Origin: Cellulosimicrobium sp. Marseille-Q4280
Lineage (GTDB): Bacteria > Actinomycetota > Actinomycetes > Actinomycetales > Cellulomonadaceae
Assembly (NCBI RefSeq): GCF_943181405.1
Contig: NZ_CALPBY010000001.1
Span: forward strand, 62,001-126,000
Reading direction: 5' to 3'
DNA: 64,000 nt
Below are positions 1-64,000 of this stretch, piece after piece. Below the pieces are notes generated by a model. That model was not told where the DNA came from, made no database searches, and saw only the letters and a list, made by a program, of their open reading frames with translations. The translations under genes were made by a program, and so were the position numbers. The stretch's first letter is position 1; each line of letters starts with the position of its first letter.

Positions 1-1
1 G

Positions 2-1867
2 CAGATCGACCCCGATACCGACTGGCTGACCGCCGCGTGGGTGGGGCCGGACGCCGGCATGCCGGACCCCGAGCTCGGCCCGGCCAAGTACGAGACGGCG
101 ACGATCATCACGTCCGCCGGCAACCAGGGCTGGCCGTACTGCATGGGCAACCGCCAGCCGTACCGTGACCGGAGCAACGAGGACGCGAGCGTCCTCACCG
201 GCTGGTACGACTGCGACAACCCGAAGAACACGTCGCCGCGCAACACCGGTCTGGTCGACATCCCGCCGGTGCGCGACAACATGATCTGGTACTCGCCGAG
301 CGGCGGCGGCCCGGTCTTCCCGATCGGCGAGGACGGCATCCCGTCCTACGAGGACGACGAGGCCACCTACACGATCCCGTGGCTCCGCGGTGGCGGCCAG
401 GCCGTCATGTCCGGCCCGACGTACCGCACGTCGCAGGTCGACCCCGAGTCGGACGTCGCCTGGCCGTCGTACTGGGAGGGCAAGTGGTTCCTCGGTGACC
501 AGTCGAACTCGAACAACCGCACCGCGGTGACGGTCGACCCGGACGCCGTGGAGTCGCAGGGCGCCCCGGCGTTCATGGAGGACCTGCGCCAGATCCTCCC
601 GGGCGGTCGTGGTGACGACCTGGTGCAGAGCTGGATGGACGCGAAGTTCGGTCCCGACGGCGCGCTGTACCTGCTCGACTACGCGGGCGGCTTCTTCAGC
701 CTCGACCCGAACCAGAAGCTCGTGCGCGTCACGTACGACGGCGGGGCACCCACCCCGCTGCCGACCGCCACCGCGGCGAGCATCCAGGGCGACCCGCTGA
801 CGGTGGCCTTCACGGGCGCCCGCTCCGGCGGCGTGTCCTACCAGTGGGACTTCGGCGACGGCTCGACGTCGACCAAGGCGAACCCGCGGCACACCTACCC
901 GCGGGTGGGCGAGTACGAGGCGACGCTGACCGTCACGTACGCCGACGGCACCACGGAGACGGTCACGGCCGACGCGAGCACGACGTGCACGCTGCCGGAC
1001 GACCGCGAGACCGTCTTCTTCGGCGAGTTCGACTCCGGCGTCGCCAACGACGACCTGGGCGGCTGCACCATCGCCGACCTGTTCCAGGACGAGAAGGAGT
1101 GGGACACGCACCAGAAGTTCCTGCGCCACGTGAAGGCCGTCGCGAAGAGCCTCTTCGACGACAGCCGCATCACGGGCTCGGAGCGCAACGCTCTGGTGAA
1201 CGCGGCCGCGCGGTCGCAGATCGGCGTCGACCCGGGCGGGTACCGGACGATCTTCGACGGCACCCAGGAGTCGCTGTTCGACTGGAAGCAGGCGCCTGGC
1301 GGCAGGTTCGTGCTGCAGCCCGACGGGTCGCTCCGCTCGGAAGGCGGCCTGGGGATGCTCTGGTACGCGGCCGAGGAGCTCGGGGACTTCTCCGTGAAGC
1401 TCCTGTACCGCGACATCTCGGAGGGGAACACCTTCGCGAACAGCGGTGTCTTCACCCGGTTCCCGAACCCTGACGCCCCCGGCGACGTCGAGTGCGCCGA
1501 GGGTCAGTCCCCGGCGTGGGTCGCGATCTCGTGCGGTCACGAGATCCAGATCTACGACGGCACGACGGGCGAGCCGCAGAAGACCGGCTCGGTCTACAAC
1601 TTCGACCCGGTCGGTCTCGACACCCCGGGGCTGAAGCCGAAGGGCGAGTGGAACGAGTACGAGATCCGGGTGGTCGGCCAGCAGTACACGATCATCCGCA
1701 ACGGCGAGGTCATCAACGAGTTCGAGAACTCGCCCGGCCAGGAGTCGTCGCGCGCGGGCGACCCGCCGACCGACCTGCGTCAGTTCGAGCGCGGGTTCAT
1801 CGGGCTGCAGAACCACGGGAACGCGGACCTCATCGAGTTCCGTGACGTCCGGGTGGCCGACCTGTAG
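2..1867 (+). CDS. PQQ-dependent sugar dehydrogenase-like protein with PKD and DUF1080-like domains (5' partial)
   Basis: The reading frame is open from the first bases of the window, so the N terminus lies upstream. The visible 5' part is glucose/sorbosone dehydrogenase-like beta-propeller sequence (for example WMDAKFGPDGALYLLDYAGG and the NQGWPYCMGN stretch), a fold that oxidises sugars with PQQ in the exported compartment. A PKD domain follows (motif YQWDFGDGS, about residues 255-320), then an unnamed Cys-containing module of about 75 residues (about 320-405), then a DUF1080/3-keto-disaccharide hydrolase-like lectin fold to the C terminus (GMLWYAAEELGDFSVKLLYR, WNEYEIRVVG). The multidomain order suggests a large secreted carbohydrate-active protein. 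The unnamed module recurs at the C terminus of the next gene. The substrate is not evident. Confidence 0.85.
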   Translation, partial: QIDPDTDWLTAAWVGPDAGMPDPELGPAKYETATIITSAGNQGWPYCMGNRQPYRDRSNEDASVLTGWYDCDNPKNTSPRNTGLVDIPPVRDNMIWYSPSGGGPVFPIGEDGIPSYEDDEATYTIPWLRGGGQAVMSGPTYRTSQVDPESDVAWPSYWEGKWFLGDQSNSNNRTAVTVDPDAVESQGAPAFMEDLRQILPGGRGDDLVQSWMDAKFGPDGALYLLDYAGGFFSLDPNQKLVRVTYDGGAPTPLPTATAASIQGDPLTVAFTGARSGGVSYQWDFGDGSTSTKANPRHTYPRVGEYEATLTVTYADGTTETVTADASTTCTLPDDRETVFFGEFDSGVANDDLGGCTIADLFQDEKEWDTHQKFLRHVKAVAKSLFDDSRITGSERNALVNAAARSQIGVDPGGYRTIFDGTQESLFDWKQAPGGRFVLQPDGSLRSEGGLGMLWYAAEELGDFSVKLLYRDISEGNTFANSGVFTRFPNPDAPGDVECAEGQSPAWVAISCGHEIQIYDGTTGEPQKTGSVYNFDPVGLDTPGLKPKGEWNEYEIRVVGQQYTIIRNGEVINEFENSPGQESSRAGDPPTDLRQFERGFIGLQNHGNADLIEFRDVRVADL

Positions 1868-1901
1868 CACCCACCGGGCCGCCCGCGCGGCGCAGCGGCT
1901 T

Positions 1902-1920
1902 CCCGGGGCGCCGCCCCGGG
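1902..1920 (+). terminator. Hairpin between the two secreted-protein genes
   Basis: A perfect 8-bp GC stem (CCCGGGGC / GCCCCGGG) with a 3-nt loop begins 35 nt after the stop codon and is followed by GTTCTTCC, a short T-rich stretch. This fits an intrinsic terminator, though the U-tract is interrupted. Confidence 0.5.
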
Positions 1921-1974
1921 GTTCTTCCGTACGACCGACCTGAACCACCGCACATCGACGAGGAGTGCACCCCC

Positions 1975-4446
1975 ATGGAACGACACAGCGCGAGAGCGCG
2001 CGGCACCCAGCGGCTCGTAGCCGCCGTGGTCGCCGGCCTCACCGCCGCGACGGTCATCTCCGTCGCCCCGGCGACGGCGAGCCCCCTGCCGGCGGCCCTG
2101 CCGTCGGTCACCCAGCCGGCGGACGCCGAGGCCACCCAGGCCGTCGTCGCCGCCGAGCAGGTGCTGACCTGGACCGGCGACAACAGCGTCAGCGACTACA
2201 AGACCTTCCCCGCCACGGCGACCGCCGGTCCCGCGACGATCGTGTTCGAGAACAGCATCGCGACCGGCAGCACGTTCGGCATGAGCCACACGCTGACGTT
2301 CGACACCTCGACGCCGGGCTACAACCACGACGTCGACCTCAACATCCTCGCGAGCCCGTTCGACGCGAACGGAGGCCTGCACGAGGCCGAGGTCGTGCTC
2401 ACCGAGGGCACGTACCGCTACTTCTGCGCGATCCCCGGTCACGGCGAGATGTGGGGCGAGCTCGTCGTCACGGGTGACGGTGGGGGCGGCGACGACACGA
2501 CCGCGCCCTCGGTCACCGCGCAGGTGACGGGCGAGCAGGACGGCGACGGCGCGTACGTCGGCGGCGCGACGGTCACGCTCGCCGCGACCGACGACGACTC
2601 CGGCGTCGCGGGCGTCGAGTACGACCTCGACGGCGCGGGCTGGCAGGCCTACGACGAGCCGTTCGTCGTCGACGCGGTCGGGGCGCACACGCTCCAGTTC
2701 CGCGCGACGGACGCCGCGGGCAACACGTCCGAGGCGCAGACGGCGGAGTTCACCGTCGTCGAGGGCGAGGAGCCGGTCGAGGACACGACCGCCCCGGTCG
2801 TCGAGCCGATGGTCATGGGCGAGCAGGACGAGGACGGCGCGTACGTCGGCTCGGCCGCCTTCATGCTCCACGCCACCGACGAGGAGGGCGGCTCGGGCGT
2901 CGCGTCGATCGAGTACGCGGTCGACGGCACCTGGCTGCCGTACACGACGACCGTGCAGTTCACCGAGCCCGGCGAGTACGCGGTGCAGTACCGCGCGACG
3001 GACGAGGCGGGCAACGTCTCGGAGGTCGGCACGTCGACGTTCACCGTCGTCGCGGACGGCGGAGGCGAGGACACCACGGCCCCGACCGTGACGGCCGAGG
3101 TCACGGGCGACCTGGACGACAACGGCGCGTTCGTCGGGTCGGCGACCGCGACGCTCACCGCGACCGACGACGCGTCCGGCGTCGAGACCGTCGAGTACGA
3201 CCTCGACGGCGCGGGCTGGACCGAGTACACCGAGCCGGTCGTCGTCGACGAGCCCGGCGAGCACACGCTCGTCTACCGGGCGACCGACGTCGCGGGCAAC
3301 GTCTCCGAGGAGACGGTCACGGAGTTCACCGTCGTCGCCGAGGGCGGCGGCGAGGACACCACCGCGCCGACGGTCGCCACCGAGCTCAGCGGCACGCAGG
3401 ACGACGACGGCGCCTACGTGGGCTCCGCGTCCGTCATGATCACCGCCACCGACGACGGGGGCGTCGCGTCCGTCGAGTACGACCTCGACGGCGCAGGCTG
3501 GGCCCCGTACACCGAGGCCGTCGTGGTCGACGAGCCCGGTCAGCACACGCTCGCCTACCGCGCGACCGACGAGGCGGGCAACGTCTCCGAGGCCGGCACG
3601 GTGACCTTCGTGGTCGTGGCGGGCGACGGGAGCGACACGGTGGCGCCCGAGGTCGACCACCGCGTCTACGGCCAGCAGAACGATGCCGGCGAGTACGTCG
3701 GTCCCGCGTTCGTCCGACTGCGCGGGACCGACGCCGGCTCCGGCGTCGCGTCGATCGAGTACCAGGTCGACGGCGGCGAGTGGACCCCGTACGCGAAGCA
3801 GATCTCGCTGCGCGCCCCGGGCGAGCACGTGGTCACCTACCGCGCGACGGACGTCGCGGGCAACGTGTCCGCGCCGGTGAGCGTCACCGTCGTCATCGAG
3901 GGCGGAGAGCCCGGCGGCGAGGGGCCCGAGGTCACCGCGGGCATCGGCGGCAGCCGCAACCGCGACGGCGCGTTCGTCGGTCGTGCGACCGTGACGCTCA
4001 CCGCCGTGGACGAGGAGTCGGGCGTCGACCGCACCGAGTTCCAGGTCGACGGCGGCACGTGGCAGCGCTACGCCGCACCGTTCGTCGTCGCGGCGGACGG
4101 CGAGCACGTCGTGCGCTACCGGGCGGTCAACGGCGCCGGCGAGACGTCGCAGACGGGCGAGGTGACCTTCACGGTCGTCCAGCTGCTGCGCGACCGCTGC
4201 CCCGGCTCGGACGTGCGGCCGACCGTCGTCATCGACGGCAACGACAGCACCGTCGGGAACTTCGACGACGGCGAGGGCTGCACCGTCAACGACCACATCG
4301 CCGAGGACGACGAGTACCCGACGCACCGCGAGTTCGTCCGCCACGTCCGCGAGGTCACCCGTGACCTCGTCGACGAGGGCGTGCTCATCGGCGCCGAGCG
4401 GCAGCTGATCATCGCTGCGGCAGAGCTGTCGGACATCGGTCGCTGA
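1975..4446 (+). CDS. Secreted cupredoxin with six Ig-like (OmpL47-type) repeats
   Basis: 823 residues. An Arg-rich n-region and a hydrophobic core (about residues 15-32) ending ATASPLPA form a signal peptide. Residues about 62-165 are a plastocyanin-like cupredoxin: GMSHTLTF supplies His105 and YFCAIPGHGEMW supplies Cys151, His156 and Met159, a complete type-1 copper ligand set. Six tandem repeats of about 92 residues follow, each with DTTAP, a YVG/FVG strand, IEY.VDG and YRATD.AGN motifs, as in OmpL47/Ig-like surface proteins. The last about 80 residues match the unnamed module of the preceding gene. A GAGGAG Shine-Dalgarno sits about 9 nt before the ATG. Role inferred: extracellular electron carrier or surface copper protein working with the upstream dehydrogenase. 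Many secreted redox and sugar-dehydrogenase proteins of actinomycetes combine these modules, but the partner is not proven. Confidence 0.85.
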   Translation: MERHSARARGTQRLVAAVVAGLTAATVISVAPATASPLPAALPSVTQPADAEATQAVVAAEQVLTWTGDNSVSDYKTFPATATAGPATIVFENSIATGSTFGMSHTLTFDTSTPGYNHDVDLNILASPFDANGGLHEAEVVLTEGTYRYFCAIPGHGEMWGELVVTGDGGGGDDTTAPSVTAQVTGEQDGDGAYVGGATVTLAATDDDSGVAGVEYDLDGAGWQAYDEPFVVDAVGAHTLQFRATDAAGNTSEAQTAEFTVVEGEEPVEDTTAPVVEPMVMGEQDEDGAYVGSAAFMLHATDEEGGSGVASIEYAVDGTWLPYTTTVQFTEPGEYAVQYRATDEAGNVSEVGTSTFTVVADGGGEDTTAPTVTAEVTGDLDDNGAFVGSATATLTATDDASGVETVEYDLDGAGWTEYTEPVVVDEPGEHTLVYRATDVAGNVSEETVTEFTVVAEGGGEDTTAPTVATELSGTQDDDGAYVGSASVMITATDDGGVASVEYDLDGAGWAPYTEAVVVDEPGQHTLAYRATDEAGNVSEAGTVTFVVVAGDGSDTVAPEVDHRVYGQQNDAGEYVGPAFVRLRGTDAGSGVASIEYQVDGGEWTPYAKQISLRAPGEHVVTYRATDVAGNVSAPVSVTVVIEGGEPGGEGPEVTAGIGGSRNRDGAFVGRATVTLTAVDEESGVDRTEFQVDGGTWQRYAAPFVVAADGEHVVRYRAVNGAGETSQTGEVTFTVVQLLRDRCPGSDVRPTVVIDGNDSTVGNFDDGEGCTVNDHIAEDDEYPTHREFVRHVREVTRDLVDEGVLIGAERQLIIAAAELSDIGR

Positions 4447-4512
4447 GGCGCTGAGGCGCTGACGCGTCGAGGGCTGAGGTCCTGAGGCGCTGACGCGACA
4501 CGGCACGGAACG

Positions 4513-4544
4513 GCGGGCCGCGCCCCCTCGGGGGCGCGGCCCGC
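4513..4544 (+). terminator. Strong GC hairpin terminator
   Basis: A perfect 15-bp inverted repeat (left arm 4513-4527, right arm 4530-4544) with only two unpaired bases between arms lies 67 nt after the cupredoxin stop. No U-tract follows, which is usual for actinobacterial terminators. It closes the secreted-protein unit. Confidence 0.7.
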
Positions 4545-4603
4545 TGCTGCGTGGTCGCGGACCGGTGCGTCGTGCGCGGCGAGGCCGCGCTCGTGCGCCG
4601 AAC

Positions 4604-4648
4604 ACGACCTGAAGGTCGTCAAGAGCTCGATAACGACCGTGAGGTCGT
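4604..4648. promoter_or_regulatory. Two copies of a 16-bp palindrome upstream of the NERD-helicase gene
   Basis: ACGACCTGAAGGTCGT (4604-4619) and ACGACCGTGAGGTCGT (4633-4648) have identical 6-bp arms, ACGACC and GGTCGT, around different 4-bp centres, with starts 29 bp apart. A weaker version, CGACCACGGTCG, lies at 4674-4685. Arms conserved while the centres differ is what a dimeric repressor operator looks like. The regulator is unknown. Confidence 0.4.
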
Positions 4649-4698
4649 GGTCGACGGCGCGTGGTGTCGTTCTCGACCACGGTCGCGGGTGAATTCTC

Positions 4699-6432
4699 AT
4701 GACCGCGGCGACGATCTCGCCCGGCGCACGTGACGTCGTCGGGCACGTGCGGTACGAACGGGTCATGCCGCGTGCGTACCCGCCCGAGCCGACGTTCCCC
4801 GACGACGGCGGGGCCGAGCGTGCCGTGTGGGAGGCGCTCGTCGACCAGCTGCCCGACGACGCTGTCGTCGTCCACGGGCTGCACCTCCAGGAGGAGGAGC
4901 ACGAGTACGAGATCGACGTGCTCGTCGTCTGGCCCGGGGTCGGGCTGGCAGCGGTCGAGGTGAAGGGCGGGCACGTCGACCGGGTCGACGGCGCCTGGTA
5001 CCAGGGCAGCGGAGAGCGGCGCCATCGGATCGACCCGCTGCGCCAGGTGCAGGGCGCGCGGCACGCGCTGCAGGCGCTCCTGGGTCGTCGGGACCTCTGG
5101 GCGGGGGAGGCGCGCACCGCGCACCTCGTGGCCCTGCCGCACCGGTACGTGCCGGCCGACTGGTCCGCGCTCGACCTGCCGCGCGACATGCTCGTCGACC
5201 GCGGCGACCTGGAGCGGCCGTTCGGTGTGGCGGAGCGCGTCAAGCACGCGATCGAGCGCCACGGTCAGGGGCACGCGCCGCTCGCGCCCGACGACGTCCC
5301 CGACCTCGTCGAGTCGCTCGCCGGTGGCTTCCCGAGCCAGGCGGAACATCTCGCGCTCGCGGCGCAGCACGAGACGCGGCTCGAGCAGATGACGCGCGAC
5401 CAGTCGCGCACGCTCGACGCGCTCTCGGGCGTGCGTCGGATGCGCGTCGTGGGCGGCGCGGGGTCCGGCAAGACATGGCTCGCCCTCGAGCAGGCACGGC
5501 GTCGGGCGCGATCGGGGGAGCGCGTAGCGCTCCTGTGCTACTCGCGCGGCCTCGGCCGGTACTTCGAGCGGGTCGTCGAGCAGTGGCCGGCGCGTGACCG
5601 GCCCGCCTACGTCGGCCTGTTCCACGACCTGCCGCTCGCCTGGGGTGCGGAGCCCGGCGCCGACGACGACCCGGACTACTGGGAGCGGCGGCTGCCGCTC
5701 GCGCTCGGGGAGCTCGCGGACGGGCGCGGGCCGGGCGAGCTGTTCGACGCGGTCGTGGTCGACGAGGCGCAGGACTTCGGCGACCTGTGGTGGCCGTCGC
5801 TGCTCCGCTGCCTGCGCGACCAGGACGGCGGCGGGCTGTACGTCTTCATGGACGACGCGCAGCGCGTCTTCCCCCGCGAGGGTCGTGTCCCGCTCGAGCT
5901 CGTGCCCGTGACGCTGCACGAGAACCTGCGCTCGACGAAGCAGATCGCCCAGGTGTTCGGGGCGCTCTCGCCGGAGCGCATCACGCCGCGCGGGATGGAG
6001 GGGCCGCCCGTCCGGGTCGTCGACGTGCCCGCGACCGACGCCGTCGGCGCCGCCGATGACGCCGTGGAGGCCCTGCTCGACGAAGGCTGGGAGATCGGAC
6101 AGGTCGCGCTGCTCGCGACCGGGCGCCGGCATCCGCAGCAGGTGAACGAGGTCCAGGCCGGCGGTCATGCTGCCTACTGGGACGCGTTCTTCGCCGAGGA
6201 CGACGTGTTCTACGGGCACGTGCTCGGGTTCAAGGGCCTTGAGCGGCCGGTCGTCGTGCTGGCGGTCAACGGCGTGCGGGACGAGTCGAGGGCGCGCGAG
6301 ATGCTCTACACCGGGCTCTCGCGCGCGAGGTCGCTGCTCGTCGTCGTGGGCGACCGGTCCTGGATCGAGCGCGTCGGCGGCGAGGCGGTGCGGCGTCGGC
6401 TCGAGCGGGCGGACGGGTGGGTCCCGGGCTGA
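4699..6432 (+). CDS. NERD-domain nuclease fused to a UvrD-like superfamily 1 helicase
   Basis: 577 residues from the first ATG. A second in-frame ATG at 4765 (MPRAYPPEP) matches the usual N terminus of this family better, so the true product may be 555 residues; neither start has a strong ribosome site. Residues about 35-150 form the NERD domain, with the nuclease-like EIDVLVV and AAVEVKGG motifs. The helicase follows: Walker A GGAGSGKT near residue 255, Walker B VVVDEAQDF near 353, and C-terminal VLGFKGLERPVVVL and EMLYTGLSRARSLLVVVGD. NERD-helicases are thought to process DNA ends and are often found beside defence genes, but a specific role is not known here. Two palindromes precede the gene. 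Confidence 0.85.
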   Translation: MTAATISPGARDVVGHVRYERVMPRAYPPEPTFPDDGGAERAVWEALVDQLPDDAVVVHGLHLQEEEHEYEIDVLVVWPGVGLAAVEVKGGHVDRVDGAWYQGSGERRHRIDPLRQVQGARHALQALLGRRDLWAGEARTAHLVALPHRYVPADWSALDLPRDMLVDRGDLERPFGVAERVKHAIERHGQGHAPLAPDDVPDLVESLAGGFPSQAEHLALAAQHETRLEQMTRDQSRTLDALSGVRRMRVVGGAGSGKTWLALEQARRRARSGERVALLCYSRGLGRYFERVVEQWPARDRPAYVGLFHDLPLAWGAEPGADDDPDYWERRLPLALGELADGRGPGELFDAVVVDEAQDFGDLWWPSLLRCLRDQDGGGLYVFMDDAQRVFPREGRVPLELVPVTLHENLRSTKQIAQVFGALSPERITPRGMEGPPVRVVDVPATDAVGAADDAVEALLDEGWEIGQVALLATGRRHPQQVNEVQAGGHAAYWDAFFAEDDVFYGHVLGFKGLERPVVVLAVNGVRDESRAREMLYTGLSRARSLLVVVGDRSWIERVGGEAVRRRLERADGWVPG

Positions 6433-6498
6433 CCCGGTGAACGGCTCCGTGGACGGCCCGGCGGACGGCGGGTGGGACCGCCGTGGAAGGGTGGTGGC

Positions 6499-7020
6499 AT
6501 GACGACCGTCGCCCAGCTCCGCAAGGCCGCGCTCACGCTGCCCGAGACCGTCGAGAAGCCGCACTTCGGGATGGTCGCGTTCCGGGTCCACGACAGGGGG
6601 TTCGTGTCGGTGACGACGGACGACGTCGTCCAGCTCCACCTCTCGGCCGACGACGTCGAGCGGCTGCTCGCCGAGCACCCCGGTGCGTCGCGGCTGACCC
6701 GGGGCGATTCCCTGCTCGGGGCTCGCGTACCGCTCGCCGAGGTGGACGGGCAGCAGCTCAACCACTGGGTACGCCGAGCGTGGCTGCACCGGGCGCCGAA
6801 ACGCCTCGCGGCGACGGTCGCGGCGGGGGACGCGGCCAAGCCGGGGCAGGTCGGGGACCTTCCCGCGTCCATCGGTGGCCCGGCCACGCGCGCGCTCGCA
6901 GGCGCGGGTCTCACGTCGCTGTCCGACGTCGCGCGGCTGAGCGACGCGGAGCTGCTGGCTCTGCACGGGGTCGGGCCCAAGGCGGTGCGGCTGCTGCGCG
7001 AGGCGCTCGCGGGAGTCTGA
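6499..7020 (+). CDS. MmcQ/YjbR-like DNA-binding protein with C-terminal helix-hairpin-helix
   Basis: 173 residues from the ATG at 6499, chosen because it follows GGAAGGGTGG and begins the family sequence MTTVAQLRKAALTLPETVE. Residues 1-105 are the MmcQ/YjbR fold (LPETVEKPHFGMVAFRV, then RRAWLHRAPKR). The last 50 residues add a helix-hairpin-helix motif (LSDAELLALHGVGPKAVRLLR), a non-specific DNA-binding unit also seen in DNA repair proteins. The fused HhH is less common than the plain MmcQ form. The gene follows the NERD-helicase by 66 nt on the same strand and could be co-transcribed. Molecular function unknown. Confidence 0.8.
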   Translation: MTTVAQLRKAALTLPETVEKPHFGMVAFRVHDRGFVSVTTDDVVQLHLSADDVERLLAEHPGASRLTRGDSLLGARVPLAEVDGQQLNHWVRRAWLHRAPKRLAATVAAGDAAKPGQVGDLPASIGGPATRALAGAGLTSLSDVARLSDAELLALHGVGPKAVRLLREALAGV

Positions 7021-7125
7021 CGTGGATCTTGACGGCGATGACCATGGCGACCCTCCGCCCCAGAAGCCTCAAGAATTTGGCACCGTTGCCAAGTTGTTGG
7101 CATCAGCGGCGAGATCTCTTCGGCG

Positions 7126-7605
7126 TCACCAGGGGCCGACGAGCGGGATGAAGCGTTCCATCGCAGCGACAACTGATCGTGCGTCCTCGAGTCCCTCTCG
7201 CGCCTGGTTACTCGTGACGGGCTGGCTGTCGAGGTCGGGGTACTCGGAGTCATGACGGCGCAGTCGAAGCTCTCGGAACCTTCGGACGACGGTTCGGCCG
7301 TCGGGCCCGAGCTGAGCCTCGAGGACGTCCTGGACGACGCGGTGTCCTCCGCGCGCCGTCGGCCGCAGACCCTGCGTGGCGAGAACGGCGACCATCGACT
7401 TGCGCGCTGCGTCGTACAGCATGGTGAACGCGCCGGCAGGATCGACGTCCACGACGAGTGCTGCCGTCCGGAGGTGCTGCTCGGCCTGTTCGACGAGCAG
7501 CGCGGCGTGCTCGGTGGACGGGTGCACCGTCTGGAGCCGGCGCTGTTCGATGGCCGTTGCGACCACCCGCTCGCCCGTCGTCCACCGACCCCGAGAATCA
7601 GGCAT
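7126..7605 (-). CDS. HEPN-domain protein (putative toxin of a HEPN/nucleotidyltransferase pair)
   Basis: 159 residues, alpha-helical. The segment LRLRRHDSEYPD resembles the R...H..EYP active-site region of SAV_6107-type HEPN proteins, many of which are RNases. The start ATG overlaps the end of the upstream nucleotidyltransferase gene by 8 nt, so the two are translationally coupled. In known HEPN-MNT modules the HEPN protein is the RNase toxin and the MNT partner neutralises it by nucleotidylation. That assignment is by family and gene order, not by tested activity. Only weak motif evidence separates active from inactive HEPN here. Confidence 0.65.
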   Translation of the reverse strand: MPDSRGRWTTGERVVATAIEQRRLQTVHPSTEHAALLVEQAEQHLRTAALVVDVDPAGAFTMLYDAARKSMVAVLATQGLRPTARGGHRVVQDVLEAQLGPDGRTVVRRFRELRLRRHDSEYPDLDSQPVTSNQAREGLEDARSVVAAMERFIPLVGPW

Positions 7606-8194
7606 CGTCGCCTCCGGAGGGGACGATCACGTCGACCGTCGCGCCATCGAGCACCGTGCGCTTGAAGCTGCTCGTGTCCTTCGCCCAGTCGTCGGCGCGT
7701 ACGCGTCGGACGTTCACCTCGCGGTGCAGTCGGCGTTCGGACTCCTCGACGGCGTCCGCCAGCTCGTCGCGGTCGGGGTCGCCCACGACGAGGAGGTCGA
7801 TATCGGCTGGCACCGGTCCCGGCTGCTCCTCGTAGCGAGCCGCCCACGACCCGTAGATGAACGCCTGCGTGATGCCTGCCACGCCGGTGAGCTCGTCGCG
7901 CAGGACGGCGAGCGGACCGAAGGTCACGGCGAGCAGCTCGACGAGCGGGCGGTAGACGACCGAGTCGGTGAGCACCCGGACAAGGCGCGTGTTGCCGCGC
8001 TTCGTGGTGTGTACCAGTCCGGCGTCCTCGAGACGCGAGACCTCCCGCGTCACTGTCGGAGCCGAGGTGTCGACCGACTCGGCGATCTCGGAGATGCTCT
8101 GCTCCCGGTCCGGCGCGAGGAGGATATGGGCGAGGATCTCGCCCTGCGTCCGCGACCGCAGCAGGGGGAGCAATAGCGGCGACGAAACTTTCAT
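7598..8194 (-). CDS. Winged-HTH regulator fused to a minimal nucleotidyltransferase (MNT)
   Basis: 198 residues. Residues about 10-80 form a winged helix with HTH ISEIAESVDTSAPTVTREVS followed by wing KRGNTRLVRV. Residues about 100-198 are a nucleotidyltransferase: FIYGSWAARY (the GS...R nucleotide-binding loop) and PADIDLLVVGD, which carries the metal-binding D.D pair. The fusion suggests an antitoxin that both represses its own promoter and modifies the HEPN toxin encoded downstream. The ATG lies at the edge of a dyad shared with the divergent hipA gene, only 24 bp away, and a good promoter (TTGTTG, 18 bp, TAGCCT) puts the transcription start on or next to this ATG, which implies a leaderless mRNA. 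Confidence 0.75.
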   Translation of the reverse strand: MKVSSPLLLPLLRSRTQGEILAHILLAPDREQSISEIAESVDTSAPTVTREVSRLEDAGLVHTTKRGNTRLVRVLTDSVVYRPLVELLAVTFGPLAVLRDELTGVAGITQAFIYGSWAARYEEQPGPVPADIDLLVVGDPDRDELADAVEESERRLHREVNVRRVRADDWAKDTSSFKRTVLDGATVDVIVPSGGDDA

Positions 8195-8225
8195 AAAACA
8201 GAGGCTAGCGGTCGTCTTATGAAAG
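8188..8225. promoter_or_regulatory. Dyad containing both divergent start codons (operator and overlapping promoters)
   Basis: CTTTCATAA (8188-8196) and TTATGAAAG (8217-8225) are perfect 9-bp inverted repeats; the ATG of the leftward gene and the ATG of hipA sit inside the arms, and GCTAGC lies exactly at the centre. Leftward promoter: -35 TTGTTG (complement of 8226-8231), 18-bp spacer, -10 TAGCCT (8207 down to 8202), start near 8194. The mirror position for hipA carries only TAGCGG as a -10-like element. A repressor bound here would block both promoters; the winged-HTH/MNT protein is the obvious candidate. Confidence 0.55.
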
Positions 8226-9340
8226 CAACAAGGTTGCTCTCGGAGTCGGTGCCGCTGAGTCTCGTGGAGAACCGCGCGCGTGCGGCCCGACGGCGCAACT
8301 ACTTCGCGGAGCTTCTCCCCGAAGGTCGGGTCCTGAGCGACCTCTCCGGCCGTGCACGCCTCGCGGAGAACGACGTCGTCGGGCTGCTCGCGCGCTACGG
8401 GCGCGACGTCGCCGGCGCCGTCGAGCTGTACGACCCCGAAACGCCCGGAGAGCCACGCACACCGCGCGCGACGCCGTTCAGCGAGGAGCAGGTCGGAGTG
8501 CTCCTCGGCGACACGCGAGGAATGCCGCTCGGGAACTCGCCGCTCGGCGGCAAGTCGTCCCTCGCCGGCGTGCAGGACAAGATCGTCCTCGCCCTCGTGG
8601 AGGGCGTCTGGCACCAGGTCCACGACGGATACCCGTCGACACACATCCTCAAGCCCCACTCCGCGGCGAACCCGACGATCATCTACGACGAGGAGTACGC
8701 GACGCGGATCGCCGCGCGCATCGGCCTGACGCACGGGACGGTGCGTCTGCACGACTTCGGCGGACGGACCGCCCTTGTGATCGAGCGCTACGACCGGTCG
8801 CCAGACGCTCCCCGTGGACGCCTCCACCAGGAGGACATGAACCAGGCGCTCGGTGCGCGCGGTGACGAGAAGTACCAGGAGATCGGCGGCAAGGTCAGTC
8901 TCGCGAGGATCGCGAGCGCCCTCCGTCGTGCCGCCGGTCCGACCGCGGTCGAGCAGCTCCTGCGATACGTCACGCTGACCGTCGCCGTCGGCAACCTCGA
9001 CATGCACGCCAAGAATCTCTCGATGCTCCGCCTCCCGGACGGCTCCGCGCACATCGCGCCGATGTACGACGTCGTGCCGCTGCGGCACCAGCCGACCGAC
9101 GGTCGGCTCGCCCTGGCCGTGAACGGTGCCTACGTGCACAGCACGGTCACTGCGGACGATCTCGTCGCGGAGGGTGAGGCGTGGGGTGTGGCGACCGCGC
9201 GGGATCTCGTCGCTACGACGCTCGGTGACGTCGCTGCCGTCGTCTCGGACGAGGTGCCCGACCCGCGAGCGCACCCCGGGCTGCAGGACGACGTCGCGCG
9301 CTTCACGAGCAACCTCCTCGCGGAGGGTGCCCTAGGTTAG
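8219..9340 (+). CDS. HipA-family serine/threonine kinase, N-terminally short
   Basis: 373 residues. Catalytic features are intact: GKSSLAGVQDK (111-121, flexible ATP-loop/activation Ser region), HILKPH with Lys145, IERYDR (188-193), HQED (203-206), GNLDMHAKN with Asp261 and Asn266 (catalytic loop) and PMYDV (281-285). HipA kinases phosphorylate translation factors or aminoacyl-tRNA synthetases and cause growth arrest. The N-terminal subdomain is cut: the protein starts at the LSL...NYFAELLPEG part, so roughly the first 45 residues of a normal HipA are missing. An in-frame stop at 8174 and no start codon between rule out a longer form. No HipB-like gene is adjacent; the divergent winged-HTH/MNT gene may fill that role. 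Confidence 0.85.
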   Translation: MKATRLLSESVPLSLVENRARAARRRNYFAELLPEGRVLSDLSGRARLAENDVVGLLARYGRDVAGAVELYDPETPGEPRTPRATPFSEEQVGVLLGDTRGMPLGNSPLGGKSSLAGVQDKIVLALVEGVWHQVHDGYPSTHILKPHSAANPTIIYDEEYATRIAARIGLTHGTVRLHDFGGRTALVIERYDRSPDAPRGRLHQEDMNQALGARGDEKYQEIGGKVSLARIASALRRAAGPTAVEQLLRYVTLTVAVGNLDMHAKNLSMLRLPDGSAHIAPMYDVVPLRHQPTDGRLALAVNGAYVHSTVTADDLVAEGEAWGVATARDLVATTLGDVAAVVSDEVPDPRAHPGLQDDVARFTSNLLAEGALG

Positions 9341-9372
9341 GGCCACACTCGTGTCTGCTCGACGTGGATCGG

Positions 9373-11055
9373 TCAGCTCGGTGAGGACCCCGCGCCGAAC
9401 TGGTCGAGGGCGTCCGCCAGCTGGGTCCACGCATCGTCCGTGCCGAGCAGGCGCGCGGTTCGCGCCGACACGCGGAGCGTGGCGACGAGCGCTGCTGCCT
9501 CGTCGCCACGCTCGTCGGCGTACCGGTCGTCGAGCAGGTGCGGTGCGTCGCGCTCCGCGTGCATCGCGACGACGTCGAGGAACACCGTGAGCGCTCGCGC
9601 GGCCCGACGACGCTCGGCCGCCTCGCGCTCGCGTCGCTCCTCGTCCGACTCGGCGGGTTCGGGCGCCGGTGTTCCGGTCCGGTCGGCGACGTCCAGGGTG
9701 GGGACGACGACGTCGAACCTGCCCTTCCACAGGCGGCTGAACGCCGCGTCGTCGGCGAGGTGGACGACCGTGCCGATCTCCGGTGCGTCCGGGTCGCGCT
9801 TCTCGATGCTCGCGCGGAGACCGGCCACCTCGTAGGCGAAGCGCAGCAGGTTGTCGTCGGTCATCGACGCCCCGACGACGAGCAGGTGCTTCGTCATCAT
9901 CAGCGACTGGACGAGCGACCCGACGGGCTTCCACCGGGTGTCGTAGTGCACGAACGAGCTGCGCGACAGCACGATCGAGTCCGGGTGCTCCACGTCGCCG
10001 TGCATCTTGAGCAGCCACGGTCGGTCGGTGCTCGTGCGGTCCCACGGGAGCCGGTCGATGACGACCCGCTGGTCGTCGGACGGGCGGCCGGCCGTTGCGG
10101 TGACGGCCTGCTCGTAGAGCTGGTCGTAGTTGGTCGTCGTCGCCTCGCGCACGCGCATGCTCGCGAGAAGGGTGTGGGCGAGGCTTGGCCGGGCAGACGC
10201 CGCGGTGATGATCTTCGCGACGCGACTGCCCAGCGCCTTCTGCGTGTCCGCCTTGGCGCGCGCGGACCGGTCGGCGAGCGCGACCTGGATGAGCTCCGCC
10301 TGCTCGAGCGGGCCGAGCTCGCTGATGCGTTCGCGCACGTCGCTGTCCAGGTCCAGCTTCGCGACCAGGTCGGTGAGCAGGTGGCTCCACGACGGCAGTC
10401 CCGCAGCGATGCTCACACCGGCGCCGAAGAAGAGGGCGAGGTCGCCGTCGGCGGCGTGCTTGCCGAGCACCTGCGCTCGGGTCGTCGTCCCTTCCGGGAG
10501 CCCTGTGTGTCGGGCCAGCGCCCGACGGCGGTGCTGCAGCGCCGAGTAGTCCGCCCGGTTCGACGCCACGAGGGCGACGTCGACGCCGAGGTCGCGTGCG
10601 GCGTCGTGCAGGGTGGTGAGGAGCGCCGAGATGACCTGGCCGCGGCGCAGCCGGTGACCGCCGTAGCCGGTCCCGACGATCGGGAGCGCGACGAGCGGCA
10701 GGTCGCGACCCGCTGTCTCGGCAGCGGTGCGGAGACGGTCGGCCGAGTGCTCGACGATCGCGGCGACGGCCCGGCGGGCGGCGTCGCCGACGCCGTCGGG
10801 CGTGGTGGCGATGGTGTCGAGGAACCAGACCTCTGGCTGGTGCTTGGCGCTACGGCGGGACGTCCGCGCGGGGAGGGCGGCGCCGTGCCCCCAGCCGGTC
10901 GGCTCGACCTGGCTCCAGGTGGTCGCCGGCTCCAGGCCGGCCGCGTCGCGCCACCAACGCTCGACGTGGAACGCCGCGTCGGTCGGGATCACGACGGCGT
11001 CGGCGCTCAGCGCCTCGAGGCGGCCGTTGACGACGAAGAGGTGTCCCTCGGTCAT
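9373..11055 (-). CDS. Macro-like domain fused to SIR2 NADase-type domain
   Basis: 560 residues from the ATG at 11055. Residues about 1-170 resemble a macro domain (ADAVVIPTD near 19-27, ALPIVGTGYGG at 123-133), a fold that binds ADP-ribose or related nucleotides. Residues about 200-415 are SIR2: FFGAGVS (209-215), TTNYD with Asn309, KMHGD with His352, and VVGASMTDDN (393-402), the residue set of defence-type SIR2 NADases. The C-terminal about 100 residues are helical and charged. The stop of the DUF6308-like gene overlaps this start (TGATG), so the two proteins are made together. Likely role, by family: abortive defence through NAD+ depletion, with the macro part sensing a nucleotide signal. 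Confidence 0.8.
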   Translation of the reverse strand: MTEGHLFVVNGRLEALSADAVVIPTDAAFHVERWWRDAAGLEPATTWSQVEPTGWGHGAALPARTSRRSAKHQPEVWFLDTIATTPDGVGDAARRAVAAIVEHSADRLRTAAETAGRDLPLVALPIVGTGYGGHRLRRGQVISALLTTLHDAARDLGVDVALVASNRADYSALQHRRRALARHTGLPEGTTTRAQVLGKHAADGDLALFFGAGVSIAAGLPSWSHLLTDLVAKLDLDSDVRERISELGPLEQAELIQVALADRSARAKADTQKALGSRVAKIITAASARPSLAHTLLASMRVREATTTNYDQLYEQAVTATAGRPSDDQRVVIDRLPWDRTSTDRPWLLKMHGDVEHPDSIVLSRSSFVHYDTRWKPVGSLVQSLMMTKHLLVVGASMTDDNLLRFAYEVAGLRASIEKRDPDAPEIGTVVHLADDAAFSRLWKGRFDVVVPTLDVADRTGTPAPEPAESDEERREREAAERRRAARALTVFLDVVAMHAERDAPHLLDDRYADERGDEAAALVATLRVSARTARLLGTDDAWTQLADALDQFGAGSSPS

Positions 11056-11711
11056 CAGGCGGCTTCTGCGTCGGCGGTGGGATCGAGGTAGCGATTTTGC
11101 ATCCACACGACGACGTCGAAGACACGCAGCGCCGAGATGTCGTCGCCGATGCCGGCCTCGTCGCGGAGGGAGAGGAGGTGGCGGTGGAGCGCGCGGTCGT
11201 CGGCGCGCAGCGCTGCGCGAAGTGCTTCCCAGAACGAGGCCGTGGGTGTGACCGCCTCCTGCACGACGCTGTCGTAGACCGGGATGAGACGGGGACGCTT
11301 GCGTGCCAGCAGCTTGCCTGCGGTGACCCAGCCGATGCCACGGACGTCGCGCAACGCCGCCCACAGGCGGTTCGGGGCCCAGTCGTCGGGGATCGACTCC
11401 ACGTCGACGAGCTCGAGGTCGTGAGGGATCTCGGCGAGCAGGCGCGCGAGCTCGTCCGCACGAGACTCGAGGAGCTGGATCGCTCCGTGAGGTGGCACGT
11501 TCACCGACAGGAGCGAGACGGCGACGAGGTCGTCCGCAGTGAACCGGTCGGCGACGTCCGGGCGGTCACCTCCACCCGCCAGGCGCTCGAAGCGTGAGCC
11601 CGCCCAGCCAGACGTCCCGTCGACGGGACCGAAGTACCGGCGGAGGTGTTCGACGGCCTGGGCACGGGAACCGGGCGTCAGGATCTTCGGGACGTTCAGC
11701 GTCGAGGTCAC
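11055..11711 (-). CDS. DUF6308-like protein, partner of macro-SIR2
   Basis: 218 residues from a GTG start. Sequence such as FTADDLVAVSLLSVNVP and RGIGWVTAGKLLARKRP fits the DUF6308 group, actinobacterial proteins without a known activity; the RGIG..TAGKLLARKR part looks like a helix-hairpin-helix-type DNA contact, which is my reading only. The stop codon is shared with the start of the SIR2 gene (TGATG), which makes coupled translation very likely. Candidate roles are a sensor or DNA-targeting subunit of the SIR2 effector, or an antitoxin. No catalytic motif is evident. Confidence 0.65.
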   Translation of the reverse strand: MTSTLNVPKILTPGSRAQAVEHLRRYFGPVDGTSGWAGSRFERLAGGGDRPDVADRFTADDLVAVSLLSVNVPPHGAIQLLESRADELARLLAEIPHDLELVDVESIPDDWAPNRLWAALRDVRGIGWVTAGKLLARKRPRLIPVYDSVVQEAVTPTASFWEALRAALRADDRALHRHLLSLRDEAGIGDDISALRVFDVVVWMQNRYLDPTADAEAA

Positions 11712-11779
11712 GCGGCCACAGTAGGTGCGACCTCATGCCCGTCCGGCTCCACCGTGCGGGTGAAAACTGCGTGCACCTC

Positions 11780-11809
11780 TTGCGCATGTGCAGTTACTGC
11801 ACATAGTGT
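11780..11809 (+). promoter_or_regulatory. Leaderless promoter with a 19-bp palindrome in its spacer
   Basis: -35 TTGCGC (11780-11785), 18-bp spacer, -10 TAGTGT (11804-11809); a start 7 nt downstream would coincide with the ATG at 11816. The spacer is filled by ATGTGCAGTTACTGCACAT (11786-11804), perfect 8-bp arms around TTA. A protein bound there would repress this gene and perhaps the divergent DUF6308/SIR2 operon, whose start is 75 bp away. Confidence 0.5.
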
Positions 11810-11815
11810 CCTCGC

Positions 11816-12205
11816 ATGACTTCGACCCCGGCGCGACAGTCCCGTCCTCGCCTCGACGCCGTGCGTGCGGCACTCAACGAGGCGTCGTGCGCTGCGCCGG
11901 GTGAAGCGGTCGAGCCGCTCGCCCGGGCCCGTGGATTTCTCGACGCCGCCCTCGACGAGGCGATGGCCGAGTCGTTGCTCGCCGGGGCGTCGATGCGGTC
12001 CGTCGCGGAGGAGGCGGGCGTCGCGCCCAACACCGTGCCGCCGCGGCTCGGTCGGACGGAGTCGCTCGGTGGCTACTCCGGTCCGGACGGCCGCGTCTCG
12101 GCCGAGGGTGTCACCCGGGCCCGCTACGACCGGGAGCGCGGCACCCCGCCGCCGGCCGCGCCGTCGTCCACGGAACCGCTGCGGTTCCGCCGACGCCGCA
12201 GCTGA
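11816..12205 (+). CDS. Small helix-turn-helix protein
   Basis: 129 residues. A helix-turn-helix is visible at about residues 40-65 (AMAESLLAGASMRSVAEEAG then VAPNTV). The C-terminal half, with GGYSGPDGRVSAEGVTRARYD, is polar and probably unstructured. No enzymatic domain is seen. Because its promoter holds a palindrome in the spacer and the ATG is the predicted transcription start, self-repression is plausible. It may regulate the divergent DUF6308/macro-SIR2 pair, as small HTH proteins often do for defence genes. Similar short HTH proteins are widespread in actinomycetes and not characterised. Confidence 0.65.
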   Translation: MTSTPARQSRPRLDAVRAALNEASCAAPGEAVEPLARARGFLDAALDEAMAESLLAGASMRSVAEEAGVAPNTVPPRLGRTESLGGYSGPDGRVSAEGVTRARYDRERGTPPPAAPSSTEPLRFRRRRS

Positions 12206-12258
12206 GGCCAGCACCACTCTGCAGGACCCAGACCAGCAGCACGACGAAGGGAACCGCC

Positions 12259-13350
12259 ATGCCTGACAACGCCCTCACCCATCTCGCCATGCTGCTCGAC
12301 CGGTCAGGTTCGATGCAGTCGATCAAGACGGCCACCGAGCAGGGCTTCGACCTGTTCCTCTCCGAGCAGCGCGAGGCGCCGGGCCGCTGCACGGTCACGC
12401 TCGCGCAGTTCGACAACGAGTACGAGGAGGTCTACACCGACCTCGACATCCGCCAGGTCCCGCCGCTCGACCTGCGTCCGCGCGGTATGACGGCGCTGCT
12501 CGACTCGATCGGACGGCTCGTCCAGACGACCGCGCTGCGCATCGCGCAGCTGCCGGAGGAGCAGCGCCCGGGCGCGGTGATCGTCGGCATCATGACCGAC
12601 GGCATGGAGAACGCGTCGAAGGAGTTCACGCACGCCGCGATCAAGGCGCTCGTCACCGAGCGCGAGGAGACGTTCGGCTGGACGTTCCTCTACATGGGCG
12701 CGAACCAGGACGCCATCGAGGTCGGAGAGTCGATCGGCGTGAAGCGCGAGCGGTCGCTCACCTACGACACGGCGAACGTCGATCAGGCCTACGCCGCGAC
12801 GTCGCGCAGCATGGCCGCGATGCGCGGCGCCGTGTGGGCGGGGGCGGCCCCCGCCGCAGCGCGCGACCAGCACGCCGCGTACACGGAGGCCGAGCGCCTC
12901 AGCGCCGCCGCCCCCAGCGGCCGGCGGCGGGCGGCGCGCCCCACGGCTCGTCCCGAGGCCCGTCCCACAGCCCGGCCCGCCGGTGACGGCACGAAGGCGG
13001 CGCCGTTCTCCGAGGACGAGCTGCTCACGCACCTGCGGTCCGTCGTCGCGTCCGGCTCGCCGACACTGGCGGACGTGGCGACGTTCGGCGGGCGCGCCGT
13101 CGTCTTCGCCACGGTCCGCGGTGTCCCGGTGTTCCTCAACGCCGACACGACACGCGCCGCCATCCAGGACCTCGTCGACGCAGCGGAGCGAGGGCCGGTG
13201 CACTGGGCCGTCATCGCGAACCGGAAGGGTGAGCTCAACAAGGTCACCGTCCGGCCCGACGGCGCTCGCGTCCCGGGCTTCTACTGCTACACGCGTGACG
13301 TGCAGAGGGTGGCCGGCCCGCTGGGCGCCTCGGTTCCCGCCGCCCGCTGA
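12259..13350 (+). CDS. Cytoplasmic von Willebrand factor A (VWA) protein
   Basis: 363 residues, no signal peptide. The VWA fold occupies residues about 6-195 with a full MIDAS: DRSGSMQ (14-20), Thr of RGMTALLDS (near 78) and Asp of IMTDGMEN (near 114). A short Ala/Arg/Pro-rich linker (about 215-245) leads to a C-terminal domain (about 250-355; SGSPTLADVATFGGRAVVF and GPVHWAVIANRKGELNKV) that I cannot name. VWA proteins mediate metal-dependent protein-protein contacts, often with AAA ATPases, but no ATPase is adjacent. It ends in a strong hairpin. A nearby gene encodes a zinc-motif protein on the same strand. Confidence 0.8.
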   Translation: MPDNALTHLAMLLDRSGSMQSIKTATEQGFDLFLSEQREAPGRCTVTLAQFDNEYEEVYTDLDIRQVPPLDLRPRGMTALLDSIGRLVQTTALRIAQLPEEQRPGAVIVGIMTDGMENASKEFTHAAIKALVTEREETFGWTFLYMGANQDAIEVGESIGVKRERSLTYDTANVDQAYAATSRSMAAMRGAVWAGAAPAAARDQHAAYTEAERLSAAAPSGRRRAARPTARPEARPTARPAGDGTKAAPFSEDELLTHLRSVVASGSPTLADVATFGGRAVVFATVRGVPVFLNADTTRAAIQDLVDAAERGPVHWAVIANRKGELNKVTVRPDGARVPGFYCYTRDVQRVAGPLGASVPAAR

Positions 13351-13363
13351 GACGTACCCGACG

Positions 13364-13398
13364 GCGCTGGGCGAGTCGCGAGACGGCTCGCCCAGCGC
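13364..13398 (+). terminator. 12-bp hairpin after the VWA gene
   Basis: GCGCTGGGCGAG (13364-13375) pairs perfectly with CTCGCCCAGCGC (13387-13398) across an 11-nt loop, starting 13 nt after the VWA stop. No U-tract is present, so termination could be partial and the next gene may be read through. Confidence 0.55.
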
Positions 13399-13419
13399 TC
13401 GACTCGACGGAGGAGAGCG

Positions 13420-13968
13420 ATGAACGAGAAGAATGAGCTGGTCAACGGCGCTGAGCTCTACCGCACGAATGGGCGTGGACGACTGCACGTCCTCGGGTGC
13501 AGCCACCTGCAGACGACCGACCTGTCGCAGCTGATCGTCGCCGACACGACTGATCGTGCCGAGCGGGAGCTGTGCAGCGAGTGCGACAAGGAGATCCGCG
13601 GCGTCGGCAGGACGGAGTACCCGTCGCTCGACGCAGCCTTCGAGGCGCTGAAGTTTCCGGTGGAGAACCGTCCGCGCATGCGAGAGATCGCAGCGGAGCT
13701 CGACTTCGACCTGGTGTGGGCGCCTCAAGCGCGAAGCTACATCGCCGCGGGACACCGAGACAGGCACGCGGCGGCCGCCGCGTACTTTAACCGCGGATTC
13801 GTCGACGTCCATCTCGACACCGGTGGGTATGCCCGGCACGAGCTGCCCACGGCGGTCCAGCGCGGGGGAGGAGACGGAAGACGGCAGGTGGCCGAGCGGA
13901 ACGCCGCGACGTGCCCGACGTGCTTCCTGGAGCTCCCGGCGAACGGCACCTGCGACACCTGCGACTGA
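13420..13968 (+). CDS. Uncharacterised protein with two Cys/His zinc motifs
   Basis: 182 residues. GGAGGAGAG lies 5 to 8 nt before the ATG, an excellent ribosome site. An N-terminal metal site can be built from HVLGCSHLQ and CSECD (about residues 24-56), and the C terminus is a zinc-ribbon-like CPTC...CDTCD (about 165-182). The middle part is mixed and carries no recognised catalytic motif. Two separate Cys-rich ends suggest nucleic-acid or protein binding. I know of no named family. It follows the VWA gene by 69 nt, with a hairpin between. Confidence 0.65.
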   Translation: MNEKNELVNGAELYRTNGRGRLHVLGCSHLQTTDLSQLIVADTTDRAERELCSECDKEIRGVGRTEYPSLDAAFEALKFPVENRPRMREIAAELDFDLVWAPQARSYIAAGHRDRHAAAAAYFNRGFVDVHLDTGGYARHELPTAVQRGGGDGRRQVAERNAATCPTCFLELPANGTCDTCD

Positions 13969-13976
13969 GCCGTGGT

Positions 13977-14185
13977 GTGCACGTCGTGCTCGAGCTGGAC
14001 GACGTGCGCCGCGAGCTTGTCGACGACGTGCTGCGCAGCGGCGCCGAGCCATTCGTGCTGAGCGCCGTGCGCGTCGATCATCGGGCCGTCGAGCCGGCGA
14101 AGGAACGATTCCGGACTCTCGACCCGTCGACGCGCTATCTGACGTACGTCCGGTGGGCCCTTTCTCCCCGAGACACCCGCGGCGC
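13977..14185 (+). pseudogene. Decayed coding fragment after the zinc-motif gene
   Basis: From a GTG 8 nt after the preceding stop, about 70 codons (HVVLELDDVRRELVDDV ... LTYVRWALSP) have high-GC third positions and protein-like composition, then the frame turns into Arg/Ser-rich noise before it meets the opposing helicase gene. This looks like the head of a gene that lost its tail. The rest of the interval 13969-14385 shows no other convincing gene except a doubtful 40-residue leftward ORF. Confidence 0.3.
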
Positions 14186-14229
14186 TTGCCGCGCGAATGC
14201 GCGCCCGGATCGTGCTGCACGTGTGGGCG

Positions 14230-14352
14230 TTAGAAATCACTCATCCTCTGCTCGGTGCCCAAGGCCTCGTCGAGGACCTCGTCGCCGCCGGCAGATCCGC
14301 GCGGTGAAGTCGATATCGACGTCACGGTTCTCGATGTCGATAGTGAAGTCAT
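14230..14352 (-). CDS. Possible 40-residue protein downstream of the UvrD gene
   Basis: ATG at 14352 with only a weak AGG just before it, ending TAA at 14230. The C-terminal part, GGDEVLDEALGTEQRMSDF, is acidic and protein-like, while the N-terminal part is Ser/Thr-rich. A neighbouring frame also reads well (DDFTIDIENRDVDIDF) and then becomes Arg-rich, so the stretch may instead be a frameshifted relic. It lies 33 nt after the helicase stop on the same strand. Confidence 0.2.
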   Translation of the reverse strand: MTSLSTSRTVTSISTSPRGSAGGDEVLDEALGTEQRMSDF

Positions 14353-14385
14353 CCTTGTGCTTCGCTGCGGGTGCTTGTGGCTTTC

Positions 14386-16659
14386 CTAGACCGACGACGT
14401 GGACTTGAGGGGTGCGGGAAGCAGGTCGCTGCGCCGGCCGTTCCACAGGACCACGAGCTCGTCACGTGCGCGCGTCGCCGCGACGTAGAGCAGCGACCGC
14501 TCGCGCAGCTCGCCGTCGACCCGATCGGCCTCGGGGAGCGACGAGAGCCCGGAGCCCCAGCCTCCTTCGTCCGACGAGACGCCGAACAGCACGACGCGCT
14601 TGAACTCCATGCCCTTGGAACGGTGCATCGTCATGACGAGCACGCTGCCCGATCCCGTCGCGGCGTCGTCCTGGATGAACTTCGCCTTGACCCCACGCTC
14701 GCTCAGCGCGTGGACCACCTTGTCGCCGATGTGGTTGGCGCGGACCAGCACGCCGATCGTCTCGGGAGGGTCGCCTCCGTCGCGCCAGCCGCGGACGAGC
14801 TCGGCGGCCTGTTCGTACTCGTCGAGGAGTGAGCTGGCCTTCACCTCACGCGGCACCGGCCCGGACCGCGCGGACCGGTAGCCGGTGGCCGCGGCGTCCT
14901 CGGCTTCCATGTCGATCCACTCCTCGCCCGCGAGCACTCCGACGGCGTAGCGCAGCACCTGCGCCGTCGTGCGGTAATTGAGCCTGAGGCGGCGTGAACG
15001 GCCCTGGATGTTGATGCCGTACCGGGAGAGCACGACCTTCTGCCCGTAGATGCGCTGTTGCGAGTCCTCGGCGAGGAAGAGGTCGTCCGGTCCCTGGGCG
15101 ACGAGCGCACGCAGGAACACGAGACGGGCCGGGGCGAGGTCCTGAGCCTCGTCGACGAGCACGTGGTCGGCGAGGCGCGGCTCGCCCGCCGCCGCCCGGG
15201 CGTCGAGGTGGGTGGCCGCGATCATGGCCTTCTCGTCCCAGTCGGTCGACCCCGCGGCGTCGGCGGATGCGCGGTAGGCCTCCACGACCTCCCACACGGC
15301 GACGCGCTGCAGCCGGTTCAGCGCCACGCCTCGTCCGGGCCGGCGGACGCGCAGGTACTCGTCCCGCGACGTGATCCGGTTCGGGACGACGACGGTCGAG
15401 TACTCCGCGACGAAGAACGCCTGGCTCCGCAGCTCGGGTGCGAGGCCGGGACGAGCGGCCGAGATGGCGGCGTCCCACCGTGCGGCCGTCGTGAGATCGA
15501 GGACGTACGGCGAGCGCGGCCCGAGCACGGCGGCGACCGTCTCTCCCCAGGCGGCAGAGGCCACGTGGACGTCCTCGGCCTTCGCGAGCACCCGTCGCGA
15601 GAGCGCGTCGACGCCGGCCACGTACACGCCGGGGTCGCCGAGGTTCTTCGCGATCGGCAGAGACGGGTCGAGGAGCTTCAGCGTCTCCTGCAGCGAGGAG
15701 GCGAGAGTCCGGTTGTACGTGGTGAGGACGACGCGCGCCGCGGGGTCGGTGCGCGCGAGGTGCCGCGCACGGTGGAGCAGCACGACCGTCTTGCCGGTGC
15801 CGGCGCCGCCCGAGAGTCGGAACGAGCCGGTCCGGGCCTTGAAGGCGTAGTCGCGCTGCTCCGGGTGGAGGAACACCCGCCAGCGGCCGAAGTTGTCGTC
15901 CTCGATCGCGGCGCGCAGCGCGGCGTCGTCCTCGATGAACGCGAAGTCCATCTGCGCCGCGGGTTGCTTGAGCGCGTCGAGCAGCTGCTCGTCGCTCTGA
16001 GGGTCGGGCTCGACGGCGAGGACCGCCAGCCCGAGCTTCTCCTTGACCGTCGCGAGCCCGGCGCCGGTCGAGAGGTCGAGCAGCGCGTCACCCTGCCACG
16101 TCGCGGGGGCGCGCTCGGCGACGGCGAGCATCGCGTCCTCGGTCTCGGCCGTCGCAGCAGCGTTCGCGATCTCGACGTCGATGCCCAGGTCGACGAGGTC
16201 GGCGAGGGAGATCCCCTGCGTCTGCAGCAGGGGGTAGGTCGTGTGGTCGACGTCGTCCGGCTTCGGCCGCGGCTTTTCGACGAACGGCTTCTCGACGACC
16301 GGCTTCTCCACCGCGGGCTCGACGACTGACGCAGCCTCGACCAGCTCGGCGATGCCGTTGCGGGGGTTGATCCGCACGACGGCGGTCTTGGCCCGGCTGA
16401 TCGCCTCGTCATGAGGGTAGGTGCCGAGGTACACGTAGTGCGCCTCGGCGGCCTGGCCCTGGATCTTGACGAGGAGGGCGCGCCAGAACTCGTTGACGCG
16501 GCCGGTCCGGATGCGGGAGTCGGCGGAGCCGTTGATCGGCTCGATGTGCAGGCCCGGGGTGGCGTCGTTCTCCTGGAGCTTCTCGAGGAACGCGTACGCG
16601 GCCTTGCGCACGGCGCCGTCGAGCTTGCCGAACGACGGTCCGAGGATGATCTGCGGCAT
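14386..16659 (-). CDS. UvrD-like helicase with N-terminal RelE/ParE-like domain
   Basis: 757 residues. Residues 1-105 look like a RelE/ParE-superfamily fold (LHIEPINGSADSRIRTGRVN, EFWRALLVKI, YLGTYPHDEAISRAK). The rest is a superfamily 1 helicase: Walker A GGAGTGKT near residue 285, HVLVDEAQDL near 495, LNYRTTAQVL, and C-terminal MTMHRSKGMEFKRVVLFG and LLYVAATRARDELVV. RelE-UvrD fusions recur in defence islands beside large DUF1998 helicases; the RelE part is probably a DNA/RNA- or protein-binding module rather than a free toxin. Last gene of the leftward array; its start is 17 nt after the stop of the giant helicase. Confidence 0.85.
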   Translation of the reverse strand: MPQIILGPSFGKLDGAVRKAAYAFLEKLQENDATPGLHIEPINGSADSRIRTGRVNEFWRALLVKIQGQAAEAHYVYLGTYPHDEAISRAKTAVVRINPRNGIAELVEAASVVEPAVEKPVVEKPFVEKPRPKPDDVDHTTYPLLQTQGISLADLVDLGIDVEIANAAATAETEDAMLAVAERAPATWQGDALLDLSTGAGLATVKEKLGLAVLAVEPDPQSDEQLLDALKQPAAQMDFAFIEDDAALRAAIEDDNFGRWRVFLHPEQRDYAFKARTGSFRLSGGAGTGKTVVLLHRARHLARTDPAARVVLTTYNRTLASSLQETLKLLDPSLPIAKNLGDPGVYVAGVDALSRRVLAKAEDVHVASAAWGETVAAVLGPRSPYVLDLTTAARWDAAISAARPGLAPELRSQAFFVAEYSTVVVPNRITSRDEYLRVRRPGRGVALNRLQRVAVWEVVEAYRASADAAGSTDWDEKAMIAATHLDARAAAGEPRLADHVLVDEAQDLAPARLVFLRALVAQGPDDLFLAEDSQQRIYGQKVVLSRYGINIQGRSRRLRLNYRTTAQVLRYAVGVLAGEEWIDMEAEDAAATGYRSARSGPVPREVKASSLLDEYEQAAELVRGWRDGGDPPETIGVLVRANHIGDKVVHALSERGVKAKFIQDDAATGSGSVLVMTMHRSKGMEFKRVVLFGVSSDEGGWGSGLSSLPEADRVDGELRERSLLYVAATRARDELVVLWNGRRSDLLPAPLKSTSSV

Positions 16660-16676
16660 CGGGGATGATCTCCGGT

Positions 16677-19600
16677 TCAGGCGGTCAGGGCCGCGCGGAG
16701 CGCGGCAGCTTCAGGTTCGACGACGACCCATCCGTCGGCGTGGAGGGTGCGGATCGTCTCGTGGTCCAGGTCGTCGACGTGCACGGTCACCTTACGGTCC
16801 GGCCACGACAGCGAGAGAGGTACGCCGTCGCCCACCTCGTCCCCGATCGTCGGTGCCCCGAGTCCCGACGCCGCGAGGTCGAGGAGCTCGACCAGCAGAT
16901 CGTGCTCGGCCTCCGTGGCGAGCCGCGCCACAGCACGCCAGTCGGGGTACGCGTCCAGCCGTTCACGGAGCTCGGCCTCGACACGGCTGGACTCCTCGGC
17001 CTCGGCCAGGGAGGGCTGGACTGCCGGCTCCGCGCCCGTGAGCATCGACCGCGTCACGATCCGCAGCGGCAGCTCCTCGCGGAAGTTCAGCAGGTTGGCG
17101 AGGCGCAGCCACTCCCGCCACGAGGTCTTCTCGTCGTGGGCGAGAGCGTCGAGCGCGTCGTCGAGGACGACGGCGATCTCGAACGACTCGCCGACGAACG
17201 ACCGGACGCCGATCGCGACCGTTCCCTGAGACCACACGCCGCCGAACTTGGTCCCGGGCGGGAGACCTGCGCCGTCGAGCACGTCGAGCGTGACCTGGTC
17301 CATGCCGATCTCGGCGGAGATCGCGCCGCCGTTCAAGGACGGCGCGACGAGCAGAGGCAGCCACCGGGCGAGCTGTGCTCGGCCGCCGCGGTCCGGACGC
17401 TGGACCCAGTCCAGCAGGAGGTCCAGCGCGGGACGGGTCACGAGCGCGACGGTGGCCGGCGACAGCGAGTCCTTGGCCTCGCTCAGGACGGCCGCGGTCG
17501 CCTGGGGGTGCAGCCACGGCACGTCCGCCGTGGACGGGTGCTGGCGGTCGAGGTCCTCCCACGTGAAGGCAAGCACCTGGTAGCCGAGGTCGCGCAGCGC
17601 CTGCCGCTTGGTGGCGTCGTCCGCGACCCTGTTGACGGCGGGGGAGGCGTGGAACTGCCAGCCGTCGGTGTAGATCGCCGTCGGCGGGACGTCCGGGCGG
17701 TCGCTGCGCAGCACGAAGTCGGGCTTGGTGCCGGCCTGGGCGACGAGGACCTGCGGCTCGAGCCGCCAGTGCGCGCCACCGGGCATGGTGATGGACCACG
17801 TGTTGCCGTTCGGTCCCGGCTTCTCGGTGATGGTCGAGCCCATCTTCTCCAGGCGCTCGCGGAGCACCTTGCGGAAGAGCAGCTCGATGTGCGACTCGGG
17901 GTCCGCGACGTCCGGCTCGTCCACGGTGACCGTCCACGGGCTCGCGGTCGGGACCTCGTCGTCGGCACCGACCTGCGACCGGCCGAGCAGGATCGACCGG
18001 AGGTGGCGCGTCGCGGAGGCCCGTGAAACGTGCTCCACCTGGTGCAGTGCGGCGTGGGGGAGCAAGCAGCGCTCGCAGGCGAGCTTTCCGTCGTGCTGGC
18101 AGGGGCACTCCTCGAGGTGCTGCCAGGCGTCGCGCAGCATCGACCAGACGGCCTCGTGGTCGGCGAGCTCGGCGAGGTAGCCCGTGCCGCCGCGGACGAC
18201 GTCGTGCAGCAGCAGGGCCTCGGCGGGGCTGTCCGCCGCGGGGCTGGGGTCGACGACGTCCGTGACCTCCAGGTGGTCCGGGTCACCGCCGATCCGGATG
18301 CGCAGCGCGAGCAGCAGCGCGGCGCGCAGCGAGGGGAGCGAGAAGTCGTCGCCGAGGGTGACGGACTCGGGCAGCCGCAGGACGAGGCCCTCGGTGGTGA
18401 GGGACCGCGCGAGCGCGACCGTCCGGACCTTCTCGTTGCTGGCCTTGCGCAGCGGGCACCACGGGCGGTGCTCGGACGCGCGGTTGGCGCCGGTCGAGGT
18501 GTCGAGCTTGCCGCACTGCTCGCACACACGGAAGAGAGCGACGTCGTGCGGGTGCCCGGCGAGCTCGACGGTGGCGCCCTGCGCGGAGGCCTTGCCGAGG
18601 TTGAGCCACCGGATGGTCATCTGCCGCTGGTAGCGGGCGCCGAACCCGTAGTCCTCGACGAACCACTGGCGTGTGACGGCGGTCGGGTCGACGTCGGCGA
18701 GCGTCCGGATGGTGAAGCGCTCCCGCTCGCGCTCGTCGTGCCGGTCGTCGATGGTCGCCTCTTCGCGCCGGATGACGGACGAGACGCGCTTGAGCTCGAC
18801 CACCTCGACCTGCTGCGCGACGTCGGCGATCCCGGGATCGCCGCACCGCGGGCACGACGACGGCGCGCCGGTGCTTCCCGGCGCGGTGGAGTCCGTGACG
18901 TCCTGCGTGTAGCCGCACCGCGGGCAGCACGCCCAGGTGCGGACGGCGTCGTCGTCCCGGCCGAGGTCGAGCGCGTCGATGGCGATGGCGTACCCGCGGG
19001 CGTAGAAGGTGGAGCCGGGCGCAAAGTCGCGCAGCGCCTGCGCCGAACCCCGGTTCAGCTCCATGTGCTCGGTGCGGTACTCCTGGGAGTCGGGGTCCAC
19101 CCAGGACAGCGCGACCTCGAGCGACACGGAGTCGTCGAGGAGCGTGTAGTTGGGGAGCAGGCCGTGCTCCTCGAGCACGCCCACCCAGTGCTCGGTGGAC
19201 GCCAGGGCCTTCTGGTACTGGGTGAGCTTGAGCGCGGCCTGCGCTGTGCGGAGCGCGCGCTCGTCGTCGCTCGTCGCGGCGGGCGACTCCGCCTTGATCC
19301 GCAGACCGTCGGCGGCGTTGATCGCCGTCTGGATCTCCTTCTCGCGGTACGCGAGGGTCTCCATGCGGGCTCGCCAGGCCTGGGACGCCGCGTGCGCACG
19401 TCCGGCCAGCTCGGAGGAGACGGTCTCGCCCGAGCTCGCGTCGACGGACGGCAGCGCCCACGCCCGCAGGCTGTCCTTCACGGCGTCGGAGATCTCGGCG
19501 AACCCGCTCAGGAACCGGTCGAGCAGTGCCGGGCCCTCGGCCTCGGACAAGGCGACCAGCTCGCCGAGGAACGTGCCCGGCTCGCTGCTGCCGAGCGCGT

Positions 19601-22600
19601 CGGAGGCGGTGCGCGGGTGCGGCGCGTCGGGCCGTCGCGCGAGCTCGTCGGCGAGGGACGCGACGTACTGGCGGCGCAGGATCTCTTCGGCGTCGAGGTA
19701 GGTCGCCGGCGGGCGCACGGCGCCGTTGATGACGCTCCCAGGATCGGTGAACCGCGGGAGCTGGTCGCCGCGTGCGGTGACGAACGCGAGCGCGAGCGCG
19801 TTGCCGGTGAAGCGCCCGGCGCGGCCGACGCGCTGCAGGTAGGACGCGACGGTGCGCGGCAGGGAGCTCAACATGACGGCGGAGAGCTCGCCGATGTCGA
19901 TACCCATCTCCAGCGTCGGCGTGGCGACGAGGACGTTCGGTGCGTCCGGTTCGGGGTCGCTGGACTTGAACGCCGTCTCGTACGCCAGCCGGACCTCGTC
20001 CTCGAGCATGCTGGTGTGCTCGCGCGCGACGACGCGTGCCGGGTCGGAGTCCTCGTACATCCGGCGGTAGAAGTTGTCGGCGATCGTGTGCCGGCGCAGG
20101 CGCCCGGTGCACCGGGCGACGAGGCACGGCGCGCCGTCGAGCTGGTCGACAACGGTCGACGTCGCAGGCACCGTCGAACCGCAGTCGCTGCACTCCAGGC
20201 ACAGTGCTCCGGAGCCGAGCGCGTCCATCCCTGCCGCCTGGACGGTGACGGTCCGGGGAGCGAGGTGGTACGTCGTGGCACCGGACGACGACAGGAGCGT
20301 GCCGACGAGGTCGAAGCGCGCGAGCTGCTTCATGAGCAGGCGCGCGAACGTCGCGGCCTCGGTCTTGTCGACGTGCAGGCACTTGTGCGTCCACGCCGCG
20401 TACCAGCCGCGAGATGAACCGACGGGCTCGAGGTCGTCGCCGGGTGCCTTCGCGCCGGCTCCGGTGATGACGGCGCCCCCGACGCGCGGATACCCCGGCG
20501 CGCTGGCCCCCTTGCCGAATCCGGGCATGCCGTCGTGACGCCGACGGCCGCCGGTGATCCACCAGCGGTTACCGTCCTCCTCGCGGAACTTCTTGAACCA
20601 CTCGTGGTCGATCGCCCCACGGGTGCGCATGTGCTCGAGCACGCCGCGCACCCAGGCCCGGAGCTCGGCGTCGGTCGGCGCGAACCCGTCGAGCACGCCC
20701 TGCCGGTCGGCCTCGTCGAGGGCAGCGCTTGCAGTGGTGAGCAGCAGCTCGGGATCGGCTTCGACCTCGGCGACGACGGTCCCCGTCGCCTCGAGCGTGC
20801 GGCCGACGGCGGAGCGCAGCCCGTGCTCGAGCAGCACGTCGAGCAGCAGGCGGCGGCGCACGCGTCCTCGCACCGTGTGGTGGACCCTGGCCCAGGACGT
20901 GGCCTTCCAGAACGGGGCGAACTTCTCGCGGTCCGCGAGGTCCGGCGGGAGCAGTCGGTATCGCTTCTTCGCGTCGTCCCCGGCCTCGGCGATGACGCGG
21001 TCCACGAGTGTGTCGAGATCGACGGGATCGTCGCCGACGGCGTGGCGCAGTACGGCACGGAGGGTCAGCGCGTGCGAGCGGGACTGCACGAACCCGGCGC
21101 GGTGCGCGGCGTCCTGCACCGAGTCGGTGAAGACGAGCGCCTTCTTCTCCGCCGGGTCGAGCCCAGCGGTGCCGAACAGGCTGGACAACGACACCGACAG
21201 CAGCGTCGCGATGGCCGAACCGAGGAACCGGATGCCGTCCTTCTGCCCGCACGACGGGCAGTCGTCGTCCTTCGAGGGCTTGGCACCGGCGTCGTCCATG
21301 GGGTGCGCGAGAACCGGGAGGGCACCCTGGTCGGCGTCCTCGCCGTCCGGCGGTGAGGAGACGAGGCGGCGCTGCCCGACGAGGAACCACCACAGGCCCT
21401 CGATCTTCTCGCCGCCCTCGGCGCGCTCACCCTCGGCGGGGGCGTGGACGAGGGCGCGGAACCGCTCGTCCCCGCGCAGGTGACGGCCCCGGATGTCGTT
21501 GTCGTGCGTGTCCAGATCGGTCCCGGTCGGGGCAAGCGCGACGCCCCAGCCGGATCGGCCGCAGTGCCGGCAGTACAGCGCGGGGAACGCACGTGACTCG
21601 TCGCCGGACTCGTCCTCGTCGGAGTCCTGCACGACGACACCGTCGTCCTGCCAGCGGAACTGGGCGACGCCCGCGGTCGTGCGGTTCAGGCGCGTCAGCT
21701 CGCGGGTCCACAGGTGCACGTCTACCGACAGTGCGCCACGCCCTGTCTCCTTGCGCAGGTGCGACAGGGCGGAGAGCACCGCGGTGAGCGTCTGCTCGGC
21801 GCGGGCACGCCAGGCCGGGTCCGACGACGGTGTGAACACTTGGGCGGCGAGCTCGCCCAGGTCCACGGCGTGATCCGCGAGCCGGGCCAGGCCGTGGTGC
21901 CCCGAGACAAGAGGAAGCGCCTTGACGAGGGTCAGGAGGTCGTCGTTCGAGTCACCCGACAGGTCCGGGCGGGGCGACGCGGGGTCGACGTAGCCGGCGT
22001 CGCCGGAGCCCGCGCGGTACAGGTGGGACAGCACACTGCGGGTCAGGGCATCGGGGTCGGTCGGGTCAACCTCGGCGAGGTCGGCGAGCAGGGCGCGTGC
22101 GACGACGTCGTCCACGTCGACCGGGTGCAGCCCGAGCGCCTCGGTCCGGGTCACCGCGTCGCCGACCCACTCGTCGAGCGACAGGCGCGACTCGGTCACC
22201 ACGGACTCCGCGACGAACTCCTCGCCGAACACCGTGCGGGCAAACTCCAGCATCGCCGTCGGGTCGCCCTTGTCGCCCAGCGTCGCGGACGTCGCGACGG
22301 GCGTGACGATCCCGAGCGGGCGTTCGACGTCGGCGTCGGTCAGCCCGGCGTCGGCTAGTGCGCCCGGCTCGGTGGGCCAGTGGGACTTCAGTGCGAGCCC
22401 TAGGCGCCGGATGAGCATGGCGACGTCGGTGCCCTGCGCGCCGTCGTAGGTGTGGAACTCGTCGAGCACCAGGTATTGCAGGGAGCGGGCGCTCGCGGAC
22501 CACAGCTTCGCGTCCGCGTGGCGGAGCAGCAGCTGGTCGAGCATCTTGTAGTTGGTCAGGAGGATGTCGGGCGGTGTGTCGCGGATGATCGCGCGGTCGG

Positions 22601-23177
22601 TGATCAGGCCGGCGGTGCTGACCTTCGAGCGAGTGCCAACCTGCTGACCGGTGTAGAGCGAGGCGGTAACGCCGCCGAGCTCGGAGTTCCTGGTGAGTAG
22701 TTCTGTGAGGCGCTTCGCCTGGTCGTTGGCCAGCGCGTTCATCGGGTAGAGGATGACCGCCTTGATACCGCCAAGGCCCGCGCGCTTGGCCCGCAGCACG
22801 TGGTCGAGGATCGGGTAGAGGAACGACTCCGTCTTGCCCGAGCCAGTGCCCGTCGTGACCAGGGTGGGCTGCGGGCGGCGCAGCCCGCCGTCCGGCGCGA
22901 GCGACGACAGCCGCTGGAACGCTGCGGCCTGGTGGCCGTAGGGCGACGGGTAGCCGCCGTACCAGTCGAGCGAGTCGCGCCAGCCGTCGTCCGCGGGGCG
23001 GAACGGGAGGCGCAGCCGCACGTACGGGCCGCGAAACAGGCCTGTCTGAGGCGAGCGCAGGAAGTCCTCGAGCGACGCGCGCGTGCTGGCGTCGGCCAGG
23101 GCGAACGTCGTGCCCAGGTACTCGAGCAGCGCCGCGCGCAGCGAATCGGCCTGGGATACGGGGAGGAGCTCGGTCAC
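16677..23177 (-). CDS. Giant DEAD/DEAH helicase with DUF1998 and C-terminal nuclease-like domain (DruE-like)
   Basis: 2166 residues from a GTG start, the size typical of DruE of Druantia. N-terminal helicase: GTGSGKTE near residue 108, ALANDQAKRL, DEFHTYDGAQGTDV near 240. Helicase C: ATPTLEMGIDIGEL and QRVGRAGRF near 1120. A zinc/DUF1998 region follows (CPRCGY near 1417 with CPRCGD, CEQCGK, and LLHDVVRGGTGYL and CERCLLPHA). Residues about 1770-1880 (TKPDFVLRS, YTDGWQFH, KRQALRDLGYQVLAFTWEDL) look like a PD-(D/E)XK-like or Vsr-like nuclease fold. The last about 60 residues (VPLSLSWPD, ADGWVVVEP) repeat a module found at the end of the GmrSD-like protein upstream. DruE proteins are antiphage; whether this one needs its neighbours is inference. 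Confidence 0.85.
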   Translation of the reverse strand: MTELLPVSQADSLRAALLEYLGTTFALADASTRASLEDFLRSPQTGLFRGPYVRLRLPFRPADDGWRDSLDWYGGYPSPYGHQAAAFQRLSSLAPDGGLRRPQPTLVTTGTGSGKTESFLYPILDHVLRAKRAGLGGIKAVILYPMNALANDQAKRLTELLTRNSELGGVTASLYTGQQVGTRSKVSTAGLITDRAIIRDTPPDILLTNYKMLDQLLLRHADAKLWSASARSLQYLVLDEFHTYDGAQGTDVAMLIRRLGLALKSHWPTEPGALADAGLTDADVERPLGIVTPVATSATLGDKGDPTAMLEFARTVFGEEFVAESVVTESRLSLDEWVGDAVTRTEALGLHPVDVDDVVARALLADLAEVDPTDPDALTRSVLSHLYRAGSGDAGYVDPASPRPDLSGDSNDDLLTLVKALPLVSGHHGLARLADHAVDLGELAAQVFTPSSDPAWRARAEQTLTAVLSALSHLRKETGRGALSVDVHLWTRELTRLNRTTAGVAQFRWQDDGVVVQDSDEDESGDESRAFPALYCRHCGRSGWGVALAPTGTDLDTHDNDIRGRHLRGDERFRALVHAPAEGERAEGGEKIEGLWWFLVGQRRLVSSPPDGEDADQGALPVLAHPMDDAGAKPSKDDDCPSCGQKDGIRFLGSAIATLLSVSLSSLFGTAGLDPAEKKALVFTDSVQDAAHRAGFVQSRSHALTLRAVLRHAVGDDPVDLDTLVDRVIAEAGDDAKKRYRLLPPDLADREKFAPFWKATSWARVHHTVRGRVRRRLLLDVLLEHGLRSAVGRTLEATGTVVAEVEADPELLLTTASAALDEADRQGVLDGFAPTDAELRAWVRGVLEHMRTRGAIDHEWFKKFREEDGNRWWITGGRRRHDGMPGFGKGASAPGYPRVGGAVITGAGAKAPGDDLEPVGSSRGWYAAWTHKCLHVDKTEAATFARLLMKQLARFDLVGTLLSSSGATTYHLAPRTVTVQAAGMDALGSGALCLECSDCGSTVPATSTVVDQLDGAPCLVARCTGRLRRHTIADNFYRRMYEDSDPARVVAREHTSMLEDEVRLAYETAFKSSDPEPDAPNVLVATPTLEMGIDIGELSAVMLSSLPRTVASYLQRVGRAGRFTGNALALAFVTARGDQLPRFTDPGSVINGAVRPPATYLDAEEILRRQYVASLADELARRPDAPHPRTASDALGSSEPGTFLGELVALSEAEGPALLDRFLSGFAEISDAVKDSLRAWALPSVDASSGETVSSELAGRAHAASQAWRARMETLAYREKEIQTAINAADGLRIKAESPAATSDDERALRTAQAALKLTQYQKALASTEHWVGVLEEHGLLPNYTLLDDSVSLEVALSWVDPDSQEYRTEHMELNRGSAQALRDFAPGSTFYARGYAIAIDALDLGRDDDAVRTWACCPRCGYTQDVTDSTAPGSTGAPSSCPRCGDPGIADVAQQVEVVELKRVSSVIRREEATIDDRHDERERERFTIRTLADVDPTAVTRQWFVEDYGFGARYQRQMTIRWLNLGKASAQGATVELAGHPHDVALFRVCEQCGKLDTSTGANRASEHRPWCPLRKASNEKVRTVALARSLTTEGLVLRLPESVTLGDDFSLPSLRAALLLALRIRIGGDPDHLEVTDVVDPSPAADSPAEALLLHDVVRGGTGYLAELADHEAVWSMLRDAWQHLEECPCQHDGKLACERCLLPHAALHQVEHVSRASATRHLRSILLGRSQVGADDEVPTASPWTVTVDEPDVADPESHIELLFRKVLRERLEKMGSTITEKPGPNGNTWSITMPGGAHWRLEPQVLVAQAGTKPDFVLRSDRPDVPPTAIYTDGWQFHASPAVNRVADDATKRQALRDLGYQVLAFTWEDLDRQHPSTADVPWLHPQATAAVLSEAKDSLSPATVALVTRPALDLLLDWVQRPDRGGRAQLARWLPLLVAPSLNGGAISAEIGMDQVTLDVLDGAGLPPGTKFGGVWSQGTVAIGVRSFVGESFEIAVVLDDALDALAHDEKTSWREWLRLANLLNFREELPLRIVTRSMLTGAEPAVQPSLAEAEESSRVEAELRERLDAYPDWRAVARLATEAEHDLLVELLDLAASGLGAPTIGDEVGDGVPLSLSWPDRKVTVHVDDLDHETIRTLHADGWVVVEPEAAALRAALTA

Positions 23178-23348
23178 GTCGGCATCGTTTCAGATTCGTG
23201 CGGCACGCTTCCAAGCTGAACGAGACCGGACAGCGATTCCCCATCCAACTGGAAGAGCTCGCACGCCCGACTGGCGAACGCGCAACCCCGCACAGAAGCC
23301 TCCGCGCCTTGTGGGAATGACGGGCCACACATCTTGGTGGAAGCCCCT

Positions 23349-24194
23349 TCAGGAGGTGTGCGGAGCGTAGAGGTCCCGCGGTTGGTCCTCGTCGGCTTCG
23401 TCGCGTTGCAGTTCGTCGTCTCCCCGGTCTTCGTTCGGCGCGCGCAGGCCCGGTTTCGTCAGTTCCAGACTTGCGAGGTGCCGCTGCAGCCGCCTCGACA
23501 TCGGGAGGAAGGTGGCGAGAGTCAGCCCCCCGGAGAGAAGTGCACCCGCGACAGGGATCGCTTTGGCGACACCGCTCGCGAAGGTCTTCTTGGTCATCGC
23601 CACGCCCAGTAGCCCGGCGACATTCTTGACGGTGGGGTAGATGATGCCCTTGGTGAGCGCCTTCTGCGGCAGCTTCTTCACTGCTTGAGCCGCCATCATC
23701 TCGGCGACCTTCGTCACGCCAGCCTGTGCCACCGATACCCCGAACATGACGCCGATGAAGAGCGTCAGCAGGCTCTCGGTGGCTTCGTCAAGGTCCTCAC
23801 CGCTGTTCTCAAAGAGATCCGGCCAGCTGTAGATGTACGCAAGTTTCTGCGTGACGCGGAGCAAGTGGCCCATGAACTGCGCCAGGTCCGCTGGCACAGA
23901 ACCCAGCAGCGCCCAGCCCCCGGGAATCCCGGCCGCGGCGGAGAGTGCGGTCACCTTGCTCGTCTCAAACCTGATCGAGGAGTCCGCCGCTTCGCGAATC
24001 ACCTCCAGAGGGATGCCAGCGGCCGCTGGGCTCTCTGCGATGGCACGACTGACCTGGTCCTCCGTGCAGTGTCGCTGCAGAGCCTTCCGGAGATAGTCAG
24101 CCCTGTCTATCCGCACGCCCGGGAGCTTCGCCGCAGCCTCGAGCAGCTGCGCGAATCCGAATCCGTTCTGTGCCACTTGCTGGTTCGCTGACAT
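23349..24194 (-). CDS. EcsC-like membrane-associated protein
   Basis: 281 residues. The middle and C-terminal parts hold several hydrophobic segments (AAGIPGGWALLGSVPADLAQFM, TLFIGVMFGVSVAQAG, VAGLLGVAMTKK, AIPVAGALLSGGLTLATFLPM), each about 17-22 residues long, and a Gly-rich character like EcsC-family proteins. The last 30 residues are highly acidic and polar. The gene lies between the giant helicase and the GmrSD-like gene and points the same way, so it belongs to the array. A membrane-disrupting effector or membrane anchor for the defence complex is a reasonable but untested idea. No Shine-Dalgarno is obvious. Confidence 0.65.
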   Translation of the reverse strand: MSANQQVAQNGFGFAQLLEAAAKLPGVRIDRADYLRKALQRHCTEDQVSRAIAESPAAAGIPLEVIREAADSSIRFETSKVTALSAAAGIPGGWALLGSVPADLAQFMGHLLRVTQKLAYIYSWPDLFENSGEDLDEATESLLTLFIGVMFGVSVAQAGVTKVAEMMAAQAVKKLPQKALTKGIIYPTVKNVAGLLGVAMTKKTFASGVAKAIPVAGALLSGGLTLATFLPMSRRLQRHLASLELTKPGLRAPNEDRGDDELQRDEADEDQPRDLYAPHTS

Positions 24195-24279
24195 GGCGAT
24201 GATCTACCAACTTTGAAGTCGAGTTTCGGATGGACGGAAGGTCATATCGCGAGGTGTGGGTCGAACCTACACAAGTCGG

Positions 24280-24390
24280 CTACGTCCCAGCGACGTCCGG
24301 AGTGATTTCACCCGCTCGTTGCGCATGACCTTCCCCAAGCGTGTGAGCGCACCAACCGCTCCTGCGAGCCTGGCGCTCTCGGCTCGTCAT
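24280..24390 (-). CDS. Possible 36-residue ATGA-coupled ORF
   Basis: The ATG (24388-24390) overlaps the TGA of the GmrSD-like gene in an ATGA junction and the frame ends at TAG 24280. The product (MTSRERQARRSGW ... ITPDVAGT) has no recognisable motif. The sequence just after the GmrSD TGA is also open in the GmrSD frame for 39 codons and has better coding character there, so this may instead be a decayed extension of that gene. Confidence 0.2.
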   Translation of the reverse strand: MTSRERQARRSGWCAHTLGEGHAQRAGEITPDVAGT

Positions 24391-27158
24391 GCGCTGGGGA
24401 CACCCTTGCCCGCGACGGCGGCGTTGACGGCCCGCTCCACCGAGTCCGCATCGAACGGCACCAGGACCCATCCGGACGACTCGATCAGTTCCCGGTCCGC
24501 GGTGGGGAGGGTATCCACGGTTGTCGTCAACCCGAGGTCCGGCCATGACAGCGACACGGGGATTCCCTCGACGAGCTCGTCACCGACCCTCGGCACCGGG
24601 AGGGCGTCCACGTCGGCCAGTGCCCGGAGCAGCGCTGCTTCCTCTTCCGTACCGGATCGGATCGCCTCGGCCCATTCGTCCGAGAGCTCAGTAAGCTCCG
24701 CCTGCTCCTCGTCCTCGGCAGCAATGACGGCTGTGAAGGTCTCAGCGGTTGACTCGTCCATCCAGTACGAGCTGGGGTTACCTCCGATGAAGCGCGATGG
24801 CATGCGGTGCCCGCGCTTCGCCGCAGCCCGGTCCGTGAACGCCAACGCTCCTGCCAGCGACCGGACGCTCTCCTCGCCCACACGTTCGGCGAGGACGGGC
24901 GCTGGAACCGGCTCCGGAGCGGCCGCGACAAGTGCGGCAAAGATGCTTCGTGCCCGTTCGCCGATCTCCGCCCAGTACCCCGCAGCGTCGTCGACATCCG
25001 TCTCAGGGTCCCAATGGGGCGCAGTCTCGTCGGAGGCCGACGGTGCTTCCGGGCGGTACAGCTGACGGATGTCCGCGAGCCGCCGCCCGTCCTCCAGCGA
25101 CCAGAACGTCCAGCCGTTGGTGACACCGCCGCGTACGTGGCGGCCGGCGCGGGACGGGCTGTCGAACGACTGCCCTTCCACGACGATCTGACCGGACTCG
25201 GCAACCACGGCCGTCTTGGCCTGCCAGGTCCCTGGCCGCGGACGCAGCACCGTGCCCGCGGCGATCATCCCGGCGCGGACCAGCTCGGCCACCGTGACGC
25301 TCACCTGACCGCTCGTCCGGGCGTCCGTGACCTCGCCCGTGTGCTCCGCCGGTACCGGCCACACCGTGAGCAGTCCGTCGAGGAGCATCTGGGTCCGGAC
25401 GTCGATGTGCTCCTCGTCCCAGCCGGACTCGCTCATCGTCAGCAGACGGCTGTTGAGCAGCAGGACGTCGTGCTGGGCGATCTTCGTGCGCTTGCCTCCG
25501 CGGCCGAGCCAGGCGGCGTTAGACGCCGACGAGTTGAGCTTGCTCGTCAGGAGCGTGAGGTTGCCCAGCCGGTGCACGTGGGCGTTGCGCGCGATCTCTT
25601 CCTCAAGGCTGTCGACGGGCCACTTCTTCTCCCAGGACTGCGGGAGCAGGTGCTCGATCGGGTACGAGCCACGCGGCACCTGCTGCGCGTCGTACTCGCC
25701 CCGCAAATGGTTCTCGGCGGCCTCGAGGAACATCCTCAGCCTTGTCCGCGAGAAGCGCCGGTAGGCCCGCTCCTCCTCGAAGACGTCGCGGATCTCGGCG
25801 TCGCCCGGCCAGTACGTGGAGGTGACCCGGAAGGACCGGAGGGTGTCCTCAACGCGTTGGACGAGGTCCTCTGCGGGCACGCCTCGCATCGCTCGGAGGA
25901 TCTCGGCGACGGCACGTCCCAGTGACGTCGAGGTGAGCCGTAGCAGCGTGCGTCGCACGAGCCAGCTCTCGACGAGTCGGACGACGCCGATCACGACGTC
26001 ATCCGGCAGAGCGCCGTCCACGGGGTGCAGCCGGAGCAGGATCGGAGTCAGCGCCGCCGATCCGATGGCGCGCGACCGATACATGCACATCTCGACCGGG
26101 TCGAGGCTGCGGCGGGTGTCTCCGACGGCGCGGGTCCAGCGCTCGTAGAGCTCGGCCTGAGCGCGCATGTCCGTGAGGACGTCCAGCATCGGGCGCCCGG
26201 CCTCGTGCTCCATGTAGTGCTTGAAGCGCGTGAACGTCGCTCGCGGGCGCACCTCCTCGGCGACCGTCGCGGCGAGCCACTGGTTGATGAACAGGGCCGC
26301 GTGCGTCGACGTCGCCCGCCCGACCGTGATCTCGGAGTCCCAGAACGCGGAGTCGAATGGCCATACGTCCCGGTACGCCGATCGCGCGTCTGCACCCTCC
26401 TTCGCAAGACGTTGGAACACGAGGTTCTTGACCAGGTCGGCTGCCGTCAAGGGCGTACCGCGAGCGTTGAGGGTCTCGAAGATCGCCTGGGAATCCTCGT
26501 TCGACTGCAGGTCGATGACGACGAACTGAATTCCGTTCGAGAGCGCGCCGGCCAGGAGCTCGGCACGCCGCCCGAGGTCGTCGGGCCGGGTATCCGCACT
26601 GACGTCGCCGTCGTCGTCCAGCCACTCGCCGACACAGCGCGCGAAGTAGGCGTGCGCTGCCGTGATGCGCGACGACGCGTGCGGCAGGGTGTCGTGGGTA
26701 ACCGGCGGCTCCGCGTTCATGACGTCGTCGAACGCCGCGCGGTCGCGGTTCGTGTGCCGCACCTTGAGTCGTTGCTCCTCGTCGTCCACGAACGCCGGGT
26801 TGTTGTGGGTCAACGCTTCGAGCTGGGTGCTGTACCGGTCGAGCCCGCGTTCCTCAAAGGCAGCACCTGCGGCATCCATGAGGAGCTGCAACGTGGTCAG
26901 CCGCTGCTGGCCGTCGATGACGTTCCGCACGATGAGGTTTCCCATCGCTGACTCTTCCGCCTGGACGACGACCGCTCCCAGGAAGTGGCTCGCCCCGGTC
27001 GAGCCGCTGTGCCGGATCGACGCGATCCGGACGATGTCCTGCCACAGCGGCTCCCACTGGTCCTCCTCCTCCCACACGTAGGGGCGTTGGAAGAGCGGGA
27101 CCATGATCTGCTGCGGCTGGATGAAGATCTGCTGCGGGGTCCGGACGTTCGTTTCCAC
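24387..27158 (-). CDS. DUF262/DUF1524 (GmrSD-like) restriction protein with extra C-terminal module
   Basis: 923 residues from a GTG start with GAGGA upstream. DUF262 N terminus: IPxF-like VPLFQRPYVWEEE (20-32) and IDGQQRLTTL (81-90), the NTP-using motif. DUF1524 HNH nuclease: YPIEHLLPQSWEKKW and HRLGNLTLLTSKLNSSASN (about 500-545), carrying the catalytic His. A DUF4357-like part (GQIVVEGQSFDSPSRAGR) follows, then a helical linker and a C-terminal module (IPVSLSWPD, SSGWVLVPFD) shared with the DruE-like helicase. GmrSD proteins are type IV enzymes that cut modified phage DNA. Here the protein sits inside a methylase/helicase array, so it may act on unmodified DNA under control of its partners. 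Confidence 0.85.
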   Translation of the reverse strand: METNVRTPQQIFIQPQQIMVPLFQRPYVWEEEDQWEPLWQDIVRIASIRHSGSTGASHFLGAVVVQAEESAMGNLIVRNVIDGQQRLTTLQLLMDAAGAAFEERGLDRYSTQLEALTHNNPAFVDDEEQRLKVRHTNRDRAAFDDVMNAEPPVTHDTLPHASSRITAAHAYFARCVGEWLDDDGDVSADTRPDDLGRRAELLAGALSNGIQFVVIDLQSNEDSQAIFETLNARGTPLTAADLVKNLVFQRLAKEGADARSAYRDVWPFDSAFWDSEITVGRATSTHAALFINQWLAATVAEEVRPRATFTRFKHYMEHEAGRPMLDVLTDMRAQAELYERWTRAVGDTRRSLDPVEMCMYRSRAIGSAALTPILLRLHPVDGALPDDVVIGVVRLVESWLVRRTLLRLTSTSLGRAVAEILRAMRGVPAEDLVQRVEDTLRSFRVTSTYWPGDAEIRDVFEEERAYRRFSRTRLRMFLEAAENHLRGEYDAQQVPRGSYPIEHLLPQSWEKKWPVDSLEEEIARNAHVHRLGNLTLLTSKLNSSASNAAWLGRGGKRTKIAQHDVLLLNSRLLTMSESGWDEEHIDVRTQMLLDGLLTVWPVPAEHTGEVTDARTSGQVSVTVAELVRAGMIAAGTVLRPRPGTWQAKTAVVAESGQIVVEGQSFDSPSRAGRHVRGGVTNGWTFWSLEDGRRLADIRQLYRPEAPSASDETAPHWDPETDVDDAAGYWAEIGERARSIFAALVAAAPEPVPAPVLAERVGEESVRSLAGALAFTDRAAAKRGHRMPSRFIGGNPSSYWMDESTAETFTAVIAAEDEEQAELTELSDEWAEAIRSGTEEEAALLRALADVDALPVPRVGDELVEGIPVSLSWPDLGLTTTVDTLPTADRELIESSGWVLVPFDADSVERAVNAAVAGKGVPSA

Positions 27159-27248
27159 TCTCGCGTTCCTCGTCCTTCGTGGTGGTGGCGACGGCGGTGG
27201 ATCTTGCTGGGGGTGCGAATCTGCTGACAGGTGCGCGTCAGCCAGCGT

Positions 27249-30200
27249 CTACTCCGGAGCGGCAGGCTTTGCTCGTGCGGCGAGGCGGCGCTCGAACTCG
27301 GCGTAGGCCTGGCGCATGTGGGCCTCGCGGTCGAGGGTCTCGAACGGGAACTCGTAGAGGTAGTCGACGCCGCTGGCCGGGTGCGTCGAGGTGAGCTCCT
27401 CGTCCGTGTAGCGGCCGTCGTTGCCGCCCCGCTTGCGCCAGAGCGTCAGGACGGTGTTGGGCACGATGCGGCCGTTGGCGTCGAAGTGGTCGCGGCTGCG
27501 GTCGTAGCCGTAGAGCACCGGGAACTGCGTGCGGTAGATCGTGCAGAGCTCGTCCGCCGTGAGGCCCAGGGACAGGGCGACCAGCGCGTCGATCTCCAGG
27601 AGCGCCTGGCGGCGGTCCTCCGCACGACGCAGCGGCGTCTCCGGCGTCCAGGCCGGCCCCACATCGCCGAGGTCCACGAACCCGGAGCGCTCGGGCAGCC
27701 CGGTCCAGGAGTCGTCGGCGAACGCGTGGTCGAAGCAGTCGGCCCAGAGGTCGGCGTAGGCGTCGGTCACGCAGTTGAGGCGGAGCGATCGCAAGACGAG
27801 TTCCCCAGCGAACGCCCCGTCCACTGAGGGAAGACGGTTGACTGTGCGCGCTGAAATACCAGACTTTGGCGCGCTCCGAACGCCGAAGTCATGGACGAGT
27901 GACGCCATACCCGCGGATAGCAGTACTACGGCCCGAGGGGAAGAGGTGGGTGCGGCCGCAGAAAAGATTCCGTCGACGTGCGCAGCCCCAATCGGGATGA
28001 GTGCGGGGATCAGCGTTCGCTCGCCTGTGTTGGCTGCCATCCGGCGCCATGCAACTCGGTAGAAGCCCCGCGCGGCCACCGACTCAGTGCGGACGGTCGT
28101 GCCGTCCGAGCGGGTGGCGGTCTCTACGTCGCGAATCCACCGTGCGTCTACGGCGGGCACGGGCTGGATCGGATTGCCGTCTCGGCCAAGTATGACCTCG
28201 CGGGTCCAGTGCGTGTATGCCGCATCATATTTCGAGCGATCTCCCCGCGGCTTGTACGAAGTTGCAAGGATCGCGTCAAGCTGCAGCGACTCCAAATCAA
28301 CATCGGTCCAGTCGCGGTGGTGTTTCATCGTCACGTTTGGCGACTTGAATGCTGGGTTTGCTACGAACAAGTGCGGCCCTTGAAGCACCGCGTCATCCCA
28401 GGATTCTGGCGCGCCCCAATCCGAGTCAAAATAGCCCTTAGCCTTGGTGGCGGCATTCTCCATCCATCCGAGCGAGAACTCGAGTCCGATCGAGCCGATC
28501 CTTGGAGCCTCCGCAAGACTATCCAGCACCGACGCTGTCGAGCGGTTCACCGCATAGACCATTCGGCTCTGGCGCGCGGGAGTTCCCTCGTCTTCCAGGA
28601 CGTCGCGCCATGTTTCGAGCACATGGTCATCCACGCGGACAACGCGGGCCGCGTGCGGCCTTAAATCCCAATTGCCGTCTGGATCCTTGATTCCCGGTTC
28701 TTCGCCGGAGCCGTCGTGCACGAGCGATCTTTCGACAGTGTCCGGGTGATAGAGCGACGCCGCCTGCAAAAAGTTGGGCTTCTGACGTGACGCGTAGACG
28801 TTGACGCCGTACCGCTTTTGGTTCTGAATCTCAAAGAGTTGGAACTCGTTGATGAACTGCCAGTGCCGACGAAGCCGCTCGTAGGTCATGGCGCGCAGGG
28901 GCCCAGCTTTCTCATCCGTGAAGTGCGACTCGAGGTGAATCATCGCCGTCACGCCTGTCAACGACTGGTGGCGCCATGTCTGCTCCATGAAGCAGCGGTA
29001 GAGATCGGGAAAGAGTCCCGCGAGCAGGGGGTAGTTGGAGATATCGCTGACGTAAGCCGCCGTCGTGAGAACCTCAGCCGTGCTACCCACCACAAGTTCC
29101 ACCAAACCCGGGAGGCTGAGCGTCGCCTTGCGGCGTATAGCTATCTCAGTTTGCGTCGCCGTTGCCTTGAGTTGCCACCACGGATCACCCTCAGCAAGTA
29201 GCGCTTCGGGATCCACCCTCGGCCGCACCCACGGTGGGTTCCCGACCTGCAGGTCGAACCCGCCGCGCCCAGCGAACACCGGCGCGAAGTCGAGCTTCCA
29301 GTGGAAGAACCCCTGCTGCGCGGCCACCTTCTCGCAGACGCGGAGCCACGGGTGCTCCGCGAGCACTTTCTCGGGGTCGAGCGCCTGCGCGAAGCCCAGG
29401 TCGAGCTCCTCGGCGGTGTTGAGCTCGTTCCAGTCGGCCACGTCGGAGAACGTCTGGTCGCCGCCGCGCCAGCGCTTGCCGGAGCCGGTGCTCGCGGCCG
29501 AGACGGTGACCCCGACGAGCTTCTGCAGCGCGTCGATCCACTTACCGAGCGACGGCGGATCGATCCGGACGCGACCGCGCTCGCCGCCGTCGGACACCTC
29601 GGTGCCCGCTCCCTCAGTCTCCACACTGTCGACCCGCGTGGTCAGCTCGTCCGTGAGCGGCCAGAACCACAGCGCGCACCAGGCGTCCATGATGCGGCGC
29701 AGGCGCTGATACGCCCCGCGCGCGTCAGCGAGGCTCGCCTCGATCTGCTCGCGGGTCACGGCCCCACCGGCAGGGAGGTCGTCGGCACCCCAGACGTCGA
29801 CCTGCCGACGGATCTCGGACTCCGCGATCGTGAGCCGGCGCAGCGCGATGTCCCAGAGCTGCTCGACGCGCAGCGCGATGTCGTCGAGCGCCTTGGCCTG
29901 CGCGGCCGTCGGGCGCACGAGCACGCTCTTGCGCCACGCCTTGAGGCGGGCCAGCGCCTCGGGTGCGAGCTCCTTGGCCTCCTTCGCCTCGACGGCTGAC
30001 CCCCAGCCCTCGGCCGGCAGCAGGAAGTGGTGGATGCCGCCGTCGACACCCGGCTCCGAGCCCTCAGAGTCAGGCGCCCCAGACAGGAGAGACACGTCGC
30101 GCGGGATCGCCTTGAGCCAGTCCTTCTTGGCCACCTGGTCGCGGCGAAACACCGCGCGGCGCGCCCCGATGAGCGAGTTGCCGCGCTTGAGGTGCAGTCC

Positions 30201-32201
30201 GAACCACGGTGCGCTCAGGCCCTTGCCCATGGTGTCGAGCCACAGGGAGATCTCCGCGAGCTCGACCGCGGTCGCGTTGAGGTCGACCCCGTACACCTGG
30301 TGCAGGGCGATGTACGCCTTGACCTTCTGGAGCTCGGCCGCGTACCTGTCCGGGTCGATCGACTCGCCGCGCTCCGCCTGGGCGCGCTTGAGGTACTCGG
30401 TAGCGAGCTGGCGCACGGCCTCGATCGCGAACGCACCCGACCCGAGGGCCGGCTCGCACACGGTCAGGTCGAGGATCTCCCGGGCGGACGTCGTCCGACG
30501 CACGCCGTCCGGGCCCTCCTGGTCGAGCAGTTCCTCCAACGCCTGCGACACCGTGAACCGGGTCAGCACCTCGGGCGTGTAGTACGACGCCGACTGCTGC
30601 CGCTCCCGGCCCGCGAGCCGGAACACGAACGTGCCCTGCTCGTGGACGACCGGCTTGAGCTCGCCCGTGACGGGGTCCGGCGTCTTGACGAAGTCCTTGG
30701 CCGCGATGGACTGGGACCTCACGACCGGGACCACCCACGAGCCCTTCTCGGAGTTCCCGTCCTTGGCGACCTCGTGCAGGTCCTCGGTGGCGAAGAAGCC
30801 CGTGTAGCTCATGAGGCCCTCGTACACCGCGCCGAGCTGGTTGATACCGAGCTCGGCGTACGAGATGAACCCGCGGTCCTTGCCCTTCGACTCCTTGCTC
30901 AGCAGCAGGTGCCGCAGCACCTGCTGCAGAGCCGCGTTACCCAGCCCGACGGCGTCGATGTGCGCGGTCGCCTTCGGCAGGAACAGGTCGGCCTTGAGCG
31001 GCTGGAACGTCAGGCCGTCCGCGCCGTCGTCGACGCGCTGCACCTCGCCGTCGACCCGCTCGCCGCGTGCGGCGCCCGCCGCGCCGTCGTGCCCGGAGTC
31101 GACGAGCGCAAAGAGCGTGCTCAGCGACTGGTACAGGTGCGTGCCGTGCTCGGAGCGCGGCCCGGCGATCTCCACGAGCGTCAGCTCGCGCAGTCGGTCG
31201 AGGCTGTACCCCTGCTCGTACGTCGGGTCGCCGACAGGCAGCACGCCGAGCTCCGGCGAGGCCTCCGCGAACAGCAGGAAGAGGATGCGGTAGAGGTAGC
31301 GCAGCGCGTGCCGCGCGAGTTCCTGCGCCTCCGCCTGCGGCAGCGGCTCCAGCCCCTGCGCGGCGCGGCGACGCACCACCTCGTTGGCGATGATCTCGAT
31401 GGACAGCCGCACGCCCTCGCGCAGGTCCTTCGACACCCCGACGGTGTGCTTCACCGACTCGTCGAGGACGCCTGGCCACCAGAGGTTGCCCTCCGGGTCC
31501 GGGGCGAGCGACGCCGCCTCGACGCACGTCAGCGCAGTGTCCGTCTCGCCACCGCGCCTGTCGTCCGCGCGCTCGGCCACGAGCTGCACGTCGACGGCGA
31601 GGTAACGGCCCTCTGCCCAGCGGGTCTTCTCCGCGACGAGCATCCACCCGCCCGCCAGCACGAGCGCGAACTCCGGGGCGTCGTCCTGCACGAACAGGTA
31701 GGACAGCAGCCGCGCCACCGAGTGGATCTGCGTCTTCTCGTCGACGTCGTACGGCTCCAGCAGCGTCCGGTCGCGGCGGGCCGGCTTGGCGGGGTCACCC
31801 TTGACCAGCAGCGACTCGACATCCTTGACTGCGACGGCCTCGACGATCACGAGCGGCGCGGCGGCCTCCAGGCCGGTCGCGTGGATCCACTCGACCGGCC
31901 CGACGCGCTTGGACTGCAGCGCGATCGTCGAGTACCCGAGCACCTCGCGCAGTTCGGCGTACAGATCGGGCAGCACGGCGAACCGGCCGCCCGCCTCGCC
32001 GAGGCCCGCCAGCGTGGACAGCAGGTTCGCGCGCGCGCCCACGAACCGGGCGCGCGTCGTCTGCTCACCCTCCTTCGCGGCGTCGTCCCACGCCTTGCGG
32101 CGCTCGAGCACCTGCGTGCGGAACGACTGCTTGCCGTCCGTGCCGAAGTAGTGCTCGCTGATCCAGTCCTCGCCGACGACGATCGCGTCGCTCGCGGCCA
32201 T
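27249..32201 (-). CDS. Giant N6-adenine DNA methyltransferase (DrmMI / type IIG-like)
   Basis: 1650 residues from the ATG at 32201, which overlaps the stop of the SNF2 gene (TGATG). The N-terminal 550 residues are a helical region common in DISARM class 1 and PglX-type methylases (LARHALRYLYRILFLLFAEA, ASYYTPEVLTRF). SAM-binding motif I is CEPALGSGAF near residue 578; the catalytic motif IV is NPPW near 988. From just after NPPW to about residue 1475 the DNA is clearly lower in GC than the rest, the position of the target-recognition domain. The protein methylates adenine, by family, and would mark host DNA. It is the second gene of the leftward array. Confidence 0.85.
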   Translation of the reverse strand: MAASDAIVVGEDWISEHYFGTDGKQSFRTQVLERRKAWDDAAKEGEQTTRARFVGARANLLSTLAGLGEAGGRFAVLPDLYAELREVLGYSTIALQSKRVGPVEWIHATGLEAAAPLVIVEAVAVKDVESLLVKGDPAKPARRDRTLLEPYDVDEKTQIHSVARLLSYLFVQDDAPEFALVLAGGWMLVAEKTRWAEGRYLAVDVQLVAERADDRRGGETDTALTCVEAASLAPDPEGNLWWPGVLDESVKHTVGVSKDLREGVRLSIEIIANEVVRRRAAQGLEPLPQAEAQELARHALRYLYRILFLLFAEASPELGVLPVGDPTYEQGYSLDRLRELTLVEIAGPRSEHGTHLYQSLSTLFALVDSGHDGAAGAARGERVDGEVQRVDDGADGLTFQPLKADLFLPKATAHIDAVGLGNAALQQVLRHLLLSKESKGKDRGFISYAELGINQLGAVYEGLMSYTGFFATEDLHEVAKDGNSEKGSWVVPVVRSQSIAAKDFVKTPDPVTGELKPVVHEQGTFVFRLAGRERQQSASYYTPEVLTRFTVSQALEELLDQEGPDGVRRTTSAREILDLTVCEPALGSGAFAIEAVRQLATEYLKRAQAERGESIDPDRYAAELQKVKAYIALHQVYGVDLNATAVELAEISLWLDTMGKGLSAPWFGLHLKRGNSLIGARRAVFRRDQVAKKDWLKAIPRDVSLLSGAPDSEGSEPGVDGGIHHFLLPAEGWGSAVEAKEAKELAPEALARLKAWRKSVLVRPTAAQAKALDDIALRVEQLWDIALRRLTIAESEIRRQVDVWGADDLPAGGAVTREQIEASLADARGAYQRLRRIMDAWCALWFWPLTDELTTRVDSVETEGAGTEVSDGGERGRVRIDPPSLGKWIDALQKLVGVTVSAASTGSGKRWRGGDQTFSDVADWNELNTAEELDLGFAQALDPEKVLAEHPWLRVCEKVAAQQGFFHWKLDFAPVFAGRGGFDLQVGNPPWVRPRVDPEALLAEGDPWWQLKATATQTEIAIRRKATLSLPGLVELVVGSTAEVLTTAAYVSDISNYPLLAGLFPDLYRCFMEQTWRHQSLTGVTAMIHLESHFTDEKAGPLRAMTYERLRRHWQFINEFQLFEIQNQKRYGVNVYASRQKPNFLQAASLYHPDTVERSLVHDGSGEEPGIKDPDGNWDLRPHAARVVRVDDHVLETWRDVLEDEGTPARQSRMVYAVNRSTASVLDSLAEAPRIGSIGLEFSLGWMENAATKAKGYFDSDWGAPESWDDAVLQGPHLFVANPAFKSPNVTMKHHRDWTDVDLESLQLDAILATSYKPRGDRSKYDAAYTHWTREVILGRDGNPIQPVPAVDARWIRDVETATRSDGTTVRTESVAARGFYRVAWRRMAANTGERTLIPALIPIGAAHVDGIFSAAAPTSSPRAVVLLSAGMASLVHDFGVRSAPKSGISARTVNRLPSVDGAFAGELVLRSLRLNCVTDAYADLWADCFDHAFADDSWTGLPERSGFVDLGDVGPAWTPETPLRRAEDRRQALLEIDALVALSLGLTADELCTIYRTQFPVLYGYDRSRDHFDANGRIVPNTVLTLWRKRGGNDGRYTDEELTSTHPASGVDYLYEFPFETLDREAHMRQAYAEFERRLAARAKPAAPE

Positions 32202-35200
32202 CAGTGGTTCTCCTCGGTGTGGTTCGGGACGACGACGAGCAGCGGCCTCAGCAGCGTTCGCTGCGGCGCCATCTCGCGCGCCAGGCGCGACTCCTCGTCG
32301 ATGTCCGACTGGCGGTTCGTGATGCCCACCTTGGCGGCCGCGGCCTCGCGGCTCATGAGCGCGGAGGCCTCCATGCGCCAGTGCTGGCTGCGCTTGAGCC
32401 ACGCCTCGACGCGCTGCTGGGTCTCGGTCTCGATCGACGCGATCTGGTCGCCGACGGCGACCTCCGCCGACCGGACCGCCTGCCGGACGAACGGCTGGAA
32501 CGACTCGGCGCCGTCGATCGCGCCGGTGTTGGTGACGCTGACGGCCAGGTGCGCGACGGCGTCGGGCGCGGACCCGTGCTTGGTCACCAGCCCGAACGAC
32601 GGGCTGTCCTGGTTGGGGAACGCGACCGTCTGGTACGACGTCGCGACGACCTGCCCCCGCGCGTTGTACAGCGCGACCTGCACCAGGACTGTCAGGTCCT
32701 CGACGTCACCGCGCACGGCGAACACCTGGTTGCGGCCCAGCGACGCGAGCGCTCGGTCGGAGGCCCAGTCGACGATCGGGTGCAGCGGGCCGAGGAAGTG
32801 TGCCTCCGGCCAGGTGGACCGGGACTCCGCGCTCTTGGCGTTCGTCAGCTCCTGCTTGCCCTGCGCCAACGACGTCGCCAGGCGCAGCGTCTCGGTGACG
32901 TGCCGGTCGGCGAGGTACGACTGCGGCAGGACCTCGAGGCGCTGCTGCAGGTCGCGCGGGGGCTTGAGCGAGGCGATCGACTGGTGCGGGAACGTCTTCC
33001 ACGCGACACCGTTCGTCGGCTCCTGGCCGGGCGTCGTGTAGATCTGGGTGAGCGCGTCCTCCAGGAACGTCAGCTCGTCGTCGTAGACGCCCGTGCGACC
33101 GCCGGTCTCCGGTCCGGCGGGTGGCTGCTGCCCCGGCGCCGGCGCGGCTGAGCTCGTGGCGCCGAGATTCATCATGCGTGCCAGGAGGCCCGCGGGGCCG
33201 TCGTCGGCGACGACCTCCTCGACCTCCTTGACCACGCTCTCCAGCGGCTTCGCCCGCCGCAGCACGTCCGCGATCGCGCGTTCCTCGGCCTTGACCGAGT
33301 ACTCGCCCATGAGCGACGCCGTGTCTCCGAGCGCGGTGTGCGCGTGGTGCTCGCGGTCCACCAGGCGGGTCAGGACGCGGATGTCGCCGCCGAACCGGGT
33401 CGTCGTCTGCGGGTCCAGCAGCAGCGTGGTGATCTGCGGTGCATCCTTCTGTCCGTAGCGGTCGATGCGGCCGTTGCGCTGCTCGATGCGGATGAGCGAC
33501 CAGGGAATGTCGTAATGCACCAGGTGGTGGCAGTGGCTGTGCAGGTTCACGCCCTCGGACGCCACGTCGCCCGTCACCAGCACGCGGATGGGGGAGGACG
33601 CCAGCTTGAACGACTCGACGATCTCCTGCTGGTCGACGTCGGACAGCCCGCCGTGCAGCACGACGACGTTCTCGTCGGTCAGGCCGAGGTCTTTCACGAG
33701 CTTCGCCTGCAGCCAGCCCAGCGTGGCCACGCGTTCGGCGAAGACCACGGCCCGCATCTCCGCGCCCTTGCGGACGCCGATGCCGCGCAGGTGGGCGAGC
33801 AGCGCCTCGTACTTCGCCGAAGGCTCGGACGTCGATCGCACGGCGAGCTCGTGCAGGCGCGTCAACGCGGCACGCTCGTCGGCGCGGGAGCCGGTGCCCG
33901 CCGATGCCCTGCGTACGGGGGAGGCGGGATCGGGTGACCCGATGCCGGGAAGGTGCGCGTCGACGTCGGGCATCTGCTCGGCGCTGTCGGGTGCGACGAG
34001 CGAGTCCTCGTCGTCGGACTCCTCGCGGCCACCCTCGAGGACGCGAAGCCGCTTGCGGACCGACTCCTCCAGCGCGGCGGGGGAGGACAGGAACGCCTTG
34101 GCGAGCGTCCACGGGAAGAGTGTTGCTCCGCCCTTGCCCGAGTACGGGCTGGCGCCGCCCGCCGGCCAGAGCCACGTGCGCTCCAGCTCGACCGCGATCT
34201 CCTCCTCGATCGGTGACGGCTTGACGAGGGTGTTCTGCGGTTCCTTGCGCTCCGCCCAGTCCGAGCCGACGACGGACGCGACCTCGGGAGAGTGGCGGTG
34301 GCGGCGGACGATCAGCCGCTTCACCTGCTCCTCGTCCAGCTCGACGCCGTCCGGCTTCACCGCCGACGGCTCGAGCATGCGGACCAGCGCGGCGAACGAC
34401 TTCGGGTCGCCGTTGTGCGGGGTCGCGCTCGCCAGGATCATGGCGTCGGTCTGGCGGGAGAGCATCGTCGCGAGGCGGAAGTTCTGCGTCGACGAGTTCG
34501 TGACGTTGTGCGACTCGTCGATGACGACGGCGTCCCACCGGTGCTTGCGCAGGTGCGCCACGTACTTGTCGGACTTCAGCGTGTCGATCGAGATGATGAC
34601 CCGCTTGAAGTACGCGAACGGGTTGCGGTTCGCCGGCAGCTTCTGGCGGATGCGCTGGATCCCGGTGCTGTCGAGGCGGACGAAAGGCAGTGCGAACCGG
34701 GTCCACAGCTCGAACTGCATCTGCTCGAGCACGTGCTTGGGGGTGACGACGAGGATGCGCTCGCCGCGGCCTCGCCGGGCGAGCTCCGAGAGGATCATGC
34801 CGATCTCGAGCGTCTTGCCCAGACCCACCGCGTCGGCCAGCAGGATGCGCGGGCGCAGGTTGTCCGGGTCCAGCGCCTTGCGCACCGCGGCGAACTGGTA
34901 CGGCAGCGGGTCCGCGAGGGCGCGGTGGGCGGTGGTGAGCGAGTCCTCGGCGATCGGGACCGGCGTCTTGCGCAGCATCGCCTCGAGCCACAGCCGCGAC
35001 TCGCGGTAACGGGGGGAACCGTCCGCGACGACGGTCGTCTCCGCCGGGTCCGCGACCACGACGTCGTCGATCGCCGTCGAGAAGATGGCCTCTGTGTCGC
35101 GGACGAGCTCCGAGAGCCCGACGACGTGGACGAAATGACCGTCCGTCGTCGGCTCCACCTGCGTGACGAGCCACTCCTCGTCGCGGACGACCACCGTCGA

Positions 35201-35248
35201 CCCGGGGGCCGCGTTGAACTCCGTCCGTGACTCCGTCGCTGCTGTCAC
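32201..35248 (-). CDS. SNF2-type helicase (DrmD-like)
   Basis: 1015 residues from a GTG with AAGGGAAGG upstream, first gene of the leftward array. Walker A DAVGLGKT (139-146), DESH box VVIDESHNVTNSS (241-253), LASATPHNGD, and C-terminal helicase motifs VLVTGDVASEGVNLHSHCHH and RIEQRNGRIDRYGQKD. The C-terminal 350 residues lie outside the helicase core. SNF2-methylase pairs joined by TGATG overlap are the drmD-drmMI head of class 1 DISARM loci, where the helicase is essential for phage exclusion. Here drmA, drmB and drmC are absent from the following genes, so the pair has been joined to a different set. Confidence 0.85.
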   Translation of the reverse strand: MTAATESRTEFNAAPGSTVVVRDEEWLVTQVEPTTDGHFVHVVGLSELVRDTEAIFSTAIDDVVVADPAETTVVADGSPRYRESRLWLEAMLRKTPVPIAEDSLTTAHRALADPLPYQFAAVRKALDPDNLRPRILLADAVGLGKTLEIGMILSELARRGRGERILVVTPKHVLEQMQFELWTRFALPFVRLDSTGIQRIRQKLPANRNPFAYFKRVIISIDTLKSDKYVAHLRKHRWDAVVIDESHNVTNSSTQNFRLATMLSRQTDAMILASATPHNGDPKSFAALVRMLEPSAVKPDGVELDEEQVKRLIVRRHRHSPEVASVVGSDWAERKEPQNTLVKPSPIEEEIAVELERTWLWPAGGASPYSGKGGATLFPWTLAKAFLSSPAALEESVRKRLRVLEGGREESDDEDSLVAPDSAEQMPDVDAHLPGIGSPDPASPVRRASAGTGSRADERAALTRLHELAVRSTSEPSAKYEALLAHLRGIGVRKGAEMRAVVFAERVATLGWLQAKLVKDLGLTDENVVVLHGGLSDVDQQEIVESFKLASSPIRVLVTGDVASEGVNLHSHCHHLVHYDIPWSLIRIEQRNGRIDRYGQKDAPQITTLLLDPQTTTRFGGDIRVLTRLVDREHHAHTALGDTASLMGEYSVKAEERAIADVLRRAKPLESVVKEVEEVVADDGPAGLLARMMNLGATSSAAPAPGQQPPAGPETGGRTGVYDDELTFLEDALTQIYTTPGQEPTNGVAWKTFPHQSIASLKPPRDLQQRLEVLPQSYLADRHVTETLRLATSLAQGKQELTNAKSAESRSTWPEAHFLGPLHPIVDWASDRALASLGRNQVFAVRGDVEDLTVLVQVALYNARGQVVATSYQTVAFPNQDSPSFGLVTKHGSAPDAVAHLAVSVTNTGAIDGAESFQPFVRQAVRSAEVAVGDQIASIETETQQRVEAWLKRSQHWRMEASALMSREAAAAKVGITNRQSDIDEESRLAREMAPQRTLLRPLLVVVPNHTEENH

Positions 35249-35269
35249 GTGCCTTCCCTTCAGTCCTTA

Positions 35270-35302
35270 TGTGTGGCTGCGTGGGGTCCGGCGATCCACA
35301 CA
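35270..35302. promoter_or_regulatory. Inverted repeat upstream of the defence array
   Basis: TGTGTGG (35270-35276) and CCACACA (35296-35302) are perfect 7-bp arms spaced 19 bp apart, 22-54 bp upstream of the SNF2 GTG. It is the most evident dyad in the 259-bp divergent region (35249-35507), which otherwise shows no clear -35/-10 pair on either strand. Confidence 0.3.
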
Positions 35303-35507
35303 ATCGCTCCGGTCATCATCTCTTGGACCGAGCACGTGCTGTCCTCACCCGACGGTGGAGCAGGACATGCCAGTCCCTGAAGGTAACGAGGGACGGGTCG
35401 GCGAACCCCCGTCCTTGTGGGTGAATTTTGCCGTTCGCCATCCTCTGGGCCAAACCAGCAGATAATGTCAGCCCGCTCAAGGTGATCTCTCTGAGGAGGG
35501 CCTGGTC

Positions 35508-36134
35508 GTGGCTCACGCCCACGTGACGACTGCTCGGCGTGAGCAGCGCATCCATCTCTTCAACGGCACGTGGGGTGCGCTGTGCTGCGCGTCACTGCTC
35601 ACCGGCTGCGCTGCGAACACCTACTCGACGAACGAACCGAACGCCTACTCGCCGGGCGCAGCGGGATCCCATGCAGCCTCGCAGTCCTGTACGTCGCTCC
35701 TGGACAGCATCATCGCCCGTGTGCGTGACGGCGAGACGAGCGGTGCTGTCGACGTCGAGCTGGATGCGCTAGGGGATGGCTGCCCGTCCGAGTACGGCAT
35801 CTTCGCCGACTACGCGTCCATCGACGGCTTCGCGCAGGCGGGCGCCGGTGGTGTCTGCTCGGACTACGCGGCCTACGGCGTCGACCCCGTCGCGATCGAC
35901 CTTGCACGGCGGGATGGTCTGTGTGCGCCCGACACCTTGGGGGGAGTCGAACTCATCGGGTCATGGTCGTGCGGATATTCGCCGACCTTCAACGACGACT
36001 GGCACGACGACGTCCTCTGCACGAACGGCACGGAGGACGTCCGCCCATACCTGAGGGAATGGGACGACTACGTCACTGAGGAAGAAGTTATGGACTCCGC
36101 AAGGGAGTACGAGCAACAGCTCAACTCCCAGTGA
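35508..36134 (+). CDS. Putative lipoprotein of unknown function
   Basis: 208 residues from a GTG; GAGGAGGG lies about 7 nt upstream. A lipobox LLTGC is visible at residues 31-35 (cut before Cys35), preceded by a hydrophobic segment, although the n-region is longer than usual. The mature protein is rich in Asp, Ser, Gly and Cys (six further Cys), with an acidic C terminus. No catalytic motif is recognised. It is divergent from the defence array and convergent with the ParB/HNH operon, so it has no operon partner. It may be cargo of the island. Confidence 0.65.
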   Translation: MAHAHVTTARREQRIHLFNGTWGALCCASLLTGCAANTYSTNEPNAYSPGAAGSHAASQSCTSLLDSIIARVRDGETSGAVDVELDALGDGCPSEYGIFADYASIDGFAQAGAGGVCSDYAAYGVDPVAIDLARRDGLCAPDTLGGVELIGSWSCGYSPTFNDDWHDDVLCTNGTEDVRPYLREWDDYVTEEEVMDSAREYEQQLNSQ

Positions 36135-36281
36135 TCGTGGCCGCCCCATCGCAAGCGCGGTCTGGACTTTCAGCCGAGCGATGCCCCGGTGTCAAGCTCG
36201 GGAATACGGGGGGCGTTCGTGCTGATATACGCTGCCGCCAAACCCCGGGGCTTGCCACAGCCGATGTGATTCCCCGCGAGC

Positions 36282-37304
36282 CTACGCCTCCGCTCGTCGC
36301 GGCATGTTCGATCGGACCGGTTCCGGCGGTCCTGCCTCGAAGACATGCGAGCGGTGCCATCCGAGGTACTTCGCCCGGGGATGCAAGCCCTGGACCGGTT
36401 CGTGCAGTCGCTTCTTAAGATGAGGTTCGGCGAAGTACGTTCTCACGGCGGCGTTGTTGGCAATGGCTCGGTCCAACCGGTGGGAGACGAGGACTTCCAA
36501 CTCATCGGTCACGGTCAGCAAGCCGGCGTCGAAAGCAGAATCGTGGGCTGCGCATGCGGCGTACCCGTTCGCGACGTCGAGCCGCTCCCTGCCGTCCGAG
36601 TTTCTCCACGGCTTGATGTGGCTCGCGCGAAGAAGCGTCGGACCCGATTCGACTCCTAGGGAGAAGCCGCAGAAGGCACACTCATACGCCCACGAAGTCA
36701 AGACCGAACGCGCGAAACGATGCTGGCCGATGCGGAGCGACGCGAGCATGAGGCGTTCTGTCACCTGTTCCTCGACGTCCTTGACGACCCAGCGATGGAT
36801 CTCCCGCTCGACGACGGACTCCAGGGCGGCGACGTCGAGCTCGTCCTGGCCGAGGAGCTCGACTTCGCCACCGGTCTCCAGACCGAGGAAGTCGGGCAGC
36901 GAATCTCGGTCGACGCCGACCGTGCGGGCGGCGCCCAAGATGACTCGATATATATGGCTCATCGCCTGAAGGTTGGTTCGAAGCACCGAGCCGACGATGA
37001 GATCGTTGCGGGCGCCGTGAGAGCGAGAACCGTGAAGGTTGTTCATCTTGGCAATGATGCTCGTGGGCCGACGCTTGAAGAGCTGTGCGAGCGACTGGAC
37101 CGGTTCGGGTGCCCTGTGGGCGCTTCCACTGCCGTATCGCGAGTGCTCGACCACGAACATGCCGGCCAGACACAGAAGCGTCTCGATCGGGAGGTAATCG
37201 ACCTGATTGCGACCTGAAGGCCAGCTGCGTTCGAGGATCGCGCGCCATTGCTGGGCTGCTTTCGCAGTCGTCAGGTCGAGATAGTCGGCGGTCGACGCGG
37301 GCAT
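36282..37304 (-). CDS. HNH restriction endonuclease
   Basis: 340 residues from the ATG at 37304. The C-terminal third is an HNH_2-type nuclease: CAFCGFSL (zinc Cys pair), ASHIKPWRNSDGRERLDVANGYAACAAHDSAFDAGLL gives the HIKPW His, the N of ANGY and the HD-A-FD metal ligands (quoted in pieces). The N-terminal part (YLPIETLLCLAGM, FVVEHSRYGSG, LFKRRPTSIIAKMNNLHG) is typical of these standalone restriction enzymes. It follows the ParB-like gene by 19 nt. DNA cleavage by family; specificity unknown. Codon composition is less GC-rich than in the flanking chromosome. Confidence 0.8.
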   Translation of the reverse strand: MPASTADYLDLTTAKAAQQWRAILERSWPSGRNQVDYLPIETLLCLAGMFVVEHSRYGSGSAHRAPEPVQSLAQLFKRRPTSIIAKMNNLHGSRSHGARNDLIVGSVLRTNLQAMSHIYRVILGAARTVGVDRDSLPDFLGLETGGEVELLGQDELDVAALESVVEREIHRWVVKDVEEQVTERLMLASLRIGQHRFARSVLTSWAYECAFCGFSLGVESGPTLLRASHIKPWRNSDGRERLDVANGYAACAAHDSAFDAGLLTVTDELEVLVSHRLDRAIANNAAVRTYFAEPHLKKRLHEPVQGLHPRAKYLGWHRSHVFEAGPPEPVRSNMPRRAEA

Positions 37305-37323
37305 GCGTGTGCCTGTTCTTGTG

Positions 37324-38466
37324 TCAGCGAACCCGAGCCGTAGAACGCTCGACCGTGCTGCTGATGCGTTGGGCGAGGTGCAGGAGTGAGGCGGCCTCGT
37401 TGCGGAGCTTGGCCCTGTCCGCGTCGGACATGCCCCGGAGGCGCTTCTCGAGGCTCTCGAGAATGCGGACCGACGAGTTGATCTGGCGACCCACCGCCAG
37501 CGCCTCGTTCCCGTGCTCGGCCTCGTGCGCCTCCTGCACGGCTTGCTTGGCGTGGGCGAGGTCGCGAGACTGCCGAAGAGCCGCCCGGCCGGCGGCATCG
37601 GCGACGACGTCAGCAAGGGTGCCGATCTCACGAGATTCTTTCACGACGGGGGGCCTTGCATCCCCGGCGCCGAAGATCCATCCGATGAGTTCCTCGAGCT
37701 CAGGCGTACGCTCGTGAGGCACGGGTGGCTCGCCCACCTTGAGCTGCGAAGCCAGCGGGGCACCGACATGCTCCCGGAGCGCACCGTTGGCCATCGCTAC
37801 GGTGATCAGCGAGAACTCGTCCTCAGCCGCGGCGACCGTCTCTGTCGGAACCCCAGGCAAGTTCCGCGCCTGCTCGAGGATCTCCAAGTTTCTGTAGGCA
37901 TTCCCGACCTTGACGCTGCTCGCGCCCATCAGTTTTGCAGCGTTCCGGATCGTCATCCCCTCGTCCTCGACGAGGTACTTCACGTAGCGCGCTTGCTCGA
38001 ACGCGCGCCACTTCTTGATTCCGGTGAAGTGGCGGAAGCCGATCATCGGGGCGGCTTCCTCCCGGCTCGAGACGATGACGGTGGGGACCAGTGACGTCGT
38101 GGAGATGCCGCCTTGTGCAGCGATCGAGTGCCATCGGGCCGGCTTCGAGAAGGCGAGCCGGAACGCCTCATCGCTCAGCCCGAGAAGCGCGGTGACACGC
38201 CGATTGCCCTCGAGCACGACGAACGTGTCTTTGTCGCTCGGGTGTTGCATCACGACGATGTGCTCAGTCCCGAAGTACCCGTTGTCAACGATCGACTCGG
38301 CGATCTGGAAGGCGTCCGCTGTCTTCTCCAGGTACGCCGCGAGCGTAGCTTGGTCTGAGCCGCGCAACCGCTCGGGTAGTCGTGGGTTGCGTTCATCGAG
38401 ACGAAGTCGGTCCAGGCCGATATGCGTGGTGTTGCCGGCCATGGCAGTACGGACGTCGGTAGACAT
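37324..38466 (-). CDS. ParB-like N-terminal domain protein
   Basis: 380 residues from the ATG at 38466, with GGAG about 10 nt upstream; a TTG at 38484 would add six residues. Residues about 15-110 match the ParB/Srx fold: ERNPRLPERLRG, and VVLEGNRRVTALL corresponds to the phosphate-binding GxxRR motif (normally GERR) that in ParB binds CTP. An HTH-like segment MTIRNAAKLMGASSVKVGNAYRN is at about 180-200. The C-terminal half is helical. ParB-like proteins beside HNH or other nucleases are common in defence loci; it probably binds DNA and may act as a CTP-dependent switch. Plasmid-type partitioning is unlikely, since no ParA is present. Confidence 0.8.
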   Translation of the reverse strand: MSTDVRTAMAGNTTHIGLDRLRLDERNPRLPERLRGSDQATLAAYLEKTADAFQIAESIVDNGYFGTEHIVVMQHPSDKDTFVVLEGNRRVTALLGLSDEAFRLAFSKPARWHSIAAQGGISTTSLVPTVIVSSREEAAPMIGFRHFTGIKKWRAFEQARYVKYLVEDEGMTIRNAAKLMGASSVKVGNAYRNLEILEQARNLPGVPTETVAAAEDEFSLITVAMANGALREHVGAPLASQLKVGEPPVPHERTPELEELIGWIFGAGDARPPVVKESREIGTLADVVADAAGRAALRQSRDLAHAKQAVQEAHEAEHGNEALAVGRQINSSVRILESLEKRLRGMSDADRAKLRNEAASLLHLAQRISSTVERSTARVR

Positions 38467-38564
38467 GAAATGGATGCTCCGCAAATCGCGCTCAGCCCGG
38501 TCGCCCGTCGACCGGTCCCGTCAGGATCAGAACATACCCGCATCCGAGATGCGGCAGGTGCGAC

Positions 38565-38852
38565 TCACTGGCTCGTGGTCGCGGTCAACCGCTGGACCGC
38601 GGTGAGGACTGCGGCCAGCCCCTCCCGTGTCACGGTAGACCCTCTCGACGTGTACGAGCTAGACCACGTGCCGCCAGCGATCTCCACGATGGCACGCGCG
38701 AGATCATGCTTGGTGCGGGCCTCGAGACCGAGGCCGAGGCGCTCGTCGACGAGCTCGAAGATCCGGCGAGGTTCGGTCGATCCTGAAGACATCGTCGGCG
38801 CGTCCACGCCGATGGCCAGTGCGATGTCACGAACGATTTCTTCCTTCTTCAC
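38565..38852 (-). CDS. Small protein of the ParB/HNH operon
   Basis: 95 residues from the GTG at 38852, chosen because AGGGAG lies 6 nt upstream and the product then begins KKEEIVRDIALAIGVD. A helical N terminus is followed by TSRGSTVTREGLAAVLTAVQRL. No named family is evident. It shares strand and direction with the ParB and HNH genes (98 nt before the ParB start), so it is likely the first gene of that operon. It could be an adaptor or a specificity factor. A 25-bp tandem repeat lies just outside its start codon. Confidence 0.55.
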   Translation of the reverse strand: MKKEEIVRDIALAIGVDAPTMSSGSTEPRRIFELVDERLGLGLEARTKHDLARAIVEIAGGTWSSSYTSRGSTVTREGLAAVLTAVQRLTATTSQ

Positions 38853-38856
38853 GCCG

Positions 38857-38906
38857 GTCTCCCTACGACGGCTGCACACCTGTCTCCCTACGGCGGCTGC
38901 ACACCT
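38857..38906. repeat. 25-bp unit, two tandem copies
   Basis: Positions 38857-38881 and 38882-38906 are the same 25-bp sequence, beginning GTCTCCCTACG and ending GCTGCACACCT, with one A/G difference. It lies between the start of the small ParB-operon gene and the HelD-like gene, in the shared upstream region. It could be a duplicated protein-binding site or the trace of a local duplication. Confidence 0.85.
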
Positions 38907-39001
38907 GCCGGAATCTACTGCATCCGCACAGTCCGCAGCCCTCTACGTCGGTGCCCGCGGGTAGGCTCCAGGCACGCTGTGCAAGTTGCCCGGAGGCGAG
39001 A

Positions 39002-41512
39002 GTGGCCCTGACGATCCCTGAGATGGACTCGACCCGCGACGTCGAGCAGTCCTACTTCGACGACGTGTACGAGATCCGAGAGCGGAAGCGCCAGTTTCGC
39101 GCAGGGGCCTACGTCGCCGCAGCAGACACCAAGGCCCGTACTGGGATGAAGCGCAATTCCGACGCCGACCAGACGCTGGGCAAGCCATCTGACCCTGCTG
39201 CCTTTCTCCGGATCGATACTCTCGACGGCGGTTGTCACTACGTAGGCAACGCTCCAGTCCAGGATGGCGGCGAACTCTACGTCATCTCTTGGAAGTCCGA
39301 CGTCGCGCTAGAACTGAGGAGCGCCACAGTTGATGACGCACGTGGAGTGGCGCGTCTGCGGAATTTCGCATGCCTTCCGACGAATGTCATCGACTCCATC
39401 GGCGACCAGATCCTTGCGGAGCTCGCCCAGACCGTGGCCGATCTGGATGACAGCGACCTCGGAGTTGCCAAGGTCGACGCGATGCTTCAGGACGTCCTCA
39501 GCAGCGCGCGAGAGCCCGAGATGCGGAAGATCGTCGAGACGATCCAGGCGGCTCAGGCAGCACTCATCGGATCCGATGCCGACAGACTTCTTGTGATCCA
39601 GGGAGGTCCGGGCACCGGGAAGACAGCCGTCGCCCTTCACCGCCTCTCAGTCATACTTTTCCAGCAGCGGTCCCTCACCCCGGACGACGTCCTCGTCGTG
39701 GGGCCGAGCAAGACCTTCGCCCGATATATCGGCCGAGTGATGCCTGAGCTCGGCGATGACAAGGTGAGGGTCACAGACCTCGCGCAGATGCTCGGTGATG
39801 CTCGGCCGTCGTACAAGGACACCCCGGACGCTGCGCGACTCAAAGGTGACGTGCGCATGGTCGGATTTGTCTCGCGCGCTCTGCGTGATCGGGTCCGGGC
39901 ACCAGAGGATGGGGTGACGTTCACGGTCTCCGGAGTCGGTCCTGTCACGATTGACGCTGGTGAGGTGTCGGAGGCGATCGGCCGATCGGTCGGAGGTCCT
40001 CTGGTTGAAGACCGCTCCCGGTTCCGGGAGGCGTTGAAGAACGTCCTTGTCGTGCGCGCGCGGGAAGCAGCCGCTGCTGCCCGCGTACCGGTACGTGGCG
40101 ACATCGCGATGAGGATCGATGGAACCGAGGTCGAGGCCGCAGTCGCGCGGATCTGGCCCACCATGTCCCCCAGGGCGTTCCTCGCCAGCCTCTACGGTTC
40201 GTTCCCTCGACTGATTGCTGCCGCCGGTTCGGTTCTCCTCGCTGAAGAGGTTGCTCTTCTGCAGCGCTCGGTCGGCTCGAGGGTCGCTGACCAGCAGTGG
40301 TCCAGCGAGGACCTCTTCATGCTGGATGAGGTCGCCGCGCAGATGGGTGACATCCCGCCGGCGCGATTCGCACACATCGTCGTCGACGAGGCGCAGGATC
40401 TGTCGCCGATGCAGGTCCGTGCCGTTGCCCGTCGATCGCGCGACGGTGCCATGACGATGGTCGGAGACATCGCGCAGTCCACCGGCCACTGGGCGCGAGA
40501 CAGCTGGAGCGACGTGTTCGACCTTGTCGAGACGAGCCTCCCCAAGGACATCGAGTATCTCGATATCGGATACCGCGTGCCCAGATCGGTGATGGATGTA
40601 GCGGCCCGCCTGCTCCCTCATGCGGCGCCCGATGTCCCCATGCCCAGAGTCGTCCGAGACGTAGAGCAGGGGCCCCGTTTCGTCGAGGTCGACGACCCGG
40701 AAGATATCGGGATGCGCGTCGCAGACGTCGTGCAGGAGCACTCGTCGCGCGGTCGGTTCGTCGGTGTGATCTGCCCTGACAGGAGTCGGGCGATGGTCGA
40801 GTCCACGATGCGCCGCCGGAGCATCAACTGGCAGGACGTTGACGCTGGAGGGTTGAGCAGCGCCATCAACCTTGTCAGTCCCGTGGCCTCGAAAGGGCTG
40901 GAGTTCGACTCCGTCGTGGTCGTGGATCCGAGCGGGATCGTCGAGGCAGGCCCGCAGGGTCTGCGGATGCTGTTCGTCGCTCTTACACGCACCACGGCGC
41001 ACCTCGACATCGTTTATTCGTCGGGTGAACTTCCTGTCGAGCTCTTGCCACCGGGTCAGGGACGGGACGATGCGGAGACTGCGCATGCGCACTTCGCTGA
41101 CGTTGAGATGGACGCGTCGGGCGGTGACAGTGATGCCGTGGACTCGTCAACAGTCGCCGAGAAGCGTCACGAACGGTCCAGGATCGGTCGCTCGTCGTCG
41201 CGTGGGCCTGATGGGGTGCCTCGTGCGGAGGACCTGCTTCTCACACCGCGCCAAGAGGCAGTCGTGGAGAGCGAGTCCCGGGAAATCCTGGCGATGCTCC
41301 GCGAGACCGTTGCCCCGGCGATCGTGGCTGCCGTGCTCGATCGCGCCCTCGTGCACGTCGGAAGCGCGACGACGAGCGCTCCGGGCTTGAGCGAGCGTCA
41401 AGAGCGGGTCGTCGATCGAGAAGCCGCTGATGTCGTGGGGCAGCTCGAAGAGACGCTCGCACCGACGCTCCATGCATCCGTACTCAGGCGGGCAATCCGG
41501 CAACTCGACTGA
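39002..41512 (+). CDS. HelD/UvrD-like superfamily 1 helicase
   Basis: 836 residues from a GTG at 39002, chosen because GGAGG lies 5 nt upstream; an ATG at 39023 is the alternative. HelD-type features: an N-terminal coiled region (SYFDDVYEIRERKRQFRAGA), Walker A GGPGTGKTAVALHR near residue 202, an inserted helical segment, Walker B IVVDEAQDLSPMQV near 460, and SPVASKGLEFDSVVVV and LFVALTRTTAHLDIVYSSG. HelD proteins displace stalled RNA polymerase; relatives in defence islands are of unknown role. The C-terminal about 120 residues show an internal duplication, LLLTPRQEAVVESESREI and GLSERQERVVDREAADVV. It is 97 nt upstream of the methylase gene and shares its direction. Confidence 0.8.
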   Translation: MALTIPEMDSTRDVEQSYFDDVYEIRERKRQFRAGAYVAAADTKARTGMKRNSDADQTLGKPSDPAAFLRIDTLDGGCHYVGNAPVQDGGELYVISWKSDVALELRSATVDDARGVARLRNFACLPTNVIDSIGDQILAELAQTVADLDDSDLGVAKVDAMLQDVLSSAREPEMRKIVETIQAAQAALIGSDADRLLVIQGGPGTGKTAVALHRLSVILFQQRSLTPDDVLVVGPSKTFARYIGRVMPELGDDKVRVTDLAQMLGDARPSYKDTPDAARLKGDVRMVGFVSRALRDRVRAPEDGVTFTVSGVGPVTIDAGEVSEAIGRSVGGPLVEDRSRFREALKNVLVVRAREAAAAARVPVRGDIAMRIDGTEVEAAVARIWPTMSPRAFLASLYGSFPRLIAAAGSVLLAEEVALLQRSVGSRVADQQWSSEDLFMLDEVAAQMGDIPPARFAHIVVDEAQDLSPMQVRAVARRSRDGAMTMVGDIAQSTGHWARDSWSDVFDLVETSLPKDIEYLDIGYRVPRSVMDVAARLLPHAAPDVPMPRVVRDVEQGPRFVEVDDPEDIGMRVADVVQEHSSRGRFVGVICPDRSRAMVESTMRRRSINWQDVDAGGLSSAINLVSPVASKGLEFDSVVVVDPSGIVEAGPQGLRMLFVALTRTTAHLDIVYSSGELPVELLPPGQGRDDAETAHAHFADVEMDASGGDSDAVDSSTVAEKRHERSRIGRSSSRGPDGVPRAEDLLLTPRQEAVVESESREILAMLRETVAPAIVAAVLDRALVHVGSATTSAPGLSERQERVVDREAADVVGQLEETLAPTLHASVLRRAIRQLD

Positions 41513-41529
41513 CATCTGGTCCAACATGT

Positions 41530-41558
41530 CTGACAACAGCCTCATTGGGAGCTAAGCT
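41530..41558 (+). promoter_or_regulatory. Promoter of the cytosine-methylase operon
   Basis: -35 CTGACA (41530-41535), 17-bp spacer, -10 TAAGCT (41553-41558). A start near 41565 would give a leader of about 45 nt with AAGGAG at 41600-41605, four bases before the ATG at 41610. The box pair lies inside the gap after the HelD-like gene, so the methylase may be expressed independently of the helicase. Confidence 0.5.
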
Positions 41559-41609
41559 GGCACATCGGTTGCCCGCCCACCGGCAGCTCACGAGCAAGCA
41601 AGGAGAGTC

Positions 41610-43142
41610 ATGCCCGCGGAAGCTGATGCGGAGTTCACATTCATCGACCTCTTCGCGGGTGTCGGCGGGTTTCATGCCGCACTCGCAGAGCTGGGCGGGC
41701 GATGCGTCTACGCGAGCGAGAAGGACAAGCGAGCGTGGGAGGTCTACCAGAAGGCGTGGGGCACCCCGCGGCACGAGGGCAAGCCGTCCTTCTCTCTCGA
41801 CATCCGGGATCACGTGAAGCCGCTGCCCGAGTCCGAACTGCCTGATCCTGAGAGGGACCTGCCGCAGATCCCGGAGCACGATGTCCTGACGGCAGGGTTC
41901 CCCTGCCAGGCGTTCAGCAAGTCAGGGAAGCAGAAGGGAACTCTCGACGAGACCCGCGGCACTCTGTTTTACGACATCCTGAGGATCGTCCGGGCACGGC
42001 GGCCAAAGATCGTCTTCCTCGAGAACGTCAAGAATCTGGTGGGGCCTCGGCATCGCGACACGACGTTCGAGACCATCATCGGGGGTCTCAAGGAGTTCGG
42101 GTATCTCGTCTCCCGTGTGCCGACGGTCATCAGTCCGCACCGCATCGTGCCCCAGGCCGGAGGCACCCCGCAGGTTCGCGAGCGGGTGTACATCATGGCC
42201 GTCCGGCGCGACCTGGTCGGCCGTGCTGCTCTCCCGTTCAGCGAGTTTACATACCAAAACTGGGACGTCGAGAGTTGGAACCTCCACGAACTTGAGCTGC
42301 CCGTGCTCGGAGGGCGGACCATCTTGGAGGCGCCTGGCGAGGATCTCCGACGGTACGAGGTATCCGGAGAAGAGCGCGCGGCGCTGGATTGGTGGGAGTC
42401 GCTTCTTCAGGAGGTGATCAAGGAGTCAGAGGCTACTGCCGCCCAACCGCGCTCTGATCGATGGATCCCCGGACATCCCATCTGGCTCAAGGTGCTTGAC
42501 GAGGTCTGGCGCGGTAGGGAACTTGACGACGCCAAGACACGGGACCTGCCGTGGAAGGCGAATTTCATCCGGAAGAACGTCGACTTCTTCGAGGAGCGCG
42601 CGGGAGCCCTGGCGGCAGTCAGGCAGGCCTGGGACGAGAGCGGGCAGCCTCAACCGGATGCGCAGCGGGCGCTGAGCAGGGCAAAGTTTGAGTGGCAGGC
42701 GGGGCTTGAGAGGTCGATCTTCCACTGCCTCATCCAGTTCCGGCCCTCGGGTATCCGCGTGCGGCCCGCGACCTACACGCCGGCACTGGTCGCCATCAAC
42801 CAGACGCCGATCTACGGGCCGGAGCGCCGTCGGTTGACGCCGCGTGAGGTCGGGAGGCTGCAGGCGTTCCCCGAACGAGTCCGTGACGCGATGGTGGCTC
42901 TGAAGCAAGGGGACGCGGAGTCGTACAAGCAGTTCGGCAATGCCGTCCACGTCGGCGCGGTGCGCTTCGCGCTCGCACAGCTCCTCACGCATCTCTCGCA
43001 GTGGGAGCTTGACCCCCCCTTGCTCCGACTCAAGGAGAAGCTCGACGATGTTGTCGGGGGGCAGCGTGGTTCCGAGTCGGATGGGATGCCGGGCCAGGGA
43101 ATGCTGCGGCTGGAAGACCGGGCGGGATCTGAAGCCGCGTGA
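41610..43142 (+). CDS. C5-cytosine DNA methyltransferase
   Basis: 510 residues. Motif I FIDLFAGVGGFHAAL (11-25), motif IV GFPCQAFSKSGKQKG with the catalytic Cys near 98, motif VI FLENVKNLVG, motif VIII QVRERVYIMAVR, motif IX/X RRLTPREVGRLQAFP and YKQFGNAVHV. A large variable region (about 200-370) separates VIII and IX, the target-recognition domain. The enzyme adds a methyl group at carbon 5 of cytosine in a short target. The next gene encodes Vsr and starts inside this stop (GTGA overlap), as in many C5 restriction systems. The target sequence is not readable from the protein. Confidence 0.9.
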   Translation: MPAEADAEFTFIDLFAGVGGFHAALAELGGRCVYASEKDKRAWEVYQKAWGTPRHEGKPSFSLDIRDHVKPLPESELPDPERDLPQIPEHDVLTAGFPCQAFSKSGKQKGTLDETRGTLFYDILRIVRARRPKIVFLENVKNLVGPRHRDTTFETIIGGLKEFGYLVSRVPTVISPHRIVPQAGGTPQVRERVYIMAVRRDLVGRAALPFSEFTYQNWDVESWNLHELELPVLGGRTILEAPGEDLRRYEVSGEERAALDWWESLLQEVIKESEATAAQPRSDRWIPGHPIWLKVLDEVWRGRELDDAKTRDLPWKANFIRKNVDFFEERAGALAAVRQAWDESGQPQPDAQRALSRAKFEWQAGLERSIFHCLIQFRPSGIRVRPATYTPALVAINQTPIYGPERRRLTPREVGRLQAFPERVRDAMVALKQGDAESYKQFGNAVHVGAVRFALAQLLTHLSQWELDPPLLRLKEKLDDVVGGQRGSESDGMPGQGMLRLEDRAGSEAA

Positions 43143-43594
43143 CCCTCACGCCATCTCCGCAACAGGTCCCCGCCCACCCCGGGGCCAGCTCTCCAGCGAT
43201 ATCCAGAAGGATGAGCACGGCGAAGCGCCGCGACACCGCGCCAGAGCTGGCACTGCGACGCGAGCTTCACGCTCGAGGGTTGCGCTACCGGGTGGCGTTC
43301 CCCGTCCCTGGACAGAAGCGGCGGACGATCGACATCGCCTTCACCCGTGCGCGAGTCGCCGTCTTCGTGGACGGCTGCTTCTGGCACGGGTGCCCGGTGC
43401 ATGGAACGTCGCCGCGAGCGAATGGACAGTGGTGGAAGGCAAAGCTGGCAGCCAATCGCGCACGAGACGAGGACACGGATCGGGTCCTGCGCTCCGTGGG
43501 CTGGCGCACTGTTCGCGTGTGGGAGCACGAGTCCCCGATGGAGGCGGCGGGGCGCGTAGAGCGGGAGGTGTGGGGCCAGGCGGCGACGCGGTGA
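43139..43594 (+). CDS. vsr: Very-short-patch repair endonuclease
   Basis: 151 residues from a GTG overlapping the methylase stop. The Vsr fold is complete: SRRMSTAKRRDTAPELALRR at the N terminus, ID in RRTIDIAF (Asp65, metal ligand) and FWHGCPVHG (81-89; the Phe/Trp intercalating pair and catalytic His). Vsr nicks DNA 5' of a T:G mismatch left by deamination of 5-methylcytosine, so it protects the host from the mutagenic effect of its own methylase. A later ATG at 43211 would delete the N-terminal conserved region and is less likely. Its coupling to the methylase implies a matched target. Confidence 0.9.
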   Translation: MTLTPSPQQVPAHPGASSPAISRRMSTAKRRDTAPELALRRELHARGLRYRVAFPVPGQKRRTIDIAFTRARVAVFVDGCFWHGCPVHGTSPRANGQWWKAKLAANRARDEDTDRVLRSVGWRTVRVWEHESPMEAAGRVEREVWGQAATR

Positions 43595-43685
43595 CGACAC
43601 CGATTTCACCCGCTCGGACGAGTTCGGCGACTTGGGCTCCGGCGGCCGGACGCCTACGGTGTTTCCAGCCAATGGAGGGGCACCC

Positions 43686-45260
43686 ATGACTCAAAGCGTC
43701 GTCGTCCGGCCAGGTGTCGGGATGCTCGCGCTCTTTCCCTCGATGAGCTACAAACCGTGGTACGCCATCGGCGAGTTTGTCGACAACGCCCTCCAGTCCT
43801 GGCGAGCAAACAAGGGGAACCTGCGGGCGGCTCACGGTGGTCGCGATCCCGTGCTCAAGATCGACGTCGACATCGACCGTGACCGGGGAACCATCGTCGT
43901 CACCGACAACGCGGCTGGCATCGCGACGGCCGATGTCGGCCGCGCGTTCACCCCAGCTGAGCCGCCGGCCGATGCGACGGGATTGTCCCAGTTCGGGATC
44001 GGCATGAAGAGTGCCGCCTGCTGGTATGCCCAGCACTTCGTCGTCACGACGACAGCACTCGGGGAGCCAGTGCGTAGGACGGTCAGCTTCGACGTTCCTC
44101 TGATCATCGAGACGAAGTCCGACACGCTCCCGGTCACGGAGACTTCTGCACCCGCGGAAGAGCATGGCACCACGCTCGTCCTGACTCGACTCAATCAGAG
44201 CCCGCCGACCGGACGTACCCTCGGCAAGATCCGGGACTATCTGCGGAGCATCTATCGGGAGTTCCTCGTCGACGAGGATGTCCACCTAGTCGTAGGGGGT
44301 GAACGGCTGCGTCCCGAGCCCGCCCAGTTGCTCACCGCTGCCAGATGGAACGACCGAGAGGCGCTTGCTTTGGAATGGCGCAAGGATCTCGAGGTCTCGC
44401 TGCCCTCTGGGCGGCGGGTCAGCGGATGGGCCGGGCTCCTCTCGAAGGGCTCGACCTCAAGAGCTGGCTTCGCGCTCCTCTACCGCGGCAAGGTGGTCCA
44501 GGGCGCCGGCGCGATGGCGAAGGATCCCGCCGATGCGTTCAAGCCTCAAGAGATCTTCGGTCAGGGCAATACTTTTCGATCGCAGCGTCTGGTCGGCGAG
44601 TTCGACGTCTCCGCCATCAACGTCACGCATACCAAGGACGCGCTGATCTGGGACGGCGAGGACGAAGAAGCCTTTCTGGGCGAGCTAAGGGAGCAGATCG
44701 ATGCGGAACCTCTGCCCTTGCTTCGACAGGCCGACAACTATCGCGCTACAGAGCGGAACCGGTCTGTTCAGTCGACGGTGCGTAATGTTGTAGAAACCGT
44801 CGCGCAGCTCGTCGGGCGAACCGAGCGCGAGAATCCCTATGTTCATGGCGCGGCCGTCACCGTCGGCCCCGTCCCCCCCGAGGCGAACGATAGCGTGACC
44901 GAGAGCGCTTCGCCGGCCGTCGAACAGAAGGTAGAAGTCAGTGAGGCCGAGCTTGCCGTGCAGGGAGAGAGCCTCATCATCCGCGTCGTCGATGAACCTG
45001 CGGACTCCAAGAGTTGGCTGCGGGTCGAACGGGCAGGCGATGACTGGGTCATCTCGATGAACCGGGCGCACCGGTTCACCGAGTCGTTCGCCTACTTACC
45101 CGGCATGGATCTTGAGCCAATCTTGCGACTCGCCGTGGCGATCGCGCTTTCGCAGATCCACGCTCAACAGAGCGGATCGCGCGAGCCGCGGTTCTTCGTC
45201 GCAGAACTCAACAGGCTGCTGGCGGGTCCACTCGCTGAACGTACGGAGGCTGTCTCATGA
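43686..45260 (+). CDS. MutL-like GHKL ATPase (Mza-type)
   Basis: 524 residues; GGAGGGG is 4-5 nt before the ATG. N-terminal GHKL ATPase: IGEFVDNALQSW with Glu30 and Asn34, TDNAAGI (73-79) and GIGMKSAACW (104-113). The middle is a MutL-type transducer (HTKDALIWDGEDEEAF), and the C-terminal part has no known fold. MutL-like ATPases followed by Z1 proteins form the first two genes of Mza-type antiphage systems, where a PD-(D/E)XK protein and an AIPR protein follow. Here the next gene is Z1 with ATGA coupling, but the others are missing. ATP hydrolysis is predicted from motifs. Confidence 0.8.
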   Translation: MTQSVVVRPGVGMLALFPSMSYKPWYAIGEFVDNALQSWRANKGNLRAAHGGRDPVLKIDVDIDRDRGTIVVTDNAAGIATADVGRAFTPAEPPADATGLSQFGIGMKSAACWYAQHFVVTTTALGEPVRRTVSFDVPLIIETKSDTLPVTETSAPAEEHGTTLVLTRLNQSPPTGRTLGKIRDYLRSIYREFLVDEDVHLVVGGERLRPEPAQLLTAARWNDREALALEWRKDLEVSLPSGRRVSGWAGLLSKGSTSRAGFALLYRGKVVQGAGAMAKDPADAFKPQEIFGQGNTFRSQRLVGEFDVSAINVTHTKDALIWDGEDEEAFLGELREQIDAEPLPLLRQADNYRATERNRSVQSTVRNVVETVAQLVGRTERENPYVHGAAVTVGPVPPEANDSVTESASPAVEQKVEVSEAELAVQGESLIIRVVDEPADSKSWLRVERAGDDWVISMNRAHRFTESFAYLPGMDLEPILRLAVAIALSQIHAQQSGSREPRFFVAELNRLLAGPLAERTEAVS

Positions 45261-47482
45261 ACGCTGACGTCAATGGCGTTGCGACGCCCAATGCAGCGTG
45301 GACACCGGTCGCCGGCGATGAACTCGAGATGACACTCGAACGGTCAGGGCTCCCTGAAGCTGCCGCCTCCAAGGTTCGCAATGAGACCTTACGTATTCTC
45401 TCGAGATGCCGTGAACCCATCTGGCACTCCGAGGGTAGAGAGGCGGAACTGGTCGTCGGCGAAGTGCAGAGCGGCAAGACGCTCTCCTTTACTTCCCTCA
45501 TCGCGGCGGGGCGGGACAACGGATTTCCGCTAGTCGTGGTTCTGGCCGGGACGAAGAAAAACCTTCGCGACCAGACGTTCGAGCGGCTCAAGCGCGATCT
45601 CGGCATGGACGGTGACGGGGGGCTCGCGGTGTGGAACGCCCTCAACGGCCCAGCGGGCGCTGATGCTGAAGGCGTCGTAAGGCTTCTCAACCGTTGGCAG
45701 GGGCGCAAGAGTGAGCGTGGCCGGGTGGCGACGGTAGCAGTGGTCCTGAAGAACCATGACGCACTGCGCAGCACCCGCGAGTTCCTCGCCGCAGTGACGG
45801 CGGCGGTCGGCAGCGTGCCAATCCTCTTTGTCGACGACGAGGGAGACCAGGCAGGACTGAACCTCGCCAAGGGCGGAAATGAGAGCACCACCTACCGCGC
45901 AATCCGTCTAGTCCGGGAAGCATCACCGAACCACACATACGTGCTATACACCGCGACTCCTCAGGCGCCACTCCTGATCGCGATGGAGGACTCGCTGTCC
46001 CCGAGGACGGTCAGCGTCCTCGAAGCCGGCCCCGACTATGTCGGCGCGGAGGCATTGTTCGAGAACCACACGAGCGATTTTGTACGCAAGATCACTGACA
46101 GCAACGACGCTCTCGATCCGGACGCGGTGGGACCACCATCGTCGCTCGTCACTTCGCTCGCGACCTATCTGTTGTCGCTCATCGTCGCGCAGCGTCGCCG
46201 GTCGCCCCGGCCGTTGAGCATGCTGATCCACCCCTCGTCGACGACCGATCTCCATCGGGCATATGAGAGGTGGATCAAGAAGATCATAGATCGGCTCATC
46301 ACGGTATTCGAAGCGGACGATCGGGAACTACTTGAACAGACGAAGGCGGAAACCTTCGCCGCGGCCTACGAGGACCTCACGTCGACGGGCGGTGCAACCG
46401 TGCGTGGCGATGTGGTCTCGCTCGACGAGCTGCTGGAGGATCTTGAGGTCTATCTGCCGCAAGTCAAGGTCGTGACCGTAAACAGCGAAGACGGACGCGA
46501 AATCCAGTCGAACGACTGGCGTAGTCGTCCAGGCTGGATCGTGATCGGTGGCAACAAGCTGGACCGAGGATTCACAGTCGAGAACCTCGCAGTCACTTAC
46601 ATGCCGCGAGGGCCCGGGATCGGAAACGCCGATACCGTACAGCAGCGTGGGCGGTTCTTCGGATACAAGCGAACATACATCGATCTGCTCCGTGCTTGGC
46701 TCAACCCTGGGACGATCTCGGTCTACGAGAGCTACGTCGAACACGACCGTGTGATGCGTCACGATCTCGCGCTACTCGACCAGGAAGATCTTCCGCTTCG
46801 CGACTGGCGTCGCTCGATACTCCTCGACCCGGCGCTGAACCCGACACGGCGCGCCGTCATACGCCTCGACCTCTCGAGCCATCAAGTCCGTCCTGGTTGG
46901 GCCTTGGTTCAGGAGCGTCTCTACTCGGAGTGCCACCCCGATACCGAGGGTGCGGCGGACCTTGAGACACTCAAGCGTCTTGCGTCGGCCGATCCGCGTG
47001 ACTTCCGGCCCGAACCAGCCGTAAGGAACTCGACTGTCCGGACGACGTGGGAGAGGGTTGCACCGGCGCTCGCTGGCTGGCGGGCCGCCGAGATTGAGAA
47101 AGACAAGATCTACTCCCTCCTCCTAGCCATCCAGGAGACTGCGGGGAGCGACTTTCCCACCGAAGTCGTGTTCATGAACGGTGGAGCCATCCGCCGTCGC
47201 GGTCCCGACACTGAGTCGAGGCAGACAATCATCGCGGTTGCGGGCAACATCGCTCTCGTAGATGACACTGATGAGCTCTCGATCGGAAACCTGATGCAAG
47301 GCGCCGACCCAGCAGACGGGAGCGTATACCCGGGGGATCGCGCGTTCGTCAGCGAGGACGCGATCACCCTCCAGGTTCACGAACTGGACGTCGAGGTGCC
47401 GTCTGCGGCGTCCGTGCGGGCGACGGCTCTCGCGATCCATCTCCCAGATGGCTTCAGCAGTCGGGTGCTGCTTCAGGACTAA
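45257..47482 (+). CDS. Z1-domain ATPase (Mza-type)
   Basis: 741 residues; its ATG overlaps the GHKL stop (ATGA). Walker A GEVQSGKT (68-75), Walker B LFVDDEGDQAGLN, and the Z1 core YTATPQAPLLIAMEDSLSP, GGNKLDRGFTVENLAV and TVQQRGRFFGYKRTYIDL (helicase-like motif VI). The fold is that of a superfamily 2 nucleic-acid-dependent ATPase. The gene is noticeably lower in GC (line 46261-46320 has 28 G/C of 60). It ends 56 nt before the opposing response-regulator gene, so no nuclease follows. In Mza loci Z1 proteins are thought to pass activity from the MutL-like ATPase to the nuclease. Function here is inferred from family and order only. Confidence 0.8.
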   Translation: MNADVNGVATPNAAWTPVAGDELEMTLERSGLPEAAASKVRNETLRILSRCREPIWHSEGREAELVVGEVQSGKTLSFTSLIAAGRDNGFPLVVVLAGTKKNLRDQTFERLKRDLGMDGDGGLAVWNALNGPAGADAEGVVRLLNRWQGRKSERGRVATVAVVLKNHDALRSTREFLAAVTAAVGSVPILFVDDEGDQAGLNLAKGGNESTTYRAIRLVREASPNHTYVLYTATPQAPLLIAMEDSLSPRTVSVLEAGPDYVGAEALFENHTSDFVRKITDSNDALDPDAVGPPSSLVTSLATYLLSLIVAQRRRSPRPLSMLIHPSSTTDLHRAYERWIKKIIDRLITVFEADDRELLEQTKAETFAAAYEDLTSTGGATVRGDVVSLDELLEDLEVYLPQVKVVTVNSEDGREIQSNDWRSRPGWIVIGGNKLDRGFTVENLAVTYMPRGPGIGNADTVQQRGRFFGYKRTYIDLLRAWLNPGTISVYESYVEHDRVMRHDLALLDQEDLPLRDWRRSILLDPALNPTRRAVIRLDLSSHQVRPGWALVQERLYSECHPDTEGAADLETLKRLASADPRDFRPEPAVRNSTVRTTWERVAPALAGWRAAEIEKDKIYSLLLAIQETAGSDFPTEVVFMNGGAIRRRGPDTESRQTIIAVAGNIALVDDTDELSIGNLMQGADPADGSVYPGDRAFVSEDAITLQVHELDVEVPSAASVRATALAIHLPDGFSSRVLLQD

Positions 47483-47538
47483 CGCGCGCTTGCGCTCTGC
47501 GCCTTTCCTGTGCGTAATGCGTCTGGCAGGGCTCCGTG

Positions 47539-48186
47539 CTAACGCTCGCGGGCGACGACAAGAGCGACTGCTAGTTGAACGCGGCCCGAGGTTCCGAGCT
47601 TTGCGTTCGCACTCTGGATATGTGTCTTTACCGTTGCCTCGCTGAGGAACAGCCGTTGGGCGATGTCCGCGTTGGACAGGCCGTCCACCACGAGCCGTGC
47701 GACGTCAAGTTCGCGCTCACTGAGCGCGGCGAGCCGTTTCGCTGCCTCTCGGCGGCCAGCCACCCCAGGCGCAGCGCTCACCTGGGCCATGACGGTCCGT
47801 GCCGCTCTCGGCGACAGCGCCCCGTCTCCTGCCGCCACGGCACGCACCGCCGCGACGATCTCCGCCGGTTCGGCGTCCTTCGCGAGGAATCCCGCCGCGC
47901 CGGCGTGCACGGCGTCGAGGATGACCTGCTCGGTGTCGAACGACGTCATGACGATGACACCGGGTGCCGTCGGGATCGCTGCGAGCGCGCGAGTCGCCGC
48001 GACGCCGTCCATGCGCGCCATCCGGAGGTCCATGAGCACGACGTCCGGGTGGTGGGCCTGTACGCAGGTGACGACCTCGTCGCCGTCAGCCGCTTCCGCC
48101 ACGACCTCGAGGTCGCTGGCCCGCAGGATGGTCCGCAGCAGGCGTCGCACCATCGCGTCGTCGTCGACGACCATCACCCTGATCAC
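47539..48186 (-). CDS. NarL/LuxR-type response regulator
   Basis: 215 residues. Receiver domain: DDDAMVRRLLRTIL, phospho-acceptor Asp in VVLMDLRMARMDG (about residue 53), conserved Thr of IVMTSFD and Lys of FLAKDAEP. C-terminal LuxR HTH: LSERELDVARLVVDGLSNADIAQRLFLSEATVKTH, quoted as LSERELDVARLV plus SEATVKTH. It forms an operon with the sensor kinase gene (113 nt upstream on the same strand). It is the first ordinary chromosomal gene past the defence island. Target genes are not evident from the window, although the divergent DUF4352 gene is a candidate. Confidence 0.9.
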   Translation of the reverse strand: MIRVMVVDDDAMVRRLLRTILRASDLEVVAEAADGDEVVTCVQAHHPDVVLMDLRMARMDGVAATRALAAIPTAPGVIVMTSFDTEQVILDAVHAGAAGFLAKDAEPAEIVAAVRAVAAGDGALSPRAARTVMAQVSAAPGVAGRREAAKRLAALSERELDVARLVVDGLSNADIAQRLFLSEATVKTHIQSANAKLGTSGRVQLAVALVVARER

Positions 48187-48299
48187 GATCGAAGCCTAGC
48201 GACGACGCCCCACTCGTGGTCGGGACGCCCGCCCAGCATCGCTACAGCGCGGGTCGTTTCGTGCCAACAGCTCGACCGCACCGGCGTATCGACGGCGAG

Positions 48300-49802
48300 C
48301 TACGCCGTCGGGCGCTCCCACGGGAGGTGTGCCGTCACGACGAACCGGCCGTCGTCGACCCCCGCGCTGAACGTGCCGCCCACGGTCTCGCAGCGTTCGC
48401 GCATCCCGACGATGCCTGCGCCACCTCCGGGGATCCCCGTCCCGCCGGCGGTTGCGCCCGGGTCGCCGAGCAGCGGCACGTCGCCGTAGGGGTTGAGGTC
48501 GCGCGTCAGGGCGTTGCGGACGGTGATGTCGACGCCGTCGCCGGGCCGAGCACGCACGTCGACCTCGGCCCGCGCGCCGGGCGCGTGCTTCATGACGTTG
48601 GTCAGTGCCTCCTGCACGACGCGGTACACGGCTCGTGTCAGGGCAGGCGGCGCGCCGTCCGCGTCCGTCACGAAGACCGTCGCGGCGAGGTCCACCCCGC
48701 TCGCGCGGGCGTCGTCGAGCAGTGTCGCGAGATCGCCGAGCGCCGGCGCCGACCCCGTGTACTGCTCGGAACCGGCGCGCAGCGACGTGATGAGCGCGCG
48801 CATCTCGTCGAGGGCGCGGTGCGCCGACGAGCGCATGGTGCGAGCGGCGTCCACGACCTCCGGGTCGTCGGTCGTCACCTCGAGCGCGGACGCCTGGAGG
48901 GATACGACGGAGAGGTTGTGCGCGACGGTGTCGTGCATCTCGCGCGCGATGAGCTCGCGCTCGTCCTGGCGGGACAGCTCCGTGCGGAGCTCGTCGGCCT
49001 GCGTGCTGAGCACCTCGGCGCGGTGGGTCTCGACGGCGGCGACGCGCTCGGCGGCGTCGGCCTTGCCCACGTAGCGGCGGACCAGCCCGGCACCCATCGA
49101 CACGGCCAGGAGCAGCACGCCGAGGATCACGTAGCCGATCGGCTCCAGGTACGAGCGCTCGACGGTGCCGGTCGCCACGGAGGAGAACATCACGGCCTCG
49201 CCGTCACGCGAGGCGTCACGCCAGAACGACGCCCCGACGGAGAGTGCCGTCGCGACCGCGCACCCCGCGATCACGTGCCATCGCCGCTCGCGTGCGACGA
49301 CGAAAGGCAGCGCGAGGAGCGGCGCCGCGGCCCCGACCGGTGTGAGGATCCCGGCGGCGGCCGTCGACAGGCAGACGACGACGGCGTGCCGGTCCCGCCA
49401 GACCACGGCCGTCGCGATCCCTGCGACAAGGACCCACCAGAGCACGGTGGCCGCCATCTGGGGCCCGGACACCTCGCTCCCGTGGCGCATGGCGTCGAAC
49501 GACGTGCTGAACATCCCGACGGAGAAGGTCACCACCACCGCGGCGACGGTCCCGAGGACCGAGAGCACGCCCAGCGCCGACGACGGTCGGCGCTGTCGAC
49601 GCGGGCCGGGCACGGGTGCGTGACCCCGTGAGGCGGGGTACGGCGTCGGGCCGTACGAGGGGACGACCCCGGACTGGTGGGCCGAGCTGCCGGTGTGGGG
49701 TGACCAGCCCGCCGGTGGAGTGCCGTACGGCTGAGGCGTGCCCCGAGCACCGTGCGGGCCCCCGGCCGGCGGTGTGCCGGGCTGCGGCGAAGGGGGGTAC
49801 AT
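48300..49802 (-). CDS. Membrane sensor histidine kinase (NarX/DesK-type)
   Basis: 500 residues from the ATG at 49802. A Pro/Gly-rich cytoplasmic tail (about 1-75) precedes five or six TM segments (ALGVLSVLGTVAAVVVTFSV, VLWWVLVAGIATAVV, IAGCAVATALSVGASF, IGYVILGVLLLAVSM). The DHp helix has phospho-His in AREMHDTVAHNLSVV, and the catalytic domain has N box NVMKHA and GGGAGIVGMRERCE. It is a short-loop HisKA_3 type kinase without a periplasmic sensor domain, so it probably senses membrane state or a lipid. Paired with the downstream response regulator. The start lacks a strong Shine-Dalgarno. Confidence 0.9.
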   Translation of the reverse strand: MYPPSPQPGTPPAGGPHGARGTPQPYGTPPAGWSPHTGSSAHQSGVVPSYGPTPYPASRGHAPVPGPRRQRRPSSALGVLSVLGTVAAVVVTFSVGMFSTSFDAMRHGSEVSGPQMAATVLWWVLVAGIATAVVWRDRHAVVVCLSTAAAGILTPVGAAAPLLALPFVVARERRWHVIAGCAVATALSVGASFWRDASRDGEAVMFSSVATGTVERSYLEPIGYVILGVLLLAVSMGAGLVRRYVGKADAAERVAAVETHRAEVLSTQADELRTELSRQDERELIAREMHDTVAHNLSVVSLQASALEVTTDDPEVVDAARTMRSSAHRALDEMRALITSLRAGSEQYTGSAPALGDLATLLDDARASGVDLAATVFVTDADGAPPALTRAVYRVVQEALTNVMKHAPGARAEVDVRARPGDGVDITVRNALTRDLNPYGDVPLLGDPGATAGGTGIPGGGAGIVGMRERCETVGGTFSAGVDDGRFVVTAHLPWERPTA

Positions 49803-49846
49803 GGCGCGAGCATATGGCCGCGCACCGACGTAGCGGCTCGCCCGTT

Positions 49847-49898
49847 CGGCTCGTCCTGACCGCCGCAGACCCACCGATCGGCTGGCCCGGACGAGCCG
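49847..49898. repeat. 10-bp inverted repeat in the kinase/DUF4352 divergent region
   Basis: CGGCTCGTCC (49847-49856) and GGACGAGCCG (49889-49898) are perfect arms 32 bp apart in the 200-bp region between the divergent starts. It could be a paired binding site for the response regulator. A terminator role is unlikely, because the region lies between two 5' ends. Confidence 0.35.
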
Positions 49899-50002
49899 GG
49901 CGGGGGATCCGGCGGCGTGCTCGCGAAGAGCACGATCTTCGGAGAACGCCAGCACGGCGGCGCCGACGAGCGGCGACGTCGAACCCACCGCAGGAGGCCA
50001 CG

Positions 50003-50884
50003 ATGTCCGCACCCACGCCCCACCCGCAGCAGCCCGGTCAGCCCCAGCCGTACACGACGCCCCACCACCCGGGCGCTCAGGGCCAGCCCGCCCCCCAGCC
50101 CGCCTTCGCCGCGCAGCCGGGGTACCACCCGCAGCCCGGTCACGCCCCTCAGCAGGGTTATGCACCGCAGCCCGGGCAGGCGCCGTACGCCGGCCAGCCG
50201 TACCCCCAGGGCTACCCCACCCAGGGTGCGCAGCCGGGCGTCCCGACGCCGCCGCGCAGGTCCTGGTTCGCGCGCCACAAGATCCTCACCGGCCTGGGCG
50301 TCGTCGTGCTCGTGGCGATCATCGGGGGCGCCCTGGGTGGCGGGGGAGAGGACGAGCCGACGGCGACCGCCGTGGCGAACGAGGCGCCGGCGGAGAGCGC
50401 AGCACCCGAGGGGGAGGCGCCGGAGCCTGCGCCGGAGGAGCCGGCAGAGGAAGCTCCGGCAGAGGAGCCCGCGCCCGAGGTGCCGGCGACGCCGGGCATC
50501 GGCACGGCCGTGCGCGACGGCAAGTTCGAGTTCACCGTGACGTCCGTGGAGACGGGCGTGCCGAGCGTCGGTGACGAGTTCCTCAGCGAGCAGGCGCAGG
50601 GTCAGTACGTGCTGGTGCACATGACGGTGACGAACATCGGCGACGAGGCGCAGATGTTCGACGGGTCGAGCCAGGAGCTCACCGACACCGTCGGCCGCAC
50701 GCACTCCTCCGACGGCAGCGCGGCGATCTACCTCGGGGACGCGAACAGCTTTCTCACCGACATCAACCCCGGGAACTCCGTCGAGGGGACCGTCGTGTTC
50801 GACATCCCTGCCGATGCCGTGCCGGCGTCGATCGACCTGCACGACTCGTTCTTCTCGGGCGGCGTCGAGGTCGCGCTGGGCTGA
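50003..50884 (+). CDS. DUF4352-type membrane-anchored protein
   Basis: 293 residues; AGGAGG lies 5 nt before the ATG. A long Pro/Gln/Gly-rich tail (about 1-85) is followed by one TM segment (ILTGLGVVVLVAIIGGALGG), an Ala/Glu/Pro-rich linker of about 50 residues and a C-terminal extracytoplasmic domain (about 165-293; VLVHMTVTNIGDEAQMF and PGNSVEGTVVFDIP) of the DUF4352 or Telomeric-repeat-like immunoglobulin group. Many actinobacterial surface proteins of this form are not characterised. It is divergent from the two-component genes and may be under their control. Confidence 0.8.
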   Translation: MSAPTPHPQQPGQPQPYTTPHHPGAQGQPAPQPAFAAQPGYHPQPGHAPQQGYAPQPGQAPYAGQPYPQGYPTQGAQPGVPTPPRRSWFARHKILTGLGVVVLVAIIGGALGGGGEDEPTATAVANEAPAESAAPEGEAPEPAPEEPAEEAPAEEPAPEVPATPGIGTAVRDGKFEFTVTSVETGVPSVGDEFLSEQAQGQYVLVHMTVTNIGDEAQMFDGSSQELTDTVGRTHSSDGSAAIYLGDANSFLTDINPGNSVEGTVVFDIPADAVPASIDLHDSFFSGGVEVALG

Positions 50885-50900
50885 CGCTCACCGGGTGAAA

Positions 50901-50918
50901 TCTGGACATGTGTCCAGA
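50901..50918. promoter_or_regulatory. 18-bp palindrome upstream of the VWA/tubulin operon
   Basis: TCTGGACATGTGTCCAGA has perfect 8-bp arms around TG. It lies 17 nt after the DUF4352 stop and about 150 nt upstream of the first small ORF of the next operon. The form is typical of a dimeric repressor operator. No convincing promoter pair could be placed in this gap (50885-51070). Confidence 0.4.
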
Positions 50919-51070
50919 ATCCAGCACGACCAAGAGATGGCCACCAGACGATCCAGCGAATGATCGCAGAAGGCGACGGCTGGCGGCAATGGCATGGCGC
51001 ACTCACGAGATCAGCCCGTGTTCAACCATCCGGTGGTCATGTACCCGCCCTGCACGTTAAGGAATGTGTG

Positions 51071-51172
51071 ATGACCACTTCTTCGTCGGGCGTCGTGCCG
51101 GCTCGTAGGGTGAGCGCAGAGATCGACCGCCTGATCACCGAGACGTCAGGCGCGGAGCGGGGGGCCTCATGA
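51071..51172 (+). CDS. 33-residue leader or small protein
   Basis: ATG at 51071 with AAGGAA about 6 nt upstream; its TGA overlaps the next gene's start (ATGA). The product MTTSSSGVVPARRVSAEIDR... is helical and charged in its middle. Coupled translation with the membrane protein that follows is the best evidence it is real. It may set the level of the operon or be a partner peptide. No family is known. Confidence 0.35.
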   Translation: MTTSSSGVVPARRVSAEIDRLITETSGAERGAS

Positions 51173-51543
51173 GTGTCCACGTGCCCACGTCCTCGTCGGA
51201 GGCGTCGGGAGCACGGCGAGAAGAGGCGCCCCGTCCCGCCGCATGGCCCGCTCTCACCGCGCTCGGCGCGGCTCTGGCAGCTGCCGTGACGGTCGTCGTC
51301 GCCGCGACGACGCCGCACTCGGACGTGCGGCTCTGGGCCTCGATCGTCGGCTACGCGTTGGGAGCCGTCGTCGTGACCGTTCTGGTGAGCGTTCACAAGA
51401 GCAAGGACAACCGGTCCCGTCAGCACCCGGAGTTCCGTCCCCGCCCGCTGTGGGACACCGTGCTCCGCGTCGCGCTCGTCCTCGGGCTCGTTGCCGCTGC
51501 CGGGGACGCCTACCTCCTCGCGACGGAGGTCTCGAAGTGGTGA
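51169..51543 (+). CDS. Small membrane protein with three TM segments
   Basis: 124 residues; ATGA overlap with the preceding small ORF. TM segments at about 28-48 (ALTALGAALAAAVTVVVAA), 56-76 (LWASIVGYALGAVVVTVLV) and 98-118 (VLRVALVLGLVAAAGDAYLLA). The N-terminal part is polar and cytoplasmic or extracellular by sign. The stop overlaps the GTG start of the VWA gene. It is likely a scaffold or anchor of the VWA/tubulin machine, because the genes are translationally linked. No enzyme motif. Confidence 0.7.
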   Translation: MSVHVPTSSSEASGARREEAPRPAAWPALTALGAALAAAVTVVVAATTPHSDVRLWASIVGYALGAVVVTVLVSVHKSKDNRSRQHPEFRPRPLWDTVLRVALVLGLVAAAGDAYLLATEVSKW

Positions 51544-54359
51544 GGGGTGCACGCGCGCTGGCGGCTGCTCTGATGGCGGCATCCGCGCTGGTGCCTTTCG
51601 GTGCAGCGACGTCGGTCGCGTCCGCTCCGAGCGCGCATCCTCGGACCGCCGCAGTGGCCGCCGCCGAGGCCGCCGATCTCAGCGCCCAGGGCGCGAAGGC
51701 GTTCGCCGACCTCTCCGCGTGCGTCGCGGCGAACGGGTCGCTGCTCGCGACCGTCGTGGTCGACGAATCAGGAAGCCTGCAGCAGACGGACCCCGAGGAC
51801 CAGCGCGTCGGTGGGGTCGAGGCGGCGATCGACGCACTGGCCGGTCTCGAGAGCTCCGGCGGTGCCGAGCTCCGGGTCGAGGCCAATCTCGCCGTCTTCG
51901 GCTCGGAGTACACGGAGCTGGTCGCGTGGGGATCACCGTCGGGCGAGCACGGCCAGGAGCTGCTCGACGCCGCGTCGGGTGAGCTGCCGTGGCACGACGG
52001 GGGCCGGCTCACGGACTACCGGGCCGCACTGCGCGAGGCGCAGTCCGCGATCGACGTGCGCGCCGACCAGATCGGCGGGCCGACGTGCAAGGCGATCCTG
52101 TGGTTCACGGACGGGAAGCTGGACGTAGGAGACGAGGGTGCGGGCGAGGCCACGGCCGCGGCGCGCGAAGAGCTCTGCGTGCCGCAAGGCATCGTCGACG
52201 GTATCCGGGCGTCCGGGACGACGATCATCGCGCTCGCGCTCTTCACCGAGGGTGCGGAGGGTTCCGTCACCGAGGCCGACAGGGAGCAGCTGCGCGCGAT
52301 CGCCGAGGGCACCGCCGCGGGCGGTGTCACCTGCGGAACGACGCCCATCCCGTCTACGTCCGCGTCCGGTGCGTATCTGCGCGCCGACCAGCCGGACGCG
52401 CTACGACGTCTGTTCAGCGGCGCCGGAGCCCTCATCCAGGGCGGCACACCGGCCGGCTCGGTGCTGTGCCCGGGCGAGGAGTGCACCGACGGGGTGCTGA
52501 CGTTTCCCGTGGACCCCGCCGTGGGATCGGTTCGGCTGATCTTCGAGACCGAGGACGGTGCCGACCCCGTGACCCTGGTCGCCCCCGACGGCGAGGAGAC
52601 GGTTCTCGCTGCGGGAGAGGCGGCGCTCCCCGCCGCCGAGGTCGCTACCTCGAGCCGGTCCGGTCTCTTCGTGACCGACGTGGTCCCGACGTCCGGAGCC
52701 GCCTATGGCGAGTGGCGTCTGGTGACCGACCCGGAGCGCGTCACCGTGATCGACCTCTACTACTTCTGGGGCGCCGAGCTCGCGGTCGACGCACCGGACG
52801 GACTGGTCCTGGGCGAGCAGAGCGAGGTCGTCGTCTCCGTCCACGGGCCCGACGGCACCGCGCTCGACCCGAGCCTGCTCAGCTCCGTCGCCGGGGACGT
52901 GCTGGTCGACGGCGAGCCCACGGAAGCCCGGGCGCAGGGCGACGGCACCTTCGCCGTCACCGTCGACCTGAGCGGAGGGGAGGCCGCCTCGGAGATCCAG
53001 ATCGGTGCGACCGTGAGCGCGACGAGCGCCCCGAACGAGATCGCTCTCGGCCCGGTGACGGCGCAGACCACGCTCCCCACGCAGCTGCCGCCGTCGTACC
53101 CGACGTTGGCGACGTCGCGACTCGAGCTCGAACCGCTCGTCGGCGACGAACCGGCGACGGGCACGCTCACGCTCACCGGGTCGGACCGCGGCGACACGCA
53201 GGCATGCTTCGGCGCAGCCGAGCTGGCGGGGCCGCCGGACGCGGGGGCGCTGAGCCTCTCCGTGCCCGAGTGCGTCGACGTTCCCGCTGCCGAGACCGTC
53301 GACGTCGAGGTCGCCCTCACGTCAGGACACCCGGCCGACGGCGTCGTCACCGGGAGCCTGCCGGTCACGCTCTCCGGCGTCGACGCCGCGGAGGACGTGA
53401 CCCTGGCCGTGCCGGTGTCTTCGACGATGAGCCGGCCCGTCAACGAGCTCGCGCGCTGGGGGATCGTCCTCGGTCTCGTCCTTCTCGGATTCCTCCTCGC
53501 AGCCGTCGTGGGCTGGATCGGTCGCCGGATCTCCGACCGGTACCCGCTCGGACCCGACGTCCGGTCCGCCTCGATCCCGGTCGAGGTCACCGCTGCGGGT
53601 GTCCGACGTGCCGGCGGCGGTGAGCTGGTGCGGCTCGACGACTTCGGCCAGCGTCTGCGCCAGCCGCACGCAGTGGCCGGGTTCGAGACCGACGGGCTCG
53701 CCTTCGACCGGTACGGCTCGTGGTGGCCGTGGTCGTCGCTGCACGGACGGGTCCGCGCGACGTCGGGCGCGATCGTCGTGACCGACGGCAAGCACGCGCA
53801 GACCCTGGACGCCGAGGCCGCGACAGCGCCCGTGGAGTTTCCCGGTACGCAGCAGTTCTACCTCGTCGTCGACCCGGCGCCCGTCCCCGGCGCCAGTGCG
53901 GTGGCCGACGCAGAGGGTCTCGTCACCGGGCGGATCGTCCTGCTGGCCGACACGCCGCACGGCATCCGGCCGGCGGTCGTGGCGTGGAGCGAGGCGCTGC
54001 GCGACTTCCAGGAGTGGGCGTCGATCGTCTCGACGGTCGAGGGCGCGCGCGCCGCGAGGGCTGCGGCCGGCGTCGACGCCGCCGCACCTCGACGTCGCGA
54101 CCGCGGATCTCGCAGCGTGCGGGGCGGGCGGCAGCCGGCCGCCACCACGCCGGCAGATCCACGGACTCGTGCCGCGGCGGTGCCGGGAGGCGACGAACCC
54201 CCGACCCTCCTCGGCAGGCCGGACGGCTCGAGAACCTCGGTTCCGCCCGAGCCCGGTCCGGGCACGGACCGGCCGGCGTCCCCACGGCCTTCCGACACGC
54301 GGAGCGCCGCACAGTCGCCCGGCGCGACCGACGACGGGCCTCCGCCCTCCCTGTTCTGA
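51537..54359 (+). CDS. Membrane-anchored VWA protein of the tubulin-like cluster
   Basis: 940 residues from a GTG at 51537, favoured because GGAGG lies 7 nt upstream (a second GTG is at 51540). A signal peptide (about 5-30) is followed by a VWA domain with MIDAS DESGS (76-80) and LWFTDGKLDV (MIDAS Asp). An Ig-like region follows (about 300-625), then one TM segment (about 638-662, ARWGIVLGLVLLGFLLAAVV), a cytoplasmic domain of about 180 residues, and a Pro/Arg-rich tail. The topology puts the VWA outside and a cytoplasmic arm next to the tubulin-like protein encoded 35 nt downstream. A bridge between an extracellular ligand and a cytoplasmic filament is plausible but not proven. Confidence 0.8.
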   Translation: MVRGARALAAALMAASALVPFGAATSVASAPSAHPRTAAVAAAEAADLSAQGAKAFADLSACVAANGSLLATVVVDESGSLQQTDPEDQRVGGVEAAIDALAGLESSGGAELRVEANLAVFGSEYTELVAWGSPSGEHGQELLDAASGELPWHDGGRLTDYRAALREAQSAIDVRADQIGGPTCKAILWFTDGKLDVGDEGAGEATAAAREELCVPQGIVDGIRASGTTIIALALFTEGAEGSVTEADREQLRAIAEGTAAGGVTCGTTPIPSTSASGAYLRADQPDALRRLFSGAGALIQGGTPAGSVLCPGEECTDGVLTFPVDPAVGSVRLIFETEDGADPVTLVAPDGEETVLAAGEAALPAAEVATSSRSGLFVTDVVPTSGAAYGEWRLVTDPERVTVIDLYYFWGAELAVDAPDGLVLGEQSEVVVSVHGPDGTALDPSLLSSVAGDVLVDGEPTEARAQGDGTFAVTVDLSGGEAASEIQIGATVSATSAPNEIALGPVTAQTTLPTQLPPSYPTLATSRLELEPLVGDEPATGTLTLTGSDRGDTQACFGAAELAGPPDAGALSLSVPECVDVPAAETVDVEVALTSGHPADGVVTGSLPVTLSGVDAAEDVTLAVPVSSTMSRPVNELARWGIVLGLVLLGFLLAAVVGWIGRRISDRYPLGPDVRSASIPVEVTAAGVRRAGGGELVRLDDFGQRLRQPHAVAGFETDGLAFDRYGSWWPWSSLHGRVRATSGAIVVTDGKHAQTLDAEAATAPVEFPGTQQFYLVVDPAPVPGASAVADAEGLVTGRIVLLADTPHGIRPAVVAWSEALRDFQEWASIVSTVEGARAARAAAGVDAAAPRRRDRGSRSVRGGRQPAATTPADPRTRAAAVPGGDEPPTLLGRPDGSRTSVPPEPGPGTDRPASPRPSDTRSAAQSPGATDDGPPPSLF

Positions 54360-54394
54360 GCGTCTCAGCCCCCGACCATCCAGAGGTGTCCACC

Positions 54395-57300
54395 ATGCTT
54401 CGTCCCTTCCTTCTCGTCGGCGTCGGCGGTTCCGGCGGCAAGACGCTGCGTGTCGTGCGCGAGGACCTCGAGCGTCGCCTCGCACAAGCGGGCTGGACGG
54501 GTGACTTCCCGGCAGCCTGGCAGTTCGTGCACGTCGACGTGCCGACCCAGGCGGACGGCAACGACCCCGACCTGCCCGCGCAGCTCCCGGACCGCGACTA
54601 CCAGGGCCTGGTCGCGACCGGGGTCGACTACCGCACGATCGACACCGCCCTGCTCCAGGGCGCCCGCGACACCCTGCGGGACGCCGTCGCGACGTGGCGT
54701 CCCGACCCCAACAAGGTCAACGTCCCCGCGTCCAAGGGCGCGGGGCAGTACCGCACCCTCGGCCGGATCATCACCATCGCCGGGCTGTCGCGCATCAACG
54801 AGGCACTCCAGCACGCGCGTCGCGCCCTGAGCGGCGCGGAGGTCGTCGGGGAGCTCGCCGAGGTCACCCGCAAGCTCGGCGGAACCACCTCGCCGAACGC
54901 GGGCGAGCCGACGGTGATCGTCGTCTCCTCGATCGCCGGTGGCTCGGGGGCGGGCGCCGTCATCGACGTGTGCGACGCGATCCGCTCGCTCTCGGACAAG
55001 TGGGCGGACGAGTCGGTGGGCCTGCTCTACGCCCCCGACGTCTTCGACTACCTCGCGCCCGAGGCGCGTCGCGGCGTGCGACCCAACTCGCTCGCGACGC
55101 TCGCCGAGGTGCTCAACGGCTTCTGGAACAGCAACGGCCCGTCCGACGCGACCACCGAGCTGTTCGCGCGCAACGGGGTCGCGCTCGGTGCCGCGCGCCG
55201 GTCCGGCCCGCGATACCCCTTCCTCGTCGGTGCCCGCAACACGAACGTCGCGTACAGGACGCAGAACGACGTGTACCGCGCGCTCGGCCGGTCCGTGGCG
55301 TCGTGGGTCGCGAGCCCGACGCTGCAGGACAGCATCACCGGCTACCTCCAGGGCAACTGGGCCAACACCGCGCAGGCGGTGTCCGACCGCCTGCCGCTGC
55401 ACTCGCAGGGCACGGAGACACCGTTCTCGGCGCTCGGCTCTGCCCGGGTCGGCCTCGGTCGTGACCGGTTCGCGGACTACGCCTCCGAGCACCTGGCACG
55501 GTCCGTCGTCGAGCGCCTCGTCGGCCAGCACGAGACGCTGCGCCGCAAGGACGACGACCGCCCCGAGAAGCAGCTCGTCCGTGACACGGCCGACGACGTC
55601 TTCCCCGGATTCCTGCGCCAGTCGCGGCTCGACGAGCGCGGCGAGGAGAACAACGCGCTCGTCGACGCGCTGCGCCCGTCGGGACAGGCCGACGACGCCC
55701 ATGCCCTGTCTGCGCAGATCCTCGGCCGGATCCAGTCCGACATCCCGCCGAAGGGGGAGAAGGTCGAGAGGCTCCGGCAGGCGGTGGTCAACGCGGTCAA
55801 CGACAGGGCCGCCGCCTTCGCCTCGACGCAGCGCGAGGCGCGCTACGCCCAGGCTCGGGTCTGGGTCGCCGAGATCCAGGACCATCTCGCCGACCTGGTG
55901 GCGAAGCAGGTCGCACTCAGCGGCGCGCCGGTGACCGAGCAGGTCCTCCACCGGCTCACGGCGGAGCTGACCTTCGTGAAGGAGGAGCTCAAGCAGGAGG
56001 CGTCCAAGTACCGCCGCTGGGCCGCCGACGTCGCGCAGCCGGTCGCCCAGGCGCTCAACGACCCCGACGGGACGACCGTGCTCGCCACGACCGAGGCGCT
56101 GCGCTCGGCGGTGCGCGGGGCCGTCAACACGCTGCTCCTGCAGGCCGAGGCCGACGTGCGCGACCTGGCGCTCGCGCTGATCCCGGACCTGATCGACAAC
56201 CTCGTCGAACCGCTCACCGCAGCCGTGCGGGCCGCGCACGAGCGACTCGCCGTCGAACGACACGACGCGGGCTCCGCCGTCGGGAGCTGGCCCGAGGGCG
56301 ACGTCGTCCCGATCCGGCTGCGACCGGCGCCCAACGAGTTCCTGCTCGACCCGCCCGACGAGTACCCGGCGATCCTCGCGCAGCTCGTCGGCCGCACGAC
56401 CGGGTCCCCCGACCCGCGTGACGCGCGTCGCGACGCGGAGATCCAGGTCCTGCTCGACGCGGATGAGATCGACGGGACGCACCAGGGTCTCGTACGCCGC
56501 ACCGTCTCGTGGGTCCCGCGGGACCACCTCGTGACCGGGTCCGTGACCGCGGTGCCGACGCGAGCCGCCTTCGACGTCGAGGCGCGCTCCAGCCAGGTGC
56601 TCTTCCGGGCACGGACGTGGCTCGCCAAGGAGGGGACCGCCGTCGGCGGCTACATGGCCGAAGGGCTGCGGGACTACCTGAACCCCGACAAGGTCTCACC
56701 GACCGAACTCGACAGGAGGCTCAACCGCTTCGAGGGGCAGCTCGTCGCCGCGCTCAACGCGGCGGAGCCGCTGGTGTCCATCAACGCCTCCGTGCTCGTC
56801 AACGTGCACGGCCGCCACGAGCCGGCTTTCCTCAGCAAGTTCGGCGAGATCCCGCTCCCGGACAAGTCCCAGGGACGCGGTGTGGTCAAGCGTGTGCTGG
56901 AGTCCCGCGGGCAATGGACGGGCGACATCGAGAAGGCGTTCACCGACGGCAGGGGCGGGTTCATCGACGTCTTCACGCACCTCAGCGAGCCGTACGAGCC
57001 GGTCGTGTTCGACTCGCTGATGCGTCCCATCGCCGCGGACTGGGGGGCGAAGAACAAGGCCGCCGATTCGCGCGCCGAGTTCTGGCGCTGGCGGCGCTCG
57101 CGTCCGCTCAACGAGTTCCTGCCGCTCTCGCCCGACGTCCTCGATGCCATGATCCGCGGCTGGTTCGTCGCCGGCACGCTCCAACAGCTGGAGCTCGCCG
57201 ACGACTCCGCGTCGATCTACGTACCCGCCGACGCGGGTGTGGGCGGCAAGATCATGCCGTTCCCGTCGCCGACGCTCCGCAACCTCGCGATCACGAGCGC

Positions 57301-57730
57301 GGAAGGACTCCCGGTCGTGCTCGAGTCGATCGTGCTCGCGCTCGTCGACGTCAACGGCCAGGAGTCGCTCACGCCCGTCCTGCCCTACACACGACTCGTC
57401 GTGCTCGGCGGCGGTGGCGGCGTCGCCGGTGACGAGGAGGGCATGAGCGTCGAGCTCAAGCGCTGGGTCCTCGACGGCGCGAACCGTCGTCCGGAGAAGG
57501 CGGCGCTCGGCGAGGGGTGGGAGGACCGCCGCAAGGCCGCCCTCGACCGCCTCGATCGGCTGCGCACCAGCTACACCCAGCACTTCGAGAGCATCGCGAC
57601 GCGGAACGAGGCGCTGGAGTTCCCGCCGAGCTACGACCTGCGCCACCAGATCCTCGCGGCACTCGGTGATCTGCACCGTGCTGTGGAGACCATCGAGACC
57701 GCACCGGCAGGAGACTTCGGATGGGCCTGA
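54395..57730 (+). CDS. Tubulin/FtsZ-like GTPase
   Basis: 1111 residues. N-terminal nucleotide-binding fold: FLLVGVGGSGGKTLR (5-19) and the tubulin signature as SSIAGGSGAGAVIDV (180-194; GGTGSG-type loop). The remaining 900 residues carry helical segments and LGGGGGVAGDE near residue 1010, but no other named domain. This is the bacterial 'tubulin-like' group related to the FtsZl families that were proposed to remodel membranes. The next gene starts inside its end (10-bp overlap). A GTP-dependent polymer is the likely form. Whether the GTPase loops are active cannot be seen from motifs alone. Confidence 0.75.
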   Translation: MLRPFLLVGVGGSGGKTLRVVREDLERRLAQAGWTGDFPAAWQFVHVDVPTQADGNDPDLPAQLPDRDYQGLVATGVDYRTIDTALLQGARDTLRDAVATWRPDPNKVNVPASKGAGQYRTLGRIITIAGLSRINEALQHARRALSGAEVVGELAEVTRKLGGTTSPNAGEPTVIVVSSIAGGSGAGAVIDVCDAIRSLSDKWADESVGLLYAPDVFDYLAPEARRGVRPNSLATLAEVLNGFWNSNGPSDATTELFARNGVALGAARRSGPRYPFLVGARNTNVAYRTQNDVYRALGRSVASWVASPTLQDSITGYLQGNWANTAQAVSDRLPLHSQGTETPFSALGSARVGLGRDRFADYASEHLARSVVERLVGQHETLRRKDDDRPEKQLVRDTADDVFPGFLRQSRLDERGEENNALVDALRPSGQADDAHALSAQILGRIQSDIPPKGEKVERLRQAVVNAVNDRAAAFASTQREARYAQARVWVAEIQDHLADLVAKQVALSGAPVTEQVLHRLTAELTFVKEELKQEASKYRRWAADVAQPVAQALNDPDGTTVLATTEALRSAVRGAVNTLLLQAEADVRDLALALIPDLIDNLVEPLTAAVRAAHERLAVERHDAGSAVGSWPEGDVVPIRLRPAPNEFLLDPPDEYPAILAQLVGRTTGSPDPRDARRDAEIQVLLDADEIDGTHQGLVRRTVSWVPRDHLVTGSVTAVPTRAAFDVEARSSQVLFRARTWLAKEGTAVGGYMAEGLRDYLNPDKVSPTELDRRLNRFEGQLVAALNAAEPLVSINASVLVNVHGRHEPAFLSKFGEIPLPDKSQGRGVVKRVLESRGQWTGDIEKAFTDGRGGFIDVFTHLSEPYEPVVFDSLMRPIAADWGAKNKAADSRAEFWRWRRSRPLNEFLPLSPDVLDAMIRGWFVAGTLQQLELADDSASIYVPADAGVGGKIMPFPSPTLRNLAITSAEGLPVVLESIVLALVDVNGQESLTPVLPYTRLVVLGGGGGVAGDEEGMSVELKRWVLDGANRRPEKAALGEGWEDRRKAALDRLDRLRTSYTQHFESIATRNEALEFPPSYDLRHQILAALGDLHRAVETIETAPAGDFGWA

Positions 57731-60498
57731 GCGACCTGACCGTGTTCGTCGTCGCTGACGACGATCGCTCTCGCGACGTGCGTGAGGCGATCGCCGCCTG
57801 GACCGTCGAAGGCCTCGTGGACCCGTCCGTCTGGGTGTCTCCGCTCGACCTGGCGGTGATGCCTGCGGGCCCGCCGCGCGTCGAGGGCGAGTATCTCGGC
57901 GCCGACGAGCGGTCGACGGACGACCTCTTCCGCATCGTCGGGCGCCGGCGGCGGAGCACGGTCCGCGTCGTCGTCGGCCAGCTGATCGGGCTCGACGGCG
58001 CCCATGACGAGGCGCTCGTCGAGACGGGCCGTCTCGTCGCCCGAGCCCTGAGCGACGCGATCCCCCGCACCACGGACGGCAACGGGTACGGGACCTCCTT
58101 GCGCTGCCTCAACGTCGTCGTCCCCGTGAGCGGCGCGAGCGGTGTGTCGTCGGAGTGCCTCATCGGCGGGTGGGACGTCAACGTCGTCGTCTCCGCCGAG
58201 GACCGGCCCGACGTCGATCGGGCGAGCACGTACGTCCGTGACCCCGGGAACATCGCGGGCCACGCCGCCACGGCGCTCGCGGCGTGCGGCGGCGTCCTCA
58301 CGGGGATCGACGAAGGAGTCCTCGACGTCCTGGGCGCGACCTCGTCGACGTCGAACGGCGTCGAGGTCCAGCTGCTCCGGGTCTCGGTACGCGCAGTCGT
58401 CGGGCAGGACATGGAGAGCCGTCTCGCCGTGCGGGCGCTCGCGGCGGTCGAGGACGAGCCGCTCGGTGCAGGGACCTTCGTCGAGTGGGGACGCCTCGCC
58501 GCCGACCCGCAGCGCGTCGTCGCGGACATCACCGACAATCTGCTGCGCTCGGATCCCTGGGGATCGGGACGGCCGGCGGGCGTCCGGAGCGTGACCCGTG
58601 CCCAGACGGCACCGTGGGACGCGATCAAGGAGGCGGTCCGCTTCGACGTGGGAATGTTCCCCACCGTCGTGCGCTGGATCGCCGGTCGCAAGAAGGCGGA
58701 GCTGGAGGACCGGGCCACGGCACTCGTCGTCGGTGAGGACGGCGACACGCAGATCCGCTTCGAGCCGGCGTCGCCGGACCGGATCGCCGCCGATGCCGCG
58801 CGGCACCTCCACCAGGTCGACCAGCGGGCCCACGACGCGGAGATCGAACGCGAGTCCGCGGCGGTGGCCTTTCCCGATCCCGGCTCGTGGGGCGCCCTGC
58901 GGGACGTCGCGTTCGCCGCCGTGGACGGCGGGGCGTTGCCGGACGCCGTGCCTGAGCCGCGGTACGCCGGTGTGCGGGAGATCCTCGCGCCAGGGCGCGT
59001 CGTCCCGGACGTGCTCGACGTGTTCGTCACCTCGTCCGGAGTGCGGCTCGTCCCGAGCGACCCGGTCGCCGTCCGGTCGTACCGGCTCGAGCTCGGTCAT
59101 CGGATCCAGTCCGCTCAGCGGGCGGTCGTGCCGGGCGAGCCGGACGCGTCGTCGGATGGGGGTGGCGTCGAGCCGTCGCCCGCTCAAGCCCGCAAGCACG
59201 CCGACGCGGAGGCCCGTCTCGAGCGGCTGGGCGACGAGCGCGACCGGCTCGACGCCTGGATCGGAGGGGCCGAGCAGTCGGTCCTGTGGCTCCTGGCCGA
59301 CGACATCGGGCGGCGACGCTTCGACTACGCCGGGAAGCAGGTCGCGGCTCGAGAGCGCATGACGACGGAGGTGCCGCCGCACGAGGCGCTGGTCCGAGCG
59401 AAGAAGCGCCTCACCGGCTGGTGGTACACCATCTGCGGGACGTGGTTGCTGGCGCTCCTGGTGGCCGCGGCGTTGCTCGCCGCCGGGGAGTCCACGGAGA
59501 TCTGGGACTGGGTCGCCTGGCTCGGTGGCATCAGCGTCGTCGCGGTCGTGCTCCTCGGCGTCGGCAACCACCGGTTCTACAAGGCGGTGCGGACCTACGA
59601 GTGGGACCTCGCCACGACGGTGCAGCGTCGACAGCGGACGTCGGAGGAGATCATCTTCTACGGGCGGGAGTCGCGTCGCCTCGGTCAGCTGTACGGCACC
59701 TTGGTCGACTGGATCGCGATCATCAGCTGGGTGCTCCACCATCCGACCGGCAAGGTCGTCGAGCAGGCCGACGACGTGGACGACGAGGTCGTCGGGACGC
59801 TCCCCGCGGCGTTCGGTGTCGCCCGGACGGCGTCCGAGGACGACATCCCCGAAGGGACCGTCGTCCAGGCCGTGCGCAGGTTGCACCCCGTCGGCTGGGC
59901 CGCCGGCGACTTCGACCAGGCGTACGACGCGTTCCGGTCGACGCTCGCGTCCGACGGAGACACCGGGTTCATCGCTGCCGACCTCGACACCATCGCCGGC
60001 CCGTTCAACCCCAGACGGCTGCTGCTGAAGTTCTTCGCGGAGGGAGAGGCGGCGACGGCACTCACCGGCCGCGCCGTCGAGACGTTGCGTCGCACGGTGC
60101 ACGACGAGCTCATCGTCCTGCCCACGAGGCGTGTGACTCGTCTCGGCCCCCACACGGAGGACGTCTCCATGCCGGAGCCTGTCTTCTACGAGGCCGCGAC
60201 GCGCAGTGCCACGACCTTCGTCGTCGACATGTTCTCGCCCGCCGGGATGACGGGACGCAAGCACTATGCCGCGAGGTCCGCCGCGTGGCTTCCACGCCTC
60301 GCCCGGGCGAGCGGTCGCGTCGACGGCATCGAGTCGAGACCGTCCGGAGCCGACGTCGCCCTGCGCGCCGACGTCTCCGACCGGTTGGCGCTCGAGGAGC
60401 TGCGGCTGTTCAGCCGTCCTACAGCCCAAGAGGCACGTCCGAAGGCTGCGGTGACGGTGGACGACGGCGTCACGCCGTCCGACGCCGTCTTCCACTGA
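57721..60498 (+). CDS. Large two-TM protein of the tubulin-like cluster
   Basis: 925 residues; its start lies within the tubulin-like gene (10-nt overlap). The N-terminal 450 residues are mixed alpha/beta with no recognised motif. A short coiled-coil region (about 480-530; ARLERLGDERDRLDAW) precedes two TM helices near 565-610 (WYTICGTWLLALLVAAALLA and WLGGISVVAVVLLGVG), then a C-terminal cytoplasmic region. The N-terminal part is acidic and rich in Val, a pattern of cytoplasmic adaptor domains. It should anchor the tubulin-like GTPase to the membrane, judging by coupling. I recognise no family name for it. Confidence 0.7.
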   Translation: MGLSDLTVFVVADDDRSRDVREAIAAWTVEGLVDPSVWVSPLDLAVMPAGPPRVEGEYLGADERSTDDLFRIVGRRRRSTVRVVVGQLIGLDGAHDEALVETGRLVARALSDAIPRTTDGNGYGTSLRCLNVVVPVSGASGVSSECLIGGWDVNVVVSAEDRPDVDRASTYVRDPGNIAGHAATALAACGGVLTGIDEGVLDVLGATSSTSNGVEVQLLRVSVRAVVGQDMESRLAVRALAAVEDEPLGAGTFVEWGRLAADPQRVVADITDNLLRSDPWGSGRPAGVRSVTRAQTAPWDAIKEAVRFDVGMFPTVVRWIAGRKKAELEDRATALVVGEDGDTQIRFEPASPDRIAADAARHLHQVDQRAHDAEIERESAAVAFPDPGSWGALRDVAFAAVDGGALPDAVPEPRYAGVREILAPGRVVPDVLDVFVTSSGVRLVPSDPVAVRSYRLELGHRIQSAQRAVVPGEPDASSDGGGVEPSPAQARKHADAEARLERLGDERDRLDAWIGGAEQSVLWLLADDIGRRRFDYAGKQVAARERMTTEVPPHEALVRAKKRLTGWWYTICGTWLLALLVAAALLAAGESTEIWDWVAWLGGISVVAVVLLGVGNHRFYKAVRTYEWDLATTVQRRQRTSEEIIFYGRESRRLGQLYGTLVDWIAIISWVLHHPTGKVVEQADDVDDEVVGTLPAAFGVARTASEDDIPEGTVVQAVRRLHPVGWAAGDFDQAYDAFRSTLASDGDTGFIAADLDTIAGPFNPRRLLLKFFAEGEAATALTGRAVETLRRTVHDELIVLPTRRVTRLGPHTEDVSMPEPVFYEAATRSATTFVVDMFSPAGMTGRKHYAARSAAWLPRLARASGRVDGIESRPSGADVALRADVSDRLALEELRLFSRPTAQEARPKAAVTVDDGVTPSDAVFH

Positions 60499-60512
60499 GA
60501 GGGGTATCGCGC

Positions 60513-61742
60513 ATGTCGCGCGCACGCGTGATCGGACTCGTCGGGCTCGTGCTCTGCGCCGCGCTGGGACTGACCAGCGGGCTCCACGGGGCCGTCTTCA
60601 TGGCGTTCCTCTACCTGGCGATCAGCGCGGGGTGGGGGATCGTGCGGGGTCGCACGTGGTGGGGTGCGATGCCGCGCGCGGTCGCCACCGGGTGTGCCGG
60701 CGTCGCACTGCTCCTCGCCGTGGGCGCGGCCGCGACGGCGCCGTCACCGGCTGACACCATTCCGCAGGCGACGACGTCCTCGCCGGTGCCATCGGGTGCC
60801 GTGGAGACGACGACGCCGGTACCCGAGAACTCCACGGAGCCGGTGGAACCGAGCGAGGCCGCGACCGAGCAGGCGGAGGCTCCGCAGGCGACCGACACGG
60901 AACCGGTCGCGGCCCCTGGCTCAGCGCTCGCAGCGGTGGGCTCGCTCGACGTCAAGGGCCGCGCCCCGCGCACCGGCTATGACCGCGATCTCTTCGGTCA
61001 GCGGTGGGCGGACGTCGATCGCAACGGCTGCGACCAGCGCAACGACGTCCTGCGCCGGGACTTCACGAGCTTCACGATCAAGACCGGTACTACCGGCTGC
61101 GTCGTGGCCACCGGCGTGTTCGCCGACCCGTACAGCGGGACCACCATCGACTTCGAGCGCGGGCAGGGCACCTCGGAGGCGGTGCAGATCGACCATGTGG
61201 TCGCCCTGTCGGACGCATGGCAGAAGGGGGCGCAGCAGTGGGACTCCGTGACCCGGGAGCTGTTCGCGAACGACACCCTCAACCTGCTGGCGGCGGACGG
61301 GCCGCTCAACCAGCAGAAGGGTGACGGCGACGCGGCGTCGTGGCTGCCGCCCAACACCTCGTTCCGCTGCGAGTACGTGGCGAGACAGGTCGCGGTGAAG
61401 GTCGAGTACGACCTCTGGGTGACCGAGGCAGAACGGCGCGCCATGATCGACGTGCTCTCCGGGTGCCCGGAGGAAGGCCTGCCGGTCCCCGTCGTGGTGG
61501 AACGCGCGGAGGAGCCACCGGCGGAGGCGCCCGCTGCGCCGCCCGCTGCGCCGCCCGCTGCGCCGCCCGTCGCACCTTCCGAGAGTGGCGGTGCGTGCCC
61601 GGTGAAGGGCAATCACTCGTCGTCGGGCGAGTGGATCTATCACGTCCCGAGCGGGGCCTTCTACGACGTCACTGACCCGGAGGAGTGCTTCGCCACTCCG
61701 GGCGAGGCGGAAGCTGCCGGATACCGGGCGTCCAAGCGCTGA
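60513..61742 (+). CDS. Membrane-anchored HNH (GmrSD/DUF1524-like) nuclease
   Basis: 409 residues. GAGAGGGG sits about 9 nt before the ATG, 14 nt after the previous stop. Three hydrophobic segments cover about 5-75 (VIGLVGLVLCAALGLTSGL, AVFMAFLYLAISAGWGI, CAGVALLLAVGAAAT), then a Thr/Pro/Glu-rich linker. The nuclease domain has IDHVVALSDAW (His catalytic, about 230) and NDTLNLLAADGPLNQQKGD, as in extracellular DUF1524 nucleases. The C terminus (CPVKGNHSSSGEWIYH, AGYRASKR) is a 'sunset'-like domain seen on secreted nucleases. It closes the tubulin-like operon. The nuclease would work outside the cytoplasm, so DNA uptake or extracellular competition is more likely than restriction. Confidence 0.8.
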   Translation: MSRARVIGLVGLVLCAALGLTSGLHGAVFMAFLYLAISAGWGIVRGRTWWGAMPRAVATGCAGVALLLAVGAAATAPSPADTIPQATTSSPVPSGAVETTTPVPENSTEPVEPSEAATEQAEAPQATDTEPVAAPGSALAAVGSLDVKGRAPRTGYDRDLFGQRWADVDRNGCDQRNDVLRRDFTSFTIKTGTTGCVVATGVFADPYSGTTIDFERGQGTSEAVQIDHVVALSDAWQKGAQQWDSVTRELFANDTLNLLAADGPLNQQKGDGDAASWLPPNTSFRCEYVARQVAVKVEYDLWVTEAERRAMIDVLSGCPEEGLPVPVVVERAEEPPAEAPAAPPAAPPAAPPVAPSESGGACPVKGNHSSSGEWIYHVPSGAFYDVTDPEECFATPGEAEAAGYRASKR

Positions 61743-61760
61743 TACGGCGTCGCGGCCGTA
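61743..61760 (+). terminator. Short hairpin after the tubulin-like operon
   Basis: TACGGC (61743-61748) pairs with GCCGTA (61755-61760) over a 6-nt loop directly after the nuclease stop codon. No U-tract follows, so the assignment is weak. Confidence 0.3.
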
Positions 61761-61798
61761 CGCCCACGGGTTGCCGGCCGGAAATCGGAATCACCTAG

Positions 61799-61879
61799 GG
61801 CAAGGACGAGTGGTTCACGTACGCGCAGCGGTGGTTCGAGCTCTGGTCGGCGAAGAGCCGGGAGCCTCGTCGGAGCCGG
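61799..61879 (+). pseudogene. Possible short remnant of a protein-coding gene
   Basis: A 27-codon stretch between TAG 61796 and an Arg-rich run reads KDEWFTYAQRWFELWS... with strongly protein-like composition (Trp and Phe rich). It has no start codon and joins no neighbouring gene. It may be the 3' relic of a lost gene. The rest of the 61743-61941 gap shows nothing else. Confidence 0.25.
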
Positions 61880-61941
61880 GGGGCGAGCGCGCCGACCGAA
61901 CCTGTTGCCGGCCACAGGCAGAGACGCGCGAGAATCGCCTC

Positions 61942-62529
61942 GTGTCGCCCGAGTCATCGCCGCCCTACCCGCGTCCCACGCCGGCCGAGCTCGCCGCTGC
62001 ACGCGACAGCGAGATCGACGACTGGCTGCGCCCCGACCTCGACGTGCTGTTCTGCGGCATCAACCCGGGCCTGTACTCGGCGGCCGTCGGGCTGCCGTTC
62101 GCCAACCCGGGCACCCGGTACTGGAAGGCGATGCACGCGGCCGGCTTCACCGACCGCGTGCTCGGCCCGTGGGAGCGCGACGTGTTCCTCGACGCGGGGC
62201 TGGGCATGACGAACGTCGTGCGGCGCGCGACGGCCCGCGCGGACGAGCTCGCGCCCGAGGAGATCGTCGACGGCGGTCGTCGGCTCGTGGAGACGGCCGA
62301 GACGTGGCGCCCGCGCTGGGTCGCGGTGCTCGGGCTGGGCGCGTACCGCACGGCGTTCGGCGACCGCCGTGCGACGACGGGCCCGCAGGAGCAGCGCATC
62401 GGCCCGGCGCGCGTGTGGCTGCTGCCCAACCCCAGCGGGCTCAACGCGCACCACACGGTCGCGACGCTCGGGGCGGTGTACGCGGAGCTGCGCGAGGCGG
62501 CGGGGCTGCCGGACCGCCGTCGGGCCTGA
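61942..62529 (+). CDS. mug: G:T/U mismatch-specific DNA glycosylase
   Basis: 195 residues from a GTG at 61942; translation of the upstream bases gives only low-complexity Arg/Glu sequence. Family motifs: VLFCGINPGLYSAAVGLPFA (about 31-50; the GINPG catalytic loop with Asn), NPGTRYWKAMHAAGF, and the DNA-intercalating NPSGLNAHHT near 165. Mug removes uracil or thymine opposite guanine and other adducts, and so protects GC-rich genomes from deamination. It is housekeeping and lies well outside the defence island. Confidence 0.9.
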   Translation: MSPESSPPYPRPTPAELAAARDSEIDDWLRPDLDVLFCGINPGLYSAAVGLPFANPGTRYWKAMHAAGFTDRVLGPWERDVFLDAGLGMTNVVRRATARADELAPEEIVDGGRRLVETAETWRPRWVAVLGLGAYRTAFGDRRATTGPQEQRIGPARVWLLPNPSGLNAHHTVATLGAVYAELREAAGLPDRRRA

Positions 62530-62690
62530 CGCCGCGCTCCTGGCGGGGCCTGGCCCGGCGCAGCCGGCCGCCGCGGGGCCTAGCAGTACCCGCCGGCCCG
62601 ACCAGCCTGCCGACCAAGCGGCCCGACCAGCCCGCCCGACCTCCGGACCGGAGCGCGCGAGCGCAACAGGGCGTGCCTACCGTCGACAGC

Positions 62691-63053
62691 ATGGACGCCC
62701 AGGGAACCGCTCAGGGGTTCTTCGACCGCTACACGCGAGCGCTGCTGGACCGCGACGAGGAGGCGCTCGCCGACCTGTACGCCGTGCCGGCGCTCATCGC
62801 GTTCCCCCAGCAGTCGCTCGCGGTGGCCGACCGCTCGCAGACCGCCGCCTTCTTCTCCTCGGCCTTCGGCCAGTACGAGGGCGTCGAGGACACGAGCGCG
62901 GACATCACGGTGATCGCGGAGGCCCCGCACAGCATCTGGGCGGACGTCACGTGGCATCACGACAACGGCATGACGGAGCGGTTCGTCTACCAGCTCCTCG
63001 ACACCGGCGACCGCTGGCAGATCGGCGTCCTCACGCCGCTGCCCACCGACTGA
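62691..63053 (+). CDS. NTF2-like (SnoaL-type) small protein
   Basis: 120 residues. GTAQGFFDRYTRALLDRDEE and ADLYAVPALIAFP at the N terminus and FVYQLLDTGDRWQIGVLTPL at the end are the helix-plus-curved-sheet pattern of NTF2/SnoaL folds. Such proteins bind small molecules or act as ketosteroid-isomerase-like enzymes; no catalytic residues can be assigned. The start ATG has no good Shine-Dalgarno. A single gene, 161 nt after mug, whose upstream gap has repeats of CCGACCAGCC type. Confidence 0.75.
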   Translation: MDAQGTAQGFFDRYTRALLDRDEEALADLYAVPALIAFPQQSLAVADRSQTAAFFSSAFGQYEGVEDTSADITVIAEAPHSIWADVTWHHDNGMTERFVYQLLDTGDRWQIGVLTPLPTD

Positions 63054-63062
63054 CGATTGCCG

Positions 63063-64000
63063 TCACGCCCCGCCCGGCGTCGGCGACCGCCAGCCCATGA
63101 CGCCGTCGAGCGCGCGCGTCCCGAGCGACGCCGCCCACGTCCCGGCCGCTCGCGCCCCGAGGTCTCGGGCGCCGGTCAGCACGGGCGACGTCCATCGCGT
63201 CGGGACGGCGACCTGCGCGGACAGTTTCATGACTTTCTCGACCCGCGGCCGTCGCTCGGCCGACCACTCCTGCAGCGCCGACGCGACGTCGAGCCCACCC
63301 GACCGGCGTGCCGCCGAGGCTGGCACGCGCGCGCCCAGCACCACCGCGTCCTCGAGCGCCTGGCACCCGCCCTGCCCGACGTTCGGCAGCATCGCGTGCG
63401 CCGCGTCGCCGACGAGCGCGACGCGTCCGGTCGCGAGCGTCGCCGGGGGAGCGGGCAGGCAGCGGAGCGCGTGCCGCAGCGTCTGCGCGGGGTCGACGGA
63501 CGCGAGCAGCTCCGGGATCGGCGCGTGCCAGTCGGCGAGGCGCGCGCGGAGCTCGTCGAAGGACTCCGGCACGCCCGCCGCGTCGGCGACCGAGACGTAG
63601 GAGTACACCCGACCGTCGGCGAGCGGCACGATCCCGACGACGATCCCGCGGCCCCAGGTCTCGCCCCCGACGATGTCCGTCCGGGCCGGAGCGACGAGCC
63701 GCCACGCCGTCGACCCACCGTGCACGGGCCGCGGCGCGTCCGGCCACCACCGCGTCCGGGTGGGCGAGTCGATGCCGTCCGCCGCGACCACGAGGTCGGC
63801 CTCGACCTCCTCGCCCGACGCCGCGGCGTCGGGCGCGTCCGTCCCCGCCGGCCCCGCGCCGTCGCGCACGTCTCCTCCCGCGGGACCCGCGGCGTCGGCC
63901 ACGTCCCCACCTGGCGACCCCGCGGCGTCGGACACCCGGACCACCGCGGGTCGCCCGCCGTCCCCGGCGTGCACGACGGCGGCGCTCGTCCCGAGCCGCA
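63063..64000 (-). CDS. FAD-dependent aromatic-ring hydroxylase-type monooxygenase (5' partial)
   Basis: The frame is open to the right edge, so the N terminus with the first FAD motif is missing. Visible motifs: VVAADGIDSPTR (FAD-binding DG motif) and VALVGDAAHAMLPNVGQGG (GD motif binding FAD ribose) near the C terminus, followed by QALEDAVVLGARV. The enzyme class hydroxylates aromatic or isoprenoid substrates with NAD(P)H and O2. An 11-residue repeat (DAAGSPGGDVA type) is inserted between strands just before the DG motif, at 63831-63929 in three copies. The substrate is unknown. Confidence 0.85.
   Translation of the reverse strand, partial: RLGTSAAVVHAGDGGRPAVVRVSDAAGSPGGDVADAAGPAGGDVRDGAGPAGTDAPDAAASGEEVEADLVVAADGIDSPTRTRWWPDAPRPVHGGSTAWRLVAPARTDIVGGETWGRGIVVGIVPLADGRVYSYVSVADAAGVPESFDELRARLADWHAPIPELLASVDPAQTLRHALRCLPAPPATLATGRVALVGDAAHAMLPNVGQGGCQALEDAVVLGARVPASAARRSGGLDVASALQEWSAERRPRVEKVMKLSAQVAVPTRWTSPVLTGARDLGARAAGTWAASLGTRALDGVMGWRSPTPGGA
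63831..63929. repeat. 33-bp unit, three tandem copies inside the FAD monooxygenase gene
   Basis: Three in-frame units of 33 bp encode 11 residues each, D(A/G)AG(S/P)xG(G/T)D(V/A)x. The copies differ at several bases, so the array is not recent. It lengthens a surface loop of the protein; normal family members lack it, as far as I know. Confidence 0.7.

Follow-up and report, generated by a model that had tools for sequence, protein, structure and literature searches.

Introduction

The closest described relatives of the locus studied here are the ARMADA type II systems, for which passages of Bell et al. (2025, PMC12458937) give the order BrxHII-like helicase, PglX-like methylase, YprA-like helicase and GajB-like UvrD helicase and claim this gene order to be 'strict'. 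According to the same passages, the YprA helicase combines DUF1998/MZB with a C-terminal active Vsr-type nuclease, inactivated EEP and Vsr domains are a frequent addition in its type II homologues, and ArmD carries an N-terminal RelE-like domain. Deletion work in that paper concerned the ARMADA II operon of the E. coli laboratory strain ATCC 8739. For Druantia, passages of another study report that DruE assembles via its C-terminal domain and that interface mutants lose defence as well as the synergy with Zorya (PMC13192584). Synergy of co-located systems has been described for Druantia-Zorya and ARMADA-Druantia, and no shared physical part behind it is established in the literature passages considered here.

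Results and Discussion

The analysed stretch of 64,000 nucleotides from Cellulosimicrobium sp. Marseille-Q4280, called the window in the following, encodes on its minus strand an operon with the gene set and order of ARMADA type II, as judged by PADLOC and Pfam assignments against the passages of PMC12458937. ArmA (32201..35248, minus strand) is a BrxHII/DrmD-like SNF2 helicase matching PADLOC DrmD/BrxH and Pfam SNF2 and Helicase_C, and is followed by ArmB (27249..32201, minus strand), a PglX/DrmMI-like adenine methyltransferase (PADLOC, Pfam Eco57I) whose reading frame is open from 32402 and whose homology starts at an ATG near 32201 (PADLOC match from residue 68). ArmC (16677..23177, minus strand; 2166 aa) is a DruE-like YprA helicase according to PADLOC DruE and Pfam, its assignment to ARMADA II being taken from gene order; it consists of DEAD, Helicase_C, MZB/DUF1998 (MZB above the Pfam cut-off), a Vsr-like nuclease, a further C-terminal region and the module that is the subject of this work. 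ArmD (14386..16659, minus strand) is a GajB-like UvrD helicase (PADLOC, Pfam UvrD domains), in which a Pfam search detected no RelE-like N-terminal domain at E 0.1. Within ArmC, the Vsr-like nuclease domain (about residues 1761-1876; 17550..17897, minus strand) is separate from the terminal module. Its Vsr assignment comes from Bell et al., while the conserved acidic/His pattern was seen here: E, D, DG..H and R are invariant between the window protein and four ArmCs from viral contigs, and judging from these residues the domain is probably active.

Two genes sit between ArmB and ArmC, leaving the four Arm genes still in order. The first (24387..27158, minus strand) encodes a 923-aa GmrSD-like protein with GmrSD_N, GmrSD_C, RAMA and DUF6416, all four above the Pfam cut-offs, followed by the module. 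It conforms to the definition of GmrSD type IV, with GmrSD_N (DUF262) at 119 bits (cut-off 33) and GmrSD_C (DUF1524) at 82 bits (cut-off 23), the HNH label of the latter being derived from the family name. The second (23349..24194, minus strand) encodes a 281-aa EcsC-like protein assigned to the PADLOC candidate family PDC-S30 with E 1e-104, its EcsC match lying below the Pfam cut-off only, and thereby separates the GmrSD gene from ArmC. Open reading frames other than ArmB directly upstream of ArmC were detected with a crude ORF caller in 8 of 40 related ARMADA II loci, and GmrSD-type genes recur in this stretch (window 23178-27248, loci L185-L224).

The module occupies the extreme C-termini of these two real open reading frames, covering residues 2058-2166 of ArmC (16680..17006, minus strand) and residues 814-913 of the GmrSD-like protein (24420..24719, minus strand). 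BLASTP of the whole proteins aligned these parts with 39.5% identity over 109 columns at E 1.2e-11, the second-best match between the two having E 2, and their last 120 residues scored 161, whereas none of 2000 shuffles exceeded 64. A leave-out profile built from 37 ArmC tails of other genomes, with neither window protein in it, retrieved both tails (E 3e-20 and 1.4e-18 for a database scaled to a million sequences). When the 347 window ORFs of at least 60 aa were searched with a tail profile that includes both window tails, no match better than E 0.8 came from the remaining 345. On DNA level, one 58-base stretch is common to the tails (76% identical, E 1e-8). The preliminary description of this DNA, which had proposed a common C-terminal module on two otherwise unrelated proteins, is thereby confirmed in its core; the module is, however, larger than the roughly 60 residues given there, extending further N-terminally to about 100.

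By its fold the module is a Vsr/DUF559-like domain of the PD-(D/E)xK type that is acidic and devoid of the catalytic loop. An AlphaFold model of the GmrSD tail (pLDDT 83) shows a Vsr-like fold, for which Foldseek alone returned no match under E 0.001, and the catalytic residues expected of an active member are largely missing. In an alignment of 51 tails, the catalytic His is absent from 50, the first Asp is retained in 21 and the Glu of VEYDG in four, the loop bearing the His being deleted. Unrelated folds of the two tails had been named beforehand as an outcome that would speak against a common module; one of the tails was modelled, as Vsr-like, and sequence comparison establishes the two as homologous. 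The structure predicted for the C-terminal 415 residues of ArmC was unusable (pLDDT 52). DUF559 proteins with a Vsr-type nuclease match the tail profile over most of the fold and have in common with it the LDFAWP / aWPdrkvaV strand and the GW strand. They differ from it in retaining the DG..WH loop with the catalytic His, and their domains look active and reside in proteins of about 300 aa, whereas the tail is a C-terminal module. Pfam DUF559 scored above the cut-off in two of the five DUF559-type proteins compared and just below it in the other three. A copy of ArmC's own active-looking Vsr domain was considered as the source of the tail and rejected, as hhalign gave a probability of 1.4% for this pair in contrast to a strong DUF559 match. 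The nuclease domain of PvuRts1I and AbaSI is unlike the tail in being catalytic and N-terminal to an SRA-like domain; PvuRts1I dimerises via its Vsr-like domain.

As 67 of 68 tails are negatively charged, the module might act as an intramolecular acidic DNA mimic that silences the attached helicase or nuclease until infection sets in. In the passages of PMC13192584, Druantia became more active once an acidic patch at the C-terminus of DruE had been neutralised, which would agree with such a brake; the authors, however, place the patch at interfaces between C-terminal domains, where it tunes geometry or assembly, and one brake serving several unrelated enzyme bodies is hard to picture, so that we hold this explanation to be improbable.

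Bell et al. describe the inactivated Vsr domain of ARMADA II YprA helicases as lying C-terminal to the active Vsr-like domain, which is the position of the module in ArmC, and the two are very probably the same, as far as the passages of PMC12458937 permit the comparison. The main text of that paper mentions neither GmrSD nor DUF262 nor ZorD, and its two mentions of DrmB do not concern the inactivated Vsr domain. Since 12 of 13 ArmCs chosen by their body rather than by their tail carry the module, including that of E. coli, it is ancestral in ArmC and a standard part of the ARMADA helicase-nuclease. It was present in all five plasmid ArmCs retrieved from among 203 matching records (E. coli, Microvirga, Martelella, Tsukamurella, Streptomyces), in 4/4 ArmCs of other genomes (phylum search of 296) and in three of four ArmCs from viral contigs. 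The exception, L181, has a tail match of E 0.27, yet shares 79% identity with the module-bearing ArmC of Martelella. Several distant tails reached just E 1e-4 to 1e-7 although very few sequences were searched at a time; these matches are backed by their location at the very C-terminus. All of a further 40 annotated ArmC loci are tailed, which follows from their having been picked by the tail. Searches of viral contigs yielded nothing useful, be it with P0002, with the C-terminus of ArmC or with the ArmCs of E. coli and of an actinobacterium as query. A plasmid search with P0002 gave 84 records, of which not one spanned 80% of the query, and no match among the 30 listed extended into the tail. 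In genome G367, ArmC has the module twice in tandem at its end (L042:2422-9618). In G652, ArmC seems to be reduced to a 336-aa C-terminal ORF with the tail, located between ArmA and ArmD (L076:2664-3674) and adjoining a tailed DruE-like protein (L076:6823-11829).

Outside ArmC, the module was found at the ends of 20 proteins in 18 genomes. GmrSD-like carriers occur in the window, in G863 (body 92% identical), in G283, where the GmrSD is a different one, and in three Promicromonospora genomes, one of these being a fragment. The DISARM protein DrmB carries the module in seven genomes (G365, G367, G024, G099, G898, G908, G893), Zorya I ZorD in G283, a helicase of the Schlafen type (SLFN-g3/GIY-YIG) in G283 and G892, and YprA/DruE-like helicases in G652, G858 and G915 as well as, with a weaker score, in G812. 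Not counted among the 20 are the G652 ArmC remnant and a tail of G863 lying in a second frame. Likewise, matches in G073, G129, G276 and G322 and a third match in G000, whose translations lack the motif, and DUF559-type proteins of about 300-370 aa were set aside before counting. Finding the module on DrmB, ZorD, other GmrSDs and helicases answers the earlier suggestion to look for it in further defence proteins and rules out a tag unique to the window locus. Its presence on DrmB, two kinds of GmrSD, ZorD, DruE and the Schlafen-type helicase has apparently not been in print before: supplements aside, neither the literature matches listed nor the passages of PMC12458937, PMC10952713, PMC12839542 and PMC13192584 report it on GmrSD, DrmB or ZorD. 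In practical terms, the tail profile also gives a label to an extension at the C-terminus of certain DrmBs and of further proteins.

A tree of 51 tails and five DUF559 domains (91 columns, bootstrap not settled) unites the ZorD and GmrSD tails of G283 with two Promicromonospora GmrSD tails (support 100/92), which are joined by a DruE-like tail (95/82), while three DrmB tails group with the Tsukamurella ArmC tail (96/83). GmrSD tails undergo at least three label changes on well-supported branches, and ZorD and GmrSD of G283 have 61% of the tail in common although they belong to different families. From these groupings and the likeness of the G283 pair, the most likely history is one with repeated transfer of the module between bodies. 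The window GmrSD tail takes no resolved position among the ArmC tails, and the duplication inside one locus that had been proposed for the window pair is, on the sequences at hand, unproven. Tails evolve fast: in 20 of 21 ArmC pairs, tail identity was 27-43% compared to about 50-67% for the body. Between the window GmrSD and its Promicromonospora orthologues, body and tail are 55% and 35% identical; a tail swap relative to these orthologues was not upheld, ArmC orthologues showing the same contrast.

Such mobility raises the question of a mere hitch-hiker, C-termini being swapped by homology within defence islands with no selected role outside ArmC. The grouping of tails from different bodies and a patchy spread, with tails on 2 of 30 DrmB ORFs and on one of three full-length ZorDs (by frame length), fit this idea. 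Against it, the tail is in frame in 17 of the 18 carrier genomes, the other being a fragment, and dN/dS is 0.28 for the GmrSD tail (window vs G863; body 0.12) and 0.25 for the DrmB tail (G893 vs G898; body 0.20), four pairs of ArmC giving 0.27-0.44 for the tails and 0.15-0.23 for the bodies. Bootstraps reached at least 1 in 0/500 cases for five pairs, GmrSD and DrmB each among them, and in 5/499 for the closest pair; two earlier pairs with saturated dS had been dropped in favour of closer ones. By these substitution rates, tails are under constraint outside ArmC too, and because this holds for GmrSD and DrmB we consider a hitch-hiker very improbable.

Fast evolution under constraint would also fit a sensor: on binding a nucleotide, a DNA end or some other nucleic acid linked to infection, the dead PD-(D/E)xK domain would switch on the enzyme that carries it. 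Passages of PMC12839542 propose nucleotide or nucleic-acid sensing for fast-evolving inactive REase C-termini of defence helicases, and the occurrence of tails on helicases and NTPases from several systems is in line with this. The negative charge of nearly all tails disfavours DNA binding, although active-looking DUF559 domains are acidic as well, and the loop with the catalytic His is deleted; a sensor thus appears possible but doubtful.

As a dead nuclease fold is kept at the C-termini of helicases and nucleases in several systems, a surface for assembly or regulation is the simplest reading, and we infer a protein-protein assembly or regulatory module with about an even chance of being right. 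Candidate partners of the tail are another Vsr-like domain, the C-terminal part of a YprA-type helicase, or a host or DNA-repair factor that the carriers have in common; binding would either promote the formation of a complex on DNA or hold it back. For the window, this would mean that GmrSD, a nuclease of modified DNA, enters the ArmC assembly or comes under its control, and the two window tails may pair with each other. A likeness is offered by ZorE of Druantia-associated Zorya II, a Zorya protein with a PD-(D/E)xK-reminiscent C-terminal extension (here, it is ZorD of Zorya I), a resemblance resting on published description and not on sequence. The passages of PMC13192584 link this extension to the joint occurrence of a YprA-type system, which the authors count in 53 of 59 leaves.

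The co-occurrence of carriers with tailed ArmC bears on the choice of partner. Full-length tailed ArmC is also present in 7 of the 18 carrier genomes (G000, G283, G365, G367, G024, G099, G863) and was not found in the other 11, one of which is G652 with its remnant, the searches giving none in the other ten. In a family survey, the module occurred in 24 of 221 genomes, of which 14 had ArmC (that of G930 called from frame length alone), 14 a carrier other than ArmC and four both, more overlap than expected (P 0.007, a value that ignores relatedness). A single-sequence search of the order matched 30 of 396 genomes, and all 26 judged real had an ArmC-length frame. Among 30 DrmB ORFs in 29 of 297 genomes, 28 end within 28 residues of the reference match and two are tailed. 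For both tailed ORFs, ArmC lies on the same contig, compared to ArmC in 3 of 27 genomes with untailed DrmB (Fisher P 0.025). Of the 24 without ArmC, seven were examined again with the profile; the other 17 depend on the single-sequence search, in which G099 had been overlooked. Of three full-length ZorDs, one is tailed, judged by frame length. Strict dependence of carriers on ArmC, suggested by the first genomes, a biased sample chosen for an ArmC tail, was broken by the family survey, and DrmB, Schlafen-type helicase and DruE-like carriers occur in genomes where no tailed ArmC was found.

Orthologues of the window GmrSD were located at eight loci, L102 being too distant to compare; of the other seven, three are tailed, one as a fragment. 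No other tail was found in the genomes of these three, and none in the genomes of the four untailed ones. GmrSD genes directly upstream of ArmC are tailed in three of eight cases (window, G863, G283) and untailed in five (G365, G186, G859, G804 and G386, the last on the opposite strand). The preliminary description had seen a docking tag leading both window proteins to the same partner, and had named absence from orthologues of one protein as counter-evidence, which is partly what we find. A domain common to two proteins of one defence locus stands, as does the excess co-occurrence with tailed ArmC; a small tag does not, and marking of the pair for one common ARMADA partner is unsupported, given that four of seven comparable GmrSD orthologues lack the tail and other carriers lie in genomes where the searches gave no tailed ArmC.

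A bolder version of the assembly module, which we rate as unlikely, is that the dead Vsr domain native to ArmC has been grafted as a common plug onto DrmB, ZorD, GmrSD, Druantia-like DruE and a Schlafen-type helicase. If true, separate systems would be physically recruited to one DNA-bound assembly or one shared host factor, which would provide a molecular basis for cross-system synergy. Independently of this, a domain common to ARMADA, DISARM, Zorya, Druantia-like and GmrSD proteins offers a deletable handle of about 100 residues.

Several loci show further arrangements. In L188 (G494), L215 (G659) and L178 (a Tsukamurella plasmid), a DrmB-like gene, whose product has no tail, lies co-directional and directly upstream of ArmA-ArmB-ArmC in a hybrid DISARM-ARMADA arrangement, two of the three also having a DrmA-like helicase. 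G863 has a second GmrSD_N gene (L256:8044-10768), after which the module lies in a different frame; this may reflect a split gene, a sequencing error or a pseudogene. The DruE-like genes of G652 and G915 resemble, with their upstream neighbours, the DruH-DruE pair of Mycolicibacterium smegmatis in size and order, as given in passages of PMC13316683; PADLOC gave no DruH match beside them at 1e-10. In G283 (L034:1-4272, L033), two tandem ArmD genes precede Zorya I ZorA, ZorC and the tailed ZorD. The tailed YprA/DruE-like helicase of G812 is followed by ArmA-like and ArmB-like genes (L263:2233-13489), which is the gene order of ARMADA type I in the passages of Bell et al. (PMC12458937).
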